Below, piece by piece: positions 1 through 64,000 of a stretch of DNA of 64,000 nt. Origin of the DNA: Rhodococcus sp. ABRD24 (GTDB lineage Bacteria; Actinomycetota; Actinomycetes; Mycobacteriales; Mycobacteriaceae). The stretch is taken from NCBI RefSeq assembly GCF_004328705.1, contig NZ_CP035319.1, positions 1,364,001 through 1,428,000 on the forward strand, in the 5' to 3' direction. Numbering within the stretch: the stretch's first letter is position 1; each line of letters begins with the position of its first letter. Made by a program: the position numbers and the translations under genes. The notes under the pieces are model-generated. The model ran no database searches. It saw only the letters and a list, made by a program, of their open reading frames with translations, and was not told the origin of the DNA.

Positions 1-249
1 GAAAAGCCCGACGACCCCCGCGCCCGTCAAGGCCGTGTGCACGAGGCCGTCGGCCGCGGACACGGCGAGCTTGGTCGAGTTTCCGCTCATGAAAGAGACG
101 AAGAACCCGCCGAGAGTGATGAAACCCATCGCGTCCACGAATCCGGCCATGCCGGAGAGGAATACCGCGACGACGATCAAGCCCCGCGGATAGTGAATCA
201 CCATGTCTGGACGATAGTCCCGAGGCCGCATGACCACCGCCCTGGGCAT
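1..249 (-). CDS. DUF1275 (YoaK-like) membrane protein, N-terminal part, cut by window edge
   Basis: Read on the minus strand, positions 249 to 1 are open for 83 codons and run off the left edge. The segment ending in VSFMSGNSTKLAV, preceded by a hydrophobic stretch with MAGFVDAMGF and TLGGFF, is the typical first part of the DUF1275/YoaK family of multi-pass inner-membrane proteins of unknown function. In-frame ATG codons at 249 and 231 are both possible starts; an AGGAG lies rather far upstream of the first. The frame is absent from simple ATG-to-stop listings because the stop lies outside the window. It neighbours IS debris, so its original context is unclear. Confidence 0.7.
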   Translation of the reverse strand, partial: MPRAVVMRPRDYRPDMVIHYPRGLIVVAVFLSGMAGFVDAMGFITLGGFFVSFMSGNSTKLAVSAADGLVHTALTGAGVVGLF

Positions 250-268
250 CGCGCCTGGAGCGTGTCTC

Positions 269-660
269 CTATTCGTCGAGGGACCTCAGCCAGATGCGCA
301 CCGCCGAGAGGACCACACCCGCACGGTAGGTGGGTCCGAGTTCGTCGTAGCGTGAGGCCAGTCCACGCCACTGCCCGAAGGTCGCGGAGGACTGTTCGAC
401 GATGTTGCGGCCCTTGTATTTCGCGGTGTCAAAGCCGACCCGGCAGCCACCGCGGCTGCCCCGCCGGAGGCGGTAGCGCTTCTGGTCGTCGGGTTCGGGC
501 TCGTCCAGACCCGATCCGGGCACCGACAATGCGTTCATCAGGATCGGGAACATTGGCGAGTTACCGGCCTGACCTGGACCGATCAGCAGGACGAGAGGGC
601 GGCCCCGACCTCCGCCTCCCTCAATCGAGTTCGTCTGCGAAGCGCTCTTCGGATGTCGTG
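269..660 (-). mobile_element. IS5-family transposase remnant
   Basis: A minus-strand reading frame carries two segments typical of IS5-group DDE transposases. A middle piece with RGRPLVLLIGPGQAGNSPMF resembles the region around the second catalytic Asp. A tail with FDTAKYKGRNIVEQ, QWRGLASRYDELGPTY and a final IWLRSL resembles the C-terminus with the DDE Glu. The usual N-terminal half is missing and the joining sequence is degenerate, so this is a dead fragment. I could not identify matching terminal inverted repeats. Confidence 0.75.
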
Positions 661-724
661 GCCCGGGTCGACAACACTGCGGCACTCAGTCTACGACCAG
701 TCCGATTCGAATTCTGTTCACACT

Positions 725-950
725 CAATATGATCGGACGATCAAAGAGCTCGACGAGAAGCTCCCGAACGTCGCCGACCACCACGACGGAGCCGCCCGAG
801 GCGATCTCCTCCCGTTCACCGGATCCCCGAAACGGATCTGGCGAAAAATCTCCCGCACCGCGGCGACACCCCCGACGCCGCCAGCGAACCCGCAGAGGAG
901 GTCACACCTGCCCGGCACAGGACCCACCGCAGCTCCAAGCCTCGACAATT
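725..950 (+). mobile_element. Possible IS256 (Mutator)-family transposase C-terminal remnant
   Basis: A plus-strand frame contains LDEKLPNVAD, ARGDLLPFTG and SPKRIWRKI. These are spaced like the stretch of Mutator transposases in which the element disables a ladder of Asp residues before the conserved IWRxIWSxNPxER motif. The motif itself decays after IWRKI. The match is by eye only and no ends were found. The rest of 661-1063 shows no other gene apart from the operator-like palindrome at 970-996. Confidence 0.35.
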
Positions 951-969
951 GGACTGCTACTCAACCTTG

Positions 970-996
970 AAACCGGACTGTATCGCAGTCCGATTT
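970..996. promoter_or_regulatory. Palindromic operator candidate upstream of flavin monooxygenase
   Basis: AAACCGGACTG (970-980) and CAGTCCGATTT (986-996) are inverted repeats matching at 10 of 11 positions with a 5-base spacer. The site sits 68 bases before the monooxygenase start at 1064, a usual place for a TetR- or LysR-type operator. No regulator gene lies beside it. Confidence 0.5.
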
Positions 997-1063
997 CGGA
1001 ACTAGGCTCCTGACCTGAGGAAACAGGGGAATCCCCCTTGTGAACAGATACGGAAGGTGATCG

Positions 1064-2701
1064 ATGGACAGCCCCGTGATGATTGTCGGGCGTGGACCGG
1101 TCGGCATGACGACTGCGCTGCTGCTCGCTCGCTGGGGCGTACCCAGTGTGATCGTTGATCCGATGCGCGCAGATCAGACTCTGCCAGGTTCCAAAGCCGT
1201 CCTCATCGCAGGACACGTGATCGCCATAACGGACCCGATCGGCATCGGTACCACCATCGCCGATGAGGGCGTTGCCTGGACGAAGACACGTACATTCATT
1301 CGGGGCAAGGAGATCTCGGCAACCGATGTGTCGACGGCTCCCGGTTTGCTTCCCAAGCTCGTCAACCTGACCCAAAAGCGCGTCGAGGAACTCTTACTCG
1401 AGCGACTGCTTGCCGAACCCCTGATTACAGTCATGTCCGAGTCCACCGTGCTCGATTTCGTCGACGACGGGGACCGTGTCAAAGTTCGGGTCGAAACATC
1501 ATCTGGGGAGAAAGTGCTCACGACCTCCTGGTTGGTGGGGTGCGATGGTTCACGGTCGACCGTTCGCAAGACGCTCGGCATTCCCTTCGAGGGTTACGGC
1601 CACGAGGAGAACTTCTTCATCGTGGACATCAGTGCTGATCTGCCTTTCCCCAACGAGCGACACTTCCACTTCGACCCGGAGTTCAACCCCGGCCGAACCG
1701 TTCTCATCCATCCTCAGCCGAACTCCACGTGGCATCTCGACTGGCAGGTCGGGCCGGACGTCGACGCTGAAGAGGAGAAGGCATCCGGAAGGCTCGACCA
1801 GCGAATTCGGTCGATCATCGGAGGCGTCGACTACGACCTGCACTGGTTCACGACCTACCAGTTCAAGCAGCTGCGTGCCCGTGACTTCCGCAAGGGGCGC
1901 TGCTTCCTTGTCGGCGATGCCGCGCACCTGACAAGCCCCTATGGGGCGAGAGGCATGAACTCGGGTCTCGCTGACGCAGAGAACCTTGCGTGGCGCCTGG
2001 CGCTTGTCGTACGTGGCGATGCAGCTGAGAGCCTTCTGGACGGCTACAGCACCGAGCGTGAGTACACTTCTACGGAGAACCTCGAAATCACTGGCGCGAC
2101 TGCACGATTCATGTGCCCCGGTACAACTCGGGAACGCCTCACTCGTCGGGCCACACTGGCAATCGCTAGGATGATCCCCGCTGCCCGTAGTCGGGTTGAC
2201 TCCGGGCAGATCTATGCCGCCGTCACGTACCCACCCGCGCTCCTCGGGTCGAATACCGAAGACAGTAGCGGTGTATCTGTCGGCACAATTGCCCCGGACA
2301 GCGTCATCCGAGCTGCCGACTCGTCTGTCACCAGGCTCGGGCAGCTCCTGCGCCACGGCGTTGCCCTGTTGATCTTCGCCGGCAGTGATCCCGCCCGACC
2401 CGGCGATGTTGCGAGGGATGTTCTCGACTCGGTACCGCCCGAACTGCCCTTCACTGTCGTGGAAGTCGTGCGTGGCGTGCCATCCGATACAGGCACCAGC
2501 CGTCACGTCCGAGTTCACGATGTCGACGGGTCCCTGCATGCGCAATGGTGTCCTCCGAGGGTTCCGGCCGACGGGCTGGCATACATCATTCGGCCGGACG
2601 CGTATGTCGCCGCACGGTCACCGTTGAACTCGAGACGAATCACCAACGCCCTCGACTCGATCTTCGAACTCCGAGTACCCGAGAAAGGAATGGTCCAATG
2701 A
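1064..2701 (+). CDS. FAD-dependent aromatic monooxygenase (PheA/TfdB-type)
   Basis: The protein has 545 residues, usual for group A flavoprotein hydroxylases that put one oxygen atom on an aromatic ring using NAD(P)H and FAD. The FAD dinucleotide motif GxGxxG is at residues 9-14 (GRGPVG), the DG motif (VGCDGSRSTVR) at about 158-168, and the second FAD motif (GDAAHLTSPYGARGMN) at about 284-299. A thioredoxin-like C-terminal region follows, as in phenol hydroxylase. Start ATG 1064 is preceded by GGAAGG. The stop overlaps the next start (ATGA), so it is translationally coupled to the Rid-family gene. It is probably the first enzyme of a small catabolic operon (1064-6199). The substrate cannot be read from sequence. 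Confidence 0.88.
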   Translation: MDSPVMIVGRGPVGMTTALLLARWGVPSVIVDPMRADQTLPGSKAVLIAGHVIAITDPIGIGTTIADEGVAWTKTRTFIRGKEISATDVSTAPGLLPKLVNLTQKRVEELLLERLLAEPLITVMSESTVLDFVDDGDRVKVRVETSSGEKVLTTSWLVGCDGSRSTVRKTLGIPFEGYGHEENFFIVDISADLPFPNERHFHFDPEFNPGRTVLIHPQPNSTWHLDWQVGPDVDAEEEKASGRLDQRIRSIIGGVDYDLHWFTTYQFKQLRARDFRKGRCFLVGDAAHLTSPYGARGMNSGLADAENLAWRLALVVRGDAAESLLDGYSTEREYTSTENLEITGATARFMCPGTTRERLTRRATLAIARMIPAARSRVDSGQIYAAVTYPPALLGSNTEDSSGVSVGTIAPDSVIRAADSSVTRLGQLLRHGVALLIFAGSDPARPGDVARDVLDSVPPELPFTVVEVVRGVPSDTGTSRHVRVHDVDGSLHAQWCPPRVPADGLAYIIRPDAYVAARSPLNSRRITNALDSIFELRVPEKGMVQ

Positions 2702-3099
2702 CCAACACCGCAATCACCGCCGAGAACCTACCCAACGCTGCGGCTGAGAAGTTCCGCTATTCGTTCGGCGTGCAGTCCGGATCTACGCTGCGCATCTCTG
2801 GCCAAGTTGCTCTGAAGGAGGGCGCTGTCGTCGGAGTTGATGACATCGCGGTCCAAGCTCACCAGGTCTTCGAGAACCTCAAGGCCGTGGTCGAAGCCGC
2901 CGGTGGATCGATGCACGACCTCGTGGAGACGACGACCTACGTGACCGATCGCAACCACCTGGGTGCGGTGAATGACGCGCGGGTCGAGTACATCGACGGT
3001 CCCGTCCCTCCGACGAGCACCCTCATCGTGGTCGCTGGTCTGGCACGACCGGAGTTCCTCGTCGAAATCAGCGCGGTCGCTGAGCTCGGCTCGAACTGA
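2698..3099 (+). CDS. RidA/YjgF/YER057c-family protein
   Basis: 133 residues, the normal length for the Rid family of trimeric enamine/imine deaminases; relatives act in 2-aminomuconate and similar pathways. The start ATG at 2698 overlaps the monooxygenase stop, which settles the start over a longer in-frame extension. The C-terminal signature region reads PPTSTLIVVAGL then FLVEISAV. Canonical RidA has PARS there, with the Arg binding the substrate carboxylate; here Thr occupies that place. This points to one of the Rid subgroups lacking the catalytic Arg rather than true RidA. Its role next to the monooxygenase may be tautomerisation or hydrolysis of a ring intermediate (inference). Confidence 0.85.
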   Translation: MTNTAITAENLPNAAAEKFRYSFGVQSGSTLRISGQVALKEGAVVGVDDIAVQAHQVFENLKAVVEAAGGSMHDLVETTTYVTDRNHLGAVNDARVEYIDGPVPPTSTLIVVAGLARPEFLVEISAVAELGSN

Positions 3100-3186
3100 C
3101 TTCCCGCCGCCCCGGTATGCCCGATCCATGTGGCGGTCTCACCGGGGCGGCGTTGTCTCAACACGATCACATCGAAAGGAAACCGC

Positions 3187-4146
3187 ATGAGTATGGATTT
3201 CGCGTCCTCAGCAGATCTCGGCGAGAAGGAACAGATGCTGGAGGTGCTCGCGGACGGCGTCTACGCACTCACCGCCGATGGGGACCCGAACATCGGCGCA
3301 ATCGAGGGCGACGATTTCCTCGTCTGCTTCGAGGCGCTCGCAACCCCTGTAGCCGCGAGCAAGTGGCTTGCTCGGCTTCGGGAGCACACGGACAAGCCGA
3401 TTCGCTACCTCGTCTTGTCCCACTATCATGCCGTTCGTGTGCTCGGTGCGTCCGCGTTCAACGCAGAGCAGATTGTCGCCCACGAGACCACGGCAGCCCT
3501 CATCGCCGAGCGCGGCAAGGAGGACTGGGAATCGGAATTCGGGCGGATGCCCCGATTGGCGGCTGGTGCCGAGACCGTTCCCGGGCTGACATGGCCGACC
3601 GTCACGTTCGCGGACCGCATGACGATCAACTTGGGAGAAAAGCGGGGCAACCTCGTACTTCAGCACTTTGGTCGTGGTCACACCGAAGGCGATATCGTCG
3701 CCTGGTTGCCCCGTCAGAAGATCCTGTTCGCCGGCGATCTCGTCGAAGCTCAGGCCGCTCTCTACACCGGTGACGCCTTCCATCGCGAGTGGTCCACGAC
3801 GACCCTTGACGCTCTCGAGGCACTGCAGGCAGCCGTGCTCATCGGCGGTCGTGGTGCTGTGTCACACGGTCGCGAGGCGGTCGACGGAGCGATCGAGCAG
3901 ACGCGCCACTTCATTCAGGTGATGCTGGCAGAGGTCGGTGCGGTGCAGCAGCGCGGGGGAACTCTCAAGGATGCGTTCAACGCGGTCCACTCAGCACTGT
4001 TCGATCAGTACGGGCACTGGCCCATTTTCGAACACTGCCTTCCGTTTGATGTTTCGCGAGTGTGGGACGAGTTGTCCGGGATCGAACGTCCCGTGATCTG
4101 GACCGCGGAGCGCGATCGGCAAATCTGGGATCAGCTGCAGGGGTAG
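3187..4146 (+). CDS. Metallo-beta-lactamase-fold hydrolase with altered metal motif
   Basis: 319 residues. Start ATG 3187 has AAAGGA 6 bases upstream and is preferred over the upstream frame extension. Metallo-beta-lactamase landmarks are present: LSHYHAVR at residues 78-84, GHTEGD with His165, and the FAGD Asp184. In the family the first motif is HxHxDH; here it is His79-Tyr-His81-Ala-Val-Arg84, so both ligands of the second metal are replaced. The protein may bind a single metal or be catalytically divergent. It is the third gene of the monooxygenase operon, 87 bases after the Rid gene, and may open a ring or lactone product (inference). Confidence 0.8.
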   Translation: MSMDFASSADLGEKEQMLEVLADGVYALTADGDPNIGAIEGDDFLVCFEALATPVAASKWLARLREHTDKPIRYLVLSHYHAVRVLGASAFNAEQIVAHETTAALIAERGKEDWESEFGRMPRLAAGAETVPGLTWPTVTFADRMTINLGEKRGNLVLQHFGRGHTEGDIVAWLPRQKILFAGDLVEAQAALYTGDAFHREWSTTTLDALEALQAAVLIGGRGAVSHGREAVDGAIEQTRHFIQVMLAEVGAVQQRGGTLKDAFNAVHSALFDQYGHWPIFEHCLPFDVSRVWDELSGIERPVIWTAERDRQIWDQLQG

Positions 4147-4149
4147 GAA

Positions 4150-4765
4150 GCGCCACTGGCTACCGGCGTCGGCGTGGCATCGGTGGGTATTGATCGGACT
4201 GGATCGGTCCGTACTCCAGCTGCCCGCTGCAGTCAGGTGGCGCTCAAACCCACCCGAGGACGAATTGCGCACCCACCGGCCATTCGCTCACCGGGAGCAA
4301 TAGTCCGCACCGTGGACGATGTTGTGACACTGCACAACATCGTCGCTCAGCGACACAACGACAACACCAGACTCCCCCGTGAAACGAGGAACTGGGCCGG
4401 AGGGCGAACCGATGTGGATCACCGCGGCCGGCACAGACGTTACGAACGTGCCACGCTCGTTCGGTGCCGGATCCTATACCGGCACCAGTCTTCTCCGCTG
4501 TGGACTACCTGGGGAACATCAACCTCGTTGCTGCAGAACAGTATCGAAATCCAGGCACCCGAGAAGACTTCACCTACACCCTCACACCGGTCGTGCCGAC
4601 CGTGCGGGTGGAAGCCGATGAACCCACTCATCTCATGACCCCGAAAAGCCCTGGGACGATGTCGGCTTCACCGCATGGTTCAACCAGACCGGGCAACCGG
4701 CCTCGTCAGTATGCGTCGGGCTGGACGATGAGGCCACCCGACTTCATCCAGATCCGAGATGCCAC
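4150..4765 (+). pseudogene. Amidase-signature enzyme, decayed remnant
   Basis: Directly after the metallo-hydrolase, scattered frames keep recognisable amidase-signature pieces. One reads SVGIDRTGSVRTPAARCS then VALKPTRGRI and GAIVRTVDDV (4160-4340), corresponding to the Gly/Ser-rich signature in which the catalytic Ser lies. The frame around 4662-4725 gives GFTAWFNQTGQPASSVCVGL, the C-terminal TGQPAxSVPxG block. The N-terminus with the catalytic Lys and much of the middle are gone and frames shift, so this is a dead gene. It suggests the operon once also hydrolysed an amide. Confidence 0.75.
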
Positions 4766-4834
4766 CCCGACCGCCTAGCCGGGGCCCTAATGCAGTCTGT
4801 GCCCCACTCATCCACCGAAACCAAGCGAGACCCA

Positions 4835-6199
4835 ATGACCACTCCCAATCCCGAAGCAGGCGACGCAACGTCAGGACGCCGGCGCGCGGTGATCTCGAGC
4901 TTCGTCGGCACAACCATCGAATGGTACGACTTCTTTCTATACGGATCCGCGGCTGCGCTGATCTTTGGCCCGCAGTTCTTCCCGTCACTGAGTCCACTGG
5001 CGGGAGCGTTGGCGTCATTCGGCACCTTCGCCGTCGGATTCATCGCCCGCCCTATCGGCGCTATGGTCATGGGCTACTTCGGCGACCGAGTCGGCCGCAA
5101 ATCAGTCCTCGTGGCATCGCTGATGCTCATGGGACTGTCTACCGTCCTCATCGGTCTCCTGCCCGCCTATGAGTCGATCGGCGTCTGGGCGCCGATCCTC
5201 CTGATCGTCTTGCGCTTGCTTCAGGGAATCGGTGTCGGCGGCGAATGGGGCGGCGCCGCGTTGATGAGCGTCGAGCACGCACCCAAGGGCCGCAGAGGAC
5301 TCTTCGGTGCATTTCCCCAGATGGGGATGCCGGCTGGCATGATCTTTGCGAATCTTGCCCTTCTGACGGTCAGCACGTCGATGCCGCAAGAGCAGTTCGC
5401 GTCCTGGGGGTGGCGGATCCCATTCCTTGCCAGCGCCGTCCTGATCCTTGTTGGCCTGTACATCCGCATCGGCGTCGAAGAGAGCCCCTACTTCAAGAAG
5501 ACACTCACCGCCGCGGCGGTTGTCCGAAATCCGATCTCCGAGGTATTGAAGAACCATTGGCGAGCAGTGCTCCTCGGCGGCGGAACCTTCATCGCGTCGA
5601 ACGCCATCGGTTACCTCTTCATGGTGTATCTGTTGAGCTACGGGACGAAGACCCTTGGGCTCGAGCGGAACACTGTGCTGATTGCCGCGCTGATAGGTTC
5701 AGCGACCCAGTTCGTCATGCTTCCCGTATACGGGTATATTTCGGACTTCGTAGGCCGAAAGCGTGTGTACCTCTTCGCCACTGGCGGGACTCTGGTCTGG
5801 AGCCTCGCGTTCTTCCCCTTGATCGATACGCGATCGACCCCGGTGATCATCCTGTCCGTCTTCGTTCTGGCACTGCTTGTTGCAGGCACATTCGCAGCGC
5901 AGGGAGCGATGTTCTCCGAACTGTTCCCAACGAGTGTCAGGTACTCGGGAGCTTCCCTCGCGTATCAGATCGGCGCAGTCTTCGGCGGCGGGTTCGCACC
6001 GATGATCGCCACTGCACTGCATGGCTCCTTCGACACCAGCGCACCGGTGGTCATCTATATGGTGACTCTGTGTGTCATCAGCCTAGTTTGCATCGCGCTG
6101 ATCAGGGAAACCTCCGCCCGCAGCCTCGATGAGTTCGACCAACCTTCTGCACCTGGAGGGGCAGAGCAGCGTCGTTCCGCAGTGCAGCACATCGCATAG
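4835..6199 (+). CDS. MFS transporter, metabolite:H+ symporter (MHS) family, copy 1
   Basis: 454 residues with about 12 hydrophobic segments. FVGTTIEWYDFFLYGSAAAL near the N-terminus and the cytoplasmic loop motif GDRVGRKSVL are typical of the metabolite:H+ symporters (ShiA/KgtP/ProP-like), which import organic acids with protons. LLQGIGVGGEWGGA in the fourth segment is also diagnostic. Start ATG 4835 is chosen because the longer frame runs into the amidase remnant. A second copy lies at 9024-10370 and is nearly identical except at both ends. The perfect hairpin after the stop ends the transcript. Likely the uptake system for the operon's substrate. Confidence 0.88.
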   Translation: MTTPNPEAGDATSGRRRAVISSFVGTTIEWYDFFLYGSAAALIFGPQFFPSLSPLAGALASFGTFAVGFIARPIGAMVMGYFGDRVGRKSVLVASLMLMGLSTVLIGLLPAYESIGVWAPILLIVLRLLQGIGVGGEWGGAALMSVEHAPKGRRGLFGAFPQMGMPAGMIFANLALLTVSTSMPQEQFASWGWRIPFLASAVLILVGLYIRIGVEESPYFKKTLTAAAVVRNPISEVLKNHWRAVLLGGGTFIASNAIGYLFMVYLLSYGTKTLGLERNTVLIAALIGSATQFVMLPVYGYISDFVGRKRVYLFATGGTLVWSLAFFPLIDTRSTPVIILSVFVLALLVAGTFAAQGAMFSELFPTSVRYSGASLAYQIGAVFGGGFAPMIATALHGSFDTSAPVVIYMVTLCVISLVCIALIRETSARSLDEFDQPSAPGGAEQRRSAVQHIA

Positions 6200-6208
6200 C
6201 GACGGCGT

Positions 6209-6255
6209 AGGCCTGTGGGCGAGTCCAGCAGCGTGCTGGACTCGCCCACAGGCCT
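6209..6255 (+). terminator. Strong intrinsic terminator hairpin
   Basis: A perfect 22-base inverted repeat (6209-6230 and 6234-6255) with a 3-base GCG loop starts 10 bases after the MFS stop. It is followed by TTCGGGG rather than a T-run, as is common in high-GC actinobacteria. Confidence 0.85.
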
Positions 6256-6289
6256 TTCGGGGCCAGGCCTCCCTTGCCTTCTCGAAATG

Positions 6290-6840
6290 GCTCACTCTGG
6301 CGGCACGTACGGCACCCGATGGCGAACCACACCGCCCGTGCAAGGAAAACCGCTGCGGTAGCGCCTTTTTCATCGCCAAGGTGTTCGATACAGGAAAGAC
6401 GGAGGAGCCGTCGACGATAGAGTGGTCGACGATAGAGTGGTCGACGATAGAGTGCAGGTATACCTGGCCGCGCTTCGCGCCGCCGGACTTCGCTCGATCT
6501 GCGGCTCCGCCCTCGTCGCTGTTGCGCCTGTGGGCGCGCCACCTGCCACCGTCGACGGATCCGGCCCACTTTCTCCACGTCCAGGTGGGCGATGTGCCGG
6601 ACCAGGTATCGCCCGTTTCCAGGTCTCGATCCGTTCAACGATGTCGAGTGGTACTGCGTTCGGGCTGGTGCACGGGGCCAGGACCGGCACTGGGGCGCCC
6701 TCGCCAGCATCGCCAGCAGTCGTCCCATGCACTGGCGCAGGCCCGAGATTCCCATCTCGGCGGCGACGTGAGCGTGGTGTGTATGGGTTCAGGACGTGTT
6801 TGACCCGGTAGTCATCGGGACAGACCCGACCGGTCACCGA
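6290..6840 (-). mobile_element. IS481-family transposase remnant
   Basis: Minus-strand frames keep IS481 pieces in order: HVAAEMGIS (helix-turn-helix), TSPNAVPLDIVERIE (linker), HIAHLDVEKVGRI (the DDE HVDVKKLGRI block), RYxCT then HSIVD repeats (where IVDDHS is expected), and EKGATAAVFLARAVWF (the DEKGATAAAFW block). Several frameshifts separate them, so the element is dead. The IVDDHS segment has been multiplied by the 15-base tandem repeat at 6410-6454. No intact ends were seen. Nothing else is evident in 6256-6952. Confidence 0.7.
6410..6454. repeat. Three perfect 15-base tandem repeats
   Basis: The unit GTCGACGATAGAGTG occurs three times without a mismatch. Read on the minus strand in the old transposase frame it encodes repeated HSIVD, at the position of the catalytic Asp region of the IS481 remnant. 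It is probably a replication-slippage expansion in dead sequence. Confidence 0.9.
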
Positions 6841-6952
6841 CCCGGGGGATCGCGATGCGTGTCTTCAACAGCAGCCTGAACCCGATGGAAGACCGACAAT
6901 CGACAACACTTCATCAGCCTTAGATCCAAAAAATGTACTTGCAGTCAGCGGT

Positions 6953-8368
6953 TCACAATTCGCTTGCAACCATGGCGAGGGTTTCTATGCCCTTCAAAAT
7001 TCGATGTGCAGGTATGGCGCCGTACCCAAGGACAATACTACGGCGGTCCCTGTATTCGATCGGAACCTCTTCACTCATACAATATCGGGATACCGGATAG
7101 ATTCGAACCTGCCGCCGAGCTGACAATTCCGTGAACTCTGACACTGATCCCGCCCCAAGATCCGCCATCAGATGAAGCCCCGCCGAGATACCCCGCACGT
7201 CTACGTTCGGGAAGAACGCCAACATCGCCGCGACCATTTGCTGCCGACGATTGGCGTACTCCTTGCGCATTCGGCGCAAATGTCTTTCGAATCCACCACT
7301 GGAAAGATATTCCGCGAACGTCAGCTGACTTATCGCAGAAACGCTGGGATCAATGGCACGCACCGCATCCAGAGCTAAGTCTCTCCATTGCGGCGGAAGG
7401 ACCATCCAACCGATCCGCAGGGCCGGTGCCAGGCTCTTACTGACGGACCCAATCAGCACAACTCGCTCCGGACACATTCCTTGGATTGCGGCGAGCGGGT
7501 GGCGGTCGTATCGAAATTCGGAGTCGTAATCGTCCTCGATAATGACGCCATCGACCGCTTCTGCCCACTCGATCAACGCAGCTCGTCGTCTTGGCGACAT
7601 CACAGAACCAGTGGGGAACTGGTGCGCAGGTGCGACAAGTACTGCGCGCGCGCCACTCTTGATCAAATCGGTGACCATGAGACCCTCGTCGTCGACGCCA
7701 ACAGCGATGGGGTCCAAACCAGAACCGTCAAACGGTGCCCGGAGCGGAATCCAGCCGGGGTGCTCGACCGCGATGCGATCGAAGCCTCGTGCATGCAGGG
7801 TTCTCGCCATAACCGATACCGCATGCACCGCCCCGTTGGTGATGACCAGGTCATCGGCAACAGCGACTACCCCCCTCACGCGCCCAAGGTAGGCCGCCAG
7901 GGCCGCTCTGAGATCTCGGATGCCGGATGCCGGACCGTAGTCGAAGGCCGAGGTTGGAGCGGCGGCAAGCGCTGATTTTGCCGCCGCGAGCCACTCATGC
8001 CGGGGAAACAGCGACAGGTCGGGGGTTCCTGCACCGAAATCGTATCTCCACGAAGTGTTTCCGAATTCAGGTTGCCGGGGGCGATCACGAGTCGGAGCTA
8101 TCGCCTGAACATAGGTTCCCGACCCTGTCGACGAGACGAAGTAGCCCTCTGCAACCAGCTGCTCGTAGGCCTGGACGACTACCCACCGGGAACACCCGAG
8201 TTGATCCGCCAGTACACGCGTCGCGGGCAGCCTTGCACCCGTAGGCAGTTGACCCCGTCGAACAGCTGCTCGCAAGCTCTGCTCGAGTTGGCGAGTCAGG
8301 CTCGGATGCCCCGACGATCGATTCCATTCGATCCCCAACCGCGGAGAATTGGTCTTGTCTTCTGGCAC
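6953..8368 (-). CDS. MocR-type GntR transcriptional regulator with aminotransferase-like domain
   Basis: 471 residues. An N-terminal GntR winged helix (about 25-85, with LPATRVLADQLGCSRWVVVQ) is joined to a fold-type I PLP aminotransferase-like domain (about 110-465). The PLP Lys is Lys311 in SVSKSLAPALRIGW and the phosphate/ring contacts are in EDDYDSEFRYD (278-288). The start is a GTG at 8368. MocR proteins sense PLP or an amino compound and usually control a neighbouring gene. This one is transcribed away from the second MFS copy at 9024 and may regulate either transporter. The 8369-9023 interval, including the AGTGG/CCACT palindrome at 8372-8387, is the likely control region. Confidence 0.88.
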   Translation of the reverse strand: MPEDKTNSPRLGIEWNRSSGHPSLTRQLEQSLRAAVRRGQLPTGARLPATRVLADQLGCSRWVVVQAYEQLVAEGYFVSSTGSGTYVQAIAPTRDRPRQPEFGNTSWRYDFGAGTPDLSLFPRHEWLAAAKSALAAAPTSAFDYGPASGIRDLRAALAAYLGRVRGVVAVADDLVITNGAVHAVSVMARTLHARGFDRIAVEHPGWIPLRAPFDGSGLDPIAVGVDDEGLMVTDLIKSGARAVLVAPAHQFPTGSVMSPRRRAALIEWAEAVDGVIIEDDYDSEFRYDRHPLAAIQGMCPERVVLIGSVSKSLAPALRIGWMVLPPQWRDLALDAVRAIDPSVSAISQLTFAEYLSSGGFERHLRRMRKEYANRRQQMVAAMLAFFPNVDVRGISAGLHLMADLGAGSVSEFTELSARRQVRIYPVSRYCMSEEVPIEYRDRRSIVLGYGAIPAHRILKGIETLAMVASEL

Positions 8369-8427
8369 AAAAGTGGACTATACCACTGACCGATTTGCTG
8401 AATACGCTTCTGAAACCCGTTGAGCGA

Positions 8428-8540
8428 GGGCGAATTTGCCCCGTGAACAGATCGGAAAAGGTGATCTATGGACAGCTCCAAGATGGTTGTCGGGCGCGGA
8501 CCGGTCGACATGACACCGGCGGTGCATGCCACGGGGATTG
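8428..8540 (+). pseudogene. Decayed copy of the flavin monooxygenase leader and 5-prime end
   Basis: The stretch GTGAACAGAT, a GGAA-rich ribosome site, GTGATC and ATGGACAGC followed by codons for SSKMVVGRGPVDMT closely repeats the leader and first 15 codons of the monooxygenase at 1064 (SPVMIVGRGPVGMT). Similarity then fades. Together with the second MFS copy downstream this shows that a monooxygenase-to-transporter segment was duplicated and that this copy lost its enzyme genes. Confidence 0.75.
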
Positions 8541-9023
8541 GTCCACCGACACTCTCGATGAGATCCAATCGCTGCCGCCGCGAAGTTACTGACCGGTGGA
8601 CACGGCACCTTGGTCCGCGGCCTCGACGATGTCAGTACCGTAATCGGCCAAGATAGCAGTACTGCCGACAGCAGGTGGTGCTGTACAACCACACTCACTG
8701 CAGTGTCAAGTAGTTCCAACATGGGCCATCGTCGGCACTCGACGACGAGCGCTGCGCGCACTCTTCGCCGTGTCACGTGGGCGAGACCAACTCTCAGGTA
8801 CCAAACATCCAATCGTCCGAACCGCTGAGCACGACCACGCGGTGCGGATTCGCTGCAAAGGCGGCAACCACGAGTCCTGCGACGAGAACCCTCCTCTGTC
8901 GCCGTCTGAACTGTATCGGTAGCCTCTTGAATCTTTGATGTGCCTCAACAGGAAGGGCTTCGCCCCCATTCGTCCAGGTCATGAAATACATGCGTTCTAT
9001 CGAAATGAGACAGGTGAGAAACG
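8541..9023. other. Non-coding or decayed sequence before second MFS gene
   Basis: No frame here has convincing protein character and none matches a family I recognise. It holds the place that the Rid and metallo-hydrolase genes occupy in the upstream copy. AGGTGAG at 9013-9019 may serve as ribosome site for the gene at 9024. Confidence 0.4.
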
Positions 9024-10370
9024 ATGAGCTCAACCCCAATCTCCGTTGACGCCAAAGGATCTGAGCGTCGACGCGCAGTGGTTTCCAGTTTCGTCGGAAC
9101 AACTATCGAGTGGTACGATTTCTTCTTGTACGGATCTGCTGCTGCGCTCATTTTCGGGCCACAATTCTTTCCGTCACTCAGCCCTTTAGCGGGAACGTTG
9201 GCCTCATTCGGAACATTCGCTATTGGATTCATCGCTCGGCCCGTCGGAGCTGTAGTGATGGGTCACTTTGGCGACCGCGTCGGACGCAAATCTGTACTAG
9301 TTGCGTCGTTGATGCTCATGGGCGTATCCACAGTCTTGATAGGCTTACTTCCAGCCTACGAGAAAATCGGAATCTGGGCGCCCCTGCTACTCGTCATGCT
9401 TCGACTCCTGCAAGGCATAGGTGTTGGCGGAGAGTGGGGAGGTGCAGCATTGATGAGCGTCGAACACGCCCCGAAGGACCGGCGGGGGCTGTTCGGGTCC
9501 TTCCCGCAGATGGGAATGCCGGCAGGGATGATTCTCGCGAATCTAGCTCTGCTCGCGGCCAGCACCGCGATGCCGCAGGACCAGTTCGAATCGTACGGCT
9601 GGCGCATCCCCTTCCTTGCAAGTGCGGTCCTCCTCTTCGTCGGCCTGTACATCCGCGTCGGAGTCGAAGAGAGCCCCTACTTCAGGAAGGCACGCGACAC
9701 GGAGTCGGTTGTCCGGAACCCTGTACGGGAGGTTCTGAAGCACCATTGGCGCGCAGTTGCCCTCGGCGGGGGAACATTCATTGCCTCGAACGCCATCGGG
9801 TACCTGTTCATGGTCTATCTTCTGAGCTACGGGACCAAAACTCTTGGAATCGAAAGAAACACCATGCTTGTCGCCGTACTGATCGGGTCGGCAACCCAAT
9901 TCGTCATGCTTCCAGTTTATGGGTTCATATCCGATTTCATCGGCCGGAGGAAAGTGTACCTCTTCGCGACCGTAGGGATGCTTGTCTGGAGCTTCGCATT
10001 CTTCCCTTTGATAGACACTCGCTCAATCCCGACCATTATCTTCGCCGTATTCGTTCTTGCATTCATTCTCGCGGGGACATTCGCGGCACAAGGAGCCATG
10101 TTCGCTGAACTCTTCCCCACCAGCGTCCGCTATTCCGGTGCGTCACTTGCCTATCAGATTGGTGCAGTACTGGGTGGCGGATTCGCACCGATGATCGCCA
10201 CAGCGCTACACGGTTCCTTCTCCAACAGCACCCCGCTAATCATTTACATGGTCTCTCTTTCCATCGTTAGCCTCGTTTGCGTCGTCCTGATTCGGGAGAC
10301 ATCCGCACGCGGACTCAACGACGAACACTCGGGCACGAATACGCAGGAGCATGAAAGTCTTGCGAGATAG
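9024..10370 (+). CDS. MFS transporter, metabolite:H+ symporter (MHS) family, copy 2
   Basis: 448 residues, a paralogue of the protein at 4835-6199. From FVGTTIEWYDFFLYGS through the GDRVGRKSVL loop to VEESPYF the two differ at only a few conservative positions, and they differ mainly at the termini. The nucleotide sequence is noticeably more divergent and uses more A/T-ending codons than copy 1. That fits a separate acquisition or older divergence under selection for function rather than a recent tandem copy. It probably imports the same or a related organic acid, possibly under the divergent MocR regulator. Confidence 0.87.
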   Translation: MSSTPISVDAKGSERRRAVVSSFVGTTIEWYDFFLYGSAAALIFGPQFFPSLSPLAGTLASFGTFAIGFIARPVGAVVMGHFGDRVGRKSVLVASLMLMGVSTVLIGLLPAYEKIGIWAPLLLVMLRLLQGIGVGGEWGGAALMSVEHAPKDRRGLFGSFPQMGMPAGMILANLALLAASTAMPQDQFESYGWRIPFLASAVLLFVGLYIRVGVEESPYFRKARDTESVVRNPVREVLKHHWRAVALGGGTFIASNAIGYLFMVYLLSYGTKTLGIERNTMLVAVLIGSATQFVMLPVYGFISDFIGRRKVYLFATVGMLVWSFAFFPLIDTRSIPTIIFAVFVLAFILAGTFAAQGAMFAELFPTSVRYSGASLAYQIGAVLGGGFAPMIATALHGSFSNSTPLIIYMVSLSIVSLVCVVLIRETSARGLNDEHSGTNTQEHESLAR

Positions 10371-10879
10371 GATCGCGAGGCGCAACCGGTAGGTGTCTCG
10401 AGGCAGATCACCGCGGCGGCGGGCCGCCGCGACGTTCTCGCCATGGCGGGCGATGCGCGGTTGTGCCCGCCCCGAACTGCAACCGCTGCCGGCGCGCAGG
10501 ACGGCCGTAGACTTTCTCACCCGCAACCCTGCCGAGCTTGCCGCGGCATTGGGGAGGACAGGGATCTTCGGCCCGTTCTTGCCCCGGTCGACCGGTCAAA
10601 GTGCTCCTCTTTGCACGAAGGGACTGTGTATCCAGGAAACGAACCTCAATAGGGTTTGTCGACTGCGCCGCCGCCAGGCCGTCGGCGGGAAGCCCCCGCG
10701 GTATCCGGCGGGATCGCGCGACTCAGGATGACGTCGTGGTGAATGTGGGATGGACGCTTCGGCAGGCAATCGGAGCGTTGAAGCATGGCCCTGCAGCCAT
10801 TTCAGGTGCGGCTGCGCTCTATGGCGATCATCGTGCGAAACGCCCCGTAACGGCCCGGCGGGTGGCTACGCTGCGACCC
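10371..10879. other. Intergenic region with a possible terminator
   Basis: A 9-base perfect inverted repeat, CGCGGCGGC (10412-10420) and GCCGCCGCG (10423-10431), follows the MFS stop by about 40 bases and may terminate it. The open frame that continues into the lipase from 10538 has no family resemblance upstream of the signal peptide. I see no gene here. Confidence 0.4.
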
Positions 10880-12232
10880 ATGCGCAGATCGAGGATGTTG
10901 GCGGCAATCGGGGCGTTTTCAACTCTGGTGGCGGTGTGGGGTGGTGCAGTCACGCCTCCTGTGCTCGCGGGTGCCGCTCCGGTACAGCCGAGTGTCGACG
11001 ACTTCTACCGTGCGCCGGACGGATTCGGAACGACAGCTCCCGGCACCATCCTGCGCGAACGTCCGATACAGCTGGCGTCCTACTCCGCGTTGCCTTTCAA
11101 TGCGCAGGCATGGCAACTTCTCTATCGAACAACGGATCTCGCGGGCGATCCTATGGTCGCCGTGACCACCGTGATCCTGCCTGCCGGCACGCCTCCTCCC
11201 GGGGGGCGCCCGTTGCTGTCGTATCAGATGGCAACGGACAGTCTCGATCCCGGCTGCGCGCCCTCAGTCGCTATGCAGCCCGGGTCCGGACTCGAGGCGT
11301 TCGCCAGTCAGGGGGAGATGACCTTCGTCGGACAGGCTCTCCAACGGGGCTGGGCGGTTTCGGTTCCCGATCACGCGGGGCCCGTGCCGCGTGTAGGCAC
11401 TCCACGTGAGCCCGGTTATGTAGCGCTCGACGGCATCCGGGCCGCGGAGCAGTTCGCTCCGCTCGGGCTCTCCGGGGCACAGACTCCGGTCGGGCTGTGG
11501 GGCTACTCGGGCGGCGGTCTCGCGTCCGCATGGGCCGCGCAAGTGCAGCCGTCGTACGCGCCGGAGCTGAACATACGAGGATTCGCTGTGGGCTCGCCGT
11601 CCCCGGATCCTGTGCCGGTCGTCGATCATCTCAGCGGAATGCCCTGGGCTGGATTGCAGACAATGGTTCTCGCGTCGACAGGGCGGGTATTCCCCGACGC
11701 GGGCCGTGAGATCGATGCACGCCTCACCCCGGAGGGACGCGCAGCGTTGGCCGCGCAGTCTGATCAGTGTGTGGCGTCCACGGTGGTCAACAACCTCTTT
11801 CGCGACAACACCGGTTACTGGACAGTCCCGTTGACGGAACTGTTGCAGGTGCCGGCGGTTGCCGCCGCCATCGAGCAGACGAAACTCGGCGGCACTGCAC
11901 CCACGGCCCCCGTGTATCTGTACAGCGGCGTAAACGACGAGATCGTTCCGATCGCCACCGTCGATCGTCTGGCCGACACCTACTGTGCGGGCGGTACTCC
12001 GCTCACCTACCGCCGCGACGAGATCAGCCTGCATGCCACGCTCATCGTGACCGGCGCCGCGGACGCATTGAACTGGCTGGGCGACAGGATCGGTGGCGAG
12101 CCGAGCGCGCCGGGTTGCGATACACAAACACTGACCTCGACCCTGCAGGCGCCGGGTGCCGCAGAGACCTACGTGTCGACCACCCTGGGGACGGGTGACA
12201 TCTTGATGGGCCGACCGATCGGGCCGCGGTAG
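10880..12232 (+). CDS. Secreted triacylglycerol lipase (secretory lipase family)
   Basis: 450 residues from ATG 10880. This start is chosen because it puts a signal peptide first (MRRSRM, a hydrophobic core, cleavage near AGA at about 31-33). The body matches the actinobacterial and fungal secretory lipase family (PF03583), alpha/beta hydrolases that split long-chain esters outside the cell. The nucleophile elbow is GYSGG (Ser210), and the acid and base are probably Asp353 in GVNDEIVP and His385 in SLHATL. It stands alone between mobile-element debris. A 113-codon extension upstream is open but looks non-coding. Confidence 0.85.
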   Translation: MRRSRMLAAIGAFSTLVAVWGGAVTPPVLAGAAPVQPSVDDFYRAPDGFGTTAPGTILRERPIQLASYSALPFNAQAWQLLYRTTDLAGDPMVAVTTVILPAGTPPPGGRPLLSYQMATDSLDPGCAPSVAMQPGSGLEAFASQGEMTFVGQALQRGWAVSVPDHAGPVPRVGTPREPGYVALDGIRAAEQFAPLGLSGAQTPVGLWGYSGGGLASAWAAQVQPSYAPELNIRGFAVGSPSPDPVPVVDHLSGMPWAGLQTMVLASTGRVFPDAGREIDARLTPEGRAALAAQSDQCVASTVVNNLFRDNTGYWTVPLTELLQVPAVAAAIEQTKLGGTAPTAPVYLYSGVNDEIVPIATVDRLADTYCAGGTPLTYRRDEISLHATLIVTGAADALNWLGDRIGGEPSAPGCDTQTLTSTLQAPGAAETYVSTTLGTGDILMGRPIGPR

Positions 12233-12780
12233 ATCGTCGGGTCACCTGTCTCTTCCGTTTCGGGCTCTTCCGATTTCACGGCGCCGCACCACGGTGTTCG
12301 CATCTCGACGACCCAGCAGCTCAGGGTATTTGACGCGGTCATGTCGGTCTCTCGTTCGACGTCGCGCGGCGCACATACAGCGCGAGGTCGTTGCTGTCCT
12401 GGCGTCGGGGCCGGCCAATTGCCGCCTCGATGTTGAGTGAACGGCCGGACGGCTCGACGAGTCGCCTGGGCACAAGTCATGGCTCACGAACGACTTATCG
12501 CGATACCTGCGCTGTTAGTGCACAGATTCGCGGCACTGCTGTCTGTGATCCGCACCCTGCTTGCGGCGGTGTGATCCCCGATGACACAGAGTGTCACGGC
12601 AAGCGACCAAGGCCACCACCTCGCCCCAGTAGCGGCATGACGCATAGCGGAAGGTGTTGCGCGGCAGTTGGATCACGCAGGTCCAGACGATCGCGCCCAC
12701 CCCAGGCGGTGGCGTCGGCCTCAGGAAGACCCTTCGATCAGTCGCCGACGGCGATGCAGACAAGACCCGCAACAACTGCG
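12233..12780. other. Intergenic or degraded sequence after lipase
   Basis: Only short frames of arginine-rich, low-complexity composition are open here on either strand. None resembles a known family. It probably includes the lost 5-prime part of the IS3 element that is recognisable from about 12780. Confidence 0.35.
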
Positions 12781-13400
12781 TGCCTTGAGAGACGCCGGAA
12801 CGGCCGCTACGGTCATCACCGTGTCCACCGCAAGCTGGTCAATGCTGGACAGACGGTGGCGAAGAAGGCCGTGCCCACGCTTCGGCCCGGCCTGCTGGGT
12901 GCGGCAGGGAAAGGGGTTCGCTTCCTACCGTGGTGAGGCTGGCGGTATCGCCCCGAACCTGCTCGATCGCGACTTCGACGCGAGTGCCCCGAATCAGAGG
13001 TGAGTCACCGACGAAACCCGTTTCCGCCTCGGCCGCGCTCGCGACGCTTGACGATGGACAAGGCGCCGCTCGTTCACTCGGACCAGGGATTCCAGTACCA
13101 GCGCTCGTCTTGTCAACGACTGCTCGCAGATGCCTGGTGCGACCCGCCCAATGTCCCGTAAGGCCAACCGTTCTCGACAACGCTGTGATCGCGAACTTCT
13201 TCGGCCGCCCCAGGGCAGAACTTCTCCACCACACCCAGTACCTCGACATCGACGTGTTGACCACGCGCTTCACGAGTACATCCGCTCGTAGAACACGGGA
13301 CGGATCTCGATCAAGCTCGAGGGCCTGGTCCCGGTGCAATACCGGGACCAGACCCTCGCAGTCGAAGACTCGATCAGCACCTACTTCATGTCGAAGCGCG
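12780..13400 (+). mobile_element. IS3-family OrfB transposase remnant
   Basis: Plus-strand frames carry IS3 OrfB blocks in the right order: NGRYGHHRVHRKL (the YGYRRV block), FASYRGEAGGIAPNLLDRDF then APNQR (before the first catalytic Asp), VHSDQGFQYQ (the HSDxGxQY block with the second Asp) and NAVIANFFGRPRAELLHH (the DNAxxENFFxxLKxE block with the catalytic Glu). Frames shift at least three times and the catalytic DVT segment is truncated. It is a dead element and OrfA is not recognisable. Confidence 0.75.
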
Positions 13401-13441
13401 TATCGGCTTCGGCGCTTATCCAAGGGCTCGGGGCGGCCGAT

Positions 13442-13816
13442 CTACTCGCCGCTTGCTTCACTTAGGACGAGAAACGTTTTGCGCAACCTCTCGTGCACTG
13501 TCCATGTGCCACACCAACCGATCCGGAACAGAGCGGTTTGCCCGGCGGAGATCTCAACCGCATCACCGCCATCTTGGGTTACGGTCATCCGACCCGCTAC
13601 AACGTGGATGAACTCGCCGCGGTCGCGAAATTCCCATCGGGATGTGCCAGGTTCGCTTTCCCACACGCCTGCAGTGATTCCGCGATCAGGATCTGAGTGG
13701 ACTATCTTGCTGCGGGTGAGAATGGGTCCGCTCAATGATTGGGCGGTCGGAGGCCTGAGTTCAGATTCCTCCAGATCAGTGGATTTCAGACTTGGCGCAT
13801 CGAAGTGGATAGTCAT
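13442..13816 (-). CDS. Small cupin protein (DUF861 / EutQ-like cupin)
   Basis: 124 residues, a single beta-barrel. The pattern AGVWESEPGTSRWEFRDRGE, then FIHVVAGRMTVTQDGG, then SAGQTALFRIGWCGTWTVHE is that of the DUF861 cupin_3 family, whose members include EutQ C-terminal domains and ureidoglycolate-type small hydrolases. The usual metal ligands are only partly kept, so a non-catalytic or binding role is possible. It lies downstream of the CrtI-like gene but beyond a terminator, with its own upstream region. The function is not known. Confidence 0.75.
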   Translation of the reverse strand: MTIHFDAPSLKSTDLEESELRPPTAQSLSGPILTRSKIVHSDPDRGITAGVWESEPGTSRWEFRDRGEFIHVVAGRMTVTQDGGDAVEISAGQTALFRIGWCGTWTVHERLRKTFLVLSEASGE

Positions 13817-14021
13817 CTCTCTTTGATTCTCCTTTAGTTGATTACAGCCGGGCTACAGTGCCCAAAATGCCGGAGAACAGGTCGGATTGATAGCGAGCAG
13901 ATTTCTGTCCGGGACAAGATTAGCAACTACCCCGATAGTGGTGCATTCTTTCTTGCACGCCATCAGTCGAACCGCCGACAGGTCTCAAATGCAACCGGCC
14001 AAGCAACTGACCAGTAGCGAC
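13817..14021. other. Probable promoter region of the cupin gene
   Basis: About 200 bases with lower GC than the surroundings and no coding frame. They probably contain the minus-strand promoter of the cupin gene. No clear operator is visible. Confidence 0.35.
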
Positions 14022-14059
14022 CACCCCGAAGACAGGCATTGCTGCCCATCTTCGGGGTG
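14022..14059 (-). terminator. Intrinsic terminator after CrtI-like gene
   Basis: CACCCCGAAGA (14022-14032) and TCTTCGGGGTG (14049-14059) are perfect 11-base inverted repeats around a 16-base loop, 84 bases beyond the stop of the minus-strand gene at 14143. Confidence 0.7.
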
Positions 14060-14142
14060 CGTCCGGTCAGCGAGGTGGGTCGTACACCACCACAATCGGT
14101 CCGGCTAGAACGCTCTCTGCGCCATGCATCGACACATCGCCA

Positions 14143-15768
14143 TCAATTCCTTTCGGGGTCTAGCTCGTCCCACAGATTGCGCGGATTCCACCACCGATCG
14201 ACCCCGACTTCATCTGCGATTTGGGTTGCCGCCAGATACCCGGGGAAGCCAGTGATATTTCCACCTGGATACGCGCTCGATCCCGCAAGATAGAGACCAT
14301 CGATTCCCGGAACTGCATGACCGCGCATACCGGGGAACGGGCGGTCCACTCCGCGTTGGCCGGGCCCAAGCCAGCCATGGTAAAGATCTCCCCGTTGCAT
14401 GCTCGGGAACCGACGCTCGGTATCGAGTGGGGTCGTGGCGAACGCCCCCAGGAGATTAGCGCCTCCCACATTGGGGGCGTAACGCTGCCAGAATTCCAGC
14501 ACCGTTTCGAGCTGCTGTGCCTTTCGTTTGTCCCAGTTTTTGGCGTCGCCGTCGATCGCGTAAGGCGCCTTCTGCCACATGTAGGCAGAGTTGTGGCCAG
14601 GGGGCGCCTGAGTTGGATCGGCCACTGTGGGGCAACCCCCGATGAGCATTACTTGATCAGACACGATTCCGCGATCCGCATTCGCGTACAGACGTAGAAC
14701 ATCCGCGGGGTCGTCCAAGCCCAGGAACGTCAACCGCGCCTTGTTGATATCAGGGTTGGCGGCGGCGGCGGAGTAGTCGGGGGCATCCTTCAGCGCAATA
14801 TTCACTCCAAAGATCTGTCCCACCTTTTGGTACTTGAAATCATTGGTCTTCTGAGTCAATTCCTCAGTCGACTTGTCGCCGAGCAACTCCAGGAAAGTTT
14901 GGTGCGGATTCAGACTGCTTGCGACGAATCGACGTGCGCGGATGAGGGTTCCGTCCTCGAGCTCGACGCCGACTGCCCGCCCGTTCTCCACCACAATGCG
15001 GCGCGGAGTGGTCTGTTCCATGATGTGACCGCCGTGAGCGTAGACATCGTGCTTCAGAGCCCGCGCCAGAGAGTAGGAGCCACCGACGGCGAGTTCGCCT
15101 GGCTGCCTGGACCCGATGAATGTTGGCACGATGTTGCCCTGGTCGCGAACATTGACATCGACCTCGCGGATGATGCAGTAGTACAAGAGCATTGCCTTGA
15201 CGGCGTCGCTCTCGAAGGTGTCCTCGATGAACTGGCGCGGGGACAGCGGAGCGCTCTTGAGGTATCGCCGGCCCAGATCTGAACCTTGCAGGATGCGGTC
15301 ACGCTCGTCGAGGCTGACGGCCGGAGACGACATCTCAGGACCCACCAGCTCTCGAACAACGTCTTCGTACTCCGCGGCGATGGTCTTCCATGCGTGCGCA
15401 TCCCGCTCAGAGAACTGGGCGATCGACTCAGCGGTCCGTTCCGCAGACGCGTACCAAACGATCGCGCGTCCGTCTCGTTGGATACTCGTGATGGAAGGGT
15501 CTGGAGCAACGAGCTTTACTCCCCATTCCGCAAGTTCGAGGTCTTTGAACCATGCTGTCGAAGAGATCCCCTTAAGGGAGACAGCGTGGGTGCCATGGAA
15601 GAAACCTGGCAGACTCGTATCTTCTGGTGTTTGCAGTCCTCCTCCAGCATGCTGTCCCTTGTCGATCGACAGCGTCCGCAGGCCGGCCCTGGCCAAATAT
15701 GCCTGAGCGATCAGGCCGTTGTGTCCTGCGCCGACGATGATGCCGTCGTACTCTTTCTCGTAGCCCAC
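14143..15768 (-). CDS. CrtI/phytoene-desaturase-like FAD oxidoreductase
   Basis: 541 residues. GAGHNG at 13-18 within an N-terminal beta-alpha-beta unit (DGIIVGAGHNGLIAQAYLARAG) binds FAD, followed by GGG-LQTPE. The C-terminal FAD block has GIDGLYLAGSSAYPGGNITG. This pattern is the CrtI/CrtNP carotenoid-desaturase and retinol-saturase superfamily, but members in catabolic clusters act on other substrates and no carotenoid gene is near. The start is GTG 15768 with AAGGA seven bases before it. The 28-base gap to the upstream amidohydrolase gene indicates one operon, ended by the hairpin at 14022-14059. Confidence 0.82.
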   Translation of the reverse strand: MGYEKEYDGIIVGAGHNGLIAQAYLARAGLRTLSIDKGQHAGGGLQTPEDTSLPGFFHGTHAVSLKGISSTAWFKDLELAEWGVKLVAPDPSITSIQRDGRAIVWYASAERTAESIAQFSERDAHAWKTIAAEYEDVVRELVGPEMSSPAVSLDERDRILQGSDLGRRYLKSAPLSPRQFIEDTFESDAVKAMLLYYCIIREVDVNVRDQGNIVPTFIGSRQPGELAVGGSYSLARALKHDVYAHGGHIMEQTTPRRIVVENGRAVGVELEDGTLIRARRFVASSLNPHQTFLELLGDKSTEELTQKTNDFKYQKVGQIFGVNIALKDAPDYSAAAANPDINKARLTFLGLDDPADVLRLYANADRGIVSDQVMLIGGCPTVADPTQAPPGHNSAYMWQKAPYAIDGDAKNWDKRKAQQLETVLEFWQRYAPNVGGANLLGAFATTPLDTERRFPSMQRGDLYHGWLGPGQRGVDRPFPGMRGHAVPGIDGLYLAGSSAYPGGNITGFPGYLAATQIADEVGVDRWWNPRNLWDELDPERN

Positions 15769-15796
15769 AGAAAGTCCTTCCTATCGAACGGTCAAT

Positions 15797-17413
15797 TCAG
15801 CGTTCGGTAACTGAGCAGTTACCGATTCGTGTTTCGAGGACCTCGATTGCTGCGAGATCTTCTGGATTGGTTGTCAATGGGTCCTTGTCGACCGCGATCC
15901 AGTCGGCAAGCATCCCCGGACGGAGGACACCTCGTTCATGGTCCGAGAACGCCAGCCACGCTGCGTCCGTCGTGTACATCTTCAACGCGGTGTTTACATC
16001 GACGCTCTGATCTGCACCCGCCACATCGCCGTCCGCCATTCGTCGGGTCACAGCATCGCCGATACCGGCGAGTGGATCAGCCGGTGTCAAGGGTGAGTCA
16101 GAGCCTCCGGCTACCACCACGCCTGCATTCAGCCACGATCGCAGTGGTGTAGCAGCGTCAGCTACTGCCCTCCCCCACATCTGCGTCAACTGAGGCGCAA
16201 TCCAGGTATGCATCTGCGGTTGCGCAGCCAGTCCCATTCTCAAAGCTGCAGCCGCACGCATGTCGTCGTCGGTTGGACCGAGATAGGCATGGATCAGTGA
16301 ACACCGCAATTCAGACAGCCGGGTTCCTTCAGCTGCCGCAGTGAGGGCCTTCAATGCGGCGTCGATCGCCTGTCCTCCGATGGCATGGATGCCCAGCGAC
16401 CACCCCGCCAGCGCACATTCCCGTGCGACATGATCAAGACGGTGAGCAGAGACGACGCGAGTTCCGTGGTCACATGTACCGGGATAGGCGTCCCGCACCC
16501 ACGCTGTCCGCATCGAGACGATCCCATCAAGGAAGACCTTGATTGCACCCATCTTGAGGCGGGAATCTCCGCTTCCGGTGGGACCCCCGAGACCTGCCAA
16601 CCAATCGGCCACCTGTTCATCGGGAAGCGCTGGATCCAACACCGGCATCATCGTCGTACGTATCGTGAGGTCATTGCTGTCACGAGCAGCGCGGTAAGCG
16701 GACAGTTCGTGCGACGTCAAGGCGGGGTCGATTACGCCGGTGATCCCTTTCGCGTGGTAGTCCCTCTGTACGTCACGGAGCGCGCCAAGCAGTTCTCCCA
16801 CTGAGGGGTCGGGCACCATCCGCGCAACAAGCGACATGGCGGGCGATTCCTGCAGTTCACCTGTGGGAGTCCCGTCAGGTGCCCGGACGATGTGGCCTCC
16901 TTCCACATTCGGGCTGTCTGCGTGGATACGAGCAACCTCGAGGGCACGAGAGTTCACCGAGGCAGTGTGGCCTAGACGGGGCAGATAGACCGGGATGTTC
17001 GAGCAGTACTCGTCGAGTTCGTAGCGGTTGGGCATCCTGCGTTCTCGCAGGTCCTCGATGAACCAGCCCTCGCTCGAGGTGATCCAGGGCAGATCCGGGT
17101 GCTCGTCAGCATACCGACGAAGGCGAGTTCCGATTTCTGCGATGCTGGCAGCACCGGAGAGATCCAACTTGCGCGCCTGCATCCCGGTCCAAAGCATGTG
17201 ATTGTGACTGTCCGTGAAACCTGGCAATACTGTCGCGCCCCGCAGATCGAGAAACTCGGTAGCTGGGCGCGCGGACTCCCGTAGTTCCTGCCAGTCGCCC
17301 ACTGCCACGATGCGGTCATTGCGGCACAACAAGCCTGTCGCCACTGGATTGTCCGGGGCCATCGTCCGTACGGTGGCCCGGACGAGAGTTTCACTCGACA
17401 TTTCGGAAGGCAT
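15797..17413 (-). CDS. YtcJ-like metal-dependent amidohydrolase
   Basis: 538 residues, the usual length for the amidohydrolase_3 (YtcJ-like) family. The metal-binding HxH is His70-Asn-His72 in GFTDSHNHM. The C-terminal part shows LGIHAIGGQAIDAALKAL (metal His), LIHAYLGPTDDDMRAAA and GGSDSPLTPADPLAGI (catalytic Asp). Such enzymes hydrolyse C-N bonds in cyclic amides, carbamates or N-acyl compounds. ATG 17413 or ATG 17401 could be the start. It is the first gene of the operon with the CrtI-like oxidoreductase, and the palindrome at 17455-17472 lies just upstream. Confidence 0.85.
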   Translation of the reverse strand: MPSEMSSETLVRATVRTMAPDNPVATGLLCRNDRIVAVGDWQELRESARPATEFLDLRGATVLPGFTDSHNHMLWTGMQARKLDLSGAASIAEIGTRLRRYADEHPDLPWITSSEGWFIEDLRERRMPNRYELDEYCSNIPVYLPRLGHTASVNSRALEVARIHADSPNVEGGHIVRAPDGTPTGELQESPAMSLVARMVPDPSVGELLGALRDVQRDYHAKGITGVIDPALTSHELSAYRAARDSNDLTIRTTMMPVLDPALPDEQVADWLAGLGGPTGSGDSRLKMGAIKVFLDGIVSMRTAWVRDAYPGTCDHGTRVVSAHRLDHVARECALAGWSLGIHAIGGQAIDAALKALTAAAEGTRLSELRCSLIHAYLGPTDDDMRAAAALRMGLAAQPQMHTWIAPQLTQMWGRAVADAATPLRSWLNAGVVVAGGSDSPLTPADPLAGIGDAVTRRMADGDVAGADQSVDVNTALKMYTTDAAWLAFSDHERGVLRPGMLADWIAVDKDPLTTNPEDLAAIEVLETRIGNCSVTER

Positions 17414-17454
17414 GAATCGAAGCTAGTCGGGCGTTTGGTCATCGATACAGTCCA

Positions 17455-17472
17455 GGTTTGTGGTCACAAACC
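17455..17472. promoter_or_regulatory. Perfect palindromic operator candidate
   Basis: GGTTTGTG (17455-17462), GT, CACAAACC (17465-17472) is a perfect inverted repeat, flanked by direct copies of CAGTCCA at 17448-17454 and 17472-17478. It lies about 40 bases before the amidohydrolase start at 17413 and is likely bound by an unlinked regulator. Confidence 0.6.
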
Positions 17473-17589
17473 AGTCCAATGTTGCACACCGCGCCTGGCC
17501 TCGTGGAGTCACCGACTGCGCCCGATCCCGTCGTGCCCACACCGCATGAAGCATTGGGTAACATCAATTTTCGCTGCTGATGCACACGC

Positions 17590-18170
17590 CCAGCCACCTC
17601 AGCTCCTGAAGGCACTCCTGTGTGAACCGGCCGTCTGGCCGGCGTGGCGCCAGGTCGACCAGGGCCAAACGCGGGTGAGAGCGTGGCACACGGGGCAGGT
17701 CACGCGGTTGAACGGTCGACGTATCTCGTTGATTGTCAGAGGAATTAGAGCTTCGGCTCCAGTCGGAGATCCCCTTTGTGAGCGCCGCGGCGCAGGATCG
17801 CCAGGAAGGAGTCCCCGGCATCGACAAGGTCACGTGCCGGTCCCAGGCCAAGTACCCCGCGGACCTGGCAGCGGTCGAGGCCGACCTCGTTCTCGGTGGC
17901 CTGGAAACACTTCTCGATAGCCCAGCGGCTGCCGGCCACCCGGCTCGGCAAGTTCGGTATCGGCGAGGGCCAATGCCGATGCCTTAGGCAGGCTCGTCGG
18001 GATCGATGATCGATCGTCGAGCCAGCAACCATGACCGTGATCCCGTTCGCGTAGCGGCCGGTGTCGATCACCGCCCAGTCGCAGAGCCTGGGATTCGTGG
18101 GCGCCGTCTCCGCAACCGATCGGCCGTCACTCGGTCGCTGGCAGGCACGCAACCGTCGCAGTCCCATCCA
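17590..18170 (-). mobile_element. IS701-family transposase C-terminal remnant
   Basis: On the minus strand the frame with GSRWAIEKCFQATENEVGLDRCQVRG matches the block around the catalytic Glu of IS701-type DDE transposases. It is followed, after frame changes, by WDRHVTLSM and PLTINEIRRPFNR, the usual C-terminal features. The N-terminal two thirds are missing. It is a dead element. The remaining bases of 17479-18236 show no gene. Confidence 0.7.
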
Positions 18171-18236
18171 TCACCGCCGATTGCACCGCGATCAATCACC
18201 ACACGAGCGCCGTTGGTCACAAACGGGCGTGCAGTA

Positions 18237-21200
18237 TTAGCCACCGCGAGCTACCCAGGCCGCTATCTGCGTTCGCGAGGTGAACCCGAGTTTGGACAGA
18301 ATGTGTTCGACATGTCCGTGGACGGTGCGTTGGGAGATGACGAGTTTGGCAGCGATCGCCTTGTTGGTCATACCTTGCCCGACGAGTTCGGCAACCTCGC
18401 TTTCGCGTCTGGTCAGTCCCGCAAGCTGCTGGTCACCGGCATGAGCGTTCGAGACCGTTTCGCCCAGTGCAAGAGCTGTGGCCTCGGACAGGCTCAGCGA
18501 GAATGCGTGGCGACGAGCGGATTCGACTTTGGCGGCGCCGAGCACCGAAGACGTGGCTTCGACGCACTCCTCGTGATATCTCCACAAGGCAGGAAAGATC
18601 ACCGGTGCACAACCCGCCATCCGAGCCACCTTCTCGGCAACCGCCAGTAACGTTGCGGCGCGGATGGCGTCACCATTGGTACCGGCCAGCCAGGCCAGCG
18701 TCTCGATACACAGAGATGCTACGAACGGATCGTCTCTCGATGTCGCGAGCGCGGTGCCCTGCCGGAGCGCCCGCTCGGCGCCGTCCAGCCTGCCGAGTTT
18801 CCACATCGCAACGCCTGTTCCCCAGGATGAGTACGAGCGAAATACCTCCTCACCGTGGGTCTCGGTGATGGACTGAGCCTGGTCGAACCACGCGAGTGCC
18901 TCCGTGCAGTTCCCGGACAGCGTGTGTGCCCATGCCAGCGGTAGCAGGATCTCGACCTGCCTGCCCAGGTCGCTCCCTGCTTCGACTACGTCATATGCCC
19001 CCTGCAAACACGATCTCGCCCGCGGGAGATCGCCGGCGAAGAGGGCGAGGTATCCCTCCGCGTGGAGAACATGTCCCCGAACCACAGCCTCACTCGCTCC
19101 GGCACCGAGGGACTTTGCCTCCGCAACGAGGGCCCCAGCGTTCTCGAGATCGCCCTGCGATCCTGCGAATACCACTGCGTGAGAAAGTGCTTCGGTCAAA
19201 CCGCTTTTGTCGCTTCCCGTATCGACGGATGTACCTCGTGCACGGTCTATCCAATACCGGCCCTCGCTCAGCATGCCGCGTGCGAGCCAGAACAGATACA
19301 GCGCGTTGACGAAATGCAATGTGGCTGCGGCAAACTCGCGGGATTCTGTCATGGTATAGGCCAGCGCTTCGCGCAGATTCGGCAGTTCGCGAACGAGTCG
19401 ATCGATTGAATCTCGTTGTCGCGCACTGATCCAGTCCGCAGTTGCAGCGACGGCAAGCCGCTCGTACCACTCTCGGTGACGGCGGTGCCAGCGCTCCGCG
19501 TCGTTGCTGCGTTCGAGCCGGTCGTGCCCGTAGTCACGGATGGTGTCGAGCATCCGGAATCTCACGATGCCTTCCACCTCCACCCTGTTCAGTATCGACT
19601 TGTCGAGCAGGTTCGAGAGCGTATCGAGTGTCTCTGTCGGCGTCAGATCGCCGGCGAGCAACTCTTCTGCGGCATCGAGTTCGAAGCTCCCGGCGAAAAC
19701 CGAGAGCCGAGCCCATGTTGCCTGCTCAGTGGCGGTACATAGTTCATAACTCCAGTCGATCGCTGCCCGCAGCGTCTGGTGTCGGGCAGGTGCCCCGCGG
19801 CGGCCGTGAGTCAGGAGGGTGTAACGGCTCGCCAGTCGGGCCGCGATCTGATCCAGCGACATCGATGTCAGTCTTGCCGCAGTGAGCTCGATAGCCAACG
19901 GAAGGCCGTCGAGTACCGCGCAGATTCGGGCCACCGTTACGCAATTCGCTTCTGTGACTTCGAATCCCGGCACCGCCGCTGCTGCCCGTTCCGTGAAGAG
20001 GGTCACTGCATCGTATTGTGGTAGCTCGGCAACCGACAGCTTGTCGACCGTCTCGGGAACGGGCAGCGGCGGCACGTGCAGCAGCGTTTCCCCCTCGATC
20101 CCGAGCGGTTCACGACTCGTCGCAAGAACACGAAGTCCAGGGCATCGACGCAACAATGTGGCGACGATGTCCGCCACGGTATCGACAATGTGTTCACAGT
20201 TGTCGAGGACGAGCAGCAGTGTGCGCGCTGCGAGGGACTCAGCCAAGACCTCGAGGGGCGACCGAGCCGACTGGGAGCGTAACCGCAGCGTCCCGGCTAT
20301 GGACTCCGCCACCAGCGAGCCGTCACGCAGTTCCGCCAACTCGACGATCCACACGCCGTCAGGGAAATTCGATCGCGTCTTTTCGGCGATGCGTAGCGCC
20401 AGCCGAGTCTTCCCGGCACCGCCAATCCCGACAACCGTGACCAACCGGGACACGGCGAGCGCGTTCTTCGCCGCGGTCACCTCGGCCCGGCGATCGACGA
20501 AGCTTGTCAGTGTCAGCGGCAGGTTCCCTTCGCCGCTCGACATCGGACCAGCCGGTGTACTGGCCTGCGGCCGGCGTCGGGGCAATAATGCCCGACCACC
20601 GTCATCCTGCTCACCCAGAACGGCCACCTCGTCGACCGGGAATCCTCTGTCGGCCTGTATGCGCTGCAACTGCTCGCCGAAGGACACAGCGGACGGCCGG
20701 TCGCCTGGTTCGCGTGCCATCGCGGCGCCGATGGCGGCGCGGACGTCGTCGGCCATCCCTGCGGTGGACAGAACGGCAGCCGGTACGGACGCGATGCGCT
20801 CGGCCTGCTCGACGGGCGTCTCGCCGGTGTGCCTGTCGAATGTCTCGTATCCCGTCAGCGCACACAGCATCGATGCGCCGAGCCCGTAGACATCGGATGC
20901 AGGCGTGGGCCCCGCGCCGCCGAACAATTCCGGGGCGGAAAAGGCCACGGAACCGGCGATCACACCCGTTTCGGCATCGTTGTGGCCGCCGATTCGGGCG
21001 ATACCGAAATCTGACAGAACAGGCTCGCTGTAGTCGCTCACCAGTATGTTGCCTGGCTTCACGTCACTGTGGACGACTCCGAGGCGATGAGCCGTTGCGA
21101 TTGCACCTGACAGCCGGACCCCCAGCCGCAGCACTTCCTCGAGACTGAGCGTGCCATATTCCCGGATCCGGCGGCTGAGGGAACCGTTGGCGAAGTAGGG

Positions 21201-21509
21201 CATCACGAAGAAGCGTCGCCCGGACGGCGTCCTCCCGATCTCCAAGAGGTTCACGATGTTCGGATGACCAGTCATTCGCCCCAGCGCACGTTCCTCCTGA
21301 AATCCGTCGCAGAGCGTGTCCGGTTCAGCCTCCCGCTCCACCACCTTCACCGCGACAACGCGATCGAGGTCCGGTTGCACACAGCGGAAGACAACCCCGA
21401 AACCGCCGCTGCCGATCTCCCGAACATCCTCGAATCCGGCCGCTTCCAGCTCCCCCGCCGCGACCGGAGGGACACACCGCTCGGTGTGGTCGCGGTCTTC
21501 CTCGCTCAT
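18237..21509 (-). CDS. Ser/Thr protein kinase - NTPase - LuxR fusion regulator
   Basis: 1090 residues from ATG 21509, which has GGGAGG five bases upstream; a longer frame to 21677 lacks this. Domain order: a Hanks-type kinase (about 28-285) with GSGGFG (33-38), Lys55, HSDVKPGN (147-154; the usual HRD reads HSD), DFG (167-169) and SAPE; a linker; an AAA/NB-ARC-type NTPase with P-loop GIGGAGKT (361-368) and LLLVLDNCEH; a TPR-like helical region; and a C-terminal LuxR helix-turn-helix (LTRRESEVAELVGQGMTNKA). It thus joins a sensor kinase directly to a MalT-like transcription factor. It stands alone between the IS701 remnant and the amidohydrolase. Its ligand and targets are unknown. Confidence 0.9.
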   Translation of the reverse strand: MSEEDRDHTERCVPPVAAGELEAAGFEDVREIGSGGFGVVFRCVQPDLDRVVAVKVVEREAEPDTLCDGFQEERALGRMTGHPNIVNLLEIGRTPSGRRFFVMPYFANGSLSRRIREYGTLSLEEVLRLGVRLSGAIATAHRLGVVHSDVKPGNILVSDYSEPVLSDFGIARIGGHNDAETGVIAGSVAFSAPELFGGAGPTPASDVYGLGASMLCALTGYETFDRHTGETPVEQAERIASVPAAVLSTAGMADDVRAAIGAAMAREPGDRPSAVSFGEQLQRIQADRGFPVDEVAVLGEQDDGGRALLPRRRPQASTPAGPMSSGEGNLPLTLTSFVDRRAEVTAAKNALAVSRLVTVVGIGGAGKTRLALRIAEKTRSNFPDGVWIVELAELRDGSLVAESIAGTLRLRSQSARSPLEVLAESLAARTLLLVLDNCEHIVDTVADIVATLLRRCPGLRVLATSREPLGIEGETLLHVPPLPVPETVDKLSVAELPQYDAVTLFTERAAAAVPGFEVTEANCVTVARICAVLDGLPLAIELTAARLTSMSLDQIAARLASRYTLLTHGRRGAPARHQTLRAAIDWSYELCTATEQATWARLSVFAGSFELDAAEELLAGDLTPTETLDTLSNLLDKSILNRVEVEGIVRFRMLDTIRDYGHDRLERSNDAERWHRRHREWYERLAVAATADWISARQRDSIDRLVRELPNLREALAYTMTESREFAAATLHFVNALYLFWLARGMLSEGRYWIDRARGTSVDTGSDKSGLTEALSHAVVFAGSQGDLENAGALVAEAKSLGAGASEAVVRGHVLHAEGYLALFAGDLPRARSCLQGAYDVVEAGSDLGRQVEILLPLAWAHTLSGNCTEALAWFDQAQSITETHGEEVFRSYSSWGTGVAMWKLGRLDGAERALRQGTALATSRDDPFVASLCIETLAWLAGTNGDAIRAATLLAVAEKVARMAGCAPVIFPALWRYHEECVEATSSVLGAAKVESARRHAFSLSLSEATALALGETVSNAHAGDQQLAGLTRRESEVAELVGQGMTNKAIAAKLVISQRTVHGHVEHILSKLGFTSRTQIAAWVARGG

Positions 21510-21716
21510 CGTCGCCTCCCTCGTGACCAGACCGCCGGGAAGTGCGCCGGCCCTGCGCTCACTGCAACCCCAGTGTCCTCCTCCTGAAGCGTCCATGGTG
21601 GGGCGAGTGCCGGCGCCGGCGGCATGGCGGTCGATGGCAATCAGGGAGGTGGACCAGGTCCCCACGCCGACGAACACCTTTCGCTACGCCAATCGCGCAC
21701 ACCGGTTCACAGTCGA

Positions 21717-22979
21717 TCAGACCGCCGACTGGCCGATCTTCGAGGGCTCGCCGGAGTCTCGCGGGACACGGGAGAGTTTGTCTCCGCGCCGCCAGATGCC
21801 CGCGATCGAGAGAGTAGCGGTGATTTCCTGCGTGGGATCACCGTCGATGAGTAGCAGGTCAGCCTGGAGCCCCGGCGCGATACGACCCCGGTCATGGAGA
21901 CCGAACCGTCGGGCGGGCAAGGACGTCGCCGCGCGCAGCGCCTGCACTGGAGACAGACCCGCTCGAACGAGGAGCTCGAGCTCGCCGTGCATGCTCACTC
22001 CGTGCGCCGTGCCGACCACACCGATGCTTGCCGCATCAGTGCCTGCCAAGATGTCCACTCCGGCTTCGTGCATCCGCCGTGTTGCCTCGATCGCATGGTC
22101 GATGGATCCCGGAGAACCCAGATGCCAGCACTGGCACAGATTCTCTCGCCACGAAGCCGGGATCAGCGGACGGGCCCTGTCGTCGTTGGCGAGGTGAGTC
22201 CCATCGATGTCACTCGCCAGGGAACCAACCGTGCTGAGCGTGGGCGTGATGAAGACTCCAGCATCGAGCGCCTGCGCAATGATCTCGTCCGTGGGTGGTC
22301 GATCGAAGAAGATGTGGACGAGTCCATCCACACCGGCGCGAAGAGCCTGCTCCGCCCCGGTCAATGAAGTGACGTGCGCGACCGCCATCTTCCCGTGGTC
22401 ATGCGCCGCGTTGACGATGGCCCGTGCCACGTCCTCGCTGAGGGTGGGGGAATCGTGCCCGAGCGAAGTACCGTCGTCGATGAGGAGTTTGATGTAATCC
22501 GCGCCCTCCGCCACCCGGGCGCCCACAAACGCGGAGGCGTCCTGGAGGGATGTCACCACCGGATACTGCTCAGCGAAGTAGGTTCCGATCATCATCGACG
22601 GATGTCCACCCAATACGGTGGCGCCGATGGATGCGGACCGCACATCAGCGAGGTCGTTGCGTTCCGCGGCGTCACGCCGCTGCCCGTCCATCCATTCCGG
22701 GCAGGAGAACATGTCGAGTTCCGTTGTCACGCCGAACAACAAGGCGTGCTCCAATGAGGGCGGCTGCGCATGCGTGTGACTGTCGATCAGTCCGGGCAGC
22801 AGAGTCTTGCCCCGCCCGTCGATGACCTCGATCTCGCCACTCGGGTCGAACTGCGTGGTGACCGCCTCGATCAACCCACTCCTGACGTGGACCGTCGCGC
22901 GCTCGACAACCTCCTCTCCGTCGAAGACCCTTGCATCCCTGATTACGAACTCTGCGTGATTCATCGCACTGCCATCCAT
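21717..22979 (-). CDS. Metal-dependent amidohydrolase (imidazolonepropionase/prolidase-like)
   Basis: 420 residues; ATG 22964 is an alternative start. The fold landmarks are LPGLIDSHTHAQP (His68, His70), YIKLLIDDGTS (the bridging Lys region), MAVAHVTSLTGAEQA, and LAGTDAASIG (catalytic Asp), with a final LLLIDGDPTQ strand. This is the amidohydrolase_1 group that includes prolidase- and imidazolonepropionase-like enzymes and aryl-ester or amide hydrolases. The promoter carries a copy of the regulon operator (22991-23024), only 11 bases before the first ATG. The gene therefore probably belongs to the same pathway as the aryl-CoA genes at 24-40 kb. The substrate is unknown. Confidence 0.85.
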   Translation of the reverse strand: MDGSAMNHAEFVIRDARVFDGEEVVERATVHVRSGLIEAVTTQFDPSGEIEVIDGRGKTLLPGLIDSHTHAQPPSLEHALLFGVTTELDMFSCPEWMDGQRRDAAERNDLADVRSASIGATVLGGHPSMMIGTYFAEQYPVVTSLQDASAFVGARVAEGADYIKLLIDDGTSLGHDSPTLSEDVARAIVNAAHDHGKMAVAHVTSLTGAEQALRAGVDGLVHIFFDRPPTDEIIAQALDAGVFITPTLSTVGSLASDIDGTHLANDDRARPLIPASWRENLCQCWHLGSPGSIDHAIEATRRMHEAGVDILAGTDAASIGVVGTAHGVSMHGELELLVRAGLSPVQALRAATSLPARRFGLHDRGRIAPGLQADLLLIDGDPTQEITATLSIAGIWRRGDKLSRVPRDSGEPSKIGQSAV

Positions 22980-22990
22980 GGTCGGAGTAT

Positions 22991-23024
22991 TTACGTTGAT
23001 GTAGGATATTCAACTGGTACGTAA
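22991..23024. promoter_or_regulatory. Regulon operator, copy 1 (amidohydrolase / SDR divergent region)
   Basis: TTACGT (22991-22996) and ACGTAA (23019-23024) flank the core GTAGGATATTCAAC, with the centre between 23007 and 23008. The core and outer blocks align with three other promoter sites in this window (30680, 31259, 37651). Arms match at 11 of 17 positions. Confidence 0.65.
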
Positions 23025-23238
23025 CACAATGTGTCAAGGGCCACACTTGGGGAATCGGGCCCCCGTGGGTCCATTGCCCGTCGCTCCGGCGCCCACACAG
23101 CCGTCGCAGACCTCACCGGTGGAGACACACCGGCGATGCACAACCATCCGAGGTCGCGTTCGACATCTGGGCGGATACCGGAGCCTCCACCCGGAACAAC
23201 CACGTGCCACACCGAACACGAGCAGAAAGCAGGATGCG

Positions 23239-23985
23239 ATGAACGGGAACCAACGAGCCGCAATCGTCACTGGCGGATCCGCAGGGATCGGGCTGGCGAT
23301 TGCCGAGGCACTCGCAGACGAGGGCTACAACCTGACAATCGTCGCGCGAGACCAGGTCAAGCTCGCCGAGGCCGCGACTCACCTACGCAAGCGTGGCGTC
23401 GAGGTCCTGCCGGTGTCCGGAAACCTGGCCCACAGCGCCGACTGCGAGGCCGCAGTGGCCTCGCACGTCGAACGATACGGCCGCACCGACGTCCTGATCA
23501 ACAACGCCGGCCTGGGCCTGAGCGGAAACATTGCCGACATGCCCACGCCGAAGCTCGACCTCCATCTCAATCTGAACCTTCGGTCCGCCTATCTGCTGAT
23601 GCAAAGCTGCATTCCGACATTGCAGGTGGCGGGAGCCGAACACGGTAAGGCATTGATCGTCAACGTGAGCTCGATCTTCGGGAAGCTGCCGCGGGCGGGA
23701 GTGGCCGCCTACTCGATGACCAAAGCGGCGATGATCGCCCTGAGCCAGTCGGCGCACGGCGAACTCAGCCGTCTCGGCATCCAGGTCACCGCCATCTGCC
23801 CGGGGCTGGTCGAGACACCCGGATCCACGTGGATGGAAAAGGACCCTAGTGCCATGCTCCCGCCTTCGGACGTGGCCGAAGCGGTGCGCTTTCTGCTGCG
23901 CACCTCGCCGCGGTGCGCCGTTCCCGAAATCACGCTGACCACTCCCGGGCCCGACGTCCACCATGTCGACCTCCCGTGGACCTGA
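23239..23985 (+). CDS. Short-chain dehydrogenase/reductase
   Basis: 248 residues from ATG 23239; the frame upstream is non-coding leader. It is a classical SDR: TGGSAGIG cofactor motif near the N-terminus, NNAGLGLSG, a catalytic Ser in NVSSIFG and YSMTK for the Tyr/Lys pair. The first loop (VARDQVKL with Arg) suggests NADP(H). It is transcribed divergently from the amidohydrolase with the shared operator between them and is closed by the terminator at 24000-24045. It probably oxidises or reduces a pathway intermediate. Confidence 0.87.
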   Translation: MNGNQRAAIVTGGSAGIGLAIAEALADEGYNLTIVARDQVKLAEAATHLRKRGVEVLPVSGNLAHSADCEAAVASHVERYGRTDVLINNAGLGLSGNIADMPTPKLDLHLNLNLRSAYLLMQSCIPTLQVAGAEHGKALIVNVSSIFGKLPRAGVAAYSMTKAAMIALSQSAHGELSRLGIQVTAICPGLVETPGSTWMEKDPSAMLPPSDVAEAVRFLLRTSPRCAVPEITLTTPGPDVHHVDLPWT

Positions 23986-23999
23986 CGGGCTTTGGCTGC

Positions 24000-24045
24000 T
24001 GCTCTCGCACCGTCACCCCGACTTCGGGGTGACGGTGCGAGAGCA
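24000..24045. terminator. Bidirectional terminator between SDR and thiolase
   Basis: A perfect 22-base inverted repeat (24000-24021, 24024-24045) leaves only CT at the tip, so the true loop is a few bases larger. It lies between two converging genes and can serve both. Confidence 0.85.
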
Positions 24046-24127
24046 GGATCCGCCGGATGAGGCATTCGGACCCGGCGTCTGCCTCATCTCCCGCGCGTAG
24101 AGCAAAAGCCCTGCCGCACGGCCGATT

Positions 24128-25309
24128 TCAGTTGACCTCGAAGAGTCCGGCTGCGCCCATCCCGCCGCCGACGCACATCGAGATCACGACATACCGAGCG
24201 CCTCGGCGTTTACCTTCGATGAGAGCGTGGCCGACCAGGCGGGCGCCGGTCATCCCGTACGGATGACCGATCGAGATTGCGCCGCCGTTGACATTGAATC
24301 GATCGGGGTCGATACCGAGATGGTCGCGGCAGTAGACGGCTTGAGAAGCGAAGGCTTCGTTGAGTTCCCACAGACCGATGTCGTCGACCGTGAGGTTGTG
24401 CTGCCCGAGTAGCTTCGGGATCGCGAAGATCGGCCCGATTCCCATCTCGTCCGGTCCGCACCCTGCCACAGCCATACCGCGGTACACGCCGAGCGGTTCG
24501 AGACCGCGGCGTTCGGCCTCCTTTGCCTCCATCAGGACCGACGCCGAGGCGCCATCCGAGAGCTGGGAGGCGTTGCCGGCGGTCACACTCGACGTGTTCG
24601 TCACCTCGCCGTCGAGAAGGACCGGCCGCAGTGCGGCGAGCCCGGCAGCAGTGGTGGAGGGACGGTTCCCTTCGTCCTTGATCAACTGGACGGGTACGTT
24701 CCCGTCCTCGGTGGTCTTGATGCTGTCGAGGGGAACGATTTCGGCGTCGAAGCGGCCCGCAGCCTGCGCTGCGGCGGTGCGCTGCTGGGACAGCAGTGCG
24801 AACTCGTCCTGCCGGTCCCTGCCGACCTTGTACCGTTCGGCCACGATCTCGGCCGTATGCAGCATCGGCAGATAGGTGCTCGGGAGGTTCTCGACGAGCC
24901 AGGGGTCGGTGGCACGGTACCGGTTCTGGTGTTCGTTCTGGACCAGCGAGATCGACTCGACGCCGCCACCGATCGCGATCTGCATGCCGTCGCCGACGAT
25001 CTGTTTGGCGGCAGTGGCGACAGCCATCAGCCCGGAGGAGCACTGCCGATCTATGGTCATGCCCGGCACAGAAGTGGGGAGCCCGGCACGCAACGCGGCC
25101 TGGCGGGCGATGTTGGTTCCGGTCGAGCCCTCCTGCATGGCGCAACCGAGGACGACGTCCTCGACCTCCTGGCCGCTGATTCCGGCTCGTTGCACGGCGT
25201 GGGCGATCGCGTGTGCGGCGAGCTGCTGGGGCTGGGTGTTGTTGTAGGAGCCTCGATACGCCCTGCCGATCGGCGTGCGTGCGGTCGAGACGATGACTGC
25301 TTCCCTCAT
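24128..25309 (-). CDS. Thiolase (acetyl-CoA acyltransferase)
   Basis: 393 residues from ATG 25309; an in-frame GTG at 25336 is less likely. All thiolase landmarks are present: the acyl-accepting Cys90 in TIDRQCSSG, His349 in [13 protein letters not shown], and Cys379 in [12 protein letters not shown]. It cleaves a 3-ketoacyl-CoA with CoA to release acetyl-CoA, or condenses in reverse. It is the last gene of the long minus-strand operon starting at 30612 and follows the SDR at 25382, so the two may perform the final dehydrogenation and thiolysis of the pathway. Confidence 0.93.
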
Positions 25310-25381
25310 GTGGTGCTCATTTCTGGACGAAGTCACACCGTGATGGTCGGTGTGACGGTTGGTGACGCCGGGCTCGCGTCG

Positions 25382-26293
25382 TCAACGGGCAACTGTGGCG
25401 GCTCGGGTGGCGGAGTCGACGAAGTGCTGAATCTGGGCGGTGGTGCTGTCGGTGCCCGACGGCACGCTCGAGTCGCTGATCTGCGCCCAGTGCCGGGCAA
25501 CGTCGTCGGGGGTTCTGGTATCGGCGGGGAGGAAGACGCCTTGGGCTTCGAGCATGCGGCTGACCGCGAACGTTCCACCGCCGGCGCCGAGGATCGTCTT
25601 GGTCGGCGCGTCCGCGGACACCAGGAACAGTGCGCCGGGGGTGATCGACTCCGGAGTCAGGATTTCGGCGGCCGTGGCGTCGAAGATCGATTCGGTCATG
25701 TGGGTCGTCGCGAGCGGTGCCAGAGCATTGACGTGAATGCCCTTGGATCGGCCCTCGATGGCGAGCACGTTCATCAGCCCGACGAGCGCGGATTTGGCCG
25801 CAGCGTAGTTGGCCTGCCCGAAGTTTCCGTAAATCCCGGAGGCGGAGGTAGTCATCAGGATTCGGCCGTAGTTCTGGGTGATCATGTGCTGCCAAACGGC
25901 CTTGCTGCAGTTCACGGCGCCCATCACATGGACGTCGAGGACTGTGCGGAAGTCGTCGAGGCCGGCGTTACGGAAACTGGCATCGCGCAGGATTCCGGCA
26001 TTGTTGATCAGGATGTCGATCCGGCCCCAAGCGGAGAGAGCGCGGTCGACCATGGCAGTGACCTGCGTGTAGTCGGTGACGTCGGCGCGGTCGGCGATCG
26101 CCGAGCCGCCGCGGGCGGTGATCTCGGCGACGACACGGCCCGCGGGGGTGTCCGAAGTGCCATCGGGGGATCCGCCGATGTCGTTGACAACCACATGGGC
26201 GCCGTGGGCCGCGAGGGCGAGGGCGTGAGCGCGGCCGAGTCCACCGCCGGCCCCGGTAATGATGGCAACCTGACCAGCGAAATCGATTGTCAT
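25382..26293 (-). CDS. Short-chain dehydrogenase, 3-hydroxyacyl-CoA dehydrogenase type
   Basis: 303 residues. Start ATG 26293 overlaps the stop of the MFS gene (ATGA), which rules out the much longer open frame upstream. The features TGAGGGLGRAHALALA, VNDIGGSPDG, NNAGILRD, TTSAS and YAAAKSAL resemble the dehydrogenase domain of HSD17B4/multifunctional enzyme type 2, which oxidises (3R)-hydroxyacyl-CoA with NAD+. The long C-terminus continues past the SDR core. It is coupled to the upstream transporter and precedes the thiolase by 72 bases. Confidence 0.88.
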   Translation of the reverse strand: MTIDFAGQVAIITGAGGGLGRAHALALAAHGAHVVVNDIGGSPDGTSDTPAGRVVAEITARGGSAIADRADVTDYTQVTAMVDRALSAWGRIDILINNAGILRDASFRNAGLDDFRTVLDVHVMGAVNCSKAVWQHMITQNYGRILMTTSASGIYGNFGQANYAAAKSALVGLMNVLAIEGRSKGIHVNALAPLATTHMTESIFDATAAEILTPESITPGALFLVSADAPTKTILGAGGGTFAVSRMLEAQGVFLPADTRTPDDVARHWAQISDSSVPSGTDSTTAQIQHFVDSATRAATVAR

Positions 26294-27624
26294 GAAACAG
26301 CTTTCGTGTCGGCGGGCTGAGTCGCAGGGGTGAGGGTGGCGCTCGTGCTGTCCGTGGCGCTGCGCGGTACCAGCAGGGTCAGCACGGCTCCGACGACGGC
26401 CGGGAGCGCGAAGGCGAACAGCTGCCAGGTGGTGTCGGCGCCGAGTGCAACGAAGAGTCCGCCGTACGTGGGGCCGATGATGGCACCGATCCGCCCGACT
26501 CCCAGCGCCATTCCGAGTCCGGTGGCCCGGCAGGATGCGGGATAATAGGTGCCGATGTAGGTGTTGAGCAGGATTTGGGTGCCCGTGGTGCCGAGCCCGG
26601 CCAGCATCACCAGTAGGTAGATGACCGCAAGTGGTGGGCCGGTCGCTATGGCCAGCAACGACAGTGCGGCGCTGCAGAAGAAGGCCACGGTGACGGGTTT
26701 GATGCCGTACCGGTCGGCGAGCGTGGCACCGATGAGTGCTCCTGCCGCGCCGCCGACGTTCAAGGCGAGCAGGAAGGACAGGGCCGCCCCCAGCGGGTAG
26801 CCGGCAGATTTCATGAGCGCGGGAAGCCAGGTCGCGACGCCGAACAGCACGAGAAGGCAGACCAGGGTCATTGCCCAGAACAGCAATGTCGCGAGGGTGC
26901 GCTCGGTGCCGAAGAGTGCGCGCAGCCCGCGTTCGGGTGCGGCGGTGAGGTCCGGTCCGGCGATCGAGTTGGGGTCGGCGGGGAGCTCGAGGTGATATCG
27001 CTGAGCGATCGCTACGGCAGCGTCGTGCTGGCCCCGAGAGGCGAGATAGGCCGGTGATTCCGGGAGGTACCGGAGCATCACGGGCAGGAAGATGAGAGCC
27101 GGAACCATTCCGGCCAGGAACATCGCCCGGAACCCGTACTCGGGCACGAGCCACAACGAGAGCACCCCGGCGAAGATTCCGCCGATGCTGGTGCCGACGA
27201 ACCCGAGCGCCACCGACCTGGCCCGGGCGCCCGGGGCGGCGAACTCGATCAGCGTCGCTGCCGCGGTCGGCATGAGTACGCCGGCACCGAGACCCACGAC
27301 GACCCGCCCGATTCCGAAGACCGCGGGGTTGGGCGCAATCGCACACAGGCCCATAGCGGCGGAGAACACAAGGACGGCGGCGAGGAGGGTGCGGCGGCGA
27401 CCCCATCGGTCGGCGACTGCCGCGGCGAGCAGAGCACCGGCCAGCATGCCGACGCCGACGAGTGAGCCGAGCATTCCCACGTCGGTTGCGTCCAGATTCC
27501 AGGGGGCGTAACTCAGCAGTGACGGAACCACAGTTCCGTACATCAGAAGGTCGTAGCCTTCGAGGACCAGTGCCATGAGGCAGAGCCCGACGACGGGCGC
27601 TGCGGGTGGGATACGAACAGACAT
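26290..27624 (-). CDS. MFS transporter, aromatic acid:H+ symporter (AAHS) family
   Basis: 444 residues with 12 predicted membrane helices. The N-terminal LEGYDLLMYG corresponds to the conserved DGxD motif of aromatic acid symporters such as PcaK and BenK. The loop ADRWGRRRTLL and the periplasmic-to-cytoplasmic motif RYLPESPAYL are also typical. Start ATG 27624 has GGAG eight bases upstream. A strong hairpin (27647-27689) precedes it inside the operon. It probably imports the aromatic acid that the ligase at 35834 activates. Confidence 0.88.
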   Translation of the reverse strand: MSVRIPPAAPVVGLCLMALVLEGYDLLMYGTVVPSLLSYAPWNLDATDVGMLGSLVGVGMLAGALLAAAVADRWGRRRTLLAAVLVFSAAMGLCAIAPNPAVFGIGRVVVGLGAGVLMPTAAATLIEFAAPGARARSVALGFVGTSIGGIFAGVLSLWLVPEYGFRAMFLAGMVPALIFLPVMLRYLPESPAYLASRGQHDAAVAIAQRYHLELPADPNSIAGPDLTAAPERGLRALFGTERTLATLLFWAMTLVCLLVLFGVATWLPALMKSAGYPLGAALSFLLALNVGGAAGALIGATLADRYGIKPVTVAFFCSAALSLLAIATGPPLAVIYLLVMLAGLGTTGTQILLNTYIGTYYPASCRATGLGMALGVGRIGAIIGPTYGGLFVALGADTTWQLFAFALPAVVGAVLTLLVPRSATDSTSATLTPATQPADTKAVS

Positions 27625-27646
27625 TGCTGTCTCCGCTCGGAGAGGA

Positions 27647-27689
27647 GTGGCCCCGCCTGGTCCGCAGGATGCGGGCCAGGCGGGGCCAC
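27647..27689 (-). terminator. Strong hairpin inside the operon (terminator or attenuator)
   Basis: GTGGCCCCGCCTGG (27647-27660) pairs perfectly with CCAGGCGGGGCCAC (27676-27689), and CCGC/GCGG extend the stem inward. It lies between the stop of the hydrolase (27707) and the start of the transporter (27624), so it may limit read-through into transporter, SDR and thiolase. Confidence 0.75.
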
Positions 27690-27706
27690 GGGGGACTGGG
27701 GAATGT

Positions 27707-28942
27707 CTAGGCGAACCGAGTCGCCAGCCAGGCACCGATGTCGGCGGCGGCCAGGCTGGCGCCGGTGGGGGCGCCGTCGTGGATCGGGCCGCCGAAGTGG
27801 GTGCCGGCGACGCGGACGTGGGTTTTGTCCACTGATCCGAGGGCATCGACCATGGTTGTGGCGTCCTCGGGGAAGCAGGCCTGGTCGCCGGTGAGTTCGA
27901 CGAACAGGGACGGTGCGGTGAGAGCAGGGGCACAGCGAAGGAAGTCGGCGTTGCTGCTCAGTCCAGACCAGGTGGACAGCCAGGCGTCCGGGGTGGCGAA
28001 GCGTCCGAAGCCGACGAGTCCGTAATTGGTGAGGTCGGGTCTACGACCCAACAGTGATCCGTAGGGGCGCTCGTTCGGGCTCAGGGACAGGTCGGTGAAC
28101 CGCAGGTCCGCGTCGGTGCGGTACACGGTCAACACGCGGGGTGCGAGCGAGGCACGGTGATCCGCCGGGTCGGAAGTGCTCTTGTAGCGGCGGCGCGCCT
28201 CGGCAGCTTCAGCGACTCGTTCGCGGGCAATCGCATCGAGGCGGGCAATGCGCTCACGCTGCGCCGCCCGGTACCGAGTGACGAACTCGGGTGCGTACGA
28301 GGAGCTGTGCGGCGGTTCGGCGAATCCGTTGGCGGGATCGAACGGGTTCAACCCCGGATCAACGGACAACGGGTCGGTCTCGTCAGTGACCGACGGGTCG
28401 ATCAACCGCAGCAACAACGCCCCCTGGCCGGGATGTGGGGCCATGAACACTGCCGCATCGGGCAGCGGCATCTGCGCGCCTGCCAGGTCGATGGGCCGGC
28501 CGGCGGGGGTGCGGGCCAGCCGCTCCCCCGCCGGTAGTCCGGCCTGCTGGTGGTAGAACGCGAACAGGGTGCCGCCACCGGAGTGCCCGAGGGTGACGAC
28601 GTGCTCGAAGCCCTTCTCCCGCAGGAATACCTGTCCCGCCGCGGCATCGAGGAGAGCCTGCTCGTGCACCAAGGCGATGTCGTTGTTGACCGAGCGGGTG
28701 CCCTGCGTCCACACCGCGAATCCCCGCGCGAGCAACTCTGGCACGAGCACGTGATGAGTGAGGTCCTGCCGGGGGTGCATCAACGTGACCACGGTGCGGG
28801 CTCCGGGCACGACCCGCAGGACACCGCTGACCTTCGCGCCGTCCGCCGTGCTGAGCTCGTGCATGGAGATCACGGTGCTATCGGGCGCCTGGGCGGCATC
28901 GATGTAGCGGCCGGCGCCGAGCCGCTGATGCTGCTCGGTCAC
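27707..28942 (-). CDS. Alpha/beta hydrolase
   Basis: 411 residues. Start GTG 28942 overlaps the stop of the 81-aa gene (GTGA), so translation is coupled. The nucleophile elbow is LGHSGGG, preceded by a region resembling an oxyanion loop (TLMHPRQD); the late ELTGDQACFPED holds a likely Asp and GTHFGGP a likely His. It is larger than the usual 270-300 residues because of an insertion with an arginine-rich helix (RERIARLDAIARERVAEAAE), which may form a lid. It is probably an esterase or C-C hydrolase of the pathway. The exact substrate is unknown. Confidence 0.8.
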   Translation of the reverse strand: MTEQHQRLGAGRYIDAAQAPDSTVISMHELSTADGAKVSGVLRVVPGARTVVTLMHPRQDLTHHVLVPELLARGFAVWTQGTRSVNNDIALVHEQALLDAAAGQVFLREKGFEHVVTLGHSGGGTLFAFYHQQAGLPAGERLARTPAGRPIDLAGAQMPLPDAAVFMAPHPGQGALLLRLIDPSVTDETDPLSVDPGLNPFDPANGFAEPPHSSSYAPEFVTRYRAAQRERIARLDAIARERVAEAAEARRRYKSTSDPADHRASLAPRVLTVYRTDADLRFTDLSLSPNERPYGSLLGRRPDLTNYGLVGFGRFATPDAWLSTWSGLSSNADFLRCAPALTAPSLFVELTGDQACFPEDATTMVDALGSVDKTHVRVAGTHFGGPIHDGAPTGASLAAADIGAWLATRFA

Positions 28943-29184
28943 CGCGGCTCGATTCGCATGGCGTCCTTGTCCCACTGGGTAATTCGGGACAGGTGCAGTC
29001 CGGCGACGCTGCTGTACCACACCGCGTGGCGGGCTTCGGTCGCCCGTCGGTCGATCACGATCGGCGCGTCGGAGACAATTCGGAAGTAGGGTCCGACACG
29101 ATCGATCGTCACCGCCGGGTCTTGTCCCGCGACTGCGGCGATCGGAGCGTTCTCCGGAACATCGAGGACGAACATCGTGGTCAT
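28939..29184 (-). CDS. Small conserved-context protein of unknown function
   Basis: 81 residues. Both ends overlap neighbours: its ATG 29184 overlaps the VOC stop (ATGA) and its stop overlaps the hydrolase GTG. This coupling strongly supports a real gene. The protein is soluble, with one Trp-rich central strand (HAVWYSSVAGLHLSRI) and no Cys. I do not recognise a family. Given its size and place it could be a subunit or chaperone of the hydrolase or VOC protein, or a small binding protein. Confidence 0.7.
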   Translation of the reverse strand: MTTMFVLDVPENAPIAAVAGQDPAVTIDRVGPYFRIVSDAPIVIDRRATEARHAVWYSSVAGLHLSRITQWDKDAMRIEPR

Positions 29185-29828
29185 CGGTTGCTCACCGTCT
29201 CTTTCTCGTCCTGCTTCTGCTGCCAGTCCTCGGCTCGCTCGATGATCAGTTCGGCCTTACGGGCGAGTAGTGCGGCCATGCTCGGTTCGGGGCCGGACAC
29301 GATGTCGACGAGGGCATCGATGGTGATGTTGGCATCGAGATCCTCCTGCAGGGTCACCGGACGGAGGGCGCGGGTGATCTCGATCATGTAGCCGTTCGGG
29401 TCATGGGTGTAGATCGACTCGATCGTCTCGTGCTGGATCTGCATCTCGACCGGCCACTCGCTGTCATCGAGGCGACGCCGATACTCCAACAGGTCTTCTT
29501 CGCTGTCGACGTGGATGGCAAGGTGACGCGAACGGATGAAGAAGATCGGCACGTCCTCGGCGAAGCGGGAGTACGAATCGCCCTGCGGCCCACCCTCGAA
29601 CGGTTCGAGTCCGAAATAGTAGAAGAACGCGAGCCGGTCGTCGTTTCCGATGTCGAAGAAGAAGTGGATGAAGTCCGGGTGCTTCTCCGGGCCCCACCCG
29701 GCGGCGCAGATCGAATGCACCACCGGGAAGCCGAGCACGTCACGATAGAACTTGACGGTACCGGCGGGATCGAAGGTCGGATAGGCGACGTGGTCGACGC
29801 CTTTGGCAATGTGGTGCAGTTCGGACAT
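29181..29828 (-). CDS. VOC-superfamily protein (extradiol dioxygenase / glyoxalase-like)
   Basis: 215 residues from ATG 29828 with GGGAG upstream. It has two beta-alpha-beta-beta-beta units: GVDHVAYPTFD gives the first metal His, SRHLAIHVDS the second, and DPNGYMIEITR the Glu. This His-His-Glu set is the metal triad of vicinal-oxygen-chelate enzymes. The extra C-terminal helices (SMAALLARKAELIIERAEDW) are not part of the core. Within an aromatic operon it may be a ring-cleavage dioxygenase; other VOC activities (isomerase, lyase) are possible. It lies 25 bases after the maleate isomerase gene. Confidence 0.82.
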   Translation of the reverse strand: MSELHHIAKGVDHVAYPTFDPAGTVKFYRDVLGFPVVHSICAAGWGPEKHPDFIHFFFDIGNDDRLAFFYYFGLEPFEGGPQGDSYSRFAEDVPIFFIRSRHLAIHVDSEEDLLEYRRRLDDSEWPVEMQIQHETIESIYTHDPNGYMIEITRALRPVTLQEDLDANITIDALVDIVSGPEPSMAALLARKAELIIERAEDWQQKQDEKETVSNR

Positions 29829-29853
29829 GATGAACTCTCCCAAGGGGTTCGGG

Positions 29854-30612
29854 CTACTGGCGGGCAGCGGCTGGCGCGTCGGCGCGCAGCAGGCTTCCGG
29901 CACCGGGAAGGTTGACGGCGAGGTCGAGTCCGCGCAGCAGGCTGTAGGCGCCGGCGGTAGCGGCCGAGAGCACGGGCAGTCCGAACTCGTCCTCGGCCGC
30001 CTGGACGAGGTCGAGCGAGGGCATCTGCACGCAGGCGGAGATGACCATGGCATCGGCTCCGGCACGGTCGAGCGATCGTGCCGCCTCCATGACCCGGTCA
30101 CCGGGGATGCAGCCGACCTCGGCGTTGTCGGCGACCTCGAGGGCGCGCCAGTCCGCAACCTGGATACCTTCGGCCTCGATGTAGGCGACGACCTGCTCGG
30201 CGAGCGGACGCATGTAGGGGGTGACCAGGACAATCCGCTTCGCGTCGATCGCGTGGAGTGCTTCGACGAGGGCGCCCGCGCTGGAGCGGACCACCGCGTC
30301 GGAACCTCCGGTCGCCAGCTGTTCGGCAACCAGGCCCTCCACGCGCTGGTGTTCCCCGGGACCCACGGACATCAGGGCGACCAGGCACGCATAGAGGATG
30401 CCGTCTACACCCGCGTCACCGAGTTCGAGGATGCACCGCTCGCGTTGAGCGTTCATCGCCCGCAACTGTTCCGGCGACACGGCCTGCATCCGCATCCGGC
30501 TCGAGTGGAACGAGAACCGAGCGTCCGGATGCCGGCTGAGCAGGGCCGGCATTTCCGTCTCGACCGTCACATTCGAACTCGGCACGACGAGCCCGATGCG
30601 GTGAATGCCCAT
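29854..30612 (-). CDS. Maleate cis-trans isomerase (Asp/Glu racemase superfamily)
   Basis: 252 residues, matching maleate isomerases such as MaiA/NicE nearly end to end. Landmarks are LVVPSSNVTVETEMPALLS, FHSSRMRM, YACLVALMS with the first catalytic Cys, VTPYMRPL, the block VADWRALEVADN, and SACVQMPSLD with the second Cys. The enzyme converts maleate to fumarate without a cofactor. It is the first gene of the minus-strand operon and its promoter holds the regulon operator at 30680-30713. Its presence implies that the pathway releases maleate, as gentisate- or nicotinate-type routes can. Confidence 0.9.
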   Translation of the reverse strand: MGIHRIGLVVPSSNVTVETEMPALLSRHPDARFSFHSSRMRMQAVSPEQLRAMNAQRERCILELGDAGVDGILYACLVALMSVGPGEHQRVEGLVAEQLATGGSDAVVRSSAGALVEALHAIDAKRIVLVTPYMRPLAEQVVAYIEAEGIQVADWRALEVADNAEVGCIPGDRVMEAARSLDRAGADAMVISACVQMPSLDLVQAAEDEFGLPVLSAATAGAYSLLRGLDLAVNLPGAGSLLRADAPAAARQ

Positions 30613-30679
30613 GAGGTTGCCCTTCTGATCTGGATGCCCGGGCGGTGACCGAGAGGGAGCCGCCCCGACTGAAGTATAT

Positions 30680-30713
30680 TTACGTTCACGACGAGTATTC
30701 GACGCATATGATG
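30680..30713. promoter_or_regulatory. Regulon operator, copy 2 (maleate isomerase / thioesterase divergent promoter)
   Basis: TTACGT (30680-30685) and the core CGAGTATTCGACG lie around a centre between 30696 and 30697. On the minus strand the sequence GTCGAATACTCG is identical to the core of copy 3. It lies 68 bases before the minus-strand operon start and about 105 bases before the plus-strand thioesterase. Confidence 0.65.
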
Positions 30714-30817
30714 ATTCGTCAAGCCCAATCGGACACCCGGTCGCGATTTTCGATACCGGGGCACCGTGCACCCACCGTTGGCCGACAGCATTCGAGCGCA
30801 CGAGGAAGGACGATCCG

Positions 30818-31246
30818 ATGACCCACATGAGCGAGCACATCCGGGTGGAATGGGTGGACGTGGACGGCGGCGGTGCAGCCCATCACTCGATGGCCGCAAT
30901 TTGGGCCGAACAGGTGGAGCACGCCCTGCTCAGAACGCTGCATTTGGCGCCCGATCGCTTTCCGCGACGACGGATCGAGGTCGACTTCCACCACCCCCTT
31001 CGATTCGGGGACCGCTTCACGCTCGACCTACGCATCGCGCAGGTCGGCACCACCTCGGTGGTCTACCTCTGGTCTGCGCACATTCGCGGCGAGCCCTGCT
31101 TCTCCGGCCGCACAATCGCCGTTTTCGTCGACGACACCGGCAGTCCACAGCCGGTCCCGGACGCGATTCGCGCGAAGATCACCCCTCAATTACCTCAATC
31201 GGTCGACCGAAGCACGCACCTTGCCCGTGTCGATCCTCACATGTGA
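30818..31246 (+). CDS. Hotdog-fold acyl-CoA thioesterase (4-hydroxybenzoyl-CoA thioesterase type)
   Basis: 142 residues. AAGGA eight bases upstream favours ATG 30818 (ATG 30827 is possible). The N-terminal block IRVEWVDVDGGGAAHHSMAA matches the active-site loop of YbgC/4-hydroxybenzoyl-CoA thioesterases (RVRWxDxDxxGHVxH), in which the Asp acts in catalysis. RRRIEVDFHHPLRFGD continues the hotdog sheet. It probably frees a hydroxylated aryl acid from its CoA ester after the flavin hydroxylation step. It is first in the plus-strand series with HyuA, HyuB and the ligase. Confidence 0.85.
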   Translation: MTHMSEHIRVEWVDVDGGGAAHHSMAAIWAEQVEHALLRTLHLAPDRFPRRRIEVDFHHPLRFGDRFTLDLRIAQVGTTSVVYLWSAHIRGEPCFSGRTIAVFVDDTGSPQPVPDAIRAKITPQLPQSVDRSTHLARVDPHM

Positions 31247-31258
31247 CACTTGACATGC

Positions 31259-31292
31259 CGTCAATCACGTCGAATACTCGACATTGACGTAA
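31259..31292. promoter_or_regulatory. Regulon operator, copy 3 (upstream of hyuA-like gene)
   Basis: The core GTCGAATACTCGAC is a near-perfect palindrome centred between 31275 and 31276, and ACGTAA ends the right arm (31287-31292). The outer block is missing on the left. The site directly abuts the AAGGAGG ribosome site of the next gene, so binding here could block transcription entering HyuAB from upstream. Confidence 0.6.
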
Positions 31293-31306
31293 GGAGGTGT
31301 TCGAGG

Positions 31307-33457
31307 ATGACCTCACACCTCGTCGCATCCCCCCGACGAAGGAGCACAGCGGCAATGGCATATGTAATCGGAGTGGACGTCGGTGGCACGTTCACCGACG
31401 CGGTGTTGGATGACAATGCCGGCACTGTTCTCGCCGCCAAGGCTCCCTCGACCCCGCCCGACTACTCGCGCGGCGTCATCGACGTTCTCGAGGTGCTCGC
31501 CGAACAACTGGGCTGCCCCATCGAGGAGATGCTGGCAAACACGCACCACATCGCACACGGCACCACGTCGTCACTCAATGCCCTCGTCATGGGCAATGTG
31601 CCCCCGGTCGGCTTCCTGACCACCAAGGGCCACCGCGACTCGATCTACATCATGAACGTCGAGGGCCGATACCTGGGAAGTTCACCCGAGCAACTCCAGA
31701 ATGTCATGGGGCAGAGCAAGTCTCGCGGCCTCGTCCCGAAAAAGCACGCACTCGAGGTGACCGAACGACTAGACCGTGACGGCAATGTCGTCGTCGCCCT
31801 CGACGAGGAGTCTGCCCGCGAGTCCATCCGCGCGCTCCTCGCCGAGAACGTATCAGGGATCGCGGTCTCGCTGTTGTGGTCGTTCCGCAATCCCACGCAC
31901 GAACAGCGCATTCGCGAGCTCGTCCACGAGATCGACCCGACGATGTTCGTCTCGCTGTCGAGCGAGGTGAGCCCCCGTATCCGCGAGTTCGCCCGCAACG
32001 CGACCACCATCATGAGCACCCAGATCGGCCCCGGGCTCCGGGACTACCTCGGCGAACTGGAATCGAAGCTGCGCGAGCGAAAACTCGCCGGACCGCTGCT
32101 GGTGATGCAGAGCAACGGCGGCGCCGTCGCAGCCGCGGAGGCGCCCAAGAACGCGATCAGCACGGTCGGTTCGGTGCTGACCGGCGGCGTGGTCGGGGCG
32201 GTCTCCCTCGGTAGACAACTCGACCATCGCAACATCATCGCCACCGATGCGGGCGGGACCACCTTCCTCGTCGGACTCGTCGTCGACGGGGAACCCGTCC
32301 GCTCCTCCAGCACGATCATCAATCACCATCCGATCAACGTGCCCACCCTCGAGGTCCATGCCATCGGCTCCGGTGGCGGCGCCATCGCCTGGATCGACGC
32401 CGGCGGCAACCTGCAAATCGGCCCCCACAGCGCCCAGGCCGTCCCCGGGCCCGCCTGCTACGGCCAGGGCGGCACCGAGCCCACCAATGCCGACGCCAAT
32501 CTGGTGCTCGGGATTCTGCCCGAGCGGGGCCTGCTCGGCGGTCGCAAGCGGCTCGACAAGAACCTCGCGCGGGAGGCGATCCGCACCCGAATCGCCGAAC
32601 CCCTGGGCCTGTCGATCGAGGAGGCGGCAGCAGCCATCTATGCGGTCCAGAATGCCCAGACCGGTGACCTGTTGCGCAAGACCGTCGTCGAGGCCGGACA
32701 CGACCCGCGCGACTTCGTCCTGTACGCCTTCGGCGGGTCCGGCCCCGCCCACTGCGCGGCGTACGCCGCCGAAGTCGGCGTCCGTGACGTCATCGTCCCG
32801 CTCGGCCAGGTTGCCTCCGCGTTCTCGGCGTACGGCCTTGCCTCGTCCAACATCGTTCTCGCCGCGGAACTGTCCGATCCGGCTGCTATGCCTCTCGACC
32901 CCACCCGCGCCGAGCGGAACTTCGCCCAGCTGGAAACCCAGGTACTCGAGCAGCTGAACCGGCAGGGTTTGACGTTCACCGGCGTCGAGATCGAGCGCGA
33001 GATCGACATGCGCTACACCATGCAGCTCGCCGAGGTCGCCACCCCGATCCCGGCCGGGAACCTCGATGCAGCGGGAATCGCGCGGGCCTCGGACCTGTTC
33101 GAGCAGCGCTACGCCGAACTCTACGGCGAGGACAGTGGATTCCGGGAGGCCGGAATCCAGGCGATCACCTACCGGGTGCGGGCCACCGGCATCCTGCCGT
33201 TCTCCCCCACGCTGCCGGACCTGAAGTCCGCGGACTCGGCCGATGCCTCCGCCGCGCGGGTCGGCACCCGCAAGGTCTGCCTCGACGGCAAGCTCGGCTA
33301 CGTCGACACCGATGTCTACGACTACAGCAAGCTGCTCGCCGGACATGTCCTGCCGGGCCCGGCGATCGTCGAGGTCCCCACGACCACCGTCGTCGTCCCC
33401 CACGGCACCACCGGCACCGTCGACCGCCTCGGCAACCTCAACATCGTCGCCCACTAG
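31307..33457 (+). CDS. Hydantoinase A / acetone carboxylase beta-like subunit
   Basis: 716 residues from ATG 31307, which has AAGGAGG nine bases upstream; many relatives start at the position of ATG 31355 (700 residues). The N-terminus IGVDVGGTFTD is the ATP-binding phosphate-1 motif of the HyuA/oxoprolinase family. The family couples ATP hydrolysis to opening of a cyclic amide (hydantoin, 5-oxoproline) or to carboxylation of a ketone (acetone, acetophenone). Conserved blocks include AHGTTSSLNAL, TDAGGTTFLVGLV, VHAIGSGGGAIAW and FGGSGPAHCAAYA. It is paired with the HyuB-like gene 11 bases downstream. Confidence 0.88.
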   Translation: MTSHLVASPRRRSTAAMAYVIGVDVGGTFTDAVLDDNAGTVLAAKAPSTPPDYSRGVIDVLEVLAEQLGCPIEEMLANTHHIAHGTTSSLNALVMGNVPPVGFLTTKGHRDSIYIMNVEGRYLGSSPEQLQNVMGQSKSRGLVPKKHALEVTERLDRDGNVVVALDEESARESIRALLAENVSGIAVSLLWSFRNPTHEQRIRELVHEIDPTMFVSLSSEVSPRIREFARNATTIMSTQIGPGLRDYLGELESKLRERKLAGPLLVMQSNGGAVAAAEAPKNAISTVGSVLTGGVVGAVSLGRQLDHRNIIATDAGGTTFLVGLVVDGEPVRSSSTIINHHPINVPTLEVHAIGSGGGAIAWIDAGGNLQIGPHSAQAVPGPACYGQGGTEPTNADANLVLGILPERGLLGGRKRLDKNLAREAIRTRIAEPLGLSIEEAAAAIYAVQNAQTGDLLRKTVVEAGHDPRDFVLYAFGGSGPAHCAAYAAEVGVRDVIVPLGQVASAFSAYGLASSNIVLAAELSDPAAMPLDPTRAERNFAQLETQVLEQLNRQGLTFTGVEIEREIDMRYTMQLAEVATPIPAGNLDAAGIARASDLFEQRYAELYGEDSGFREAGIQAITYRVRATGILPFSPTLPDLKSADSADASAARVGTRKVCLDGKLGYVDTDVYDYSKLLAGHVLPGPAIVEVPTTTVVVPHGTTGTVDRLGNLNIVAH

Positions 33458-33468
33458 GAGCACCAGCC

Positions 33469-35790
33469 ATGACCGCACAGATTCCCGGCTCCGAAGTCTT
33501 CTCGAGCCGACCCGTCGACCCGGACGCACTCTCGCGATCACTTCCCCCGACGCTGGAAGTCCACACCGTCACGCAAGAGCAGATCGACAGCCTCGACCCG
33601 TTGACCTACGAGGTCATCCGGCACCGGCTGTGGTCCGTCACCGACGAGATGGGCGAAGCTCTCAAGCGGATGTCCGGCTCTCCCATCGTCACCGATGCCA
33701 ACGACTTCGACTTCGCCATCAGTGACGAAATCGGCCAGGAAGTTCAGGTCGGCCTGTACAACACCATGCTCGTCGGTGCCGTCGATCTGGCCATCTACTG
33801 GACGCTGCAGCACCGCTCGACGAGCCCCGGCATCACCGAGGGCGACATGTTCTTGTGCAACGACCCGTGGGTGGGTGGTGGTCTGCACCAGAGCGACGTG
33901 ATGGTTTATCAGCCGGTCTTCCACGAGGGCAAGCTGTTCGCCTGGACCAGCGCCATCTGCCATGAACCCGATCTGGGCGGATCCGGACTCGGCTCGTTCG
34001 ACCCCTCGGCCCAGGACGTGTTCTCCGAGTCGCTGCCCACCCCACCGATCAAGGTGGTCCGCGACTACGAGCTGCAGCGAGACGTCTCCGACGCCTGGGT
34101 GCGGCGCTCGCGGGTGCCGATGCTCGTCGGACTGGACCTGCGCGCAAAGATCGGCGCAAACACCGTCGGCCGGAATCGGCTTCTAGCGGTGATCGAACAG
34201 TACGGCGCGGACACCGTGAAGGCCGTGATGAAGCGGATGATGGCCGACGCTGAAGGGCGCCTGCGCGGCAAGCTCGCAGCACTGCCGGACGGGACCTGGA
34301 AGGCCACCGGCTACCAGGACCAGTCGCAGATCGGCGACCGCGGAATCCACAAGATCACCGTGGCGATGACCAAGTCCGACAATCACCTCACATTCGACTT
34401 CACCGGCACCGACCCGCAGACCGGCGTCATCAACTGCACCTACGCGGGCATGCGAGGCGGTGTCATGCTCGCCCTGCTGCCGATCCTCGCTGGCGACATC
34501 CCCTGGTCCGCGGGCGGGCTGATGCGCTGCTTCGACCTGGTCGCAGAAGAGGGCACCATCAACAACGCGACGTTCCCTGCGGCGGTGAGCCGTGGCCCGA
34601 TCGGACCGGCCTGGCTCACCGGAACCCTGATTGCCGAATGCCTGTCCCAGATGCTCGACCGCTCCGTCGATCTCGGCAGCGTGCAGGCGGCCTGCTGCGG
34701 CACATGGGACACCGCCGTGATCGCCGGAGTCGATGAACGTCCCGAACAATCGGTGCCGTTCCTCAACATCATGATGGAGCCGATGGCCGGTGGCTACGGG
34801 GCGCGTCCCGCCGCCGACGGCATGGACACCGGCGGCCTCTTCTGTGTCCCGATGGGCCGCATCCCCGACACCGAGATGACCGAGTTCCTGTACCCACTGC
34901 TCACGTTGTGGCGCCGCGAGGAACCCGACTCCGGCGGACCCGGTCGCCAGCGTGGTGGTGTCAGTGCCTCGCTCGCCATCACGCCCTACGGCACCAGCCT
35001 GCCAATGGGCTTGGTGCTGGCATCGGCCGGCAAGGCCGTCGCCCAGAACAACGGTCTCGCCGGCGGATACCCGGGCAACACGGGTGTGGAGGTCCTCGCC
35101 CGCGGCACCGACCTCATCGAACAGTTCGCGGCGGGCCGCATTCCCGGCTCGCTCGACGACCTCGCCGGCGGTCGTGAACTCGGAGCCTGCTACGCCGAGA
35201 GCTATGTCGCACCCGGTGAGGTGCTGTACATGCACTGGCAGGGCGGCGGCGGCTACGGTGATCCGCTGCTGCGGGACCCGTCCGCGGTGGCGGCCGACTT
35301 CCGCGAAGGCAAGGTCACCGAAAACGGTGCCGAGACCGTGTACGGCGTCGTCCTCGTCGATGGCGACGTCGACGCGGGACGGACCGCACGCCGGCGCGAG
35401 GAGATGCGCACCGAGCGACGCGAGCGCTCCGGTAGCACACCCTCCGATGCCCCCACACTCGAGTTGGCCGGTGCTCGTCGACTCGACGACAACCTGGTCG
35501 AGGTCACGATCGGCGACACCCGCGCGATCGGCTGCGCGCAGTGCGGACGTCTCCTGGGCGACGACAAGAACAACACCACCCTCGAGCTCGCCCGATTCGA
35601 GGGCCCGTCGTCGACCGCCGGCCCACAGGTCACATCCGACCCCGCCGAGTACGTCGACGCCCCGGTGGTCTTCCGGCAGCTGTGCTGCCCCGGCTGCTGG
35701 ACCGCCATCTACTCGGGCATCGTGCCGGCTGATCACCCCGACCATGCCCTCGACCTGGCGCGGCTTCTGCCCGCAGTGGCGCAGCGGTGA
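33469..35790 (+). CDS. Hydantoinase B / acetone carboxylase alpha-like subunit with fused Cys-rich C-terminal domain
   Basis: 773 residues. The main body (about 40-640) is HyuB-type, with LTYEVIRHRLW near the start, GDMFLCNDPWVGGGLHQSD (the metal and substrate region) and GGGGYGDPLLRDP at the end of the core. Unusually, about 130 further residues follow. They hold CAQCG (near 690) and CCPGC (near 748), a four-to-five-Cys metal-binding pattern like that of the separate small gamma subunit of acetone carboxylase. The fusion favours a carboxylase-type complex over a simple hydantoinase (inference). It is coupled to HyuA upstream and 43 bases from the ligase gene. Confidence 0.85.
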   Translation: MTAQIPGSEVFSSRPVDPDALSRSLPPTLEVHTVTQEQIDSLDPLTYEVIRHRLWSVTDEMGEALKRMSGSPIVTDANDFDFAISDEIGQEVQVGLYNTMLVGAVDLAIYWTLQHRSTSPGITEGDMFLCNDPWVGGGLHQSDVMVYQPVFHEGKLFAWTSAICHEPDLGGSGLGSFDPSAQDVFSESLPTPPIKVVRDYELQRDVSDAWVRRSRVPMLVGLDLRAKIGANTVGRNRLLAVIEQYGADTVKAVMKRMMADAEGRLRGKLAALPDGTWKATGYQDQSQIGDRGIHKITVAMTKSDNHLTFDFTGTDPQTGVINCTYAGMRGGVMLALLPILAGDIPWSAGGLMRCFDLVAEEGTINNATFPAAVSRGPIGPAWLTGTLIAECLSQMLDRSVDLGSVQAACCGTWDTAVIAGVDERPEQSVPFLNIMMEPMAGGYGARPAADGMDTGGLFCVPMGRIPDTEMTEFLYPLLTLWRREEPDSGGPGRQRGGVSASLAITPYGTSLPMGLVLASAGKAVAQNNGLAGGYPGNTGVEVLARGTDLIEQFAAGRIPGSLDDLAGGRELGACYAESYVAPGEVLYMHWQGGGGYGDPLLRDPSAVAADFREGKVTENGAETVYGVVLVDGDVDAGRTARRREEMRTERRERSGSTPSDAPTLELAGARRLDDNLVEVTIGDTRAIGCAQCGRLLGDDKNNTTLELARFEGPSSTAGPQVTSDPAEYVDAPVVFRQLCCPGCWTAIYSGIVPADHPDHALDLARLLPAVAQR

Positions 35791-35833
35791 TGTTCCAGAC
35801 AACCATGATCGTTACTGATAAAGGAGAACAACG

Positions 35834-37531
35834 GTGACATTCTCGGACTGGGGTGGACGCCTCGTTCCGTTCCCCGAGGATCGTGCTGACCGCTACCGCG
35901 ACAGCGGTGAGTGGAGCGCCGATCCCACCGGGCGGCGGCTACACCAGATCGCCACCCGGTTCCCGGACCGACCGGCGGTGATCACCGCCCGAGGGCAGAT
36001 GAGCTTCGCAGAACTCGATCGCCGCACGGACCAGATCGCGGCCGGGCTGATCCGACTCGGGCTCCAGCGACTCGATCCCGTCATCTTCCAGCTCACCAAC
36101 CGCCTGGAGACAGTCCTCGCGTGGTACGGCTGCATCAAGGCCGGGCTGGTCCCGGTGGCGACACTGGCCGCGCACCGCATGCACGAGATCGGGCACATCA
36201 GTCGCAAGGTAGGCGCCGTCGCGCACCTCGTCGAGGCGAATCTGCCCACCTTCGATCTCGTCGAGTTCGCCCGCGAACACGCCGACGGACACCCCACCGT
36301 GCGGCACATCATCAGCGTCGGCGATGCGGACAGCAACGACCGGGCCGACGTGACTCGACTCGAAGATCTCGGGCTCGAGATCGATCCCCACACCGCGCAT
36401 GACATCGTCGAGCAGATCGCGGCACACACCGATGCCTGCGACGTGGCTGCGTTCCAGCTCTCCGGTGGCACCACCGGAGTTCCCAAGGTCATCCCGCGCA
36501 TCCACGCCGAATACTGGAACAATGCGCTGCTGTATGCACAACGGCTCGGATGGGACGAGAACAGTCGCGTCGCCCATCTGATCCCGATCATCCACAACGC
36601 CGGCATCTCGTGCGGGCTCCACGCCGCGCACTCGGTCGGCGCCTGCCTGGTCCTGGCCACCGCTGATGCCCCCACCGCCTTCCAGCTCATGGCGCGGACG
36701 AAGGCGACCGAGGTTCTCATCGGGCACGGCCACTACCAGGCAGTGCTGACTCCGGACTTCGACCAGGCTGAACCCTGGCTCAAACGCGTCATCCTCTCCG
36801 GCGCCAAGGTTCCGCACGAGCTGTTCGAGCGCGTCGACGACGGAACCGGACGCTGGGCCGGTCAGTTGTTCGGCATGGCCGAGGGATTGTTCACGGTGAC
36901 CCCACTCGACGCCCCCGCACAAGCCCGAATGACAACTGTGGGTACCGCCATCTCGGCCGATGACGAGATACGCATCCTCGAACCCGGCACCGAGAACGAG
37001 CTCGGCGACGGGGAGGTCGGAGAACTGTGCTGCCGAGGCCCGTACACGCTCCCCGGCTATTTCGACGCCCCGGACCACAACCGGGACGCCTTCACCTCCG
37101 ACGGCTTCTACCGCACCGGGGACCTCGGCGCGATGACGGTGATCGACGGCGCACGTTATCTGTCGATCGAGGGTCGGATCAAGGATCTCATCAACCGGGG
37201 TGGCGAGAAGATCAACGCCGAGGAGGTCGAGCTGCTTCTGCTCGAGCATCCCGATATCGCGAACGCGGCGGTGGTCGCCATGCCCGACCCCCGGCTCGGA
37301 GAGAAGACTTGCGCATACGTGGTGTCGATCAACGGAGAAGCTGTGCCCATGCGCGACATTCAGGAGCACTTGTCGCGGCTCGGAGTCGCCAAGTTCAAGT
37401 GGCCCGAACGGCTCGAGTGGGTGACGACCTTGCCACACACGAACGTGAACAAGATCGACAAGAAACGACTGCGCGCCGAGATCGCGGCGAAGGTGGCCAA
37501 CGAGGCCGACTCACGCCGCGTGGACGCATAG
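35834..37531 (+). CDS. Aryl acid-CoA ligase / adenylating enzyme (EntE/salicylyl-CoA synthetase-like)
   Basis: 565 residues. The start is GTG 35834 with AAGGAG seven bases upstream. ANL-superfamily motifs are LSGGTTGVPKVIPR (P-loop), FGMAEGLFT (A5, in the style of DHB-AMP ligases), YRTGDLGAM (A7), IEGRIKDLINRGGEKI (A8) and NKIDKK (A10, catalytic Lys). The HNAGISCGLH segment corresponds to the aryl-binding HNxxLxxPG region of 2,3-dihydroxybenzoate/salicylate adenylating enzymes. It probably activates salicylate or a similar aromatic acid to its CoA ester for the hydroxylase at 37703. It ends the transcript before the hairpin at 37559. Confidence 0.88.
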   Translation: MTFSDWGGRLVPFPEDRADRYRDSGEWSADPTGRRLHQIATRFPDRPAVITARGQMSFAELDRRTDQIAAGLIRLGLQRLDPVIFQLTNRLETVLAWYGCIKAGLVPVATLAAHRMHEIGHISRKVGAVAHLVEANLPTFDLVEFAREHADGHPTVRHIISVGDADSNDRADVTRLEDLGLEIDPHTAHDIVEQIAAHTDACDVAAFQLSGGTTGVPKVIPRIHAEYWNNALLYAQRLGWDENSRVAHLIPIIHNAGISCGLHAAHSVGACLVLATADAPTAFQLMARTKATEVLIGHGHYQAVLTPDFDQAEPWLKRVILSGAKVPHELFERVDDGTGRWAGQLFGMAEGLFTVTPLDAPAQARMTTVGTAISADDEIRILEPGTENELGDGEVGELCCRGPYTLPGYFDAPDHNRDAFTSDGFYRTGDLGAMTVIDGARYLSIEGRIKDLINRGGEKINAEEVELLLLEHPDIANAAVVAMPDPRLGEKTCAYVVSINGEAVPMRDIQEHLSRLGVAKFKWPERLEWVTTLPHTNVNKIDKKRLRAEIAAKVANEADSRRVDA

Positions 37532-37558
37532 ATCGGTAGTTCTACCGCACCTCAATAC

Positions 37559-37591
37559 CTTCGGGGCATGCCTGACCGGCATGCCCCGAAG
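37559..37591 (+). terminator. Intrinsic terminator after ligase
   Basis: A perfect 14-base inverted repeat, CTTCGGGGCATGCC (37559-37572) and GGCATGCCCCGAAG (37578-37591), with a 5-base loop, begins 27 bases after the ligase stop. Confidence 0.85.
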
Positions 37592-37650
37592 TCCTTGAAC
37601 GCAGCAGCCGATCTTCCGTCCCCCTCACGGAGACAACCGAGTTGACCTTT

Positions 37651-37684
37651 CGACGTATGCGTAGAATAATCTACGTATACGTCA
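37651..37684. promoter_or_regulatory. Regulon operator, copy 4 (best conserved)
   Basis: The arms match at 14 of 17 positions around a centre between 37667 and 37668; GACGTATGCGTAGA and TCTACGTATACGTC differ by one base. It lies 18 bases before the flavoprotein start and is the clearest of the four copies. Confidence 0.75.
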
Positions 37685-37702
37685 CAGAGAGTGGAGTTCG
37701 TC

Positions 37703-39310
37703 ATGAATCTCGAGCGAGTAGCAGTACTGGGCGGCGGACCAGGCGGCCTCTACGCCGCAAGGCTGATCAAACGCAGCCATCCGAACGCCGAGGTGACCGT
37801 CTACGAACAGAGCCCCCCGGATCAGACGTTCGGTTTCGGAGTCGGCCTGGCGTCTCGCACTCAACGAAACCTGCGGGAAGCCGACCCGGCATCGCTCGAA
37901 GCCATCGTGGCGGCCGCGCACGCCCACGAAATGTCGATGCAGGTCGGCGACCAGAGCGCCCGTCTCGCGCACGGCGATCTCCTCGCTATCGCACGCACAA
38001 CCCTGCTCGCCGTCCTCCAGCAACAGGCCCAAAATGCCGGGGTGCAAATACATTTCGGCGAACGTCGTGAAGCGGCAGAGCTCGATGCGGACCTGATCAT
38101 CGCCGCCGACGGCATCAACAGCGCCACCCGTACGCAGATGTCCGACGCATTCGGGCCCCGCATCGATACCGGCGCCGGCCTCTACCTGTGGTGCGGAACC
38201 GACTTCGCGCTCCCCAGGGCCATCTTCATCCCAGTCACCACCGAGCACGGCACCTTCGTCGCGCACGCCTACCCGTATGCCGCCGACCGCAGCACCTTCC
38301 TCATCGAAACCGACGAGGAAACTTGGCGGCGAGCAGGATTCGACGTCTCCACCGACCGGACCGCCCCCACCGACAGCGACGAGTTCGCTCTCGAGTACCT
38401 GCAGAACGCGTTTGCCGAGACCCTCCAACACCACCGGCTGATCGGAAATCGCACCCGGTGGACGCACTTTCGCACCATTTCGTGCGAGCACTGGCACAGC
38501 GGCAACATCGTCCTGCTCGGCGACGCCACCCACACCGCTCACTACTCCATCGGCTCAGGCACCAAATTGGCCATGGAGGACGCCATCGTCCTCGACCGCG
38601 CACTCACCACCGCATCGACCATCGAGGAGGCGCTCACCGAGTACGAGCGGGTGCGGCGCCCCGCCGTCGAATACCTCCAGGAGATCGCGCACCGCAGTGA
38701 GCTCTGGTGGGAGTCGTTCCCGCAGCGGATGAACCTGCCCCTCGAACAGCTGATGATCGCTTACATGACCCGAGCCGGGAAGGTCAGCGTCAGCCGTTTC
38801 CACGACTCGGCCCCCGACCTGGTCCGAAAGGGGCTCGCCGGCTACGCCAACGTACCGGCCGACTCGGTCCCCACCACCGCTATCGCGGACTGGATCCTCG
38901 CGCAGCCCCTCGACCATGACCACGGCCGATTCGAGCAGCGCGTAGCGACTGCGGACCTGCGTGAGGCCGACACTACGTCGATACTCGACATCGATGTCGA
39001 CTCCGCATGGGGATCCGAAGCCAACGACATCGTCGAGAATGCACCCGATGCACGCGTCCTCTGGCTGACCGGCCCCTCCAGTCGGGCAGCTGTCCTCACC
39101 CGGCTCGATCTCGCCGAACGACTCCGGCTCGATCTCGCCGAACGTCGCCGGCACCGAGCCGGCACGCTGGTGGTGGTCGAAGCCCCCGCCTCATACCGTG
39201 ACGACATCGCCGACGGCCTGGCCAGCGCACGCATCGACCTCGCCTTCTTCAGCGAGCCCGCATCCACACCGACCGATCCAGCGTTCTCGGCATCAGGGGC
39301 ATCGGCATGA
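37703..39310 (+). CDS. Salicylyl-CoA 5-hydroxylase-like FAD monooxygenase
   Basis: 535 residues from ATG 37703 (ATG 37691 is also in frame). Residues 1-395 match the FAD domain of salicylyl-CoA 5-hydroxylase and anthraniloyl-CoA monooxygenase: VAVLGGGPGGLYAARLIKRS, TFGFGVGLAS, AADGINSATR, GNIVLLGDATHTAHYSIGSG and KLAMEDAI. These enzymes hydroxylate aryl-CoA thioesters. The usual OYE half of the bifunctional relatives is absent. The last 130 residues end in RVLWLTGPSSRAAVLTRLDL and VVVEAPASYRDD, like the tail of those proteins. A 24-base in-frame duplication lies at 39101-39144. With the ligase and thioesterase it would convert an aryl acid to a gentisate-type diol. Confidence 0.85.
   Translation: MNLERVAVLGGGPGGLYAARLIKRSHPNAEVTVYEQSPPDQTFGFGVGLASRTQRNLREADPASLEAIVAAAHAHEMSMQVGDQSARLAHGDLLAIARTTLLAVLQQQAQNAGVQIHFGERREAAELDADLIIAADGINSATRTQMSDAFGPRIDTGAGLYLWCGTDFALPRAIFIPVTTEHGTFVAHAYPYAADRSTFLIETDEETWRRAGFDVSTDRTAPTDSDEFALEYLQNAFAETLQHHRLIGNRTRWTHFRTISCEHWHSGNIVLLGDATHTAHYSIGSGTKLAMEDAIVLDRALTTASTIEEALTEYERVRRPAVEYLQEIAHRSELWWESFPQRMNLPLEQLMIAYMTRAGKVSVSRFHDSAPDLVRKGLAGYANVPADSVPTTAIADWILAQPLDHDHGRFEQRVATADLREADTTSILDIDVDSAWGSEANDIVENAPDARVLWLTGPSSRAAVLTRLDLAERLRLDLAERRRHRAGTLVVVEAPASYRDDIADGLASARIDLAFFSEPASTPTDPAFSASGASA
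39101..39144 (+). repeat. In-frame tandem duplication within the flavin hydroxylase gene
   Basis: CGGCTCGATCTCGCCGAACG occurs at 39101-39120 and again at 39125-39144, with a period of 24 bases, duplicating the eight codons for RLDLAERL without breaking the frame. Confidence 0.9.
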
Positions 39311-39347
39311 GCGCGGGCCCGTCTCCCGCTCCCGTTATCCTTCGGGC

Positions 39348-40133
39348 ATGACACGCGAGGAAGCCGCGGCCAGAAGCCGTCCCCGGGGACAACGTAAGTC
39401 GACCACGACCAGCCAGGCCACGGCCGAGGGCACCGTGAGCCGCAGCAACCCCCGTCGTGAGCTCGTGGAAAAGCAAATGATGGAGCAGGCCACTCGGCTG
39501 TTCGCGGAGAAGGGCTTCGCGAGCACGACACTGCAGGACATCGCCGATGCGACCGGCCTGACCCGGCCGGCCCTGTACCACTACGTGGCGAACAAGGACG
39601 AACTCCTCTCCCGCCTCGTGAGTGAAAGTACCGAGACACCCGCGACTCTCCTGCACGAAATCAACGAGCGCGCGGAGCTCGGCCCAACCGAGAAACTGCG
39701 ACAGATGGCGACCGCCATCGCCCTGCACCAGGCGCAAGGACCGGACAGATTCCGGCTGATCATCCGATCCGAAGCCGAACTTCCGGACGACATCGCGTCC
39801 ACGTATCAGCAGAGCCGCCGACACGTTCTCAAGGAATTCATCCGCGTCATCGAGGAGGGAATCCGAGTCGGCGAGATGCGCCCCGTGGACCCCCGCACCG
39901 CGGCACTCGGAGTCATCGGCATGATCAACTGGATCGCCTGGTGGCACCAGCCTGGCGACCTCGAGAACGACCGGGCAGTCGCAACCCAACTCGCGGACAT
40001 GGCATTACGGTCGCTGGTTCAAGAGAATCCACATCCCGAAACACCCGAAGGCCCCGCCCGCGCCATCGCCCTGCTTCGTCAGGACCTCAACTATCTGGAG
40101 CGGCTCCTCGACGAATCTCGGACGTCGGACTGA
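39348..40133 (+). CDS. TetR-family transcriptional regulator
   Basis: 261 residues from ATG 39348; the preceding open frame overlaps the hydroxylase end and is not used. The helix-turn-helix is ATRLFAEKGFASTTLQDIADATGLTRPALYHYVANKDELL (about 48-88), after a basic N-terminal arm (RSRPRGQRKS). The ligand domain is all-helical with a C-terminal extension. It lies 37 bases after the hydroxylase gene, whose promoter holds the best copy of the 34-base operator, so it is the prime candidate for the regulator of the whole 22-40 kb regulon. An aryl-CoA ester is a plausible effector (inference). Confidence 0.88.
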   Translation: MTREEAAARSRPRGQRKSTTTSQATAEGTVSRSNPRRELVEKQMMEQATRLFAEKGFASTTLQDIADATGLTRPALYHYVANKDELLSRLVSESTETPATLLHEINERAELGPTEKLRQMATAIALHQAQGPDRFRLIIRSEAELPDDIASTYQQSRRHVLKEFIRVIEEGIRVGEMRPVDPRTAALGVIGMINWIAWWHQPGDLENDRAVATQLADMALRSLVQENPHPETPEGPARAIALLRQDLNYLERLLDESRTSD

Positions 40134-40145
40134 AACGACGTTCTC

Positions 40146-40181
40146 GGCGCATGCGGTCTCCTAGTCGAGCCCGCATGCGCC
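40146..40181. terminator. Bidirectional terminator between TetR and 40161 gene
   Basis: GGCGCATGCGG (40146-40156) and CCGCATGCGCC (40171-40181) are perfect 11-base repeats with a 14-base loop. The right arm overlaps the last codons of the converging minus-strand gene. Confidence 0.7.
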
Positions 40182-40706
40182 ACGCAGCTCCCGCGTGATC
40201 TCGTCCCACACCGTGGCGTAGGACGCGATCCCGGGCGCGGCGATCCACTCGACGTCTCCGGCCTTCGACTTCTGCAGGGCCTCGGCGAACAGATCCTGGT
40301 ACCGCGACAGGCGCGGCACGAACGCGGAGACGTCGTCGAATACATCCTGCGCCTTCTTGTCGAGGGCGGCGAGCGCGTCCAGATCGACCGCGCCGGCCAG
40401 AAGTTCACGCAGCGGGCCGTCCAGCTCGACGAAGCGCTCGTGGATCTCTGCGATCGAGTCCTCGTCGATCGACACCCGCTCGGCGTCGAGCTGGTCGCCG
40501 AGCTCGGCGATGCCCTCGGCAGTGAGTGCGAATGCGCCGTCACCTGCCGCCTCGGCCTTGCCCTGCGCCAGCAGCGCATCGCGCGCTGCCTCCGCGGACG
40601 CGGTGGCCACACCGAGCTGCGCGGCGAGAACATCGACCGTCACCCGCTCCTTCAGTCGGATCGTCTGCAGCAGTGCCAGTTCGTCGACGTTGCCCGCGAA
40701 GGCCAT
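40161..40706 (-). CDS. Winged-helix-like protein of unknown function downstream of eutC
   Basis: 181 residues from ATG 40706; the longer open frame overlapping eutC is rejected. The first 70 residues look like a winged helix (LLQTIRLKERVTVDVLAAQLGV, then FALTAEGIAELGDQL). The rest is helical (ELLAGAVDLDALAALDKKAQ, RLSRYQDLFAEALQ) and resembles C-terminal domains found in some actinobacterial PEP-utilising or MarR-like proteins. There is no catalytic motif. It lies 40 bases after eutC on the same strand and probably belongs to the ethanolamine operon, perhaps as a regulator or accessory protein. Confidence 0.65.
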   Translation of the reverse strand: MAFAGNVDELALLQTIRLKERVTVDVLAAQLGVATASAEAARDALLAQGKAEAAGDGAFALTAEGIAELGDQLDAERVSIDEDSIAEIHERFVELDGPLRELLAGAVDLDALAALDKKAQDVFDDVSAFVPRLSRYQDLFAEALQKSKAGDVEWIAAPGIASYATVWDEITRELRGACGLD

Positions 40707-40746
40707 CGTGTTCTCCTCGTGTGTGCCGATAGGTCCGACAGGAAAC

Positions 40747-41499
40747 CTACAGCTCGAGGATCGTCGCCGGGAACGCCTGCGGGACCGAGCGAGAGGTGTC
40801 CTTGAGTACGACACCCGAGCGACCGAGTCGGCGGGCGCCGTCGACCAGCGCCGACACCACCCGCGCGGCGTCCCGGTAGCCGAGGCCGTCGGGCGGATGG
40901 ATGTTCGACACACAGTTCCGGTCGGCGTCCGCGCGGCCGGGCCGAGGCAGGTGCGTGAGGTAGATCCCCAGGCTGTCGGCAACGGAGAGACCGGGGCGTT
41001 CGCCGATCACGACGAGCAGGATGCCCACCCCGAGCGCATCCCCGACGTGGTCGCCGAGCGCGACGCGGGCATCGGTGGCGATCACCGGCGGCGCGATGCG
41101 GTAGCGCCCCGAGAGCGCCTCCGCGAGCGCAGCCAGGAGCGGGACGCCGTGCCTGGTGAGAGCGCGTGGCGACAGGCCGTCGGCGAGGACGAACCCGACG
41201 TCCGCGTCGGTCCGGCTCACCGGCTCGAGGGTCTCCGGAACCCGCCCCAGATCGGGGCGACGCAGGTACTCACCACGGTTGCGCGCCCGGCTCCGCACGA
41301 GGACCGGCTCGCCGAGTCCCACAGCGGCCACCCGGGCCGCGAACGCCTCGGCGTCGAGCGGATCGTGCACCGCGTCCCGCGCCGCGGCGTGCGCGGCCCG
41401 CAGCTCGAGAACTCGGTCGGTGGGCAGCGCGTCACCCGCGCGGCCGAGCCCGATCCGGGCCTGAGTGCTACGCCGCAGGTCTTCCCACACGCCGCTCAT
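40747..41499 (-). CDS. eutC: Ethanolamine ammonia-lyase small subunit
   Basis: 250 residues. Start ATG 41499 overlaps the eutB stop (ATGA), showing coupled translation and excluding the longer frame. Typical EutC features are RSTQARIGLGRAGDALPT near the N-terminus (family: TxARIGLGRAG), GLSPRALTRHG, LLVVIGERPGLSVADSLGIY and HPPDGLGYRDAA. With EutB it forms the adenosylcobalamin-dependent enzyme that turns ethanolamine into acetaldehyde and ammonia. Confidence 0.95.
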   Translation of the reverse strand: MSGVWEDLRRSTQARIGLGRAGDALPTDRVLELRAAHAAARDAVHDPLDAEAFAARVAAVGLGEPVLVRSRARNRGEYLRRPDLGRVPETLEPVSRTDADVGFVLADGLSPRALTRHGVPLLAALAEALSGRYRIAPPVIATDARVALGDHVGDALGVGILLVVIGERPGLSVADSLGIYLTHLPRPGRADADRNCVSNIHPPDGLGYRDAARVVSALVDGARRLGRSGVVLKDTSRSVPQAFPATILEL

Positions 41500-42908
41500 C
41501 GCCCCACCACCAGTTCCCGCAGCGGCGACGATTCGACATCGACGGGCAGGATCCGCCCGTCCGCATCGGCCATTCCGAGCCCCCGCAACCACTCCTCGAA
41601 CTCGGGTGTCGGCCGCAGCCCCAGCACGCGGCGGACGTACAGCGCGTCGTGGAACGACAGGCTCTGATAGCCGAGCATGACGTCGTCCGCACCGGGGACG
41701 GTGATGACGAAGGCGGTCCCGGCCACACCGAGCAGGGTGAGCAGGCCGTCCATATCGTCCTGGTCGGCCTCGGCATGGTTGGTGTAGCAGACATCGACGC
41801 CCATCGGCAGGCCCAGCAGCTTGCCGCAGAAGTGATCCTCGAGCCCGGCCCGGATGATCTGCTTGCCGTCGTACAGGTACTCGGGTCCGATGAAGCCGAC
41901 GACGGTGTTCACCAGCAGTGGTTCGAGGTCCCGGGCCACCGCGTACGCCCGCGCCTCGAGCGTCTGCTGGTCGACCGGACGGCCACCGGCTCCGAGGTGC
42001 GCGCCAGCCGACAGCGCCGAACCCTGCCCCGTCTCGAGATACATGAGGTTGTTCCCGACCGTGCCGCGGCGCAGGGACCGTCCCGCCTCGTTGGCCTCCC
42101 GCAGCAGCGAGATGTCCACCCCGAAACCGGAATTGGCGCCCTCAGTTCCCGCGACCGACTGGAAGACGAGGTCGACGGGCGCACCGGCATACACGAGGTC
42201 GAGCGTGGTGGTGACGTGCGAGAGCACGCAGGACTGCACCGGGATGTCGAAGCGCTGCCGGATGTCATCGAGCAGGTGCACCAGTTCGGACGTCGCCTGC
42301 GGGGAGTCCGTCGCCGGATTGATACCGATCACCGCGTCGCCGCAGCCCATGAGCAGACCGTCCAGCGTCGCGGCCGCGATCCCGCGCGGATCGTCGGTCG
42401 GATGGTTGGGCTGCAGGCGTGTCGCAAGTGTGCCCGGATGCCCGATCGTGGTCCGGAACGCGGACGTCACAGTGATCGCCCGCGCGACGGCGATCAGGTC
42501 CTGATTACGCATGATCTTGCTGACCGCGGCCACCATCTCCGGCGTCAGGCCCCGCGAGACGGCAGCTAGAGCCGCAGCCGCATCGGGACCCGCGGCGGTC
42601 TCCAGCAGCCAGTCACGCAGGCCCCCGACCGTGAGGTGGGAGACGGCTCCGAACGCCACGCGGTCGTGGGAGTCGACGATGAGGCGGGAGACCTCGTCGT
42701 CCTCGTAGGGCACCACCAGATCGTCGAGGAACGTGCCGAGCGGCAGATCCGCCAGTACCCACTGAGCTGCGGCCCGTTCCGCGTCGGATTCGGCGGCACA
42801 CCCGGCCAACTCGTCACCCGAACGCAGCGGCGTGGCCTTCGCCATGAGGTCGACGAGACCGTCGAACGTGTAGGACGTTCCCGAGATCTGTTTGCTGTAC
42901 CGCGTCAT
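41496..42908 (-). CDS. eutB: Ethanolamine ammonia-lyase large subunit
   Basis: 470 residues, slightly longer than the enterobacterial form. It carries family blocks KANEAD-like LMAKATPLRSGDELAG, the long barrel with IGHPGTLATRLQPNHPTDDP, DAVIGINPATDSP, FQSVAGTEGANSGFGVDI and CYTNHAEADQDD. The (beta/alpha)8 barrel binds ethanolamine above the adenosylcobalamin cofactor. There are no eut microcompartment shell genes nearby, so acetaldehyde is presumably handled in the cytosol by the dehydrogenases at 43549 and 44651. Start ATG 42908; the 113-base gap upstream may hold its own promoter. Confidence 0.95.
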   Translation of the reverse strand: MTRYSKQISGTSYTFDGLVDLMAKATPLRSGDELAGCAAESDAERAAAQWVLADLPLGTFLDDLVVPYEDDEVSRLIVDSHDRVAFGAVSHLTVGGLRDWLLETAAGPDAAAALAAVSRGLTPEMVAAVSKIMRNQDLIAVARAITVTSAFRTTIGHPGTLATRLQPNHPTDDPRGIAAATLDGLLMGCGDAVIGINPATDSPQATSELVHLLDDIRQRFDIPVQSCVLSHVTTTLDLVYAGAPVDLVFQSVAGTEGANSGFGVDISLLREANEAGRSLRRGTVGNNLMYLETGQGSALSAGAHLGAGGRPVDQQTLEARAYAVARDLEPLLVNTVVGFIGPEYLYDGKQIIRAGLEDHFCGKLLGLPMGVDVCYTNHAEADQDDMDGLLTLLGVAGTAFVITVPGADDVMLGYQSLSFHDALYVRRVLGLRPTPEFEEWLRGLGMADADGRILPVDVESSPLRELVVGR

Positions 42909-43021
42909 TCGAGTTCCTCACCGCTACCGACAACGCCCACAGCGCCGGGGTGCTGTCCACGAGGGGGCGTCGTCACCCACCGAGTATGGAGCGCCGCGAT
43001 CACCGATTCGTGACGGTCGAG

Positions 43022-43552
43022 TTACGACTGCCGATTGGGCACCGGACACGCGTCGGCGGCCTCCGCCACGACCAGTGGAAGCGGCGACGGGCCTGGCCGA
43101 ACGCCCAGAGCCCAGTCCGCGCCCACCATCGGGGTGTCGGTCGAGAGGGCGGTCAGTTCGTCTGCGTCGAACACCCTGCCGCGACTGAGCAGCCGCAAGC
43201 CCTCGGGCGCCTCGAGGCTGAAGCCGGCGCCGCGGCCGGGCACCACGTCGAGCACCAGTTGCGTGTGCTTCCACGCGTCGAACTGCGGACCCGAGATCCA
43301 CAGCGGCACGGCGTCGTCGTCCTGCGGCTCGGTGGCGCCGGCTTCCCCGACGCCGAGACGCAAGTCGAGCACACCGAGCAGGACGTCACGATCGCCGATC
43401 ACGAACTCCCCCAATGGGAAGCACATGGGCGCCGATCCGTCGCAACAGCCGCCGGACTGGTGCAGCATGAGCGGGCCGTGGACGTCGGCCAGGTGTCGTA
43501 GTAGCGAGGCGGCCGCCGCGGTCACGACCGCCCGCGGCGGCGCCGCGGTCAC
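43022..43552 (-). CDS. DUF779 protein associated with aldehyde dehydrogenase
   Basis: 176 residues from GTG 43552, which overlaps the alcohol dehydrogenase stop (GTGA). The N-terminal half has the DUF779 signature HLADVHGPLMLHQSGGCCDG then PMCFPLGEF, with a conserved CC pair, and WKHTQLVLDVVPGRGAGFSL follows. DUF779 genes are found next to acetaldehyde dehydrogenase genes in many bacteria, but their biochemical role is not established. The Cys pair and His suggest metal or thiol chemistry. Confidence 0.88.
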   Translation of the reverse strand: MTAAPPRAVVTAAAASLLRHLADVHGPLMLHQSGGCCDGSAPMCFPLGEFVIGDRDVLLGVLDLRLGVGEAGATEPQDDDAVPLWISGPQFDAWKHTQLVLDVVPGRGAGFSLEAPEGLRLLSRGRVFDADELTALSTDTPMVGADWALGVRPGPSPLPLVVAEAADACPVPNRQS

Positions 43553-44574
43553 GCGAAGTCCAGGACGATGCGGCCGTCGACCGCCCCCCGGTCGAGTTCG
43601 TCGAAGATGTCGTTGATGTCCTCGAGACGGCGGGTGTGGACGGTGGGGTGGATGGTGCCACGCGCGTAGAAGTCGAGCGCCTCGACCATGTCCTGGCGAG
43701 TACCGACGATCGAACCTCGTACCGTCAGACCCTTGAGAACGGTATCGAAGATCGGGGTCGGGAAGTCACCGGGCGGTAACCCCATGAACGTGATGGTGCC
43801 GCCGCGGCGGGCCATGCCGATCGCCTGACCGAACGCGGCCGGATTGACGGCAGTCACCAGTACTGCGTCGGTGCCGCCGGTGACCTTCTGGATCTTCTCG
43901 ACCGGATCGTCCTCGTACGCGTTGACGAGCACCTCGGCGCCGTACTGGGCAGCGAGGGCAAGCTTGGAGTCGGCGACATCGACCGCGGCGACCCGCAGCC
44001 CCATGGCAGTGGCATACTGCACCGCAACGTGACCGAGGCCGCCGATGCCGGAGATTGTCACCCATTGGCCCGGAATCAGATTGCTGACCTTGAGCCCCTT
44101 GTAGACGGTGACACCGGCACACAACACGGGAGCCACCTCGATGGGATCGGCACCCTCGGGGACCCGAGCCGCGAAACGCGAATCGACCAGCATGTACTCC
44201 GCGAACGATCCGTCGACGGAGTAGCCGCCGTTGATCTGCTTCTCGCACAGCGTCTCCCAGCCGGTGCGGCAGTACCGGCACTCGAGACACGCGGACCACA
44301 GCCAGGCATTGCCGACGAGATCGCCCACCGCGATCTCGGTGACACCCTCACCCAGCTCCACGACCTCGCCGTAGCCCTCGTGGCCCGGAATGAAGGGTGG
44401 GGTCGGCTTGACCGGCCAATCACCTTTGGCGGCATGCAGATCCGTGTGACATACGCCGCTGGAGCGAACCTTCACCAGCGCCTGATCGCGACCGGGCTTC
44501 GGTATCGGCACGTCCTCGATGGACAAGGGCTTGCCGAACTCTCGAACGACCGCAGCCTTCATCGTCTCGGTCAT
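43549..44574 (-). CDS. Zinc-dependent alcohol dehydrogenase (AdhA-like)
   Basis: 341 residues from ATG 44574 (MTETMKAAVV). It is a medium-chain dehydrogenase: catalytic zinc ligands in GVCHTDLHAA (Cys) and PGHEGYGEV (His-Glu), structural zinc Cys cluster in CLECRYCRTGWETLC, and the NAD motif GIGGLGHVAVQYA. It closely resembles propanol-preferring/AdhA ethanol dehydrogenases and interconverts primary alcohols and aldehydes with NAD+. It is in the same operon as the aldehyde dehydrogenase upstream (76-base gap) and DUF779 downstream, so ethanol or ethanolamine-derived acetaldehyde is the likely substrate. Confidence 0.92.
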   Translation of the reverse strand: MTETMKAAVVREFGKPLSIEDVPIPKPGRDQALVKVRSSGVCHTDLHAAKGDWPVKPTPPFIPGHEGYGEVVELGEGVTEIAVGDLVGNAWLWSACLECRYCRTGWETLCEKQINGGYSVDGSFAEYMLVDSRFAARVPEGADPIEVAPVLCAGVTVYKGLKVSNLIPGQWVTISGIGGLGHVAVQYATAMGLRVAAVDVADSKLALAAQYGAEVLVNAYEDDPVEKIQKVTGGTDAVLVTAVNPAAFGQAIGMARRGGTITFMGLPPGDFPTPIFDTVLKGLTVRGSIVGTRQDMVEALDFYARGTIHPTVHTRRLEDINDIFDELDRGAVDGRIVLDFA

Positions 44575-44650
44575 GAAAACCTCCTGGGGATGTGGGAGCG
44601 CGGCGCCCGCCGAGGGGCACCTGCGGGCGCCGCGCAAGTTTCCTGCTGGA

Positions 44651-46174
44651 TCAGAAGAAGCCCTGAGCCTTGGGCGCGTAGCTCACGAGCAGGTTCTTTG
44701 TTTGCTGGTAGTGATCGAGCATCATGTGGTGGTTCTCGCGGCCGATACCGGACTGCTTGTACCCACCGAACGCCGCGTGCGCGGGGTACTGGTGGTACGT
44801 GTTGGTCCACACCCGTCCGGCCTGGATGTCGCGTCCGGCCCGGTAGGCGACGCCACCGTCGCGCGACCACACGCCGGCGCCGAGACCGTAGAGGGTGTCG
44901 TTGGCGATCGCGATGGCGTCGTCGTAGTCGGCGAACGACGTCACCGACACGACCGGACCGAAGATCTCCTCCTGGAAGATCCGCATGCTGTTGTCGCCGG
45001 TGAAGATCGTCGGCTGCACGTAGTAGCCGCCGGACAGGTCGCCGCCCAGTTCGGCGCGCTCACCACCGGTGATCACGCGTGCGCCCTCGTTCTTGCCGAT
45101 CTCGATGTACGACAGGATCTTCTCGAGCTGGTCGTTCGACGCCTGCGCGCCGATCATCGTCTCGGTGTCGAGCGGATCCCCCTGGCGCACGGCCTTGGTG
45201 CGGACCGCCGCGAGCGCGAGGAAGTCGTCGAAGATGTCCTTCTGGATCAGCGCACGCGACGGGCACGTGCACACCTCGCCCTGGTTGAGCGCGAACATCG
45301 TGAAGCCCTCGAGGGCCTTGTCCTGGTAGTCGTCGGCGACGGCGAGGACGTCCGAGAAGAAGACGTTGGGGCTCTTACCGCCGAGCTCGAGCGTCACCGG
45401 GATCAGGTTCTGCGATGCGTACTGCATGATCAACCGGCCCGTGGTGGTCTCACCGGTGAACGCGATCTTGCGGATCCTCGGGCTCGACGCGAGCGGCTTG
45501 CCGGCCTCGGTGCCGAACCCGTTGACGATGTTGAGCACGCCTGCAGGCAACAGGTCGCCGATGATGCCGATCAGGTGCAGGATCGATGCCGGGGTCTGCT
45601 CCGCCGGCTTGAGGACGACCGCATTTCCGGCGGCCAGAGCCGGCGCCAGTTTCCACACGGCCATCAGGATCGGGAAGTTCCACGGAATGATCTGTCCGAC
45701 AACACCGAGCGGCTCGTGGAAGTGATATGCGACGGTGTCGGAGTTGATCTCCGACAGCGAGCCCTCCTGCGCACGGATCGCACCGGCAAAGTAGCGGAAG
45801 TGATCGATCGCGAGCGGGATGTCCGCGTTGAGCGTCTCACGGATCGGCTTGCCGTTGTCCCACGACTCGGCGAGCGCGATCTGCTCGAGATTGGCTTCCA
45901 TCCGGTCGGCGATCTTGTTGAGAATCACCGCGCGCTCGGCCACCGACGTCTTGCCCCAGGCAGGAGCGGCAGCGTGGGCGGCATCGAGCGCGAGTTCGAT
46001 GTCCTCGGCCGTCGACCGTGCCACCTCGCAGAACGTCTTTCCGGTGACCGGGGTCGGGTTCTCGAAGTACTGCCCCTTCACCGGCGCGACCCACTCGCCG
46101 CCGATCCAGTTGTCGTACCGCGATTCGAAGGACATCAGGGCGTCGGGTGAACCGGGGCGGGCATACACGCTCAT
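44651..46174 (-). CDS. Aldehyde dehydrogenase (acetaldehyde type, ExaC/AldB-like)
   Basis: 507 residues, standard for NAD(P)-dependent aldehyde dehydrogenases. [20 protein letters not shown] holds the catalytic Asn, [12 protein letters not shown] the cofactor Gly motif, [13 protein letters not shown] the general-base Glu and [13 protein letters not shown] the nucleophilic Cys. The CTCPSR form and [20 protein letters not shown] tail are typical of the acetaldehyde dehydrogenases AldB/ExaC/AcoD. It oxidises acetaldehyde to acetate for ethanol and ethanolamine growth. The palindrome 46203-46222 sits just upstream, and the GAF regulator at 48070 may control it. Confidence 0.93.
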
Positions 46175-46202
46175 CGAAGACTCCTGTCGGTGCTGTCTGT
46201 GC

Positions 46203-46222
46203 TGACTGTGCCGTCACAGTCA
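46203..46222. promoter_or_regulatory. Perfect palindrome upstream of aldehyde dehydrogenase
   Basis: TGACTGTG (46203-46210), CCGT, CACAGTCA (46215-46222) lies 29 bases before the start codon. About 35 bases further upstream, CAACGTTG and GTTGCAAC overlap at 46256-46267, with another ACGTTGC at 46269. This looks like a compound control region for the divergent dehydrogenase and acyl-CoA synthetase genes. Confidence 0.6.
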
Positions 46223-46446
46223 CGCACGAGATGTGATTCAGGACACTAGGCAGGTCAACGTTGCAACTACGTTGCGGAAGAGGTCACAACTGCGCGACGG
46301 ACGAACGGACGCGGCTATCGCCCCCGCCCTGCTGCACGCACCGAAATGGTGGAAATCGCGACAAAACTGGCAGTTCGCTGGTTATCGTGCAGGCCAGAGG
46401 TGGAAGGCGTTCATCGACCGAGTCACTGTTCTGGAAGGAATTGCTG

Positions 46447-48054
46447 ATGCAGTTCAACCTGGCGGATGTCTTCGAAACCGTCGCGGCGGCGGTGCCCGAC
46501 CGCGTTGCGCTCACCTACGAGGGCGAGCACCTGACGTACACCGAGCTGGACGCCGAGGCCAACAGGGCCGCCCAGCTACTCACCCGGGCCGGGATCGCTG
46601 CGGGCGACCATGTGTCGCTGTTCCTCAAGAACAGCGTCGAGCACGTCACCTCGATCCTGGGGTTGATTAAGATCCGCGCCGTGCCGATCAACGTCAACTA
46701 CCGGTACACCCCGGCTGAACTCGCATACATCCTCACCAACTCGGACTCGGTCGCGGTGGTCGTCGAACTCCCCGAGCACCAGCGCACCCTCGCGGGGCTC
46801 CTCGACAGCTGCCCGCTGATCCGGGCAGTGATCGTCGTCGGAGACACCACCGAGGAACTGCGCGCCGCGGCCGAGGCACGGTCGATCACCGTGGCGTCCT
46901 TCTCGGATGCTCGCGAGCTGTCGCCGACCTCGGAGTTCGATTCTCGCAGCGGCGACGAACTGTACGTGCTCTACACCGGTGGCACCACCGGGTACCCGAA
47001 GGGCGTCATGTGGCGCCATGACGACTTCTTCCGCAAGCCGCTGTCCGGCGGCAACCCCTACGGGGAGGGTGCACGGCAGGATCTGGCCGAGATTGCCTCT
47101 GCAGCAAAGGAATTCCCCGAACTTGCCTTCCTGATCGCTGCACCCCTGATGCACGGCGCCGCCCTCTACTCACTGTTCACCTTCTTCACCCTCGGCGCCC
47201 GAGTGGTGCTCATGCGTGACTTCGACCCGCGGAAGGTCGTCGAGGCGATCGAGAAGGAGTCACTGCAGGTGATCCTCATCGTCGGCGACGGCATGGGGCT
47301 GCCACTGGTGGACGAGATGGAACGCCGCAAGGACGAGGTCGACCTGAGCTCGCTGTTCTCGATCACGTCGGGCGGAGCGCTCTGGTCCCTCAGCGTGCGA
47401 GAGCGGATGCTCGCGGTCAAACCCGAGCTGCTCCTGCGTGACAACTTCGGCGCCTCGGAATCCGGGAACGACGGCGCGTTCACGATCGACGAGTCCGGCA
47501 ACCTGCGGATGCCGCCGTCTCCCAACATGATCCTGGTCGACGAACGGCTCGACGAAATCCCGCCGGGCACCGGTCAGGTGGGATACATCGCCCGCATCGG
47601 GAACGTCCCCCTCGGCTACTACAAGGACGAGGAGAAGACCGCCCGAACCTTCCCCACCCGCGCCGACGGCACCCGCATCTCGGTGCTCGGCGACATGGGC
47701 ACGGTGGAGCCCGACGGGACCATCGTGTTCCTCGGGCGCGGCTCACAGTGCATCAATACCGGCGGGGAGAAGGTCTTTGCCGAGGAGGTCGAGGCAGCCC
47801 TCCACGCGCACCCCTCCATCTCCGACGCACTGGTGGTGCCGGTTCCCGACGAACGTATGGGCCAGCAGGTCGCGGCGGTGATCGCGACCTATCCCGACGC
47901 CGGGCCGCTGACACTGGAAGACATCCAGGAGCACTGCCGAAAGACGTTGGCGGGATACAAGGTCCCGCGATCAGTGGTGATCGTCGACGAGGTCAAGCGC
48001 ACCCCCGCGGGAAAGGCCGATTATCGCTGGGCGACCGCGGTCGCGTCGTCGTAG
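46447..48054 (+). CDS. Acyl-CoA synthetase (FadD19-like)
   Basis: 535 residues from ATG 46447; the open frame continues upstream to 46261 but lacks family similarity there. ANL motifs: YTGGTTGYPKGVMWRHDDFF (P-loop, in the form typical of actinobacterial FadD19/FadD17-like steroid and branched-acid ligases), FGASESGND (A5), ISVLGDMGTVEPDGT (A7), FLGRGSQCINTGGEKVF (A8) and KRTPAGKADYRWA (A10 Lys). It forms an acyl-CoA from a fatty, branched or steroid side-chain acid. It is transcribed away from the aldehyde dehydrogenase and may act on acids formed from longer alcohols. Confidence 0.87.
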   Translation: MQFNLADVFETVAAAVPDRVALTYEGEHLTYTELDAEANRAAQLLTRAGIAAGDHVSLFLKNSVEHVTSILGLIKIRAVPINVNYRYTPAELAYILTNSDSVAVVVELPEHQRTLAGLLDSCPLIRAVIVVGDTTEELRAAAEARSITVASFSDARELSPTSEFDSRSGDELYVLYTGGTTGYPKGVMWRHDDFFRKPLSGGNPYGEGARQDLAEIASAAKEFPELAFLIAAPLMHGAALYSLFTFFTLGARVVLMRDFDPRKVVEAIEKESLQVILIVGDGMGLPLVDEMERRKDEVDLSSLFSITSGGALWSLSVRERMLAVKPELLLRDNFGASESGNDGAFTIDESGNLRMPPSPNMILVDERLDEIPPGTGQVGYIARIGNVPLGYYKDEEKTARTFPTRADGTRISVLGDMGTVEPDGTIVFLGRGSQCINTGGEKVFAEEVEAALHAHPSISDALVVPVPDERMGQQVAAVIATYPDAGPLTLEDIQEHCRKTLAGYKVPRSVVIVDEVKRTPAGKADYRWATAVASS

Positions 48055-48058
48055 GTTC

Positions 48059-48084
48059 GGTGCGGGACGTCAGCGTCCCGCACC
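48059..48084. terminator. Bidirectional terminator between acyl-CoA synthetase and GAF regulator
   Basis: GGTGCGGGACG (48059-48069) and CGTCCCGCACC (48074-48084) form a perfect 11-base stem with a TCAG loop. The loop contains the stop codon of the minus-strand regulator. Confidence 0.75.
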
Positions 48085-49377
48085 CGTTCCGAATCGGCGA
48101 TCGAGAAGGCGCAGGTGAGCCTCCACCTGAGCGTGCAACGACGAACCACGGTCGAGCGTCGACAGGTACGCGAGCCAGGCGTCGCGATCCTGGCGGCCGT
48201 GAATCGAACTGGTCCACGATGCGAGGAGGCGGACATCCCCGCCGCGTAGGACCGTCGCCTGCACCCGTGTGCGCAGTTCCTCCCGGACATCCTCGACACC
48301 GGGCGCATCCGAGCCCGCGAGGACCGGACCGCAGTACAGGTGCAGCGCCGACTCGAGATCGCCGCGATCGAGCAACGACCGCACGTCGCCGACGTCGGAG
48401 TCCAGCGGCGCGAGCAGTCGGTACGGCCGTGAACCCAGGCGATCGGCACCGAAAACCTTTCGCAGACGGGACATCTCCGCACGTACCGTGACCGCGTCCA
48501 GTTCCGACTCGTCGAGCAGCACGGCGAGGTGATCGGCAGTGAGTCCCTCGGGGTGCTCCGAGAGCAGCAGCAAGATTTCGGCGTGTCGCCGCGACAACTC
48601 CTGCCGGTCACCCTCGACGACCAGAGCCGGGCGCCCCGTACAGAGCACCTCTAGCCGGGGAACCGAGGTTGCCGGTGGATGTGGTGTCATCAAGGCCTGT
48701 AGCCGCAGTTCGGCCTCGGCGGCAGCGACGGTGGCTCGGACAAGGGAAAGAGCCTCCGGCACCGCGACACGAGGTCCTCCGGTGATGTCGAGCGCGCCGA
48801 TGATCCGCCCCGTCGACGGATCGTGGATCGGTGCGGCCGAGCAACTCCATTCGTGGACGGCTCGATTGAAGTGCTCCGCCGCGAAGATCTGCACGCTGTG
48901 GTCCAGTGCGAGAGCAGTGCCCGGCGCATTGGTGCCCACCCGGCCCTCGCTCCAGTCGGCGCCCTCGACGAAGTTCATCCGCAAGGCCCGGTCCTTTGCA
49001 GACGAGTCGCCCTCGACCCACAGCAAACGGCCGTGGGCATCGCTGATCGCAACGAGCAGCCCGGTGTCCGCAGCGTCCGCGACCAGCAGCCTTCGCACCA
49101 CGGGGCGAATCGCCGACAGCGGATGGGCGGCCCGGTACTCCTCGAGCGCTACCCCGTCGAACGCCACCTCGTCATCGACGAGATCCGGGCTCACCCCGCT
49201 CCCGCGGCTACGCAGCCACGAATCCCGCACCACCGACCGCACGGCCGCGTCGGCGCCCCCCGCCGACTCGACGAACAACTGATGCGCAGAGGAAGTGCGC
49301 GCGGCAAGCGCCGAGAGGTCGTCGCCGGGCCGCACCGCAATCCACGGATTGCGGGAGCCGGGTTCCTGATCTGCCAT
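48070..49377 (-). CDS. GAF-domain transcriptional regulator (AcoR-like N-terminus, winged-helix middle)
   Basis: 435 residues. The first 230 residues match the sensory part of AcoR-type activators: VVRDSWLRSRGSGVSPD, a GAF domain with FVEGADWSEGRVGTNAPGTA (the GTN motif) and EWSCSAAPIHDPSTGRIIGALDITG. The sigma-54 AAA+ domain of AcoR is absent. Instead, RRHAEILLLLSEHPEGLTAD followed by VTVRAEMSRLRKVFGADRLG and RPYRLL (about 263-325) looks like an OmpR/SARP-type winged helix, followed by a helical C-terminus. Such proteins occur beside acetaldehyde dehydrogenase genes and probably activate ethanol or ethanolamine genes. Confidence 0.82.
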   Translation of the reverse strand: MADQEPGSRNPWIAVRPGDDLSALAARTSSAHQLFVESAGGADAAVRSVVRDSWLRSRGSGVSPDLVDDEVAFDGVALEEYRAAHPLSAIRPVVRRLLVADAADTGLLVAISDAHGRLLWVEGDSSAKDRALRMNFVEGADWSEGRVGTNAPGTALALDHSVQIFAAEHFNRAVHEWSCSAAPIHDPSTGRIIGALDITGGPRVAVPEALSLVRATVAAAEAELRLQALMTPHPPATSVPRLEVLCTGRPALVVEGDRQELSRRHAEILLLLSEHPEGLTADHLAVLLDESELDAVTVRAEMSRLRKVFGADRLGSRPYRLLAPLDSDVGDVRSLLDRGDLESALHLYCGPVLAGSDAPGVEDVREELRTRVQATVLRGGDVRLLASWTSSIHGRQDRDAWLAYLSTLDRGSSLHAQVEAHLRLLDRRFGTGAGR

Positions 49378-49418
49378 CGACGCCCTCCATCAACCCCAGG
49401 AGCCAACTGTAACGCGCC

Positions 49419-50900
49419 TCACAGAAAGGTGCTGGCACGCTCTGCGACCATCACAGCGGTGGCGTGCGGTCCGCGGCTGGGTACCGCCGGCAGGATCGAG
49501 GTGTCGGCAACGAACAGACCGTCGACCCCGTGCACACGGCAGCGGTCGTCGACCACCGATGTCCTGTCGTCTGTTCCCATACGGCAGCTACCCGACAGGT
49601 GCAGCGACGTGCCCAGGCGATCGGCCAGCCACTCGCCGGAAAGCTCGACCGGCTCCGGGTCGAGCAGCCGGCTCATCGGTCCGGCGTGCATCAGCTCGGC
49701 CGCATGGCCCACTGCGGAGCTGAGCGCCTTCCTGTCCTCGACCGACTCGAGGTAGCGGTACGACACCCGGGGCGCATCGCGCGGATCGGCCGACGCGAGG
49801 CGGATCTCGCCTCGGCTGCGCGGCTTCATCAGCACCACTCCGAGACACGGCTTACCGATGCCGGATCCCGGTATCAGATCACCGAAAGATGCTGTATACG
49901 GACGCATTTCGATCTCATCGGTGTTGAGAGTCACCTGCAGCGCGGGCGTGCGGGTGGTGCGGGCGACCGGTCGTCTGTAGCGATACGGCAGCACCACCTC
50001 GGGGTGATCGCTGAAGTCCGAGCCCACGGCAGGCAGGTCCGCGACCACGGCAATGCCGAGCCCCGTCAGATGCTCGGCGTCGCCGATCCCGGAGAGCATC
50101 AGCAGGTGCGGAGTGGCGATAGCACCCGCAGTCAGGATCACAGCGCCTGCCCGGATCATCCGCACCGTGTCGCCGGTGGCCACCTCGACTCCCGTGACCG
50201 ACCCCTCGGAGAACAGCACCCGGGTGACGGTGCTGTCCGGACGGACCGCCAGGTTGGGCCGATCCAGATGCGGCAGCAGGTACGCCGACGCCGGCCCGAC
50301 CCGGACCCCGTCTCGAATGTTCAAGGGCACCGGGCCAATTCCATGCGATCCCGGCGCATTCTTGTCGGGGTCGTCATGGTGCCCGGCATCGCGGGCGGCC
50401 TCGGCGAACGCCGCACTGACCGGATGCCAGCGTTCCGCAGGTTCCCGCCGGACCGGGATCGGCCCAGCGTCACCGTGCCAGGGACCCGCGAAATCGGCAT
50501 CGGTCTCGATCGCCCGGAAGTACGGCAGCACATTCTCGTACGACCACGACGCCGGCCAGTGGTCGAAATCGCCGACTCCGGCCCGGACGAAGTAGCCGCC
50601 GTTGACCGCGCCCGATCCCCCGAGCACCCGCCCGCGGGCGATCCATCCGGCCCGGCCCACAGTCAGTTCCACCGGATAAGGCCAGATCCACCCGCTACCG
50701 GGTCCGACGGGCAGGATCCCGGCATCGGCGAGCTCCGGCGGGAACTCCGCCGGGATGCGATGTCCCGGCCCCGATTCCACCAGCATCACCGATCGGTCCG
50801 GGTTCTCACTGAGCCGGCCGGCGAGCACGCTACCGCACGAGCCGCCGCCAACCACCACGACATCTGCGGTGTCCTCGAGGTCGGCCGGTGGCTGGACCAC
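49419..50900 (-). CDS. mftG: Mycofactocin-system GMC oxidoreductase MftG
   Basis: 493 residues from GTG 50900, just after the mftF stop; an ATG at 50963 would overlap mftF by 61 bases. GMC family: the FAD motif GGGSCGSVLAGRLSE near the N-terminus, RGRVLGGSGAVNGGYFVRAG (GMC signature 1), ILTAGAIATPHLLMLSGIGD (signature 2) and the C-terminal HGVDGLFVADTSILPAVPSR. MftG is the flavoenzyme of mycofactocin loci thought to hand electrons from reduced mycofactocin to the respiratory chain. The gene order mftE-mftF-mftG is preserved here. Confidence 0.88.
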   Translation of the reverse strand: MVQPPADLEDTADVVVVGGGSCGSVLAGRLSENPDRSVMLVESGPGHRIPAEFPPELADAGILPVGPGSGWIWPYPVELTVGRAGWIARGRVLGGSGAVNGGYFVRAGVGDFDHWPASWSYENVLPYFRAIETDADFAGPWHGDAGPIPVRREPAERWHPVSAAFAEAARDAGHHDDPDKNAPGSHGIGPVPLNIRDGVRVGPASAYLLPHLDRPNLAVRPDSTVTRVLFSEGSVTGVEVATGDTVRMIRAGAVILTAGAIATPHLLMLSGIGDAEHLTGLGIAVVADLPAVGSDFSDHPEVVLPYRYRRPVARTTRTPALQVTLNTDEIEMRPYTASFGDLIPGSGIGKPCLGVVLMKPRSRGEIRLASADPRDAPRVSYRYLESVEDRKALSSAVGHAAELMHAGPMSRLLDPEPVELSGEWLADRLGTSLHLSGSCRMGTDDRTSVVDDRCRVHGVDGLFVADTSILPAVPSRGPHATAVMVAERASTFL

Positions 50901-50902
50901 CG

Positions 50903-52300
50903 TCAGTTGCCGATACGAGGCTCGAGCGCGCGAAGATCGCGGGCCCGGATCGCGCCCTGCCACAGTCCCGCACCGTACGCAAGATCGTCGAGGCGCTTGA
51001 ACACCGTGTGCCGCACCGGGCCCAGCCCGCCTGCCTCACGGTGCGTCGACCAGTCGGCGATGCCCTCGGCAACCCCGATCACCAATGTCAGCCGCCGGAT
51101 CCGGCGGGAGGCCAGGACGGCCAACAGGGTGATCGGCCAGTAATGGCGGCACACCGCCGACGCCAACTGCCACGCGCCGCCGACGAAGCCGCGGGTCGCG
51201 AGGATCGCCGCGATGCGGGTCGGCTGATCCAGCTCGACGAAGATCCGCCGCAGCCGCAGCACCGTCACCCCGAGCGCCGCGACGCCGCCGAGCAGACCGA
51301 TCCGCGTGCACGTGGCGGCGGCGAGCAGCGCGAACAGCGTCCACTTCGACATCGCGATCGGCGGCACCATTCCCTCGTGCCGGGCCGCGAGCGGCGCCGC
51401 GCCGGTGCCGTAGAACCGCCTGCGGGTGAACCAGCGGCCGAACGAGACCCGGTGATCGTGCGCAACGTGCGCGACCGGTTCGTACCGCAGGCGCCACCCG
51501 GACTCCTGCAGGCGCCAGCACAGGTCGACGTCCTCCGCGACATGCATGGACTCGTCGAATCCACCGGCTTCTACGAGCACTTCGCGGCGCACCAGCATCG
51601 CCGCGCTCGGCACATACGAGACGGGGCTGCCGGAACGGACCGCAGCCTCCTTGCGCCCCAGGTCCAGCGACGACCGCGCGTGCTCATAGCGGGCCAGCAT
51701 CGACCCCTCCGGCTCGAGCGCAACGATCCTAGGCGCGACGAGCGCTACCGCGGGATCACTGAAGTGCCCGAGCATCCGTTCCAGCCAGCCGGTTCGCGGC
51801 ACCACGTCCGAGTCCAGGAAGGCGACGAAAGGTGTTTGCGCCGAACGTAATCCGGTGTTCCGTGCTGCGGCAGGACCTCGAGGGTTCTCATGCCGCAACA
51901 GCGTCACGTGTGCCGCGGCGTCGAACAGGTCCGGCAACTCGAGCGGGGTGGACGAACCGTCGTCGACAACGATGACCTCGAGCCCGCGCAAAGCCGGGAC
52001 GAGACGAGCGATGCCCTCCACATTGTCGCGCAGCGGCACGACGACCGTGACCTCGTGCGGCGAAGGCGTGCTCATCGGGCGCGGATTCGCGACTCCCGAG
52101 TCGAGTAAGCGGCGCGCCACCACCGCAGTCTGGGCGTCCACGACCTCGAGGTATCCGTCGCCGATCATCTCCACGGCGCTGGGCGCGAGCTTGAGCATGC
52201 GCATGGGTGAACCGCCGATGAGGACCCGGCCCCCCGAGTATGCGCGTACCCGGGGATCGATTCGGATACCGAACCCGTCGGGCAGTCGAGCGTGGTGCAT
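50903..52300 (-). CDS. mftF: Mycofactocin glycosyltransferase MftF
   Basis: 465 residues. After an N-terminal domain typical of MftF ([23 protein letters not shown] shortened here, then [10 protein letters not shown]), a GT2 domain starts at [15 protein letters not shown]. Its nucleotide-binding VVDDGSS and metal-binding FLDSDVVPR (DxD) are clear, followed by [20 protein letters not shown] with the acceptor-site ED. Hydrophobic segments in the C-terminal third suggest membrane contact. MftF adds beta-1,4-glucose residues to the redox core to give mycofactocin oligosaccharides. Confidence 0.92.
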
Positions 52301-52373
52301 CAGACGATGGTAAGGGCATGGGCCACAGCAAGCAGAACTTGTTGCAAAAAACCAGGACTAATACCGCGAGCGG

Positions 52374-53066
52374 TCATCCGAGCCGCCCGTCGGGGCCCAC
52401 TGTCCACCGGGAAACAGCAGCGTCGGCCCGCCCAACCATGCCCCCGAACAGCTGCGCACCCTCCGCAGCGGAGGAGCCTGTCGGGTCCCCGAGGATGCCG
52501 TTCGTTGTCGCGGCGAGCATTCCGCCCGCGCGCAATTGCGGCATCAGCTCGGCGATCGGCGTCGTGTTGCCCTTCTCGGCCTGCCCCATGTGCACGTCAC
52601 CCGGCGAAAGATGCAGCAGCAGCGATGTTTCGGTTCGGCCGGCATGCGCGTCGGCCCCCGGCACGGCGCACGGCAGCCAGGCCGCATCGCGTCCCTCGTA
52701 CCGCAGGAGCGTGACTGCCTTGGCGAGCGCCGGCCCGTTGCCCCCGTGACCGTTGACGAACACCACCCGCCGAGCCCACAGACAGGTCGAGCGGCCGTAC
52801 TCGACCAGGAGCATCTCCAGCACCTCCGAACCCAGCGAAATGGTCCCGGGGAAGCCCTCGTGCTCGCCGCTCGCGCCGTACTCGATGGCCGGCGCCACGA
52901 TCACGCCGTCGAGTGAACGCGCCACCGCCGACGCGATCCGGGTGTCGGTGTCCAGCGGCAGGTGGGGGCCGTGCTGCTCGAGCGAACCGACCGGGACCGC
53001 GACGGTCAGCTCGTCGCGGCTGATGTCGGGCCACGGAGCCGGGGCGAGGTCAGGCCGATCGGGCAT
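52374..53066 (-). CDS. mftE: Mycofactocin maturation peptidase MftE (creatininase family)
   Basis: 230 residues. Creatininase-family metal motifs: PVGSLEQHGPHLPLDTDT (Glu, His, Asp), YGASGEHEGFPGTISL, FVNGHGGNGPAL and a late AGRTETSLLLHL with Glu. MftE removes the C-terminal Val-Tyr dipeptide that MftC has crosslinked, from the MftA precursor. It lies 73 bases upstream of mftF on the same strand. It is cut off from mftA-D by the IS30 remnant, the lectin gene and three oxidoreductase genes. Confidence 0.93.
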   Translation of the reverse strand: MPDRPDLAPAPWPDISRDELTVAVPVGSLEQHGPHLPLDTDTRIASAVARSLDGVIVAPAIEYGASGEHEGFPGTISLGSEVLEMLLVEYGRSTCLWARRVVFVNGHGGNGPALAKAVTLLRYEGRDAAWLPCAVPGADAHAGRTETSLLLHLSPGDVHMGQAEKGNTTPIAELMPQLRAGGMLAATTNGILGDPTGSSAAEGAQLFGGMVGRADAAVSRWTVGPDGRLG

Positions 53067-53248
53067 CGGTCAATTGTATGCGGGTCGGCCCCACGCGGAC
53101 GCCGGCGACGAGTAAACCGGGCCGAGTTCGATGCAGAACTAAATGTGTGGCTCCGGCGAGCTGCGGAGGCTCGTGTAGAGACTAGTGGTTGGCGCCGCGC
53201 TGCCACGGACTCTTCGGGTCAGCGACATGAGCATTCACCTCCGTGGCG

Positions 53249-53750
53249 TCAGTGAGGCCAGCGAGCGTGACCGGCGAATTCCTTGCCGCGACCCCCGGTG
53301 ACGGAGCCATGCAGTTGGGTAGGCAGCGCCGTAATCGACTGCGTGAGAGCATCGGCCGTCGCCACTACCCCGTCATCGGCATGTACAGGCCCGTTCTTCA
53401 TGCACGGGACGAGCCTGCGGGAAATCTGTTCCGGACTCCACGCCGTCACCCACACCCTGTAGCCCCGATGCGGCTTGTTCCAGCCTTCCACTCGCGTGTA
53501 ACAGGACCGGCAACCACATTGTCGTCGCCGCGCACTCCCGTCCGATGGTCGACAGATCTCGCCCCAGCACGCGAGCGATCTCACGCACCCCGGCGCCCTG
53601 CACCTTCAAACAACGCGTTCTCCTCACGATGAATCGACAGGTGCGAAACGCCTCATTCGCGAACGGTTCGGCGAATGGCTGGAATACATCCACATCGGCC
53701 AGCATCGACACACCACCCGCGCGTGCTAGGCGGGGCGGACCGGGCATCAA
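53249..53750 (-). mobile_element. IS30-family transposase remnant
   Basis: The minus-strand frame has GAGVREIARVLGRDLSTIGRE (shown in part), the helix-turn-helix of IS30 transposases, and after a frame change ALPTQLHGSVTGGRGKEFAG, the block before the second catalytic Asp region (LPxxLRRSLTWDxGxEM). The catalytic core is incomplete, so the element is dead. It lies between mftE and the lectin gene. The remainder of 53067-53953 has no other gene; the last 140 bases are AT-rich. Confidence 0.7.
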
Positions 53751-53953
53751 GGGGGGCGGTCCCGATCTCTCGGGCCCAGGTCACGCTGGCCTGATGGGAA
53801 AATCAGGCTAAATACCATAGCCGCGTTCGACTATCAGCAAATTGAATAAATACTCCTTCCAAAAAAGAGCGCGCCCAATTGTCCTTCTTTCCTTCATTAA
53901 TCATGAGAAGGTGCACGGGAACACACCAAATTTTCCGTATGAAGGAGAAATAA

Positions 53954-54436
53954 ATGACGATGACCGGTTCGCGGAAGCTTTCTTGGATCGGCCGGCCAGC
54001 CTTCGGCCTGGCGGCGGCCGCCTGCCTCGCCCTCGGTTCCGCAGGTATCGCCGGCGCCGACTCCCCGGGGCCGACGCTGCCCAACTTGGTCACATTCAAG
54101 AACCTGGCGACAAGTAAATGCCTCGACGGCAACTCCGTCACTATCTACACCCACGACTGCAATGGCGGTCTGAACCAGAACTGGTTGATTTCCGCCCGAC
54201 CCGGTGCCACCGCCCTGAGGAACATGAGGACGACCCTGTGCCTGGATAGCAACGCTATCGGCACCGTCTACCCGTACCCCTGCAACGGAGGTGCGAACCA
54301 GCAGTGGACGTGGGTCTGGAACGGCACTTCCGGCACGCTGCAGAACGTGGCGACGGGCCGCTTCCTGGACAGCAACGGTATCGGCACCGTCTACACCATG
54401 GGCGGCAACGGCGGCTCGTACCAGAAGTGGCTGTAG
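53954..54436 (+). CDS. Secreted ricin-B-type (beta-trefoil) lectin domain protein
   Basis: 160 residues with a Sec signal peptide (basic start, hydrophobic stretch AFGLAAAACLALGSAGIAGA, cleavage near AGA-DS). The mature part is one beta-trefoil of three repeats. Each repeat has a CLD- or FLD-type strand (KCLDGN, LCLDSN, RFLDSN) and the repeats close with QNW, QQW and QKW, the QxW signature of ricin B domains that bind sugars. There is no catalytic domain. It has a strong ribosome site (GAAGGAGAAATAA before ATG) and an AT-rich upstream region unlike its neighbours. It is on the opposite strand from the mycofactocin genes and was probably inserted. Confidence 0.85.
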   Translation: MTMTGSRKLSWIGRPAFGLAAAACLALGSAGIAGADSPGPTLPNLVTFKNLATSKCLDGNSVTIYTHDCNGGLNQNWLISARPGATALRNMRTTLCLDSNAIGTVYPYPCNGGANQQWTWVWNGTSGTLQNVATGRFLDSNGIGTVYTMGGNGGSYQKWL

Positions 54437-54453
54437 GAATGCCGCACTAGGGG

Positions 54454-54468
54454 CGCCCGAATCGGGCG
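54454..54468 (+). terminator. Possible short terminator after lectin gene
   Basis: CGCCCGA (54454-54460) and TCGGGCG (54462-54468) form a compact GC-rich stem 18 bases after the lectin stop. The stem is short, so confidence is limited. Confidence 0.4.
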
Positions 54469-54630
54469 TGCGTGAACCCCGAGGACTTGCTGTCGCCACG
54501 CCTTCACAAGAGGCAGGCACGTACGAGACCACCGCTCCCTGCATACACCCCACCTACATCGGTCGACCCTTACAAGAAACCCATCCCAGCCCACAACCGC
54601 GCCGGACCAAACGCGGCGTGAACGCGGGAA

Positions 54631-56595
54631 CTACAGCGCTACGGCCACGCGGTGCCCTTCGAGCACCGCGGCGTGCGAGCGTCGCGGTGTGACCGCGTCC
54701 CCCACCCGGTAGACCTCGAAGCGCACCGAATCGCTGTGCGACAACGTCTTCCACAGTGAATCTTCCGGTTCCTGGTGGATCGCGCAGACCACCCAATCGA
54801 ACACCTCGTCTCGGCTGACCCCGGTCGCGTGGTTCTCGAGCGTGACTCGCACGCGCCCGGCATCTTCGAACGAGCCACTGACGACGAGCTCGGTCCACTG
54901 CTCGATTCCCGCGCGGTGCGCCCGACGCTGCCAGCCCTCCATGTCCAGGGTGATGCCCAGGTCCTGCCCGACGACCATGCCGGGAGTACAGATGGTGACC
55001 GCGCAACCACGCGCCGCCATCGTCTCCGCGACCGACGTCCCCTGATGGAATCCCAACTCGTCGACCACGAGCACGCGGCCCGCCGGGGCTGCCCGACCTT
55101 CGAGGACGTCGCGGGCATGCACCACCCGATCGCACTCCCCCACCCACCACGGGAGCACGGGACGTGCCCCGGTCGCGATCACCACGACATCCGGCGCCAG
55201 CTCTCGCAGCGTCTCCGCCCCGATGTCGACGCCCGTCTCGATCCACACACCCCGGCGCTCGCACTCCCCGGCGAGATTGCGCACCAGGTCCCCGAGTTCG
55301 CCACGTCCCGCAGCGGACGCCGCCACCCGGATCTGACCACCCAATACGTTGGCGCGTTCGTACAGCGTGACGGAGTGCCCACGTTCCGCCGCGGTGGCCG
55401 CCGCCGACAGACCGCCTGGCCCGCCACCGACCACAACGACCCGGCGCCCCGGCATGCGAGGCTCCGGCAGTACCACCGATTCCCTACCGGCACGAGGATT
55501 CTCGAGACACCCGAGCCAGCGGCCCAGTCCCATTCGGCCGACGCACTCCTGATTGCACGACAGGCAGGTCCGGATCTCGTCGGCAATACCTCGCCGCGCC
55601 TTGGCCACGAAGTCGGGATCGGCGATCTGGCCGCGCACCACACCGATCAGATCGCACCGCCCGGCGGCCAGTGCCTGCTCGGCCTCGTCCGGTCCCTTGA
55701 GCCGTCCGACGCCCACTACGGGCAAGCTCACGTTCCGGCGGATCGCGTCAGCGATGTGCAGGGCGTAGCCGCGCGGAGTCGCCATCGACGGCTCCACCAA
55801 GTGCAGAGTCTCGGTGGCCATACCCATCGTCGTGTTGAGATAGTCCACCGCACCCGACGCTTCCACCAGGCGCGCGACGGCGACCGCGTCGTCGAGGACG
55901 ATACCGCCGGTCACCTGCTCATCACCCGAGAGCCGCACGCCCAGAATCAGATCCGGGCCGATCGCGTCTCGCACGGCAGTGATCACTTCCAGCAGGAACC
56001 GCGCCCGATTCTCCAGCGAACCCCCGTAACCATCGGTGCGCAGGTTGGTCTGCGGCGCGAGGAAACCGCGGATCAGCGACGACTGCGAACCCTGCAACTC
56101 GACACCGTCGAACCCACCGCGCCGGCAGTGCCGCGCGACGGTGGCGAAACCGGCAATCAGCTCAGCGATCTCACCGAGGTCGAGCGTCTTCGGCACCTCC
56201 CGAAACAGCGGGTCCGGCACCGGGCTCGGCGCCCACAGCGGCCGACGGGAATACATCCCAGAGCCCTGGCCGCCATTGTGGTTGAGCTGCGCGAGGATCA
56301 CCGATCCGTGGCCGTGCACGGCGTCGGTGATCCCGCGGTAGCCGTCGACCACCTCCGGACGGTAGCCGTGAATCACCTTCTCGTACGGCCAGTCCGAGGG
56401 ATGCACGCACTGCTCCTCGGTGATGATCATCCCCGCCCCGCCCGCCGCCCGGGCCGCGTAGTACGCGGCGTGCTGGCCGGTGGGCAGTCCTCCGCGCGCA
56501 TAGTTCGTCAGGTGCGCGGAGAACACCACCCGGTTGGCCAGCATCTGACGACCCAGGCCGAGCGGGGTGAACAGCAACGGATAGTGCTCGGTCAC
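54631..56595 (-). CDS. Mycofactocin-system FadH/OYE-family oxidoreductase 1
   Basis: 654 residues from GTG 56595, which overlaps the SDR stop (GTGA); the longer open frame is rejected. The N-terminal TIM barrel is OYE-like (LFTPLGLGRQMLANRVVFSA, GYGGSLENRARF). It is followed by the iron-sulfur Cys set CLSCNQECVG...GCLENP and an FAD/NAD domain (VVVVGGGPGGLSAAATAAERG, LGGQIRVAA). It is the 2,4-dienoyl-CoA reductase architecture; two such proteins are regular companions of mycofactocin loci in Rhodococcus-type organisms. Probable role: electron transfer from an NAD-type cofactor or mycofactocin to an unsaturated substrate. Confidence 0.88.
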   Translation of the reverse strand: MTEHYPLLFTPLGLGRQMLANRVVFSAHLTNYARGGLPTGQHAAYYAARAAGGAGMIITEEQCVHPSDWPYEKVIHGYRPEVVDGYRGITDAVHGHGSVILAQLNHNGGQGSGMYSRRPLWAPSPVPDPLFREVPKTLDLGEIAELIAGFATVARHCRRGGFDGVELQGSQSSLIRGFLAPQTNLRTDGYGGSLENRARFLLEVITAVRDAIGPDLILGVRLSGDEQVTGGIVLDDAVAVARLVEASGAVDYLNTTMGMATETLHLVEPSMATPRGYALHIADAIRRNVSLPVVGVGRLKGPDEAEQALAAGRCDLIGVVRGQIADPDFVAKARRGIADEIRTCLSCNQECVGRMGLGRWLGCLENPRAGRESVVLPEPRMPGRRVVVVGGGPGGLSAAATAAERGHSVTLYERANVLGGQIRVAASAAGRGELGDLVRNLAGECERRGVWIETGVDIGAETLRELAPDVVVIATGARPVLPWWVGECDRVVHARDVLEGRAAPAGRVLVVDELGFHQGTSVAETMAARGCAVTICTPGMVVGQDLGITLDMEGWQRRAHRAGIEQWTELVVSGSFEDAGRVRVTLENHATGVSRDEVFDWVVCAIHQEPEDSLWKTLSHSDSVRFEVYRVGDAVTPRRSHAAVLEGHRVAVAL

Positions 56596-57404
56596 ACCTT
56601 CGTGTTGCCCTGGTCCAGCGCCACCTGGCTCGCGGTCACCGTCTTGGATCCATCGCCGGCCAGCCACAGCACCGCATCCGAGATATCGTCGGTGTCGGCA
56701 ATCGGCTTCTCGGTGAGGATCGGCACGAAGCTCGGCCCGTAGTGCGGGTGCCTCTGCAGAATCACGAGGCTGCCCTGATCGGTTCCCATTTGGGTGTCGA
56801 CACCAAACGGATGTATGGAGTTGACGCGAATCCTGTACTCGCCCAGTTCCTTCGCCGCCGCCTGCGTCAGGCCTACCAAACCGAACTTGGACGCCCCATA
56901 GTGCGCCTGGCCCGGCAACGCCTTCATCCCCGCGACCGAGCTGACGACGATGATCGATCCGCCGCGGCCGCCCTCGATCATCGCCGGCACCGCCGCCTTG
57001 AGCGTCTTGAATGCGCCCGTGAGGTTGATGTCGATCAGCGTCTCCCACTGCTCGTCGGACATCTCCCAGAAGCGGTTCCAGTTGCAGATGCCGGCGTTGG
57101 CCACGACGATGTCGAGCCGACCGAACTGCTCGACACCCGCATCCACCACCGCCTTCAGCGCGGCACTGTCCCGCACGTCAGCCTCGCGAGCGTAGATCTT
57201 GGCACCCTCCACCTCCACCAGGCGGATGGTCTCCGCCAGGTCCTCGGACGTTGCCGCGTCGTACGTATTGTCCTCCGACACATTGCGGCAGACGTCCACC
57301 GCAATGATCGACGCACCCTCCCGCGCCATCCGCACCGCGTGCGTGCGGCCCTGCCCGCGGGCCGCACCGGTGATGAACGCAACCTTGCCATCCAGCTGTC
57401 CCAC
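56592..57404 (-). CDS. Mycofactocin-coupled short-chain dehydrogenase
   Basis: 270 residues from GTG 57404 with GGGAG six bases upstream. TGAARGQGRTHAVRMAREGA is the cofactor motif; the R-G-Q-G-R variant and the insertion after the second strand (CRNVSEDNTYDAATSEDLAE) are the hallmark of the mycofactocin-dependent SDR subfamily, which holds NAD tightly and needs an external acceptor. NAGICNW, Ser in VVSSVAG and YGASK complete the active site. It lies between the two OYE-type genes with overlapping or nearly touching ends, so the three probably work on one alcohol-to-ketone route. Confidence 0.9.
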   Translation of the reverse strand: MGQLDGKVAFITGAARGQGRTHAVRMAREGASIIAVDVCRNVSEDNTYDAATSEDLAETIRLVEVEGAKIYAREADVRDSAALKAVVDAGVEQFGRLDIVVANAGICNWNRFWEMSDEQWETLIDINLTGAFKTLKAAVPAMIEGGRGGSIIVVSSVAGMKALPGQAHYGASKFGLVGLTQAAAKELGEYRIRVNSIHPFGVDTQMGTDQGSLVILQRHPHYGPSFVPILTEKPIADTDDISDAVLWLAGDGSKTVTASQVALDQGNTKV

Positions 57405-57414
57405 AATGATCTCC

Positions 57415-59415
57415 CTATCCGTCGACGGGCGTGAATCGGCGCCGTGGCGCCGCTGGCCCCTTTGAACTCGTCGGCACCGCCGACCCGGCTGAACTCGTCG
57501 GCACCGCCGACAGCGCCGCGAGGTGGCCCTCGCGGACAGCTTCGAGCGCGGTCCGGGGCGCGACACAGTCGCCGACCCGCACGACGCGCGCACCCTCGAT
57601 GACCAGTTCCTCATTCGGCAGCGGATGCGCGCAGGACACCAGCACAGCGCACGGCACCCGTGTGCGAACTCCAGTGAAACGGTTCTCCAGCAACGCTTCT
57701 CCCGCACCAGCCGACACCGCAACCGACGCCAGATACCGGGTGACGCCCGCCCGCTGCACTCGCGAATTGGCGTCGACGAGGTCACCGGTGGGGCCGAGCC
57801 GGGAGCCGATCAGCTGATCGGCTGTCACGATCGCCACCTCGCGGCCGCGCTCGGCCAACCACAGCGCGACTGACACCGCGACCGGGCCGCCGGCGGGATC
57901 GAGGACCAGCACCGGTCCGGATTCGAGCGAGGCACCGGACAGCACCGCAGCCGCGCCGAGACTCTGCACGCCGGCTCCTACCGGGCACGGCGCCGGACGG
58001 GGACTGCTACCCGTCGCCGACACGACAAGGGTCCCCGCGCCTCGGGCTACGTCGAGTGCGGCCGCATCGACCTCGCAACTCGTCCGGATCCGCACGCCGA
58101 GCCGTCGGCACTCCGCCTCGAGCCAGCCTGCCAGCAGCGACAGCCGCTCACGTCCCGTTCCAGCAGCTGCGGTCCGGAGCATTCCACCGAGACCAACACC
58201 CTTCTCCGACAATGTCACCTGGAACCCGCGCAGCGCGAGAACCCGCGCGGCCTCGAGTCCGGCGGGCCCTGCGCCCACCACGAGCGCCGAAGCCGGATGC
58301 TCGATCGGAGTGATTTCCCGATCGACGGTCTCGTGCCCGGCGGACGGATTCCCGATACATGTGACGATCGGGTTTCGGGGATCGCGGACCAAACACGTCT
58401 GGTTGCAGAGCACGCACGGTCGCGGCCTACTCCCATCGTGAACCGCGAGAACGAGATCCGGGTCCGCGATCTGAGCGCGGGTCATCTCGACCAGGTCGGC
58501 AACGCCGTCGTCCAGTGCCCATTGCGCCTGATCGGCACCAACGACGCTGCCCTGCAACACCACCGGGACACGCCCATCGGCGGCGGCTCGCATCTCCCGA
58601 CACAGTTCGACATTGAAACCCGGCGCAGTGTGCGCGTCGGGACGATAGGCGTGCACCGTGAAGGGACCACCCCGCACCACCACCAACACATCCACGAAAT
58701 CTGCAAGCTCCCGCACCTGCCCGGCGGCCTGCTCCGGCGTCACCCCGGCCCAGGGAGCCATTTCGTCGCAACTCAGCCGCAGCGACAGGATTCGGTCGGG
58801 GCCCAGTTCTGCACGGACCGCAGCGATCACCTCGCGCGTGAGCCGCAACCGGTCGGTTCCGTACTCGTCGCCGCGCAGGTTGGTGATCCCGGAATGGAAC
58901 TGGCGCAGTAGCGAGGACACTCCGGCGTCGAGCTCGATACCGTCCACGTCGGCTGCCACCGCAACTCGCGCGGCTTCCCTGAAACCCAGTACAAGCGCTG
59001 CGATCTCGGGCTGCTCCATCTCCATCGGCAGCTCCCGCGAGACCGGATCCGGGAACCGGGACGGCGCCCACAGCGCCGACTGGGACCACGCGCTCGATCC
59101 CTGCAACCCGGTGTGGCCGAGACCTGCGAGCACCAGCGTCCCGTGCGGGCGGCACGCCGCGACCACGTCCCGCCAGCCCGGTCCACACTCCGCGGCCAAC
59201 GGCGCGCGCTCGTACGGCCAGTCGGAACCGTGCACCGATGCAACCTCGGTGACCACTACACCGGCGCCGCCACGGGCACGACGCTCGTAGTACGCGACAT
59301 GGCCGGGCGACAGGGCGCGGCCGTCACCCAGGTTGGTCTCGTGCGGACCGAACAGCACCCGGGACCGGGCGTGACGCCCGGCCAGGGTGAACTGCTCAGT
59401 CAGGTTGCCGCTCAT
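57415..59415 (-). CDS. Mycofactocin-system FadH/OYE-family oxidoreductase 2
   Basis: 666 residues from ATG 59415. Architecture as in oxidoreductase 1: a TIM barrel (SRVLFGPHETN, GGAGVVVTEVASVHGSDWPYE), CVLCNQTCLV for iron-sulfur binding, and a Rossmann FAD domain (LVVGAGPAGLEAARVLALRG). Compared with relative 1, the barrel is shorter in the GYGGS-type loop (GDEYGTDRLRLT). The C-terminus contains the duplicated peptide SAVPTSS, caused by the DNA repeat at 57464-57511, and lies outside the folded core. It is the second of the pair usual in mycofactocin loci. Confidence 0.87.
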   Translation of the reverse strand: MSGNLTEQFTLAGRHARSRVLFGPHETNLGDGRALSPGHVAYYERRARGGAGVVVTEVASVHGSDWPYERAPLAAECGPGWRDVVAACRPHGTLVLAGLGHTGLQGSSAWSQSALWAPSRFPDPVSRELPMEMEQPEIAALVLGFREAARVAVAADVDGIELDAGVSSLLRQFHSGITNLRGDEYGTDRLRLTREVIAAVRAELGPDRILSLRLSCDEMAPWAGVTPEQAAGQVRELADFVDVLVVVRGGPFTVHAYRPDAHTAPGFNVELCREMRAAADGRVPVVLQGSVVGADQAQWALDDGVADLVEMTRAQIADPDLVLAVHDGSRPRPCVLCNQTCLVRDPRNPIVTCIGNPSAGHETVDREITPIEHPASALVVGAGPAGLEAARVLALRGFQVTLSEKGVGLGGMLRTAAAGTGRERLSLLAGWLEAECRRLGVRIRTSCEVDAAALDVARGAGTLVVSATGSSPRPAPCPVGAGVQSLGAAAVLSGASLESGPVLVLDPAGGPVAVSVALWLAERGREVAIVTADQLIGSRLGPTGDLVDANSRVQRAGVTRYLASVAVSAGAGEALLENRFTGVRTRVPCAVLVSCAHPLPNEELVIEGARVVRVGDCVAPRTALEAVREGHLAALSAVPTSSAGSAVPTSSKGPAAPRRRFTPVDG
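57464..57511. repeat. Direct repeat at 3-prime end of oxidoreductase 2 gene
   Basis: A 21-base sequence starting GAACTCGTCGGCACCGCC occurs at 57464-57484 and again at 57491-57511, with a period of 27 bases. The period is a multiple of three, so the reading frame is kept and the protein tail is extended. Confidence 0.85.
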
Positions 59416-59439
59416 CGCGCCTGATCCGACGCGCGGGCT

Positions 59440-60618
59440 CTAGCCGACGCCCAGGTCGCGACGGAATCCCTCAGGAACGATCAGGTCGTCGGCACTCAAA
59501 TCGTGAACCGACTTGTGCCCCAAGCCCAGCACCGCAGAATCGATACCACCGCGCAGAATGTCGAGAACATTCTCGACACCGGCCTGGCCGTTAGCCGACA
59601 GACCCCACAGGTACGCCCGGCCGATCATGACGGCGCGGGCGCCGAGCGCCAGCGCCTTGACGACGTCACTACCGCGCCGGATACCACCGTCGAGCAGCAC
59701 TTCCAGCTGATCGCCCACTGCTTCGGCAACAGCCGGCAGGGCACGAATCGGGGCCGGGGTGCCGTCGAGATTGTTGCCACCGTGGTTGGACACCGAGATC
59801 GCGGAACAACCCGCATCGAGGGCACGCTTGGCGTCGTCGACGCGCATGACGCCCTTGAGCATGAACGGCCCACCCCACTGCTCGCGCAGCCATGCGACGT
59901 CGTCCCACGTGGGCAGCGGTGTACCCATCCATTGACCGTAAGCACCGAAGAACGTGGGAGGAGCCTGGCCCGGCGCCGCCAGGTTCGGCGTCGTCAGATC
60001 CGGAACCTTGCCCGTCTTGGCGAAGTCCCACAACCACTTCGGACGCGTGATTCCCTCGGGTGCGAACTGGAACATCGCCTTGAGGTCCATCTTCTCCGGG
60101 ATCGACGGGCTACCCCAGTCACGACCGTTGGAGAACGACCAGTCCAGGGTGATGATCAGCCCGGTCGCCCCGGCCGCACGTGCCCGCTCCATGCGCTGGA
60201 GCAGCGTGTCGCGGTCGCCCACCCAGTACATCTGGAAGAAGGTCTGCGGATTGGCCGCGGCCACCTCCTCGATGGACTTGCTCGCGAACGAGCTGAGACC
60301 GATCGCGGTGCCCCGCGCCGCCGCGGCGCGCGCGACCGCGACCTCGCCGTCCGGGTGCACGGCCTGCACACCCGTCGGCGAGATCATCACCGGCATCGAA
60401 ATGGGCTGGCCCATCACGGTGGTCGAGAGGTCGCGCTCACCGGCGAGCCCGGCCACGTGCGGCGCGAACCCGAGTTCGGTGAATGCCGCGATGTTGTCGT
60501 CGACGGTCAGGCCCTTCTCGGATCCGGCGACCAGGGCCGCGTACACCGACTTGGGCAGGCGTTTCTTCGCCCGCCGCTGAGCCTCGGCAACCGTCTCGAA
60601 CCAGGCACTCTTGCCCAT
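59440..60618 (-). CDS. mftD: Mycofactocin biosynthesis FMN-dependent deaminase MftD
   Basis: 392 residues of the lactate-oxidase/LldD fold: ISPTGVQAVHPDGEVAVARAA, FQMYWVGDR, LKGVMRVDDAKRALDAGC (FMN Lys), VSNHGGNNLDGTPAPI (the catalytic His-Gly-Gly block with Arg replaced by Asn relative to classical LldD HGGRQLD) and LDGGIRRGSDVVKALALGA. MftD oxidatively deaminates the AHDP intermediate to make premycofactocin. It lies 35 bases after mftC on the same strand. Confidence 0.93.
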   Translation of the reverse strand: MGKSAWFETVAEAQRRAKKRLPKSVYAALVAGSEKGLTVDDNIAAFTELGFAPHVAGLAGERDLSTTVMGQPISMPVMISPTGVQAVHPDGEVAVARAAAARGTAIGLSSFASKSIEEVAAANPQTFFQMYWVGDRDTLLQRMERARAAGATGLIITLDWSFSNGRDWGSPSIPEKMDLKAMFQFAPEGITRPKWLWDFAKTGKVPDLTTPNLAAPGQAPPTFFGAYGQWMGTPLPTWDDVAWLREQWGGPFMLKGVMRVDDAKRALDAGCSAISVSNHGGNNLDGTPAPIRALPAVAEAVGDQLEVLLDGGIRRGSDVVKALALGARAVMIGRAYLWGLSANGQAGVENVLDILRGGIDSAVLGLGHKSVHDLSADDLIVPEGFRRDLGVG

Positions 60619-60653
60619 GTCAAACCTCTCGTACTGCAGTGGAAGCTGTCGGT

Positions 60654-61874
60654 CTATGCCATTCCGGCGAGCGGATTTTCGTCACAGATCTTGGCCGGCG
60701 GACGGGTCAGCAGGGTCAGCGGAACCGGTGCCTTCGGCGTCCGCCGCTCGGCGCGTATGCCGGTTCGCGAATGGTCCTGGCTGGACTTCGGCACGCTACG
60801 CTCAGCGGCAAGCGCCGATTCCCCGTAGCCCTGAACGCATTCGGGGTCCGGGCCGTCCATCGGCAGACCCGTGAAGAACTTCGCGGCCATGCAACCGCCG
60901 CGGCAGGAGTCGTAGTGGTCGCACTTGGCGCACGCGCCACCTGTCTGCGGCGACCGCAGGTCCCGGAACAGGTCCGAATGCTGCCACACATGCTGGAATC
61001 CACCGTCGGAGACGATGTTTCCGGCGAGGAACTGGTCATGGATCGCGAACGGGCACGCATAGACGTCACCGATCGGATCGATCAGGCACACCACGCGTCC
61101 GGCGCCGCACAGGTTCAGGCCCGGTAGCGCATCGCCGTACGCCGACAGGTGGAAGAACGAGTCGCCCGTGAGCACACCCTCACCGTTCGCGACGAGCCAG
61201 TTGTACAGCTCGCGCTGCTGCGCCTGAGTCGGGTGCAGCTCGTCCCACACGTCGGCTCCACGACCGGACGGGCGCAGTCGCGTAATGCGCAGCGTCGCAC
61301 CGTACTTGTCGGCCAGTTCCTTGAACTCGTCGAGCTGGCTCACGTTCTGCCGGGTGACGACGACGGAGATCTTGGCGTCCTTGAACCCGGCCTCTGCCAG
61401 GTTCTCGAGTGCACGGACCGCCATCGCGAACGATCCAGGACCGCGGACGGCGTCGTTGACCTCGGCAGTCGCGCCATCGAGGGAGATCTGGACGTCCACG
61501 TAGTCGCTCGAAGCGAGGCGCTGCGCGACCTTCTTGTCGATCTTCACGCCGTTGGTGGAGAACTTCACGCCCACCTGGTGCTCGGTGGCGTAGTCGACGA
61601 GCTCCCAGAAGTCGGAGCGCACAGTCGGCTCGCCGCCGCCGATGTTGACGTAGAAGACCTGCATGCGCTGCAGCTCGTCGATGATCGACTTGCACTGCTC
61701 GGTGGAAAGCTCCCGCGGGTCCCGCCGTCCCGAGGACGACAGGCAGTGCACGCAGGACAGGTTGCACGCGTAGGTGAGCTCCCACGTCAGGCAGATCGGC
61801 GCGTCGAGACCGAGTTCGAACTGGTCGACGAGGCGACCCACCTGGGGCGCGGGCGGCTCGAGAACTGAGGTCAT
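60654..61874 (-). CDS. mftC: Mycofactocin radical SAM maturase MftC
   Basis: 406 residues. The radical SAM cluster motif is Cys37, Cys41, Cys44 in TYACNLSCVHCLSS, and GGGEPTV follows for SAM binding. The C-terminal SPASM region has Cys residues in LCGAGRVVCLI, VYACPFAIHD, and ACAKCDHYDSCRGGCMAAKF, for auxiliary 4Fe-4S clusters. MftC decarboxylates the C-terminal Tyr of MftA and then crosslinks it to the neighbouring Val. The C-terminal tail after ALAAERSVP is longer than needed and of low complexity. Confidence 0.95.
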   Translation of the reverse strand: MTSVLEPPAPQVGRLVDQFELGLDAPICLTWELTYACNLSCVHCLSSSGRRDPRELSTEQCKSIIDELQRMQVFYVNIGGGEPTVRSDFWELVDYATEHQVGVKFSTNGVKIDKKVAQRLASSDYVDVQISLDGATAEVNDAVRGPGSFAMAVRALENLAEAGFKDAKISVVVTRQNVSQLDEFKELADKYGATLRITRLRPSGRGADVWDELHPTQAQQRELYNWLVANGEGVLTGDSFFHLSAYGDALPGLNLCGAGRVVCLIDPIGDVYACPFAIHDQFLAGNIVSDGGFQHVWQHSDLFRDLRSPQTGGACAKCDHYDSCRGGCMAAKFFTGLPMDGPDPECVQGYGESALAAERSVPKSSQDHSRTGIRAERRTPKAPVPLTLLTRPPAKICDENPLAGMA

Positions 61875-61935
61875 GGCTGTGTCCTCGATATCGGGGATGT
61901 CTGGTTGGGTGCAGAACGTGAAGGAACTGCAGAAA

Positions 61936-62238
61936 TCAGGACGGCACGATCATGTGCGAATCCGCGAGGGTCGACAGTGCCCGCAGGTATGGCCGGGAGG
62001 CTGCTGCCTCTATGCCCTGAGCTTGCAGGGCGGCCCCCACATTCGGATGCTCCGGCAGGGACTCGACGATTTCGACGATGGTCCGGTTCTTCAGGAACGA
62101 GAGCTTGCGAGTTCCGAAGTGGTAGAGCAGCGCCCCGAAAGGTTCGGGGCGCAGCGCCACCTGCGGGTGCAGCTTCCACGCCGCGTCGAGATCGATCGCG
62201 CCGGCCGGCGAACTGCTGTCGGCGGCTGGTTCGGACAC
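61936..62238 (-). CDS. mftB: Mycofactocin RiPP recognition chaperone MftB
   Basis: 100 residues from GTG 62238, only two bases after the mftA stop, so the longer frame on the same strand is rejected. WKLHPQVALRPEPFGALLYH, KLSFLKNRTIVEIV and RPYLRALSTLADSHMIVPS are the PqqD-like recognition-element fold. MftB binds the MftA leader and presents it to MftC. Confidence 0.92.
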   Translation of the reverse strand: MSEPAADSSSPAGAIDLDAAWKLHPQVALRPEPFGALLYHFGTRKLSFLKNRTIVEIVESLPEHPNVGAALQAQGIEAAASRPYLRALSTLADSHMIVPS

Positions 62239-62240
62239 GA

Positions 62241-62333
62241 TCAGTACACGCCGCACATGCCGTCGATGGAAACCTCTTCCACGAGGGACTCCTCGACGAG
62301 CTGGCCTTCGGTGACGTTCTCGCGATCGGACAT
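62241..62333 (-). CDS. mftA: Mycofactocin precursor peptide MftA
   Basis: 30 residues, below common gene-caller limits. ATG 62333 is preceded by GGAGGAGGA. The acidic leader (SDRENVTEGQLVEESLVEE) ends in the invariant core IDGMCGVY; the final Val-Tyr becomes the redox cofactor after MftC, MftE, MftD and MftF act. The stop TGA lies two bases before the mftB start. This is the first gene of the biosynthetic operon. Confidence 0.95.
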   Translation of the reverse strand: MSDRENVTEGQLVEESLVEEVSIDGMCGVY

Positions 62334-62374
62334 CGATTCCTCCTCCAAATCGGACCCCAACAGCGGAGCCGGCG

Positions 62375-62399
62375 GTCATAGTGACTGCTTCACTGTGAC
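62375..62399. promoter_or_regulatory. Probable MftR operator between mftA and mftR
   Basis: GTCATAGTGA (62375-62384), CTGCT, TCACTGTGAC (62390-62399) matches at 9 of 10 positions and lies between the divergent mftA and mftR genes. A TetR-family repressor beside such a site usually binds it. Confidence 0.65.
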
Positions 62400-62457
62400 T
62401 CGACTCACCACTGTAATGGCATCGGGTGCACAATGACTAGTGAAGGAGGCCACACAG

Positions 62458-63084
62458 GTGCGAACTCGTAGGAACCCGTCGTCGCGAATCGGCCGGCGGC
62501 CGACCACGACACGCGACCGCATCGCTGCGGTCGGCATCGACTTGTTCGCCACCCGCGGCTTCGACGACACCAGCGTCGACGACATCGCCGAGGCCGCCGG
62601 GATCGCCCGACGCACGTTCTTCCGCTACTTCCCGTCCAAGAACGCCGTCCCGTGGGGCGATTTCGACGCGCACCTGTCCGAGATGCGCACATTGCTCGAG
62701 GAAATGCCGGACGACATGTCCATGCTCGACAGCCTCGTCTCGGCGGTGCTGGCGTTCAATACCTTTCCGCCAGAGGTCGCGGCCGGTCACCGCCGGCGCA
62801 TGAAACTGATCTTCGAAGTCCCGGCGCTGCAAGCATATTCGGTGGTGATGTACGACGGGTGGCGTAAGGTGATCGCCGAGTACGTCGCGGCCCGCCTCGG
62901 CCTCGATCCCGGCGATCAGCTCCCCCGCACCATCGGCTATCTGATGCTCGGCGTCGCCATCGCGGCCTACGAGACATGGCTCACCGACGAGTCCCTCGAC
63001 CTGATCGATCTACTCTCCAACGGCAGCCGCGTCCTGCACACCGGCATTGCCGAACTGCCCCCGCCGACAACCGACCGAGGATGA
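62458..63084 (+). CDS. mftR: Mycofactocin TetR-family regulator MftR
   Basis: 208 residues from GTG 62458, placed eight bases after AAGGAGG; the upstream GTG at 62440 would include the ribosome site in the coding region. The helix-turn-helix is GIDLFATRGFDDTSVDDIAEAAGIARRTFFRYFPSKN (about 27-63), with the FFRYF form typical of MftR. The ligand domain has FPPEVAAGHRRRMKLIFEVPALQAYS. MftR represses the mft genes, and acyl-CoA binding relieves it in mycobacteria. The stop overlaps the start of mftM (ATGA). Confidence 0.9.
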   Translation: MRTRRNPSSRIGRRPTTTRDRIAAVGIDLFATRGFDDTSVDDIAEAAGIARRTFFRYFPSKNAVPWGDFDAHLSEMRTLLEEMPDDMSMLDSLVSAVLAFNTFPPEVAAGHRRRMKLIFEVPALQAYSVVMYDGWRKVIAEYVAARLGLDPGDQLPRTIGYLMLGVAIAAYETWLTDESLDLIDLLSNGSRVLHTGIAELPPPTTDRG

Positions 63085-63893
63085 CCGCCGTGACGCTCGA
63101 TTCACTTGCCCCTTGCGCCCCCGGCTTGTGGTCGCACGACCACGTCACCGTCGAGCGCGTTCCCACCGGCCCGATCGCCCTCACCCGCACCGCCGATGCG
63201 CTACACGTGCGGCACTCACTCGGCCCCGAAGCCCTGAGCGAGCGCCTGGTGGCCCAGGTGACGGCATCGATCGACGATGCCGACTTCGGCCAGACCGAAT
63301 TCGAACTCACGATGGTGGGCCTGGTGCGCTCGACCATCCACGACCCACTCGAGGCATGGACGGTGTACTACCGCAACTCTCTCGACGAACTCCTCGACGG
63401 CACCGCCGACTTCGCCCCGATCCACGACCAGGCGGCCGAACTGGTCCGTGGCAGCGTCCTCGATCTGGGCTCGTGCTTCGGCTTCCTGCCGCTGCGACTG
63501 GCCCGTGCGGGGGTGCCGGTGACCGCCACCGACATCCTCCCCGGGACGATGACGCTGCTCGATGCCGTCGCACCGGGTCTCGGCGCCCGGATCGAGACGC
63601 TCGTCTGCGACGCGGCAAACGTCCCGGCGCCCGACGACAGCGCCGACACCGTCACCGCGATACATCTACTCGAGCACGTCGACGCGGGAACCGGCGCCGC
63701 CGTGGTCAACGAGGCACTGCGCATCGCCCGCGAGCGCGTCGTGATCGCGGTCCCGTACGAGGACGAGGCCACCGCCTGCCACGGGCACGTCCGCACCTTC
63801 GATGCCGATGCGCTGCGCGAACTCGGCGCATCGACGGGCCGACCGTTCGAGGTCTTCGACCATCACGGCGGGTGGCTGATCCTCGACGCCTGA
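63081..63893 (+). CDS. mftM: Mycofactocin oligosaccharide methyltransferase MftM
   Basis: 270 residues from ATG 63081, overlapping the mftR stop. A class I SAM-dependent methyltransferase domain begins with VLDLGSCFGFLPLRLARAG (motif I, GxCxGxLP), then VTATDILPGTM (motif II, Asp) and AIHLLEHVDAG. The N-terminal 100 residues are specific to the mycofactocin-associated family. MftM methylates the second glucose of mycofactocin oligosaccharides. No gene or clear hairpin is seen in the last 107 bases, which contain only two direct copies of GCTACGCT near the end. Confidence 0.87.
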   Translation: MTAVTLDSLAPCAPGLWSHDHVTVERVPTGPIALTRTADALHVRHSLGPEALSERLVAQVTASIDDADFGQTEFELTMVGLVRSTIHDPLEAWTVYYRNSLDELLDGTADFAPIHDQAAELVRGSVLDLGSCFGFLPLRLARAGVPVTATDILPGTMTLLDAVAPGLGARIETLVCDAANVPAPDDSADTVTAIHLLEHVDAGTGAAVVNEALRIARERVVIAVPYEDEATACHGHVRTFDADALRELGASTGRPFEVFDHHGGWLILDA

Positions 63894-64000
63894 CTTCTCG
63901 ACGAGCACAGTTACCCGGACTCGACGACGCTCCCGATCACGCGGTCCGGCATCGGAGAATTACCATCCCCCGGTAGCGTCGCTACGCTGCTACGCTGAAA

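Follow-up and report, generated by a model that had tools for sequence, protein, structure and literature searches.

Four copies of one 36-bp element, S1 to S4, occur in a putative catabolic gene cluster of Rhodococcus sp. ABRD24. As a whole, they are best explained as one operator of the TetR-family regulator encoded at 39348, which would repress four promoters (probability about 0.9). The window is the entire stretch of 64,000 nucleotides analysed, and all coordinates refer to it. The first-pass annotation had centred copies at 23007/23008, 30696/30697, 31275/31276 and 37667/37668, and all four are found there. Each contains the shared core GTMGRATAHTC in the matching orientation and, as read from the sequence, a TKACGT block 12-17 bases from the centre on at least one side; a recount of the 37667 copy again gives 14 of 17 arm matches. 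The observation of four matching sites is confirmed, and its interpretation as one operator and one TetR is supported with corrections. The proposed four-site regulon would extend over about 18 kb (21717-40133) instead of the 15 kb first given. The sites, with their scores under the second matrix described below, are as follows.

22990..23025, no strand assigned: S1 candidate operator, between amidohydrolase (minus) and SDR (plus); score 26.7
30679..30714, no strand assigned: S2 candidate operator, promoter of the maleate isomerase operon (minus); score 45.4; kept in orthologous loci
31258..31293, no strand assigned: S3 candidate operator, promoter of HyuA-HyuB-ligase (plus); score 38.6; kept in orthologous loci
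37650..37685, no strand assigned: S4 candidate operator, promoter of hydroxylase-TetR (plus); score 39.7; also found in L003-L007 and L054, relatives of the opacus group

Gene content of the cluster

The gene labels proposed earlier hold up against domain, profile and structure matches. The exception concerns membership: the thioesterase at 30818, between S2 and S3, is found in fewer than 3 of the 71 related loci compared here, and it is not a conserved part of the regulon.

21717..22979, minus strand: amidohydrolase (domain match)
23239..23985, plus strand: SDR dehydrogenase 1 (domain matches)
24128..25336, minus strand: thiolase (domain matches)
25382..26293, minus strand: SDR dehydrogenase 2
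26290..27624, minus strand: MFS aromatic-acid transporter (MFS_1; TIGR00895, E 1.1e-79 on a longer ORF, under the curated cut-off)
27707..28942, minus strand: alpha/beta-hydrolase-like protein (GHSGGG motif by eye, no Pfam match; in 64 of 71 loci; start one of several)
28939..29184, minus strand: conserved small protein, 81 aa (in 64 of 71 loci)
29181..29828, minus strand: VOC-family protein, possible ring-cleaving dioxygenase (Glyoxalase PF00903, E 1.1e-14 on the longer ORF 29181-30329)
29854..30612, minus strand: maleate isomerase (ATG at 30612; PDB 2xec, E 8.3e-119, and 2xed, E 2e-117, both annotated "putative maleate isomerase")
31307..33457, plus strand: HyuA-type hydantoinase/oxoprolinase subunit (domain matches on ORF 31250-33457; start at 31307 or 31355)
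33469..35790, plus strand: HyuB-type subunit (domain matches)
35834..37531, plus strand: AMP-forming acid-CoA ligase, 2,3-DHB-AMP ligase-like (domain matches)
37691..39310, plus strand: FAD monooxygenase of the salicylyl-CoA 5-hydroxylase or VioD kind (a further in-frame ATG at about 37703)
39348..40133, plus strand: TetR-family regulator, recognition helix TRPALYHYV, proposed binder

The genes from isomerase to thiolase all lie on the minus strand, with overlapping or closely spaced ends. They would form one operon of seven genes downstream of S2, running from 30612 to 24128: isomerase, VOC protein, 81-aa protein, alpha/beta-hydrolase-like protein, MFS transporter, SDR and thiolase. HyuA, HyuB and the CoA ligase would make up the S3 unit, the hydroxylase and the TetR the S4 unit, and the amidohydrolase and SDR the S1 unit.

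The hydroxylase matches PRK08255 (E 8e-98, under the curated cut-off), FAD_binding_3 and the VioD structure 3c4a (E 7.3e-42). Among the 120 of its 969 matches listed, most proteins are named "FAD-dependent monooxygenase" and some "anthraniloyl-CoA monooxygenase". The gene set fits a putative route from an acid through its CoA ester, hydroxylation and ring cleavage to maleate and fumarate. A plasmid search returned six records, each below 60% identity, which do not name the pathway, and a search of literature listings matched no publication to this cluster.

Architecture of the putative operator and its promoters

Each element comprises four alternately inverted half-sites with the consensus T-Y-K-W-C-R, spaced 10 bp apart and forming two palindromes centred 20 bp apart. 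The shared palindromic operator described earlier survives this closer look with its layout adjusted. It is better read as four half-sites, and the simplest reading of their spacing is that each operator probably binds two TetR dimers. A single simple dimer site was set aside, although the middle palindrome is the strongest (5.6 of 8 paired positions; outer units 4.2 and 3.6, background 2.2), because that palindrome overlaps the -10 box and the outer half-sites would be left unexplained.

Three of the elements overlap promoter-like sequences whose register is common in relatives.

30694..30722, minus strand: promoter-like TTGACG-17-AATACT, overlapping S2 (9/12 matches)
31250..31278, plus strand: promoter-like TTGACA-17-AATACT, overlapping S3 (10/12 matches)
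37642..37670, plus strand: promoter-like TTGACC-17-AATAAT, overlapping S4 (10/12 matches)

The 17-bp-spacer match at S2 points toward the maleate isomerase, and a second 9/12 match there, with a 16-bp spacer (30685-30712), points toward the thioesterase. A separate promoter scan recovers the S2 (minus), S3 (plus) and S4 (plus) promoters, with five matches in the region versus 1.8 expected.

The same arrangement recurs in other organisms. A TTGAC box falls within the 10-base stretch expected for the -35 at 63 of 79 distinct places, and AATANT stands as the -10 in all 63 of these; the box formed part of the selection, so the -35 count is partly selected, while the -10 was not selected but has central letters that weigh in the matrix. 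The -35 box is missing at the other 16 of the 79. Counting any nearby TTGAC raises the number to 70 of 79 places, 49 of them with a 17-bp spacer. The 63 places yield 60 distinct oriented sites with a common pattern: AATA(C/A/G)T follows TTGACA after a spacer that is usually 17 bp, and the operator lies over most of that spacer and the -10. Four letters, which mark the four half-sites, never or hardly ever vary in these sites: C at -14, G at -7 and C at +6 (each 60/60), and G at +13 (59/60).

Rarity of the element

A search with the 14-bp core allowing up to two mismatches gives 10 matches in the window, eight of which represent the four sites, each counted on both strands; shuffling 100 times yields 1.43 matches on average and at most 5. 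This search was dropped as proof because it is circular, its pattern being derived from the sites themselves. Two position matrices were used in addition. The first matrix, built from the four sites of the window and applied at a threshold of 16 to the 71 loci, finds 135 non-overlapping sites. Of these, 117 lie in 37 kb of promoter stretches (HyuA, maleate isomerase, hydroxylase) and 18 in the other 1.39 Mb, a density about 240 times higher.

The second matrix, a less circular test, comes from 44 distinct promoter sites with a -35 box in other organisms, excluding the window and six close relatives. It is not wholly independent, because its sites were chosen at orthologous promoters by their likeness to the four in the window; the 240-fold density above serves as a check on this choice. 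The four elements take its top ranks in the window, in the order S2, S4, S3, S1; the fifth score, 5.9, is S4 read with a 20-bp shift, and the next unrelated match reaches 0.9. The highest score is 18.2 among 80 random windows (first-order Markov, 5.12 Mb in total) and 8.6 in 400 kb sampled elsewhere in the same genome, the window and this sample together making up about 9% of it. Random sites of similar score, named beforehand as evidence against the regulon, are absent from those 400 kb. Extrapolated from the tail of that sample, a genome should contain about 0.004-0.02 matches scoring as high as S2-S4 and 0.29 scoring as high as S1.

Pattern searches say less. Two fully specified consensus patterns have no match in the genome, and they say little since they miss even the window's own sites. 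Another pattern recovers just S1 and S4; because S2 and S3 escape it, it sets no bound on the regulon.

Conservation in related loci

The comparison covers 71 loci (L003-L073) encoding relatives of the hydroxylase, gathered by a scan that catches sharers of short peptide words and not every relative. Sites above 16 occur in 62 of the 71, and in 59 of these they stand at the start of HyuA, maleate isomerase or the hydroxylase. Where gene order has changed, as in Amycolatopsis, Pseudonocardia, Nocardioides and Kribbella, the sites follow the promoters, with lower scores in Nocardioides and Kribbella. Nine loci show no site above 16, namely L018, L033, L053, L064, L065, L067 and the distant proteobacterial L071-L073. 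A TetR is nonetheless present in L018, L033, L053, L064 and L067, and the stretches fetched for L018 and L033 do not include the HyuA promoter.

The block 21717-30612 is syntenic in a genome inferred to be R. opacus, and the rest of the cluster matches L003. The hydroxylase is missing from all 13 same-genus genomes examined, which suggests that the cluster was acquired horizontally along with its regulator.

The TetR regulator and helix/operator covariation

The protein at 39348 has the two parts expected of a TetR-family regulator, both seen on the longer ORF 39198-40133 and both above cut-off: an N-terminal helix-turn-helix (TetR_N, PF00440, E 9.6e-15) and a C-terminal helical ligand domain (TetR_C_24, PF17932, E 3.5e-22). 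Its gene is present in 66 of the 71 loci, some of which have a different gene order, and its closest paralogue in the same genome is 29% identical.

One residue of the recognition helix varies together with the operator. Across 67 proteins, the window included, it is Pro in 56, Gln in 10 and Ser in one. A TGC half-site occurs in 9/9 Gln loci with sites and in 0/53 Pro or Ser loci (window included). Counted by half-site, TGC makes up 14 of 60 in Gln loci and none of 492 in Pro or Ser loci, and not every half-site is therefore dictated by the helix residue; TGC is missing altogether from two sites in Gln loci, at 14019 in L056 and 3630 in L028. Mapped on the TetR tree, Gln requires two changes, and none of 200 bootstrap trees reduces these to one.

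The covariation is a post hoc observation, and the held-out set alone is separate from its discovery. This set began as 20 further stretches, two of them duplicates of known loci; the 18 left are all relatives of loci already used. All 17 held-out loci that have both a TetR and a site agree: TGC is absent from the 15 Pro loci and the one Ser locus and occurs in both sites of the one Gln locus. The helix of that Gln locus is of the first Gln type (RQAVYHYV), and the locus probably does not represent a separate origin. When the rule is relaxed to GC at positions 4-5 of an outer half-site, 6 of 113 Pro-type sites match as well.

Two further loci extend the picture. In L053, the tenth Gln locus, a partly circular search allowing G at position 4 points to the SDR/hydroxylase promoter: the top site lies there, scores 30 versus 28 for the next, and has two TGC half-sites. 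In L159, a paralogous Gordonia cluster, the matrix scan finds no site above 12; its TetR has the helix NRGSLYYYV, and its promoters, read by eye, carry TCAGC half-sites at the same spacing.

Aligned by eye, the Pro of the helix would correspond to P39 of TetR itself. The P39K substitution of TetR is reported to stop recognition of the normal operator (PMC6570905). Taken together, the 62 of 71 loci with sites, the gene linkage and the helix covariation support the earlier proposal of one operator, several promoters and one TetR, and the protein at 39348 very probably binds S1-S4.

Alternative explanations

The operator might instead belong to a regulator encoded elsewhere, with the TetR gene linked for other reasons. 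L036 fits this account: it carries a site, no TetR gene lies within 10 kb, and the most similar TetRs (51% and 44%) are encoded elsewhere in its genome. Against it, rough ORF clustering of 68 loci gives 14 groups present in at least eight loci, and no other regulator was recognised among them, judged from one example sequence per group and not by domain; the TetR falls in the largest cluster, a mixed one with 54 TetR members. The covariation of helix and operator with two origins also has no ready explanation under another regulator, and we consider this account very improbable. Less probable still is that the conserved element is merely a shared promoter (TTGACA-17-AATACT) and no operator. 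Promoter hexamers do overlap the element in a mostly constant register, but conservation reaches past them to C -14, C +6 and G +13, positions that sigma-70 promoters are not known to require. The half-site base at position 4 also tracks the helix residue of the TetR.

A narrower doubt concerns S1, which may be a chance or decaying site that leaves the amidohydrolase/SDR pair outside the regulon. It is the weakest of the four, its score is the one for which 0.29 matches per genome are expected, and it has no promoter in the 17-bp register; a TTGACA box upstream on the minus strand, kept in L075 and L076, is not at the 17-bp distance. The amidohydrolase is also rare, present in 5 of 301 family genomes with its own included, and its distant orthologues L077 and L078 have no site. 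Yet sites recur at the same promoter of the close orthologues L075 (22.4) and L076 (20.7) and of Mycolicibacter L056 (19.9), and in the genome inferred to be R. opacus the pair keeps its synteny with the cluster. In L056 and Gordonia L159 an amidohydrolase orthologue lies inside the cluster and HyuAB was not found within the fetched stretch, which suggests that amidohydrolase and HyuAB can replace each other. On balance, exclusion of the pair seems unlikely.

Proposed mechanism and significance

In the preferred reading, the TetR at 39348 would occupy each 36-bp operator as two dimers with centres 20 bp apart. At S2, S3 and S4 the -10 hexamer and most of the spacer lie under the element, so that bound repressor would block RNA polymerase. 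The regulator's own gene lies in the S4 unit, which would make it autoregulated. Release of the repressor would come from an intermediate of the pathway, for which an aryl-CoA produced by the ligase of the cluster itself is the likeliest candidate.

PaaR and KstR2 are among the TetR-family repressors that control CoA-dependent catabolism. The protein described here resembles them in combining TetR_N with TetR_C_24, and in having a candidate operator over the promoter of a CoA-ligase pathway; it is also distantly similar in sequence to solved structures of KstR2 (E about 1e-11). Its candidate operator differs in sequence and in its four-half-site layout from the short palindromes of PaaR and KstR2. 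QacR reportedly binds one operator cooperatively as two dimers, and the half-site layout of the long operator here would likewise be best explained by two dimers. Their centres would lie 20 bp apart, whereas those of QacR are said to be much closer, and no entry named QacR appears among the 52 solved sequences that match the 39348 TetR. Covariation of recognition residues with operator bases is also the argument of studies on position-specific correlation of factors and sites in the GntR and MerR families (PMC4494728, PMC5045206). The present case concerns the TetR family and a repeated Pro-to-Gln change.

A broader proposal, which we hold tentatively and at somewhat below even odds, joins two statements. 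The Pro-to-Gln helix switch would have arisen twice with the same half-site change (A/T to G), and the regulon would serve an aerobic, CoA-dependent pathway, so far undescribed, that takes an aromatic or N-heteroaromatic acid to maleate and fumarate.

Judged from comparative sequence evidence, a TetR-controlled catabolic regulon is well supported, and its putative operator is unusually informative. For a catabolic cluster present in many genera of actinobacteria, the analysis names a probable regulator, describes its putative operator in detail and offers a direct way to test a TetR residue-to-base rule. Tying the amidohydrolase/SDR pair to the pathway would narrow the search for its substrate. 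If true, the repeated Pro-to-Gln switch would be a readable piece of the TetR recognition code.

Origin and gene content of the cluster

The catabolic block at 21717-40133 looks horizontally acquired, since its hydroxylase was found in none of the 13 same-genus genomes compared with G000, the genome of Rhodococcus sp. ABRD24, and has its nearest relatives in opacus-group Rhodococcus. A multidomain fusion protein adjoins the block. Two proteins encoded within it, each present in 64 of the 71 loci encoding hydroxylase relatives, had no Pfam match above cut-off.

18237-21677 (-), protein kinase/NB-ARC/TPR/LuxR fusion protein
27707-28942, alpha/beta-hydrolase-like protein
28939-29184, 81-aa protein

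A paralogous second cluster lies at 4719-13125 of L159, a held-out stretch from Gordonia lacunae (name inferred). It includes the amidohydrolase, while HyuAB was undetected there; the recognition helix of its TetR differs, and so do the half-sites.

Additional operator-like sites

Several Rhodococcus relatives carry an additional, weaker operator-like site around the TetR start (scores 17-24), and the held-out stretches L150-L153 have a similar one.

near 11547-11553, additional site in L022, L023, L027, L047 and L069
near 11541, additional site in L055

These sites suggest that TetR is separately autoregulated in several Rhodococcus relatives.
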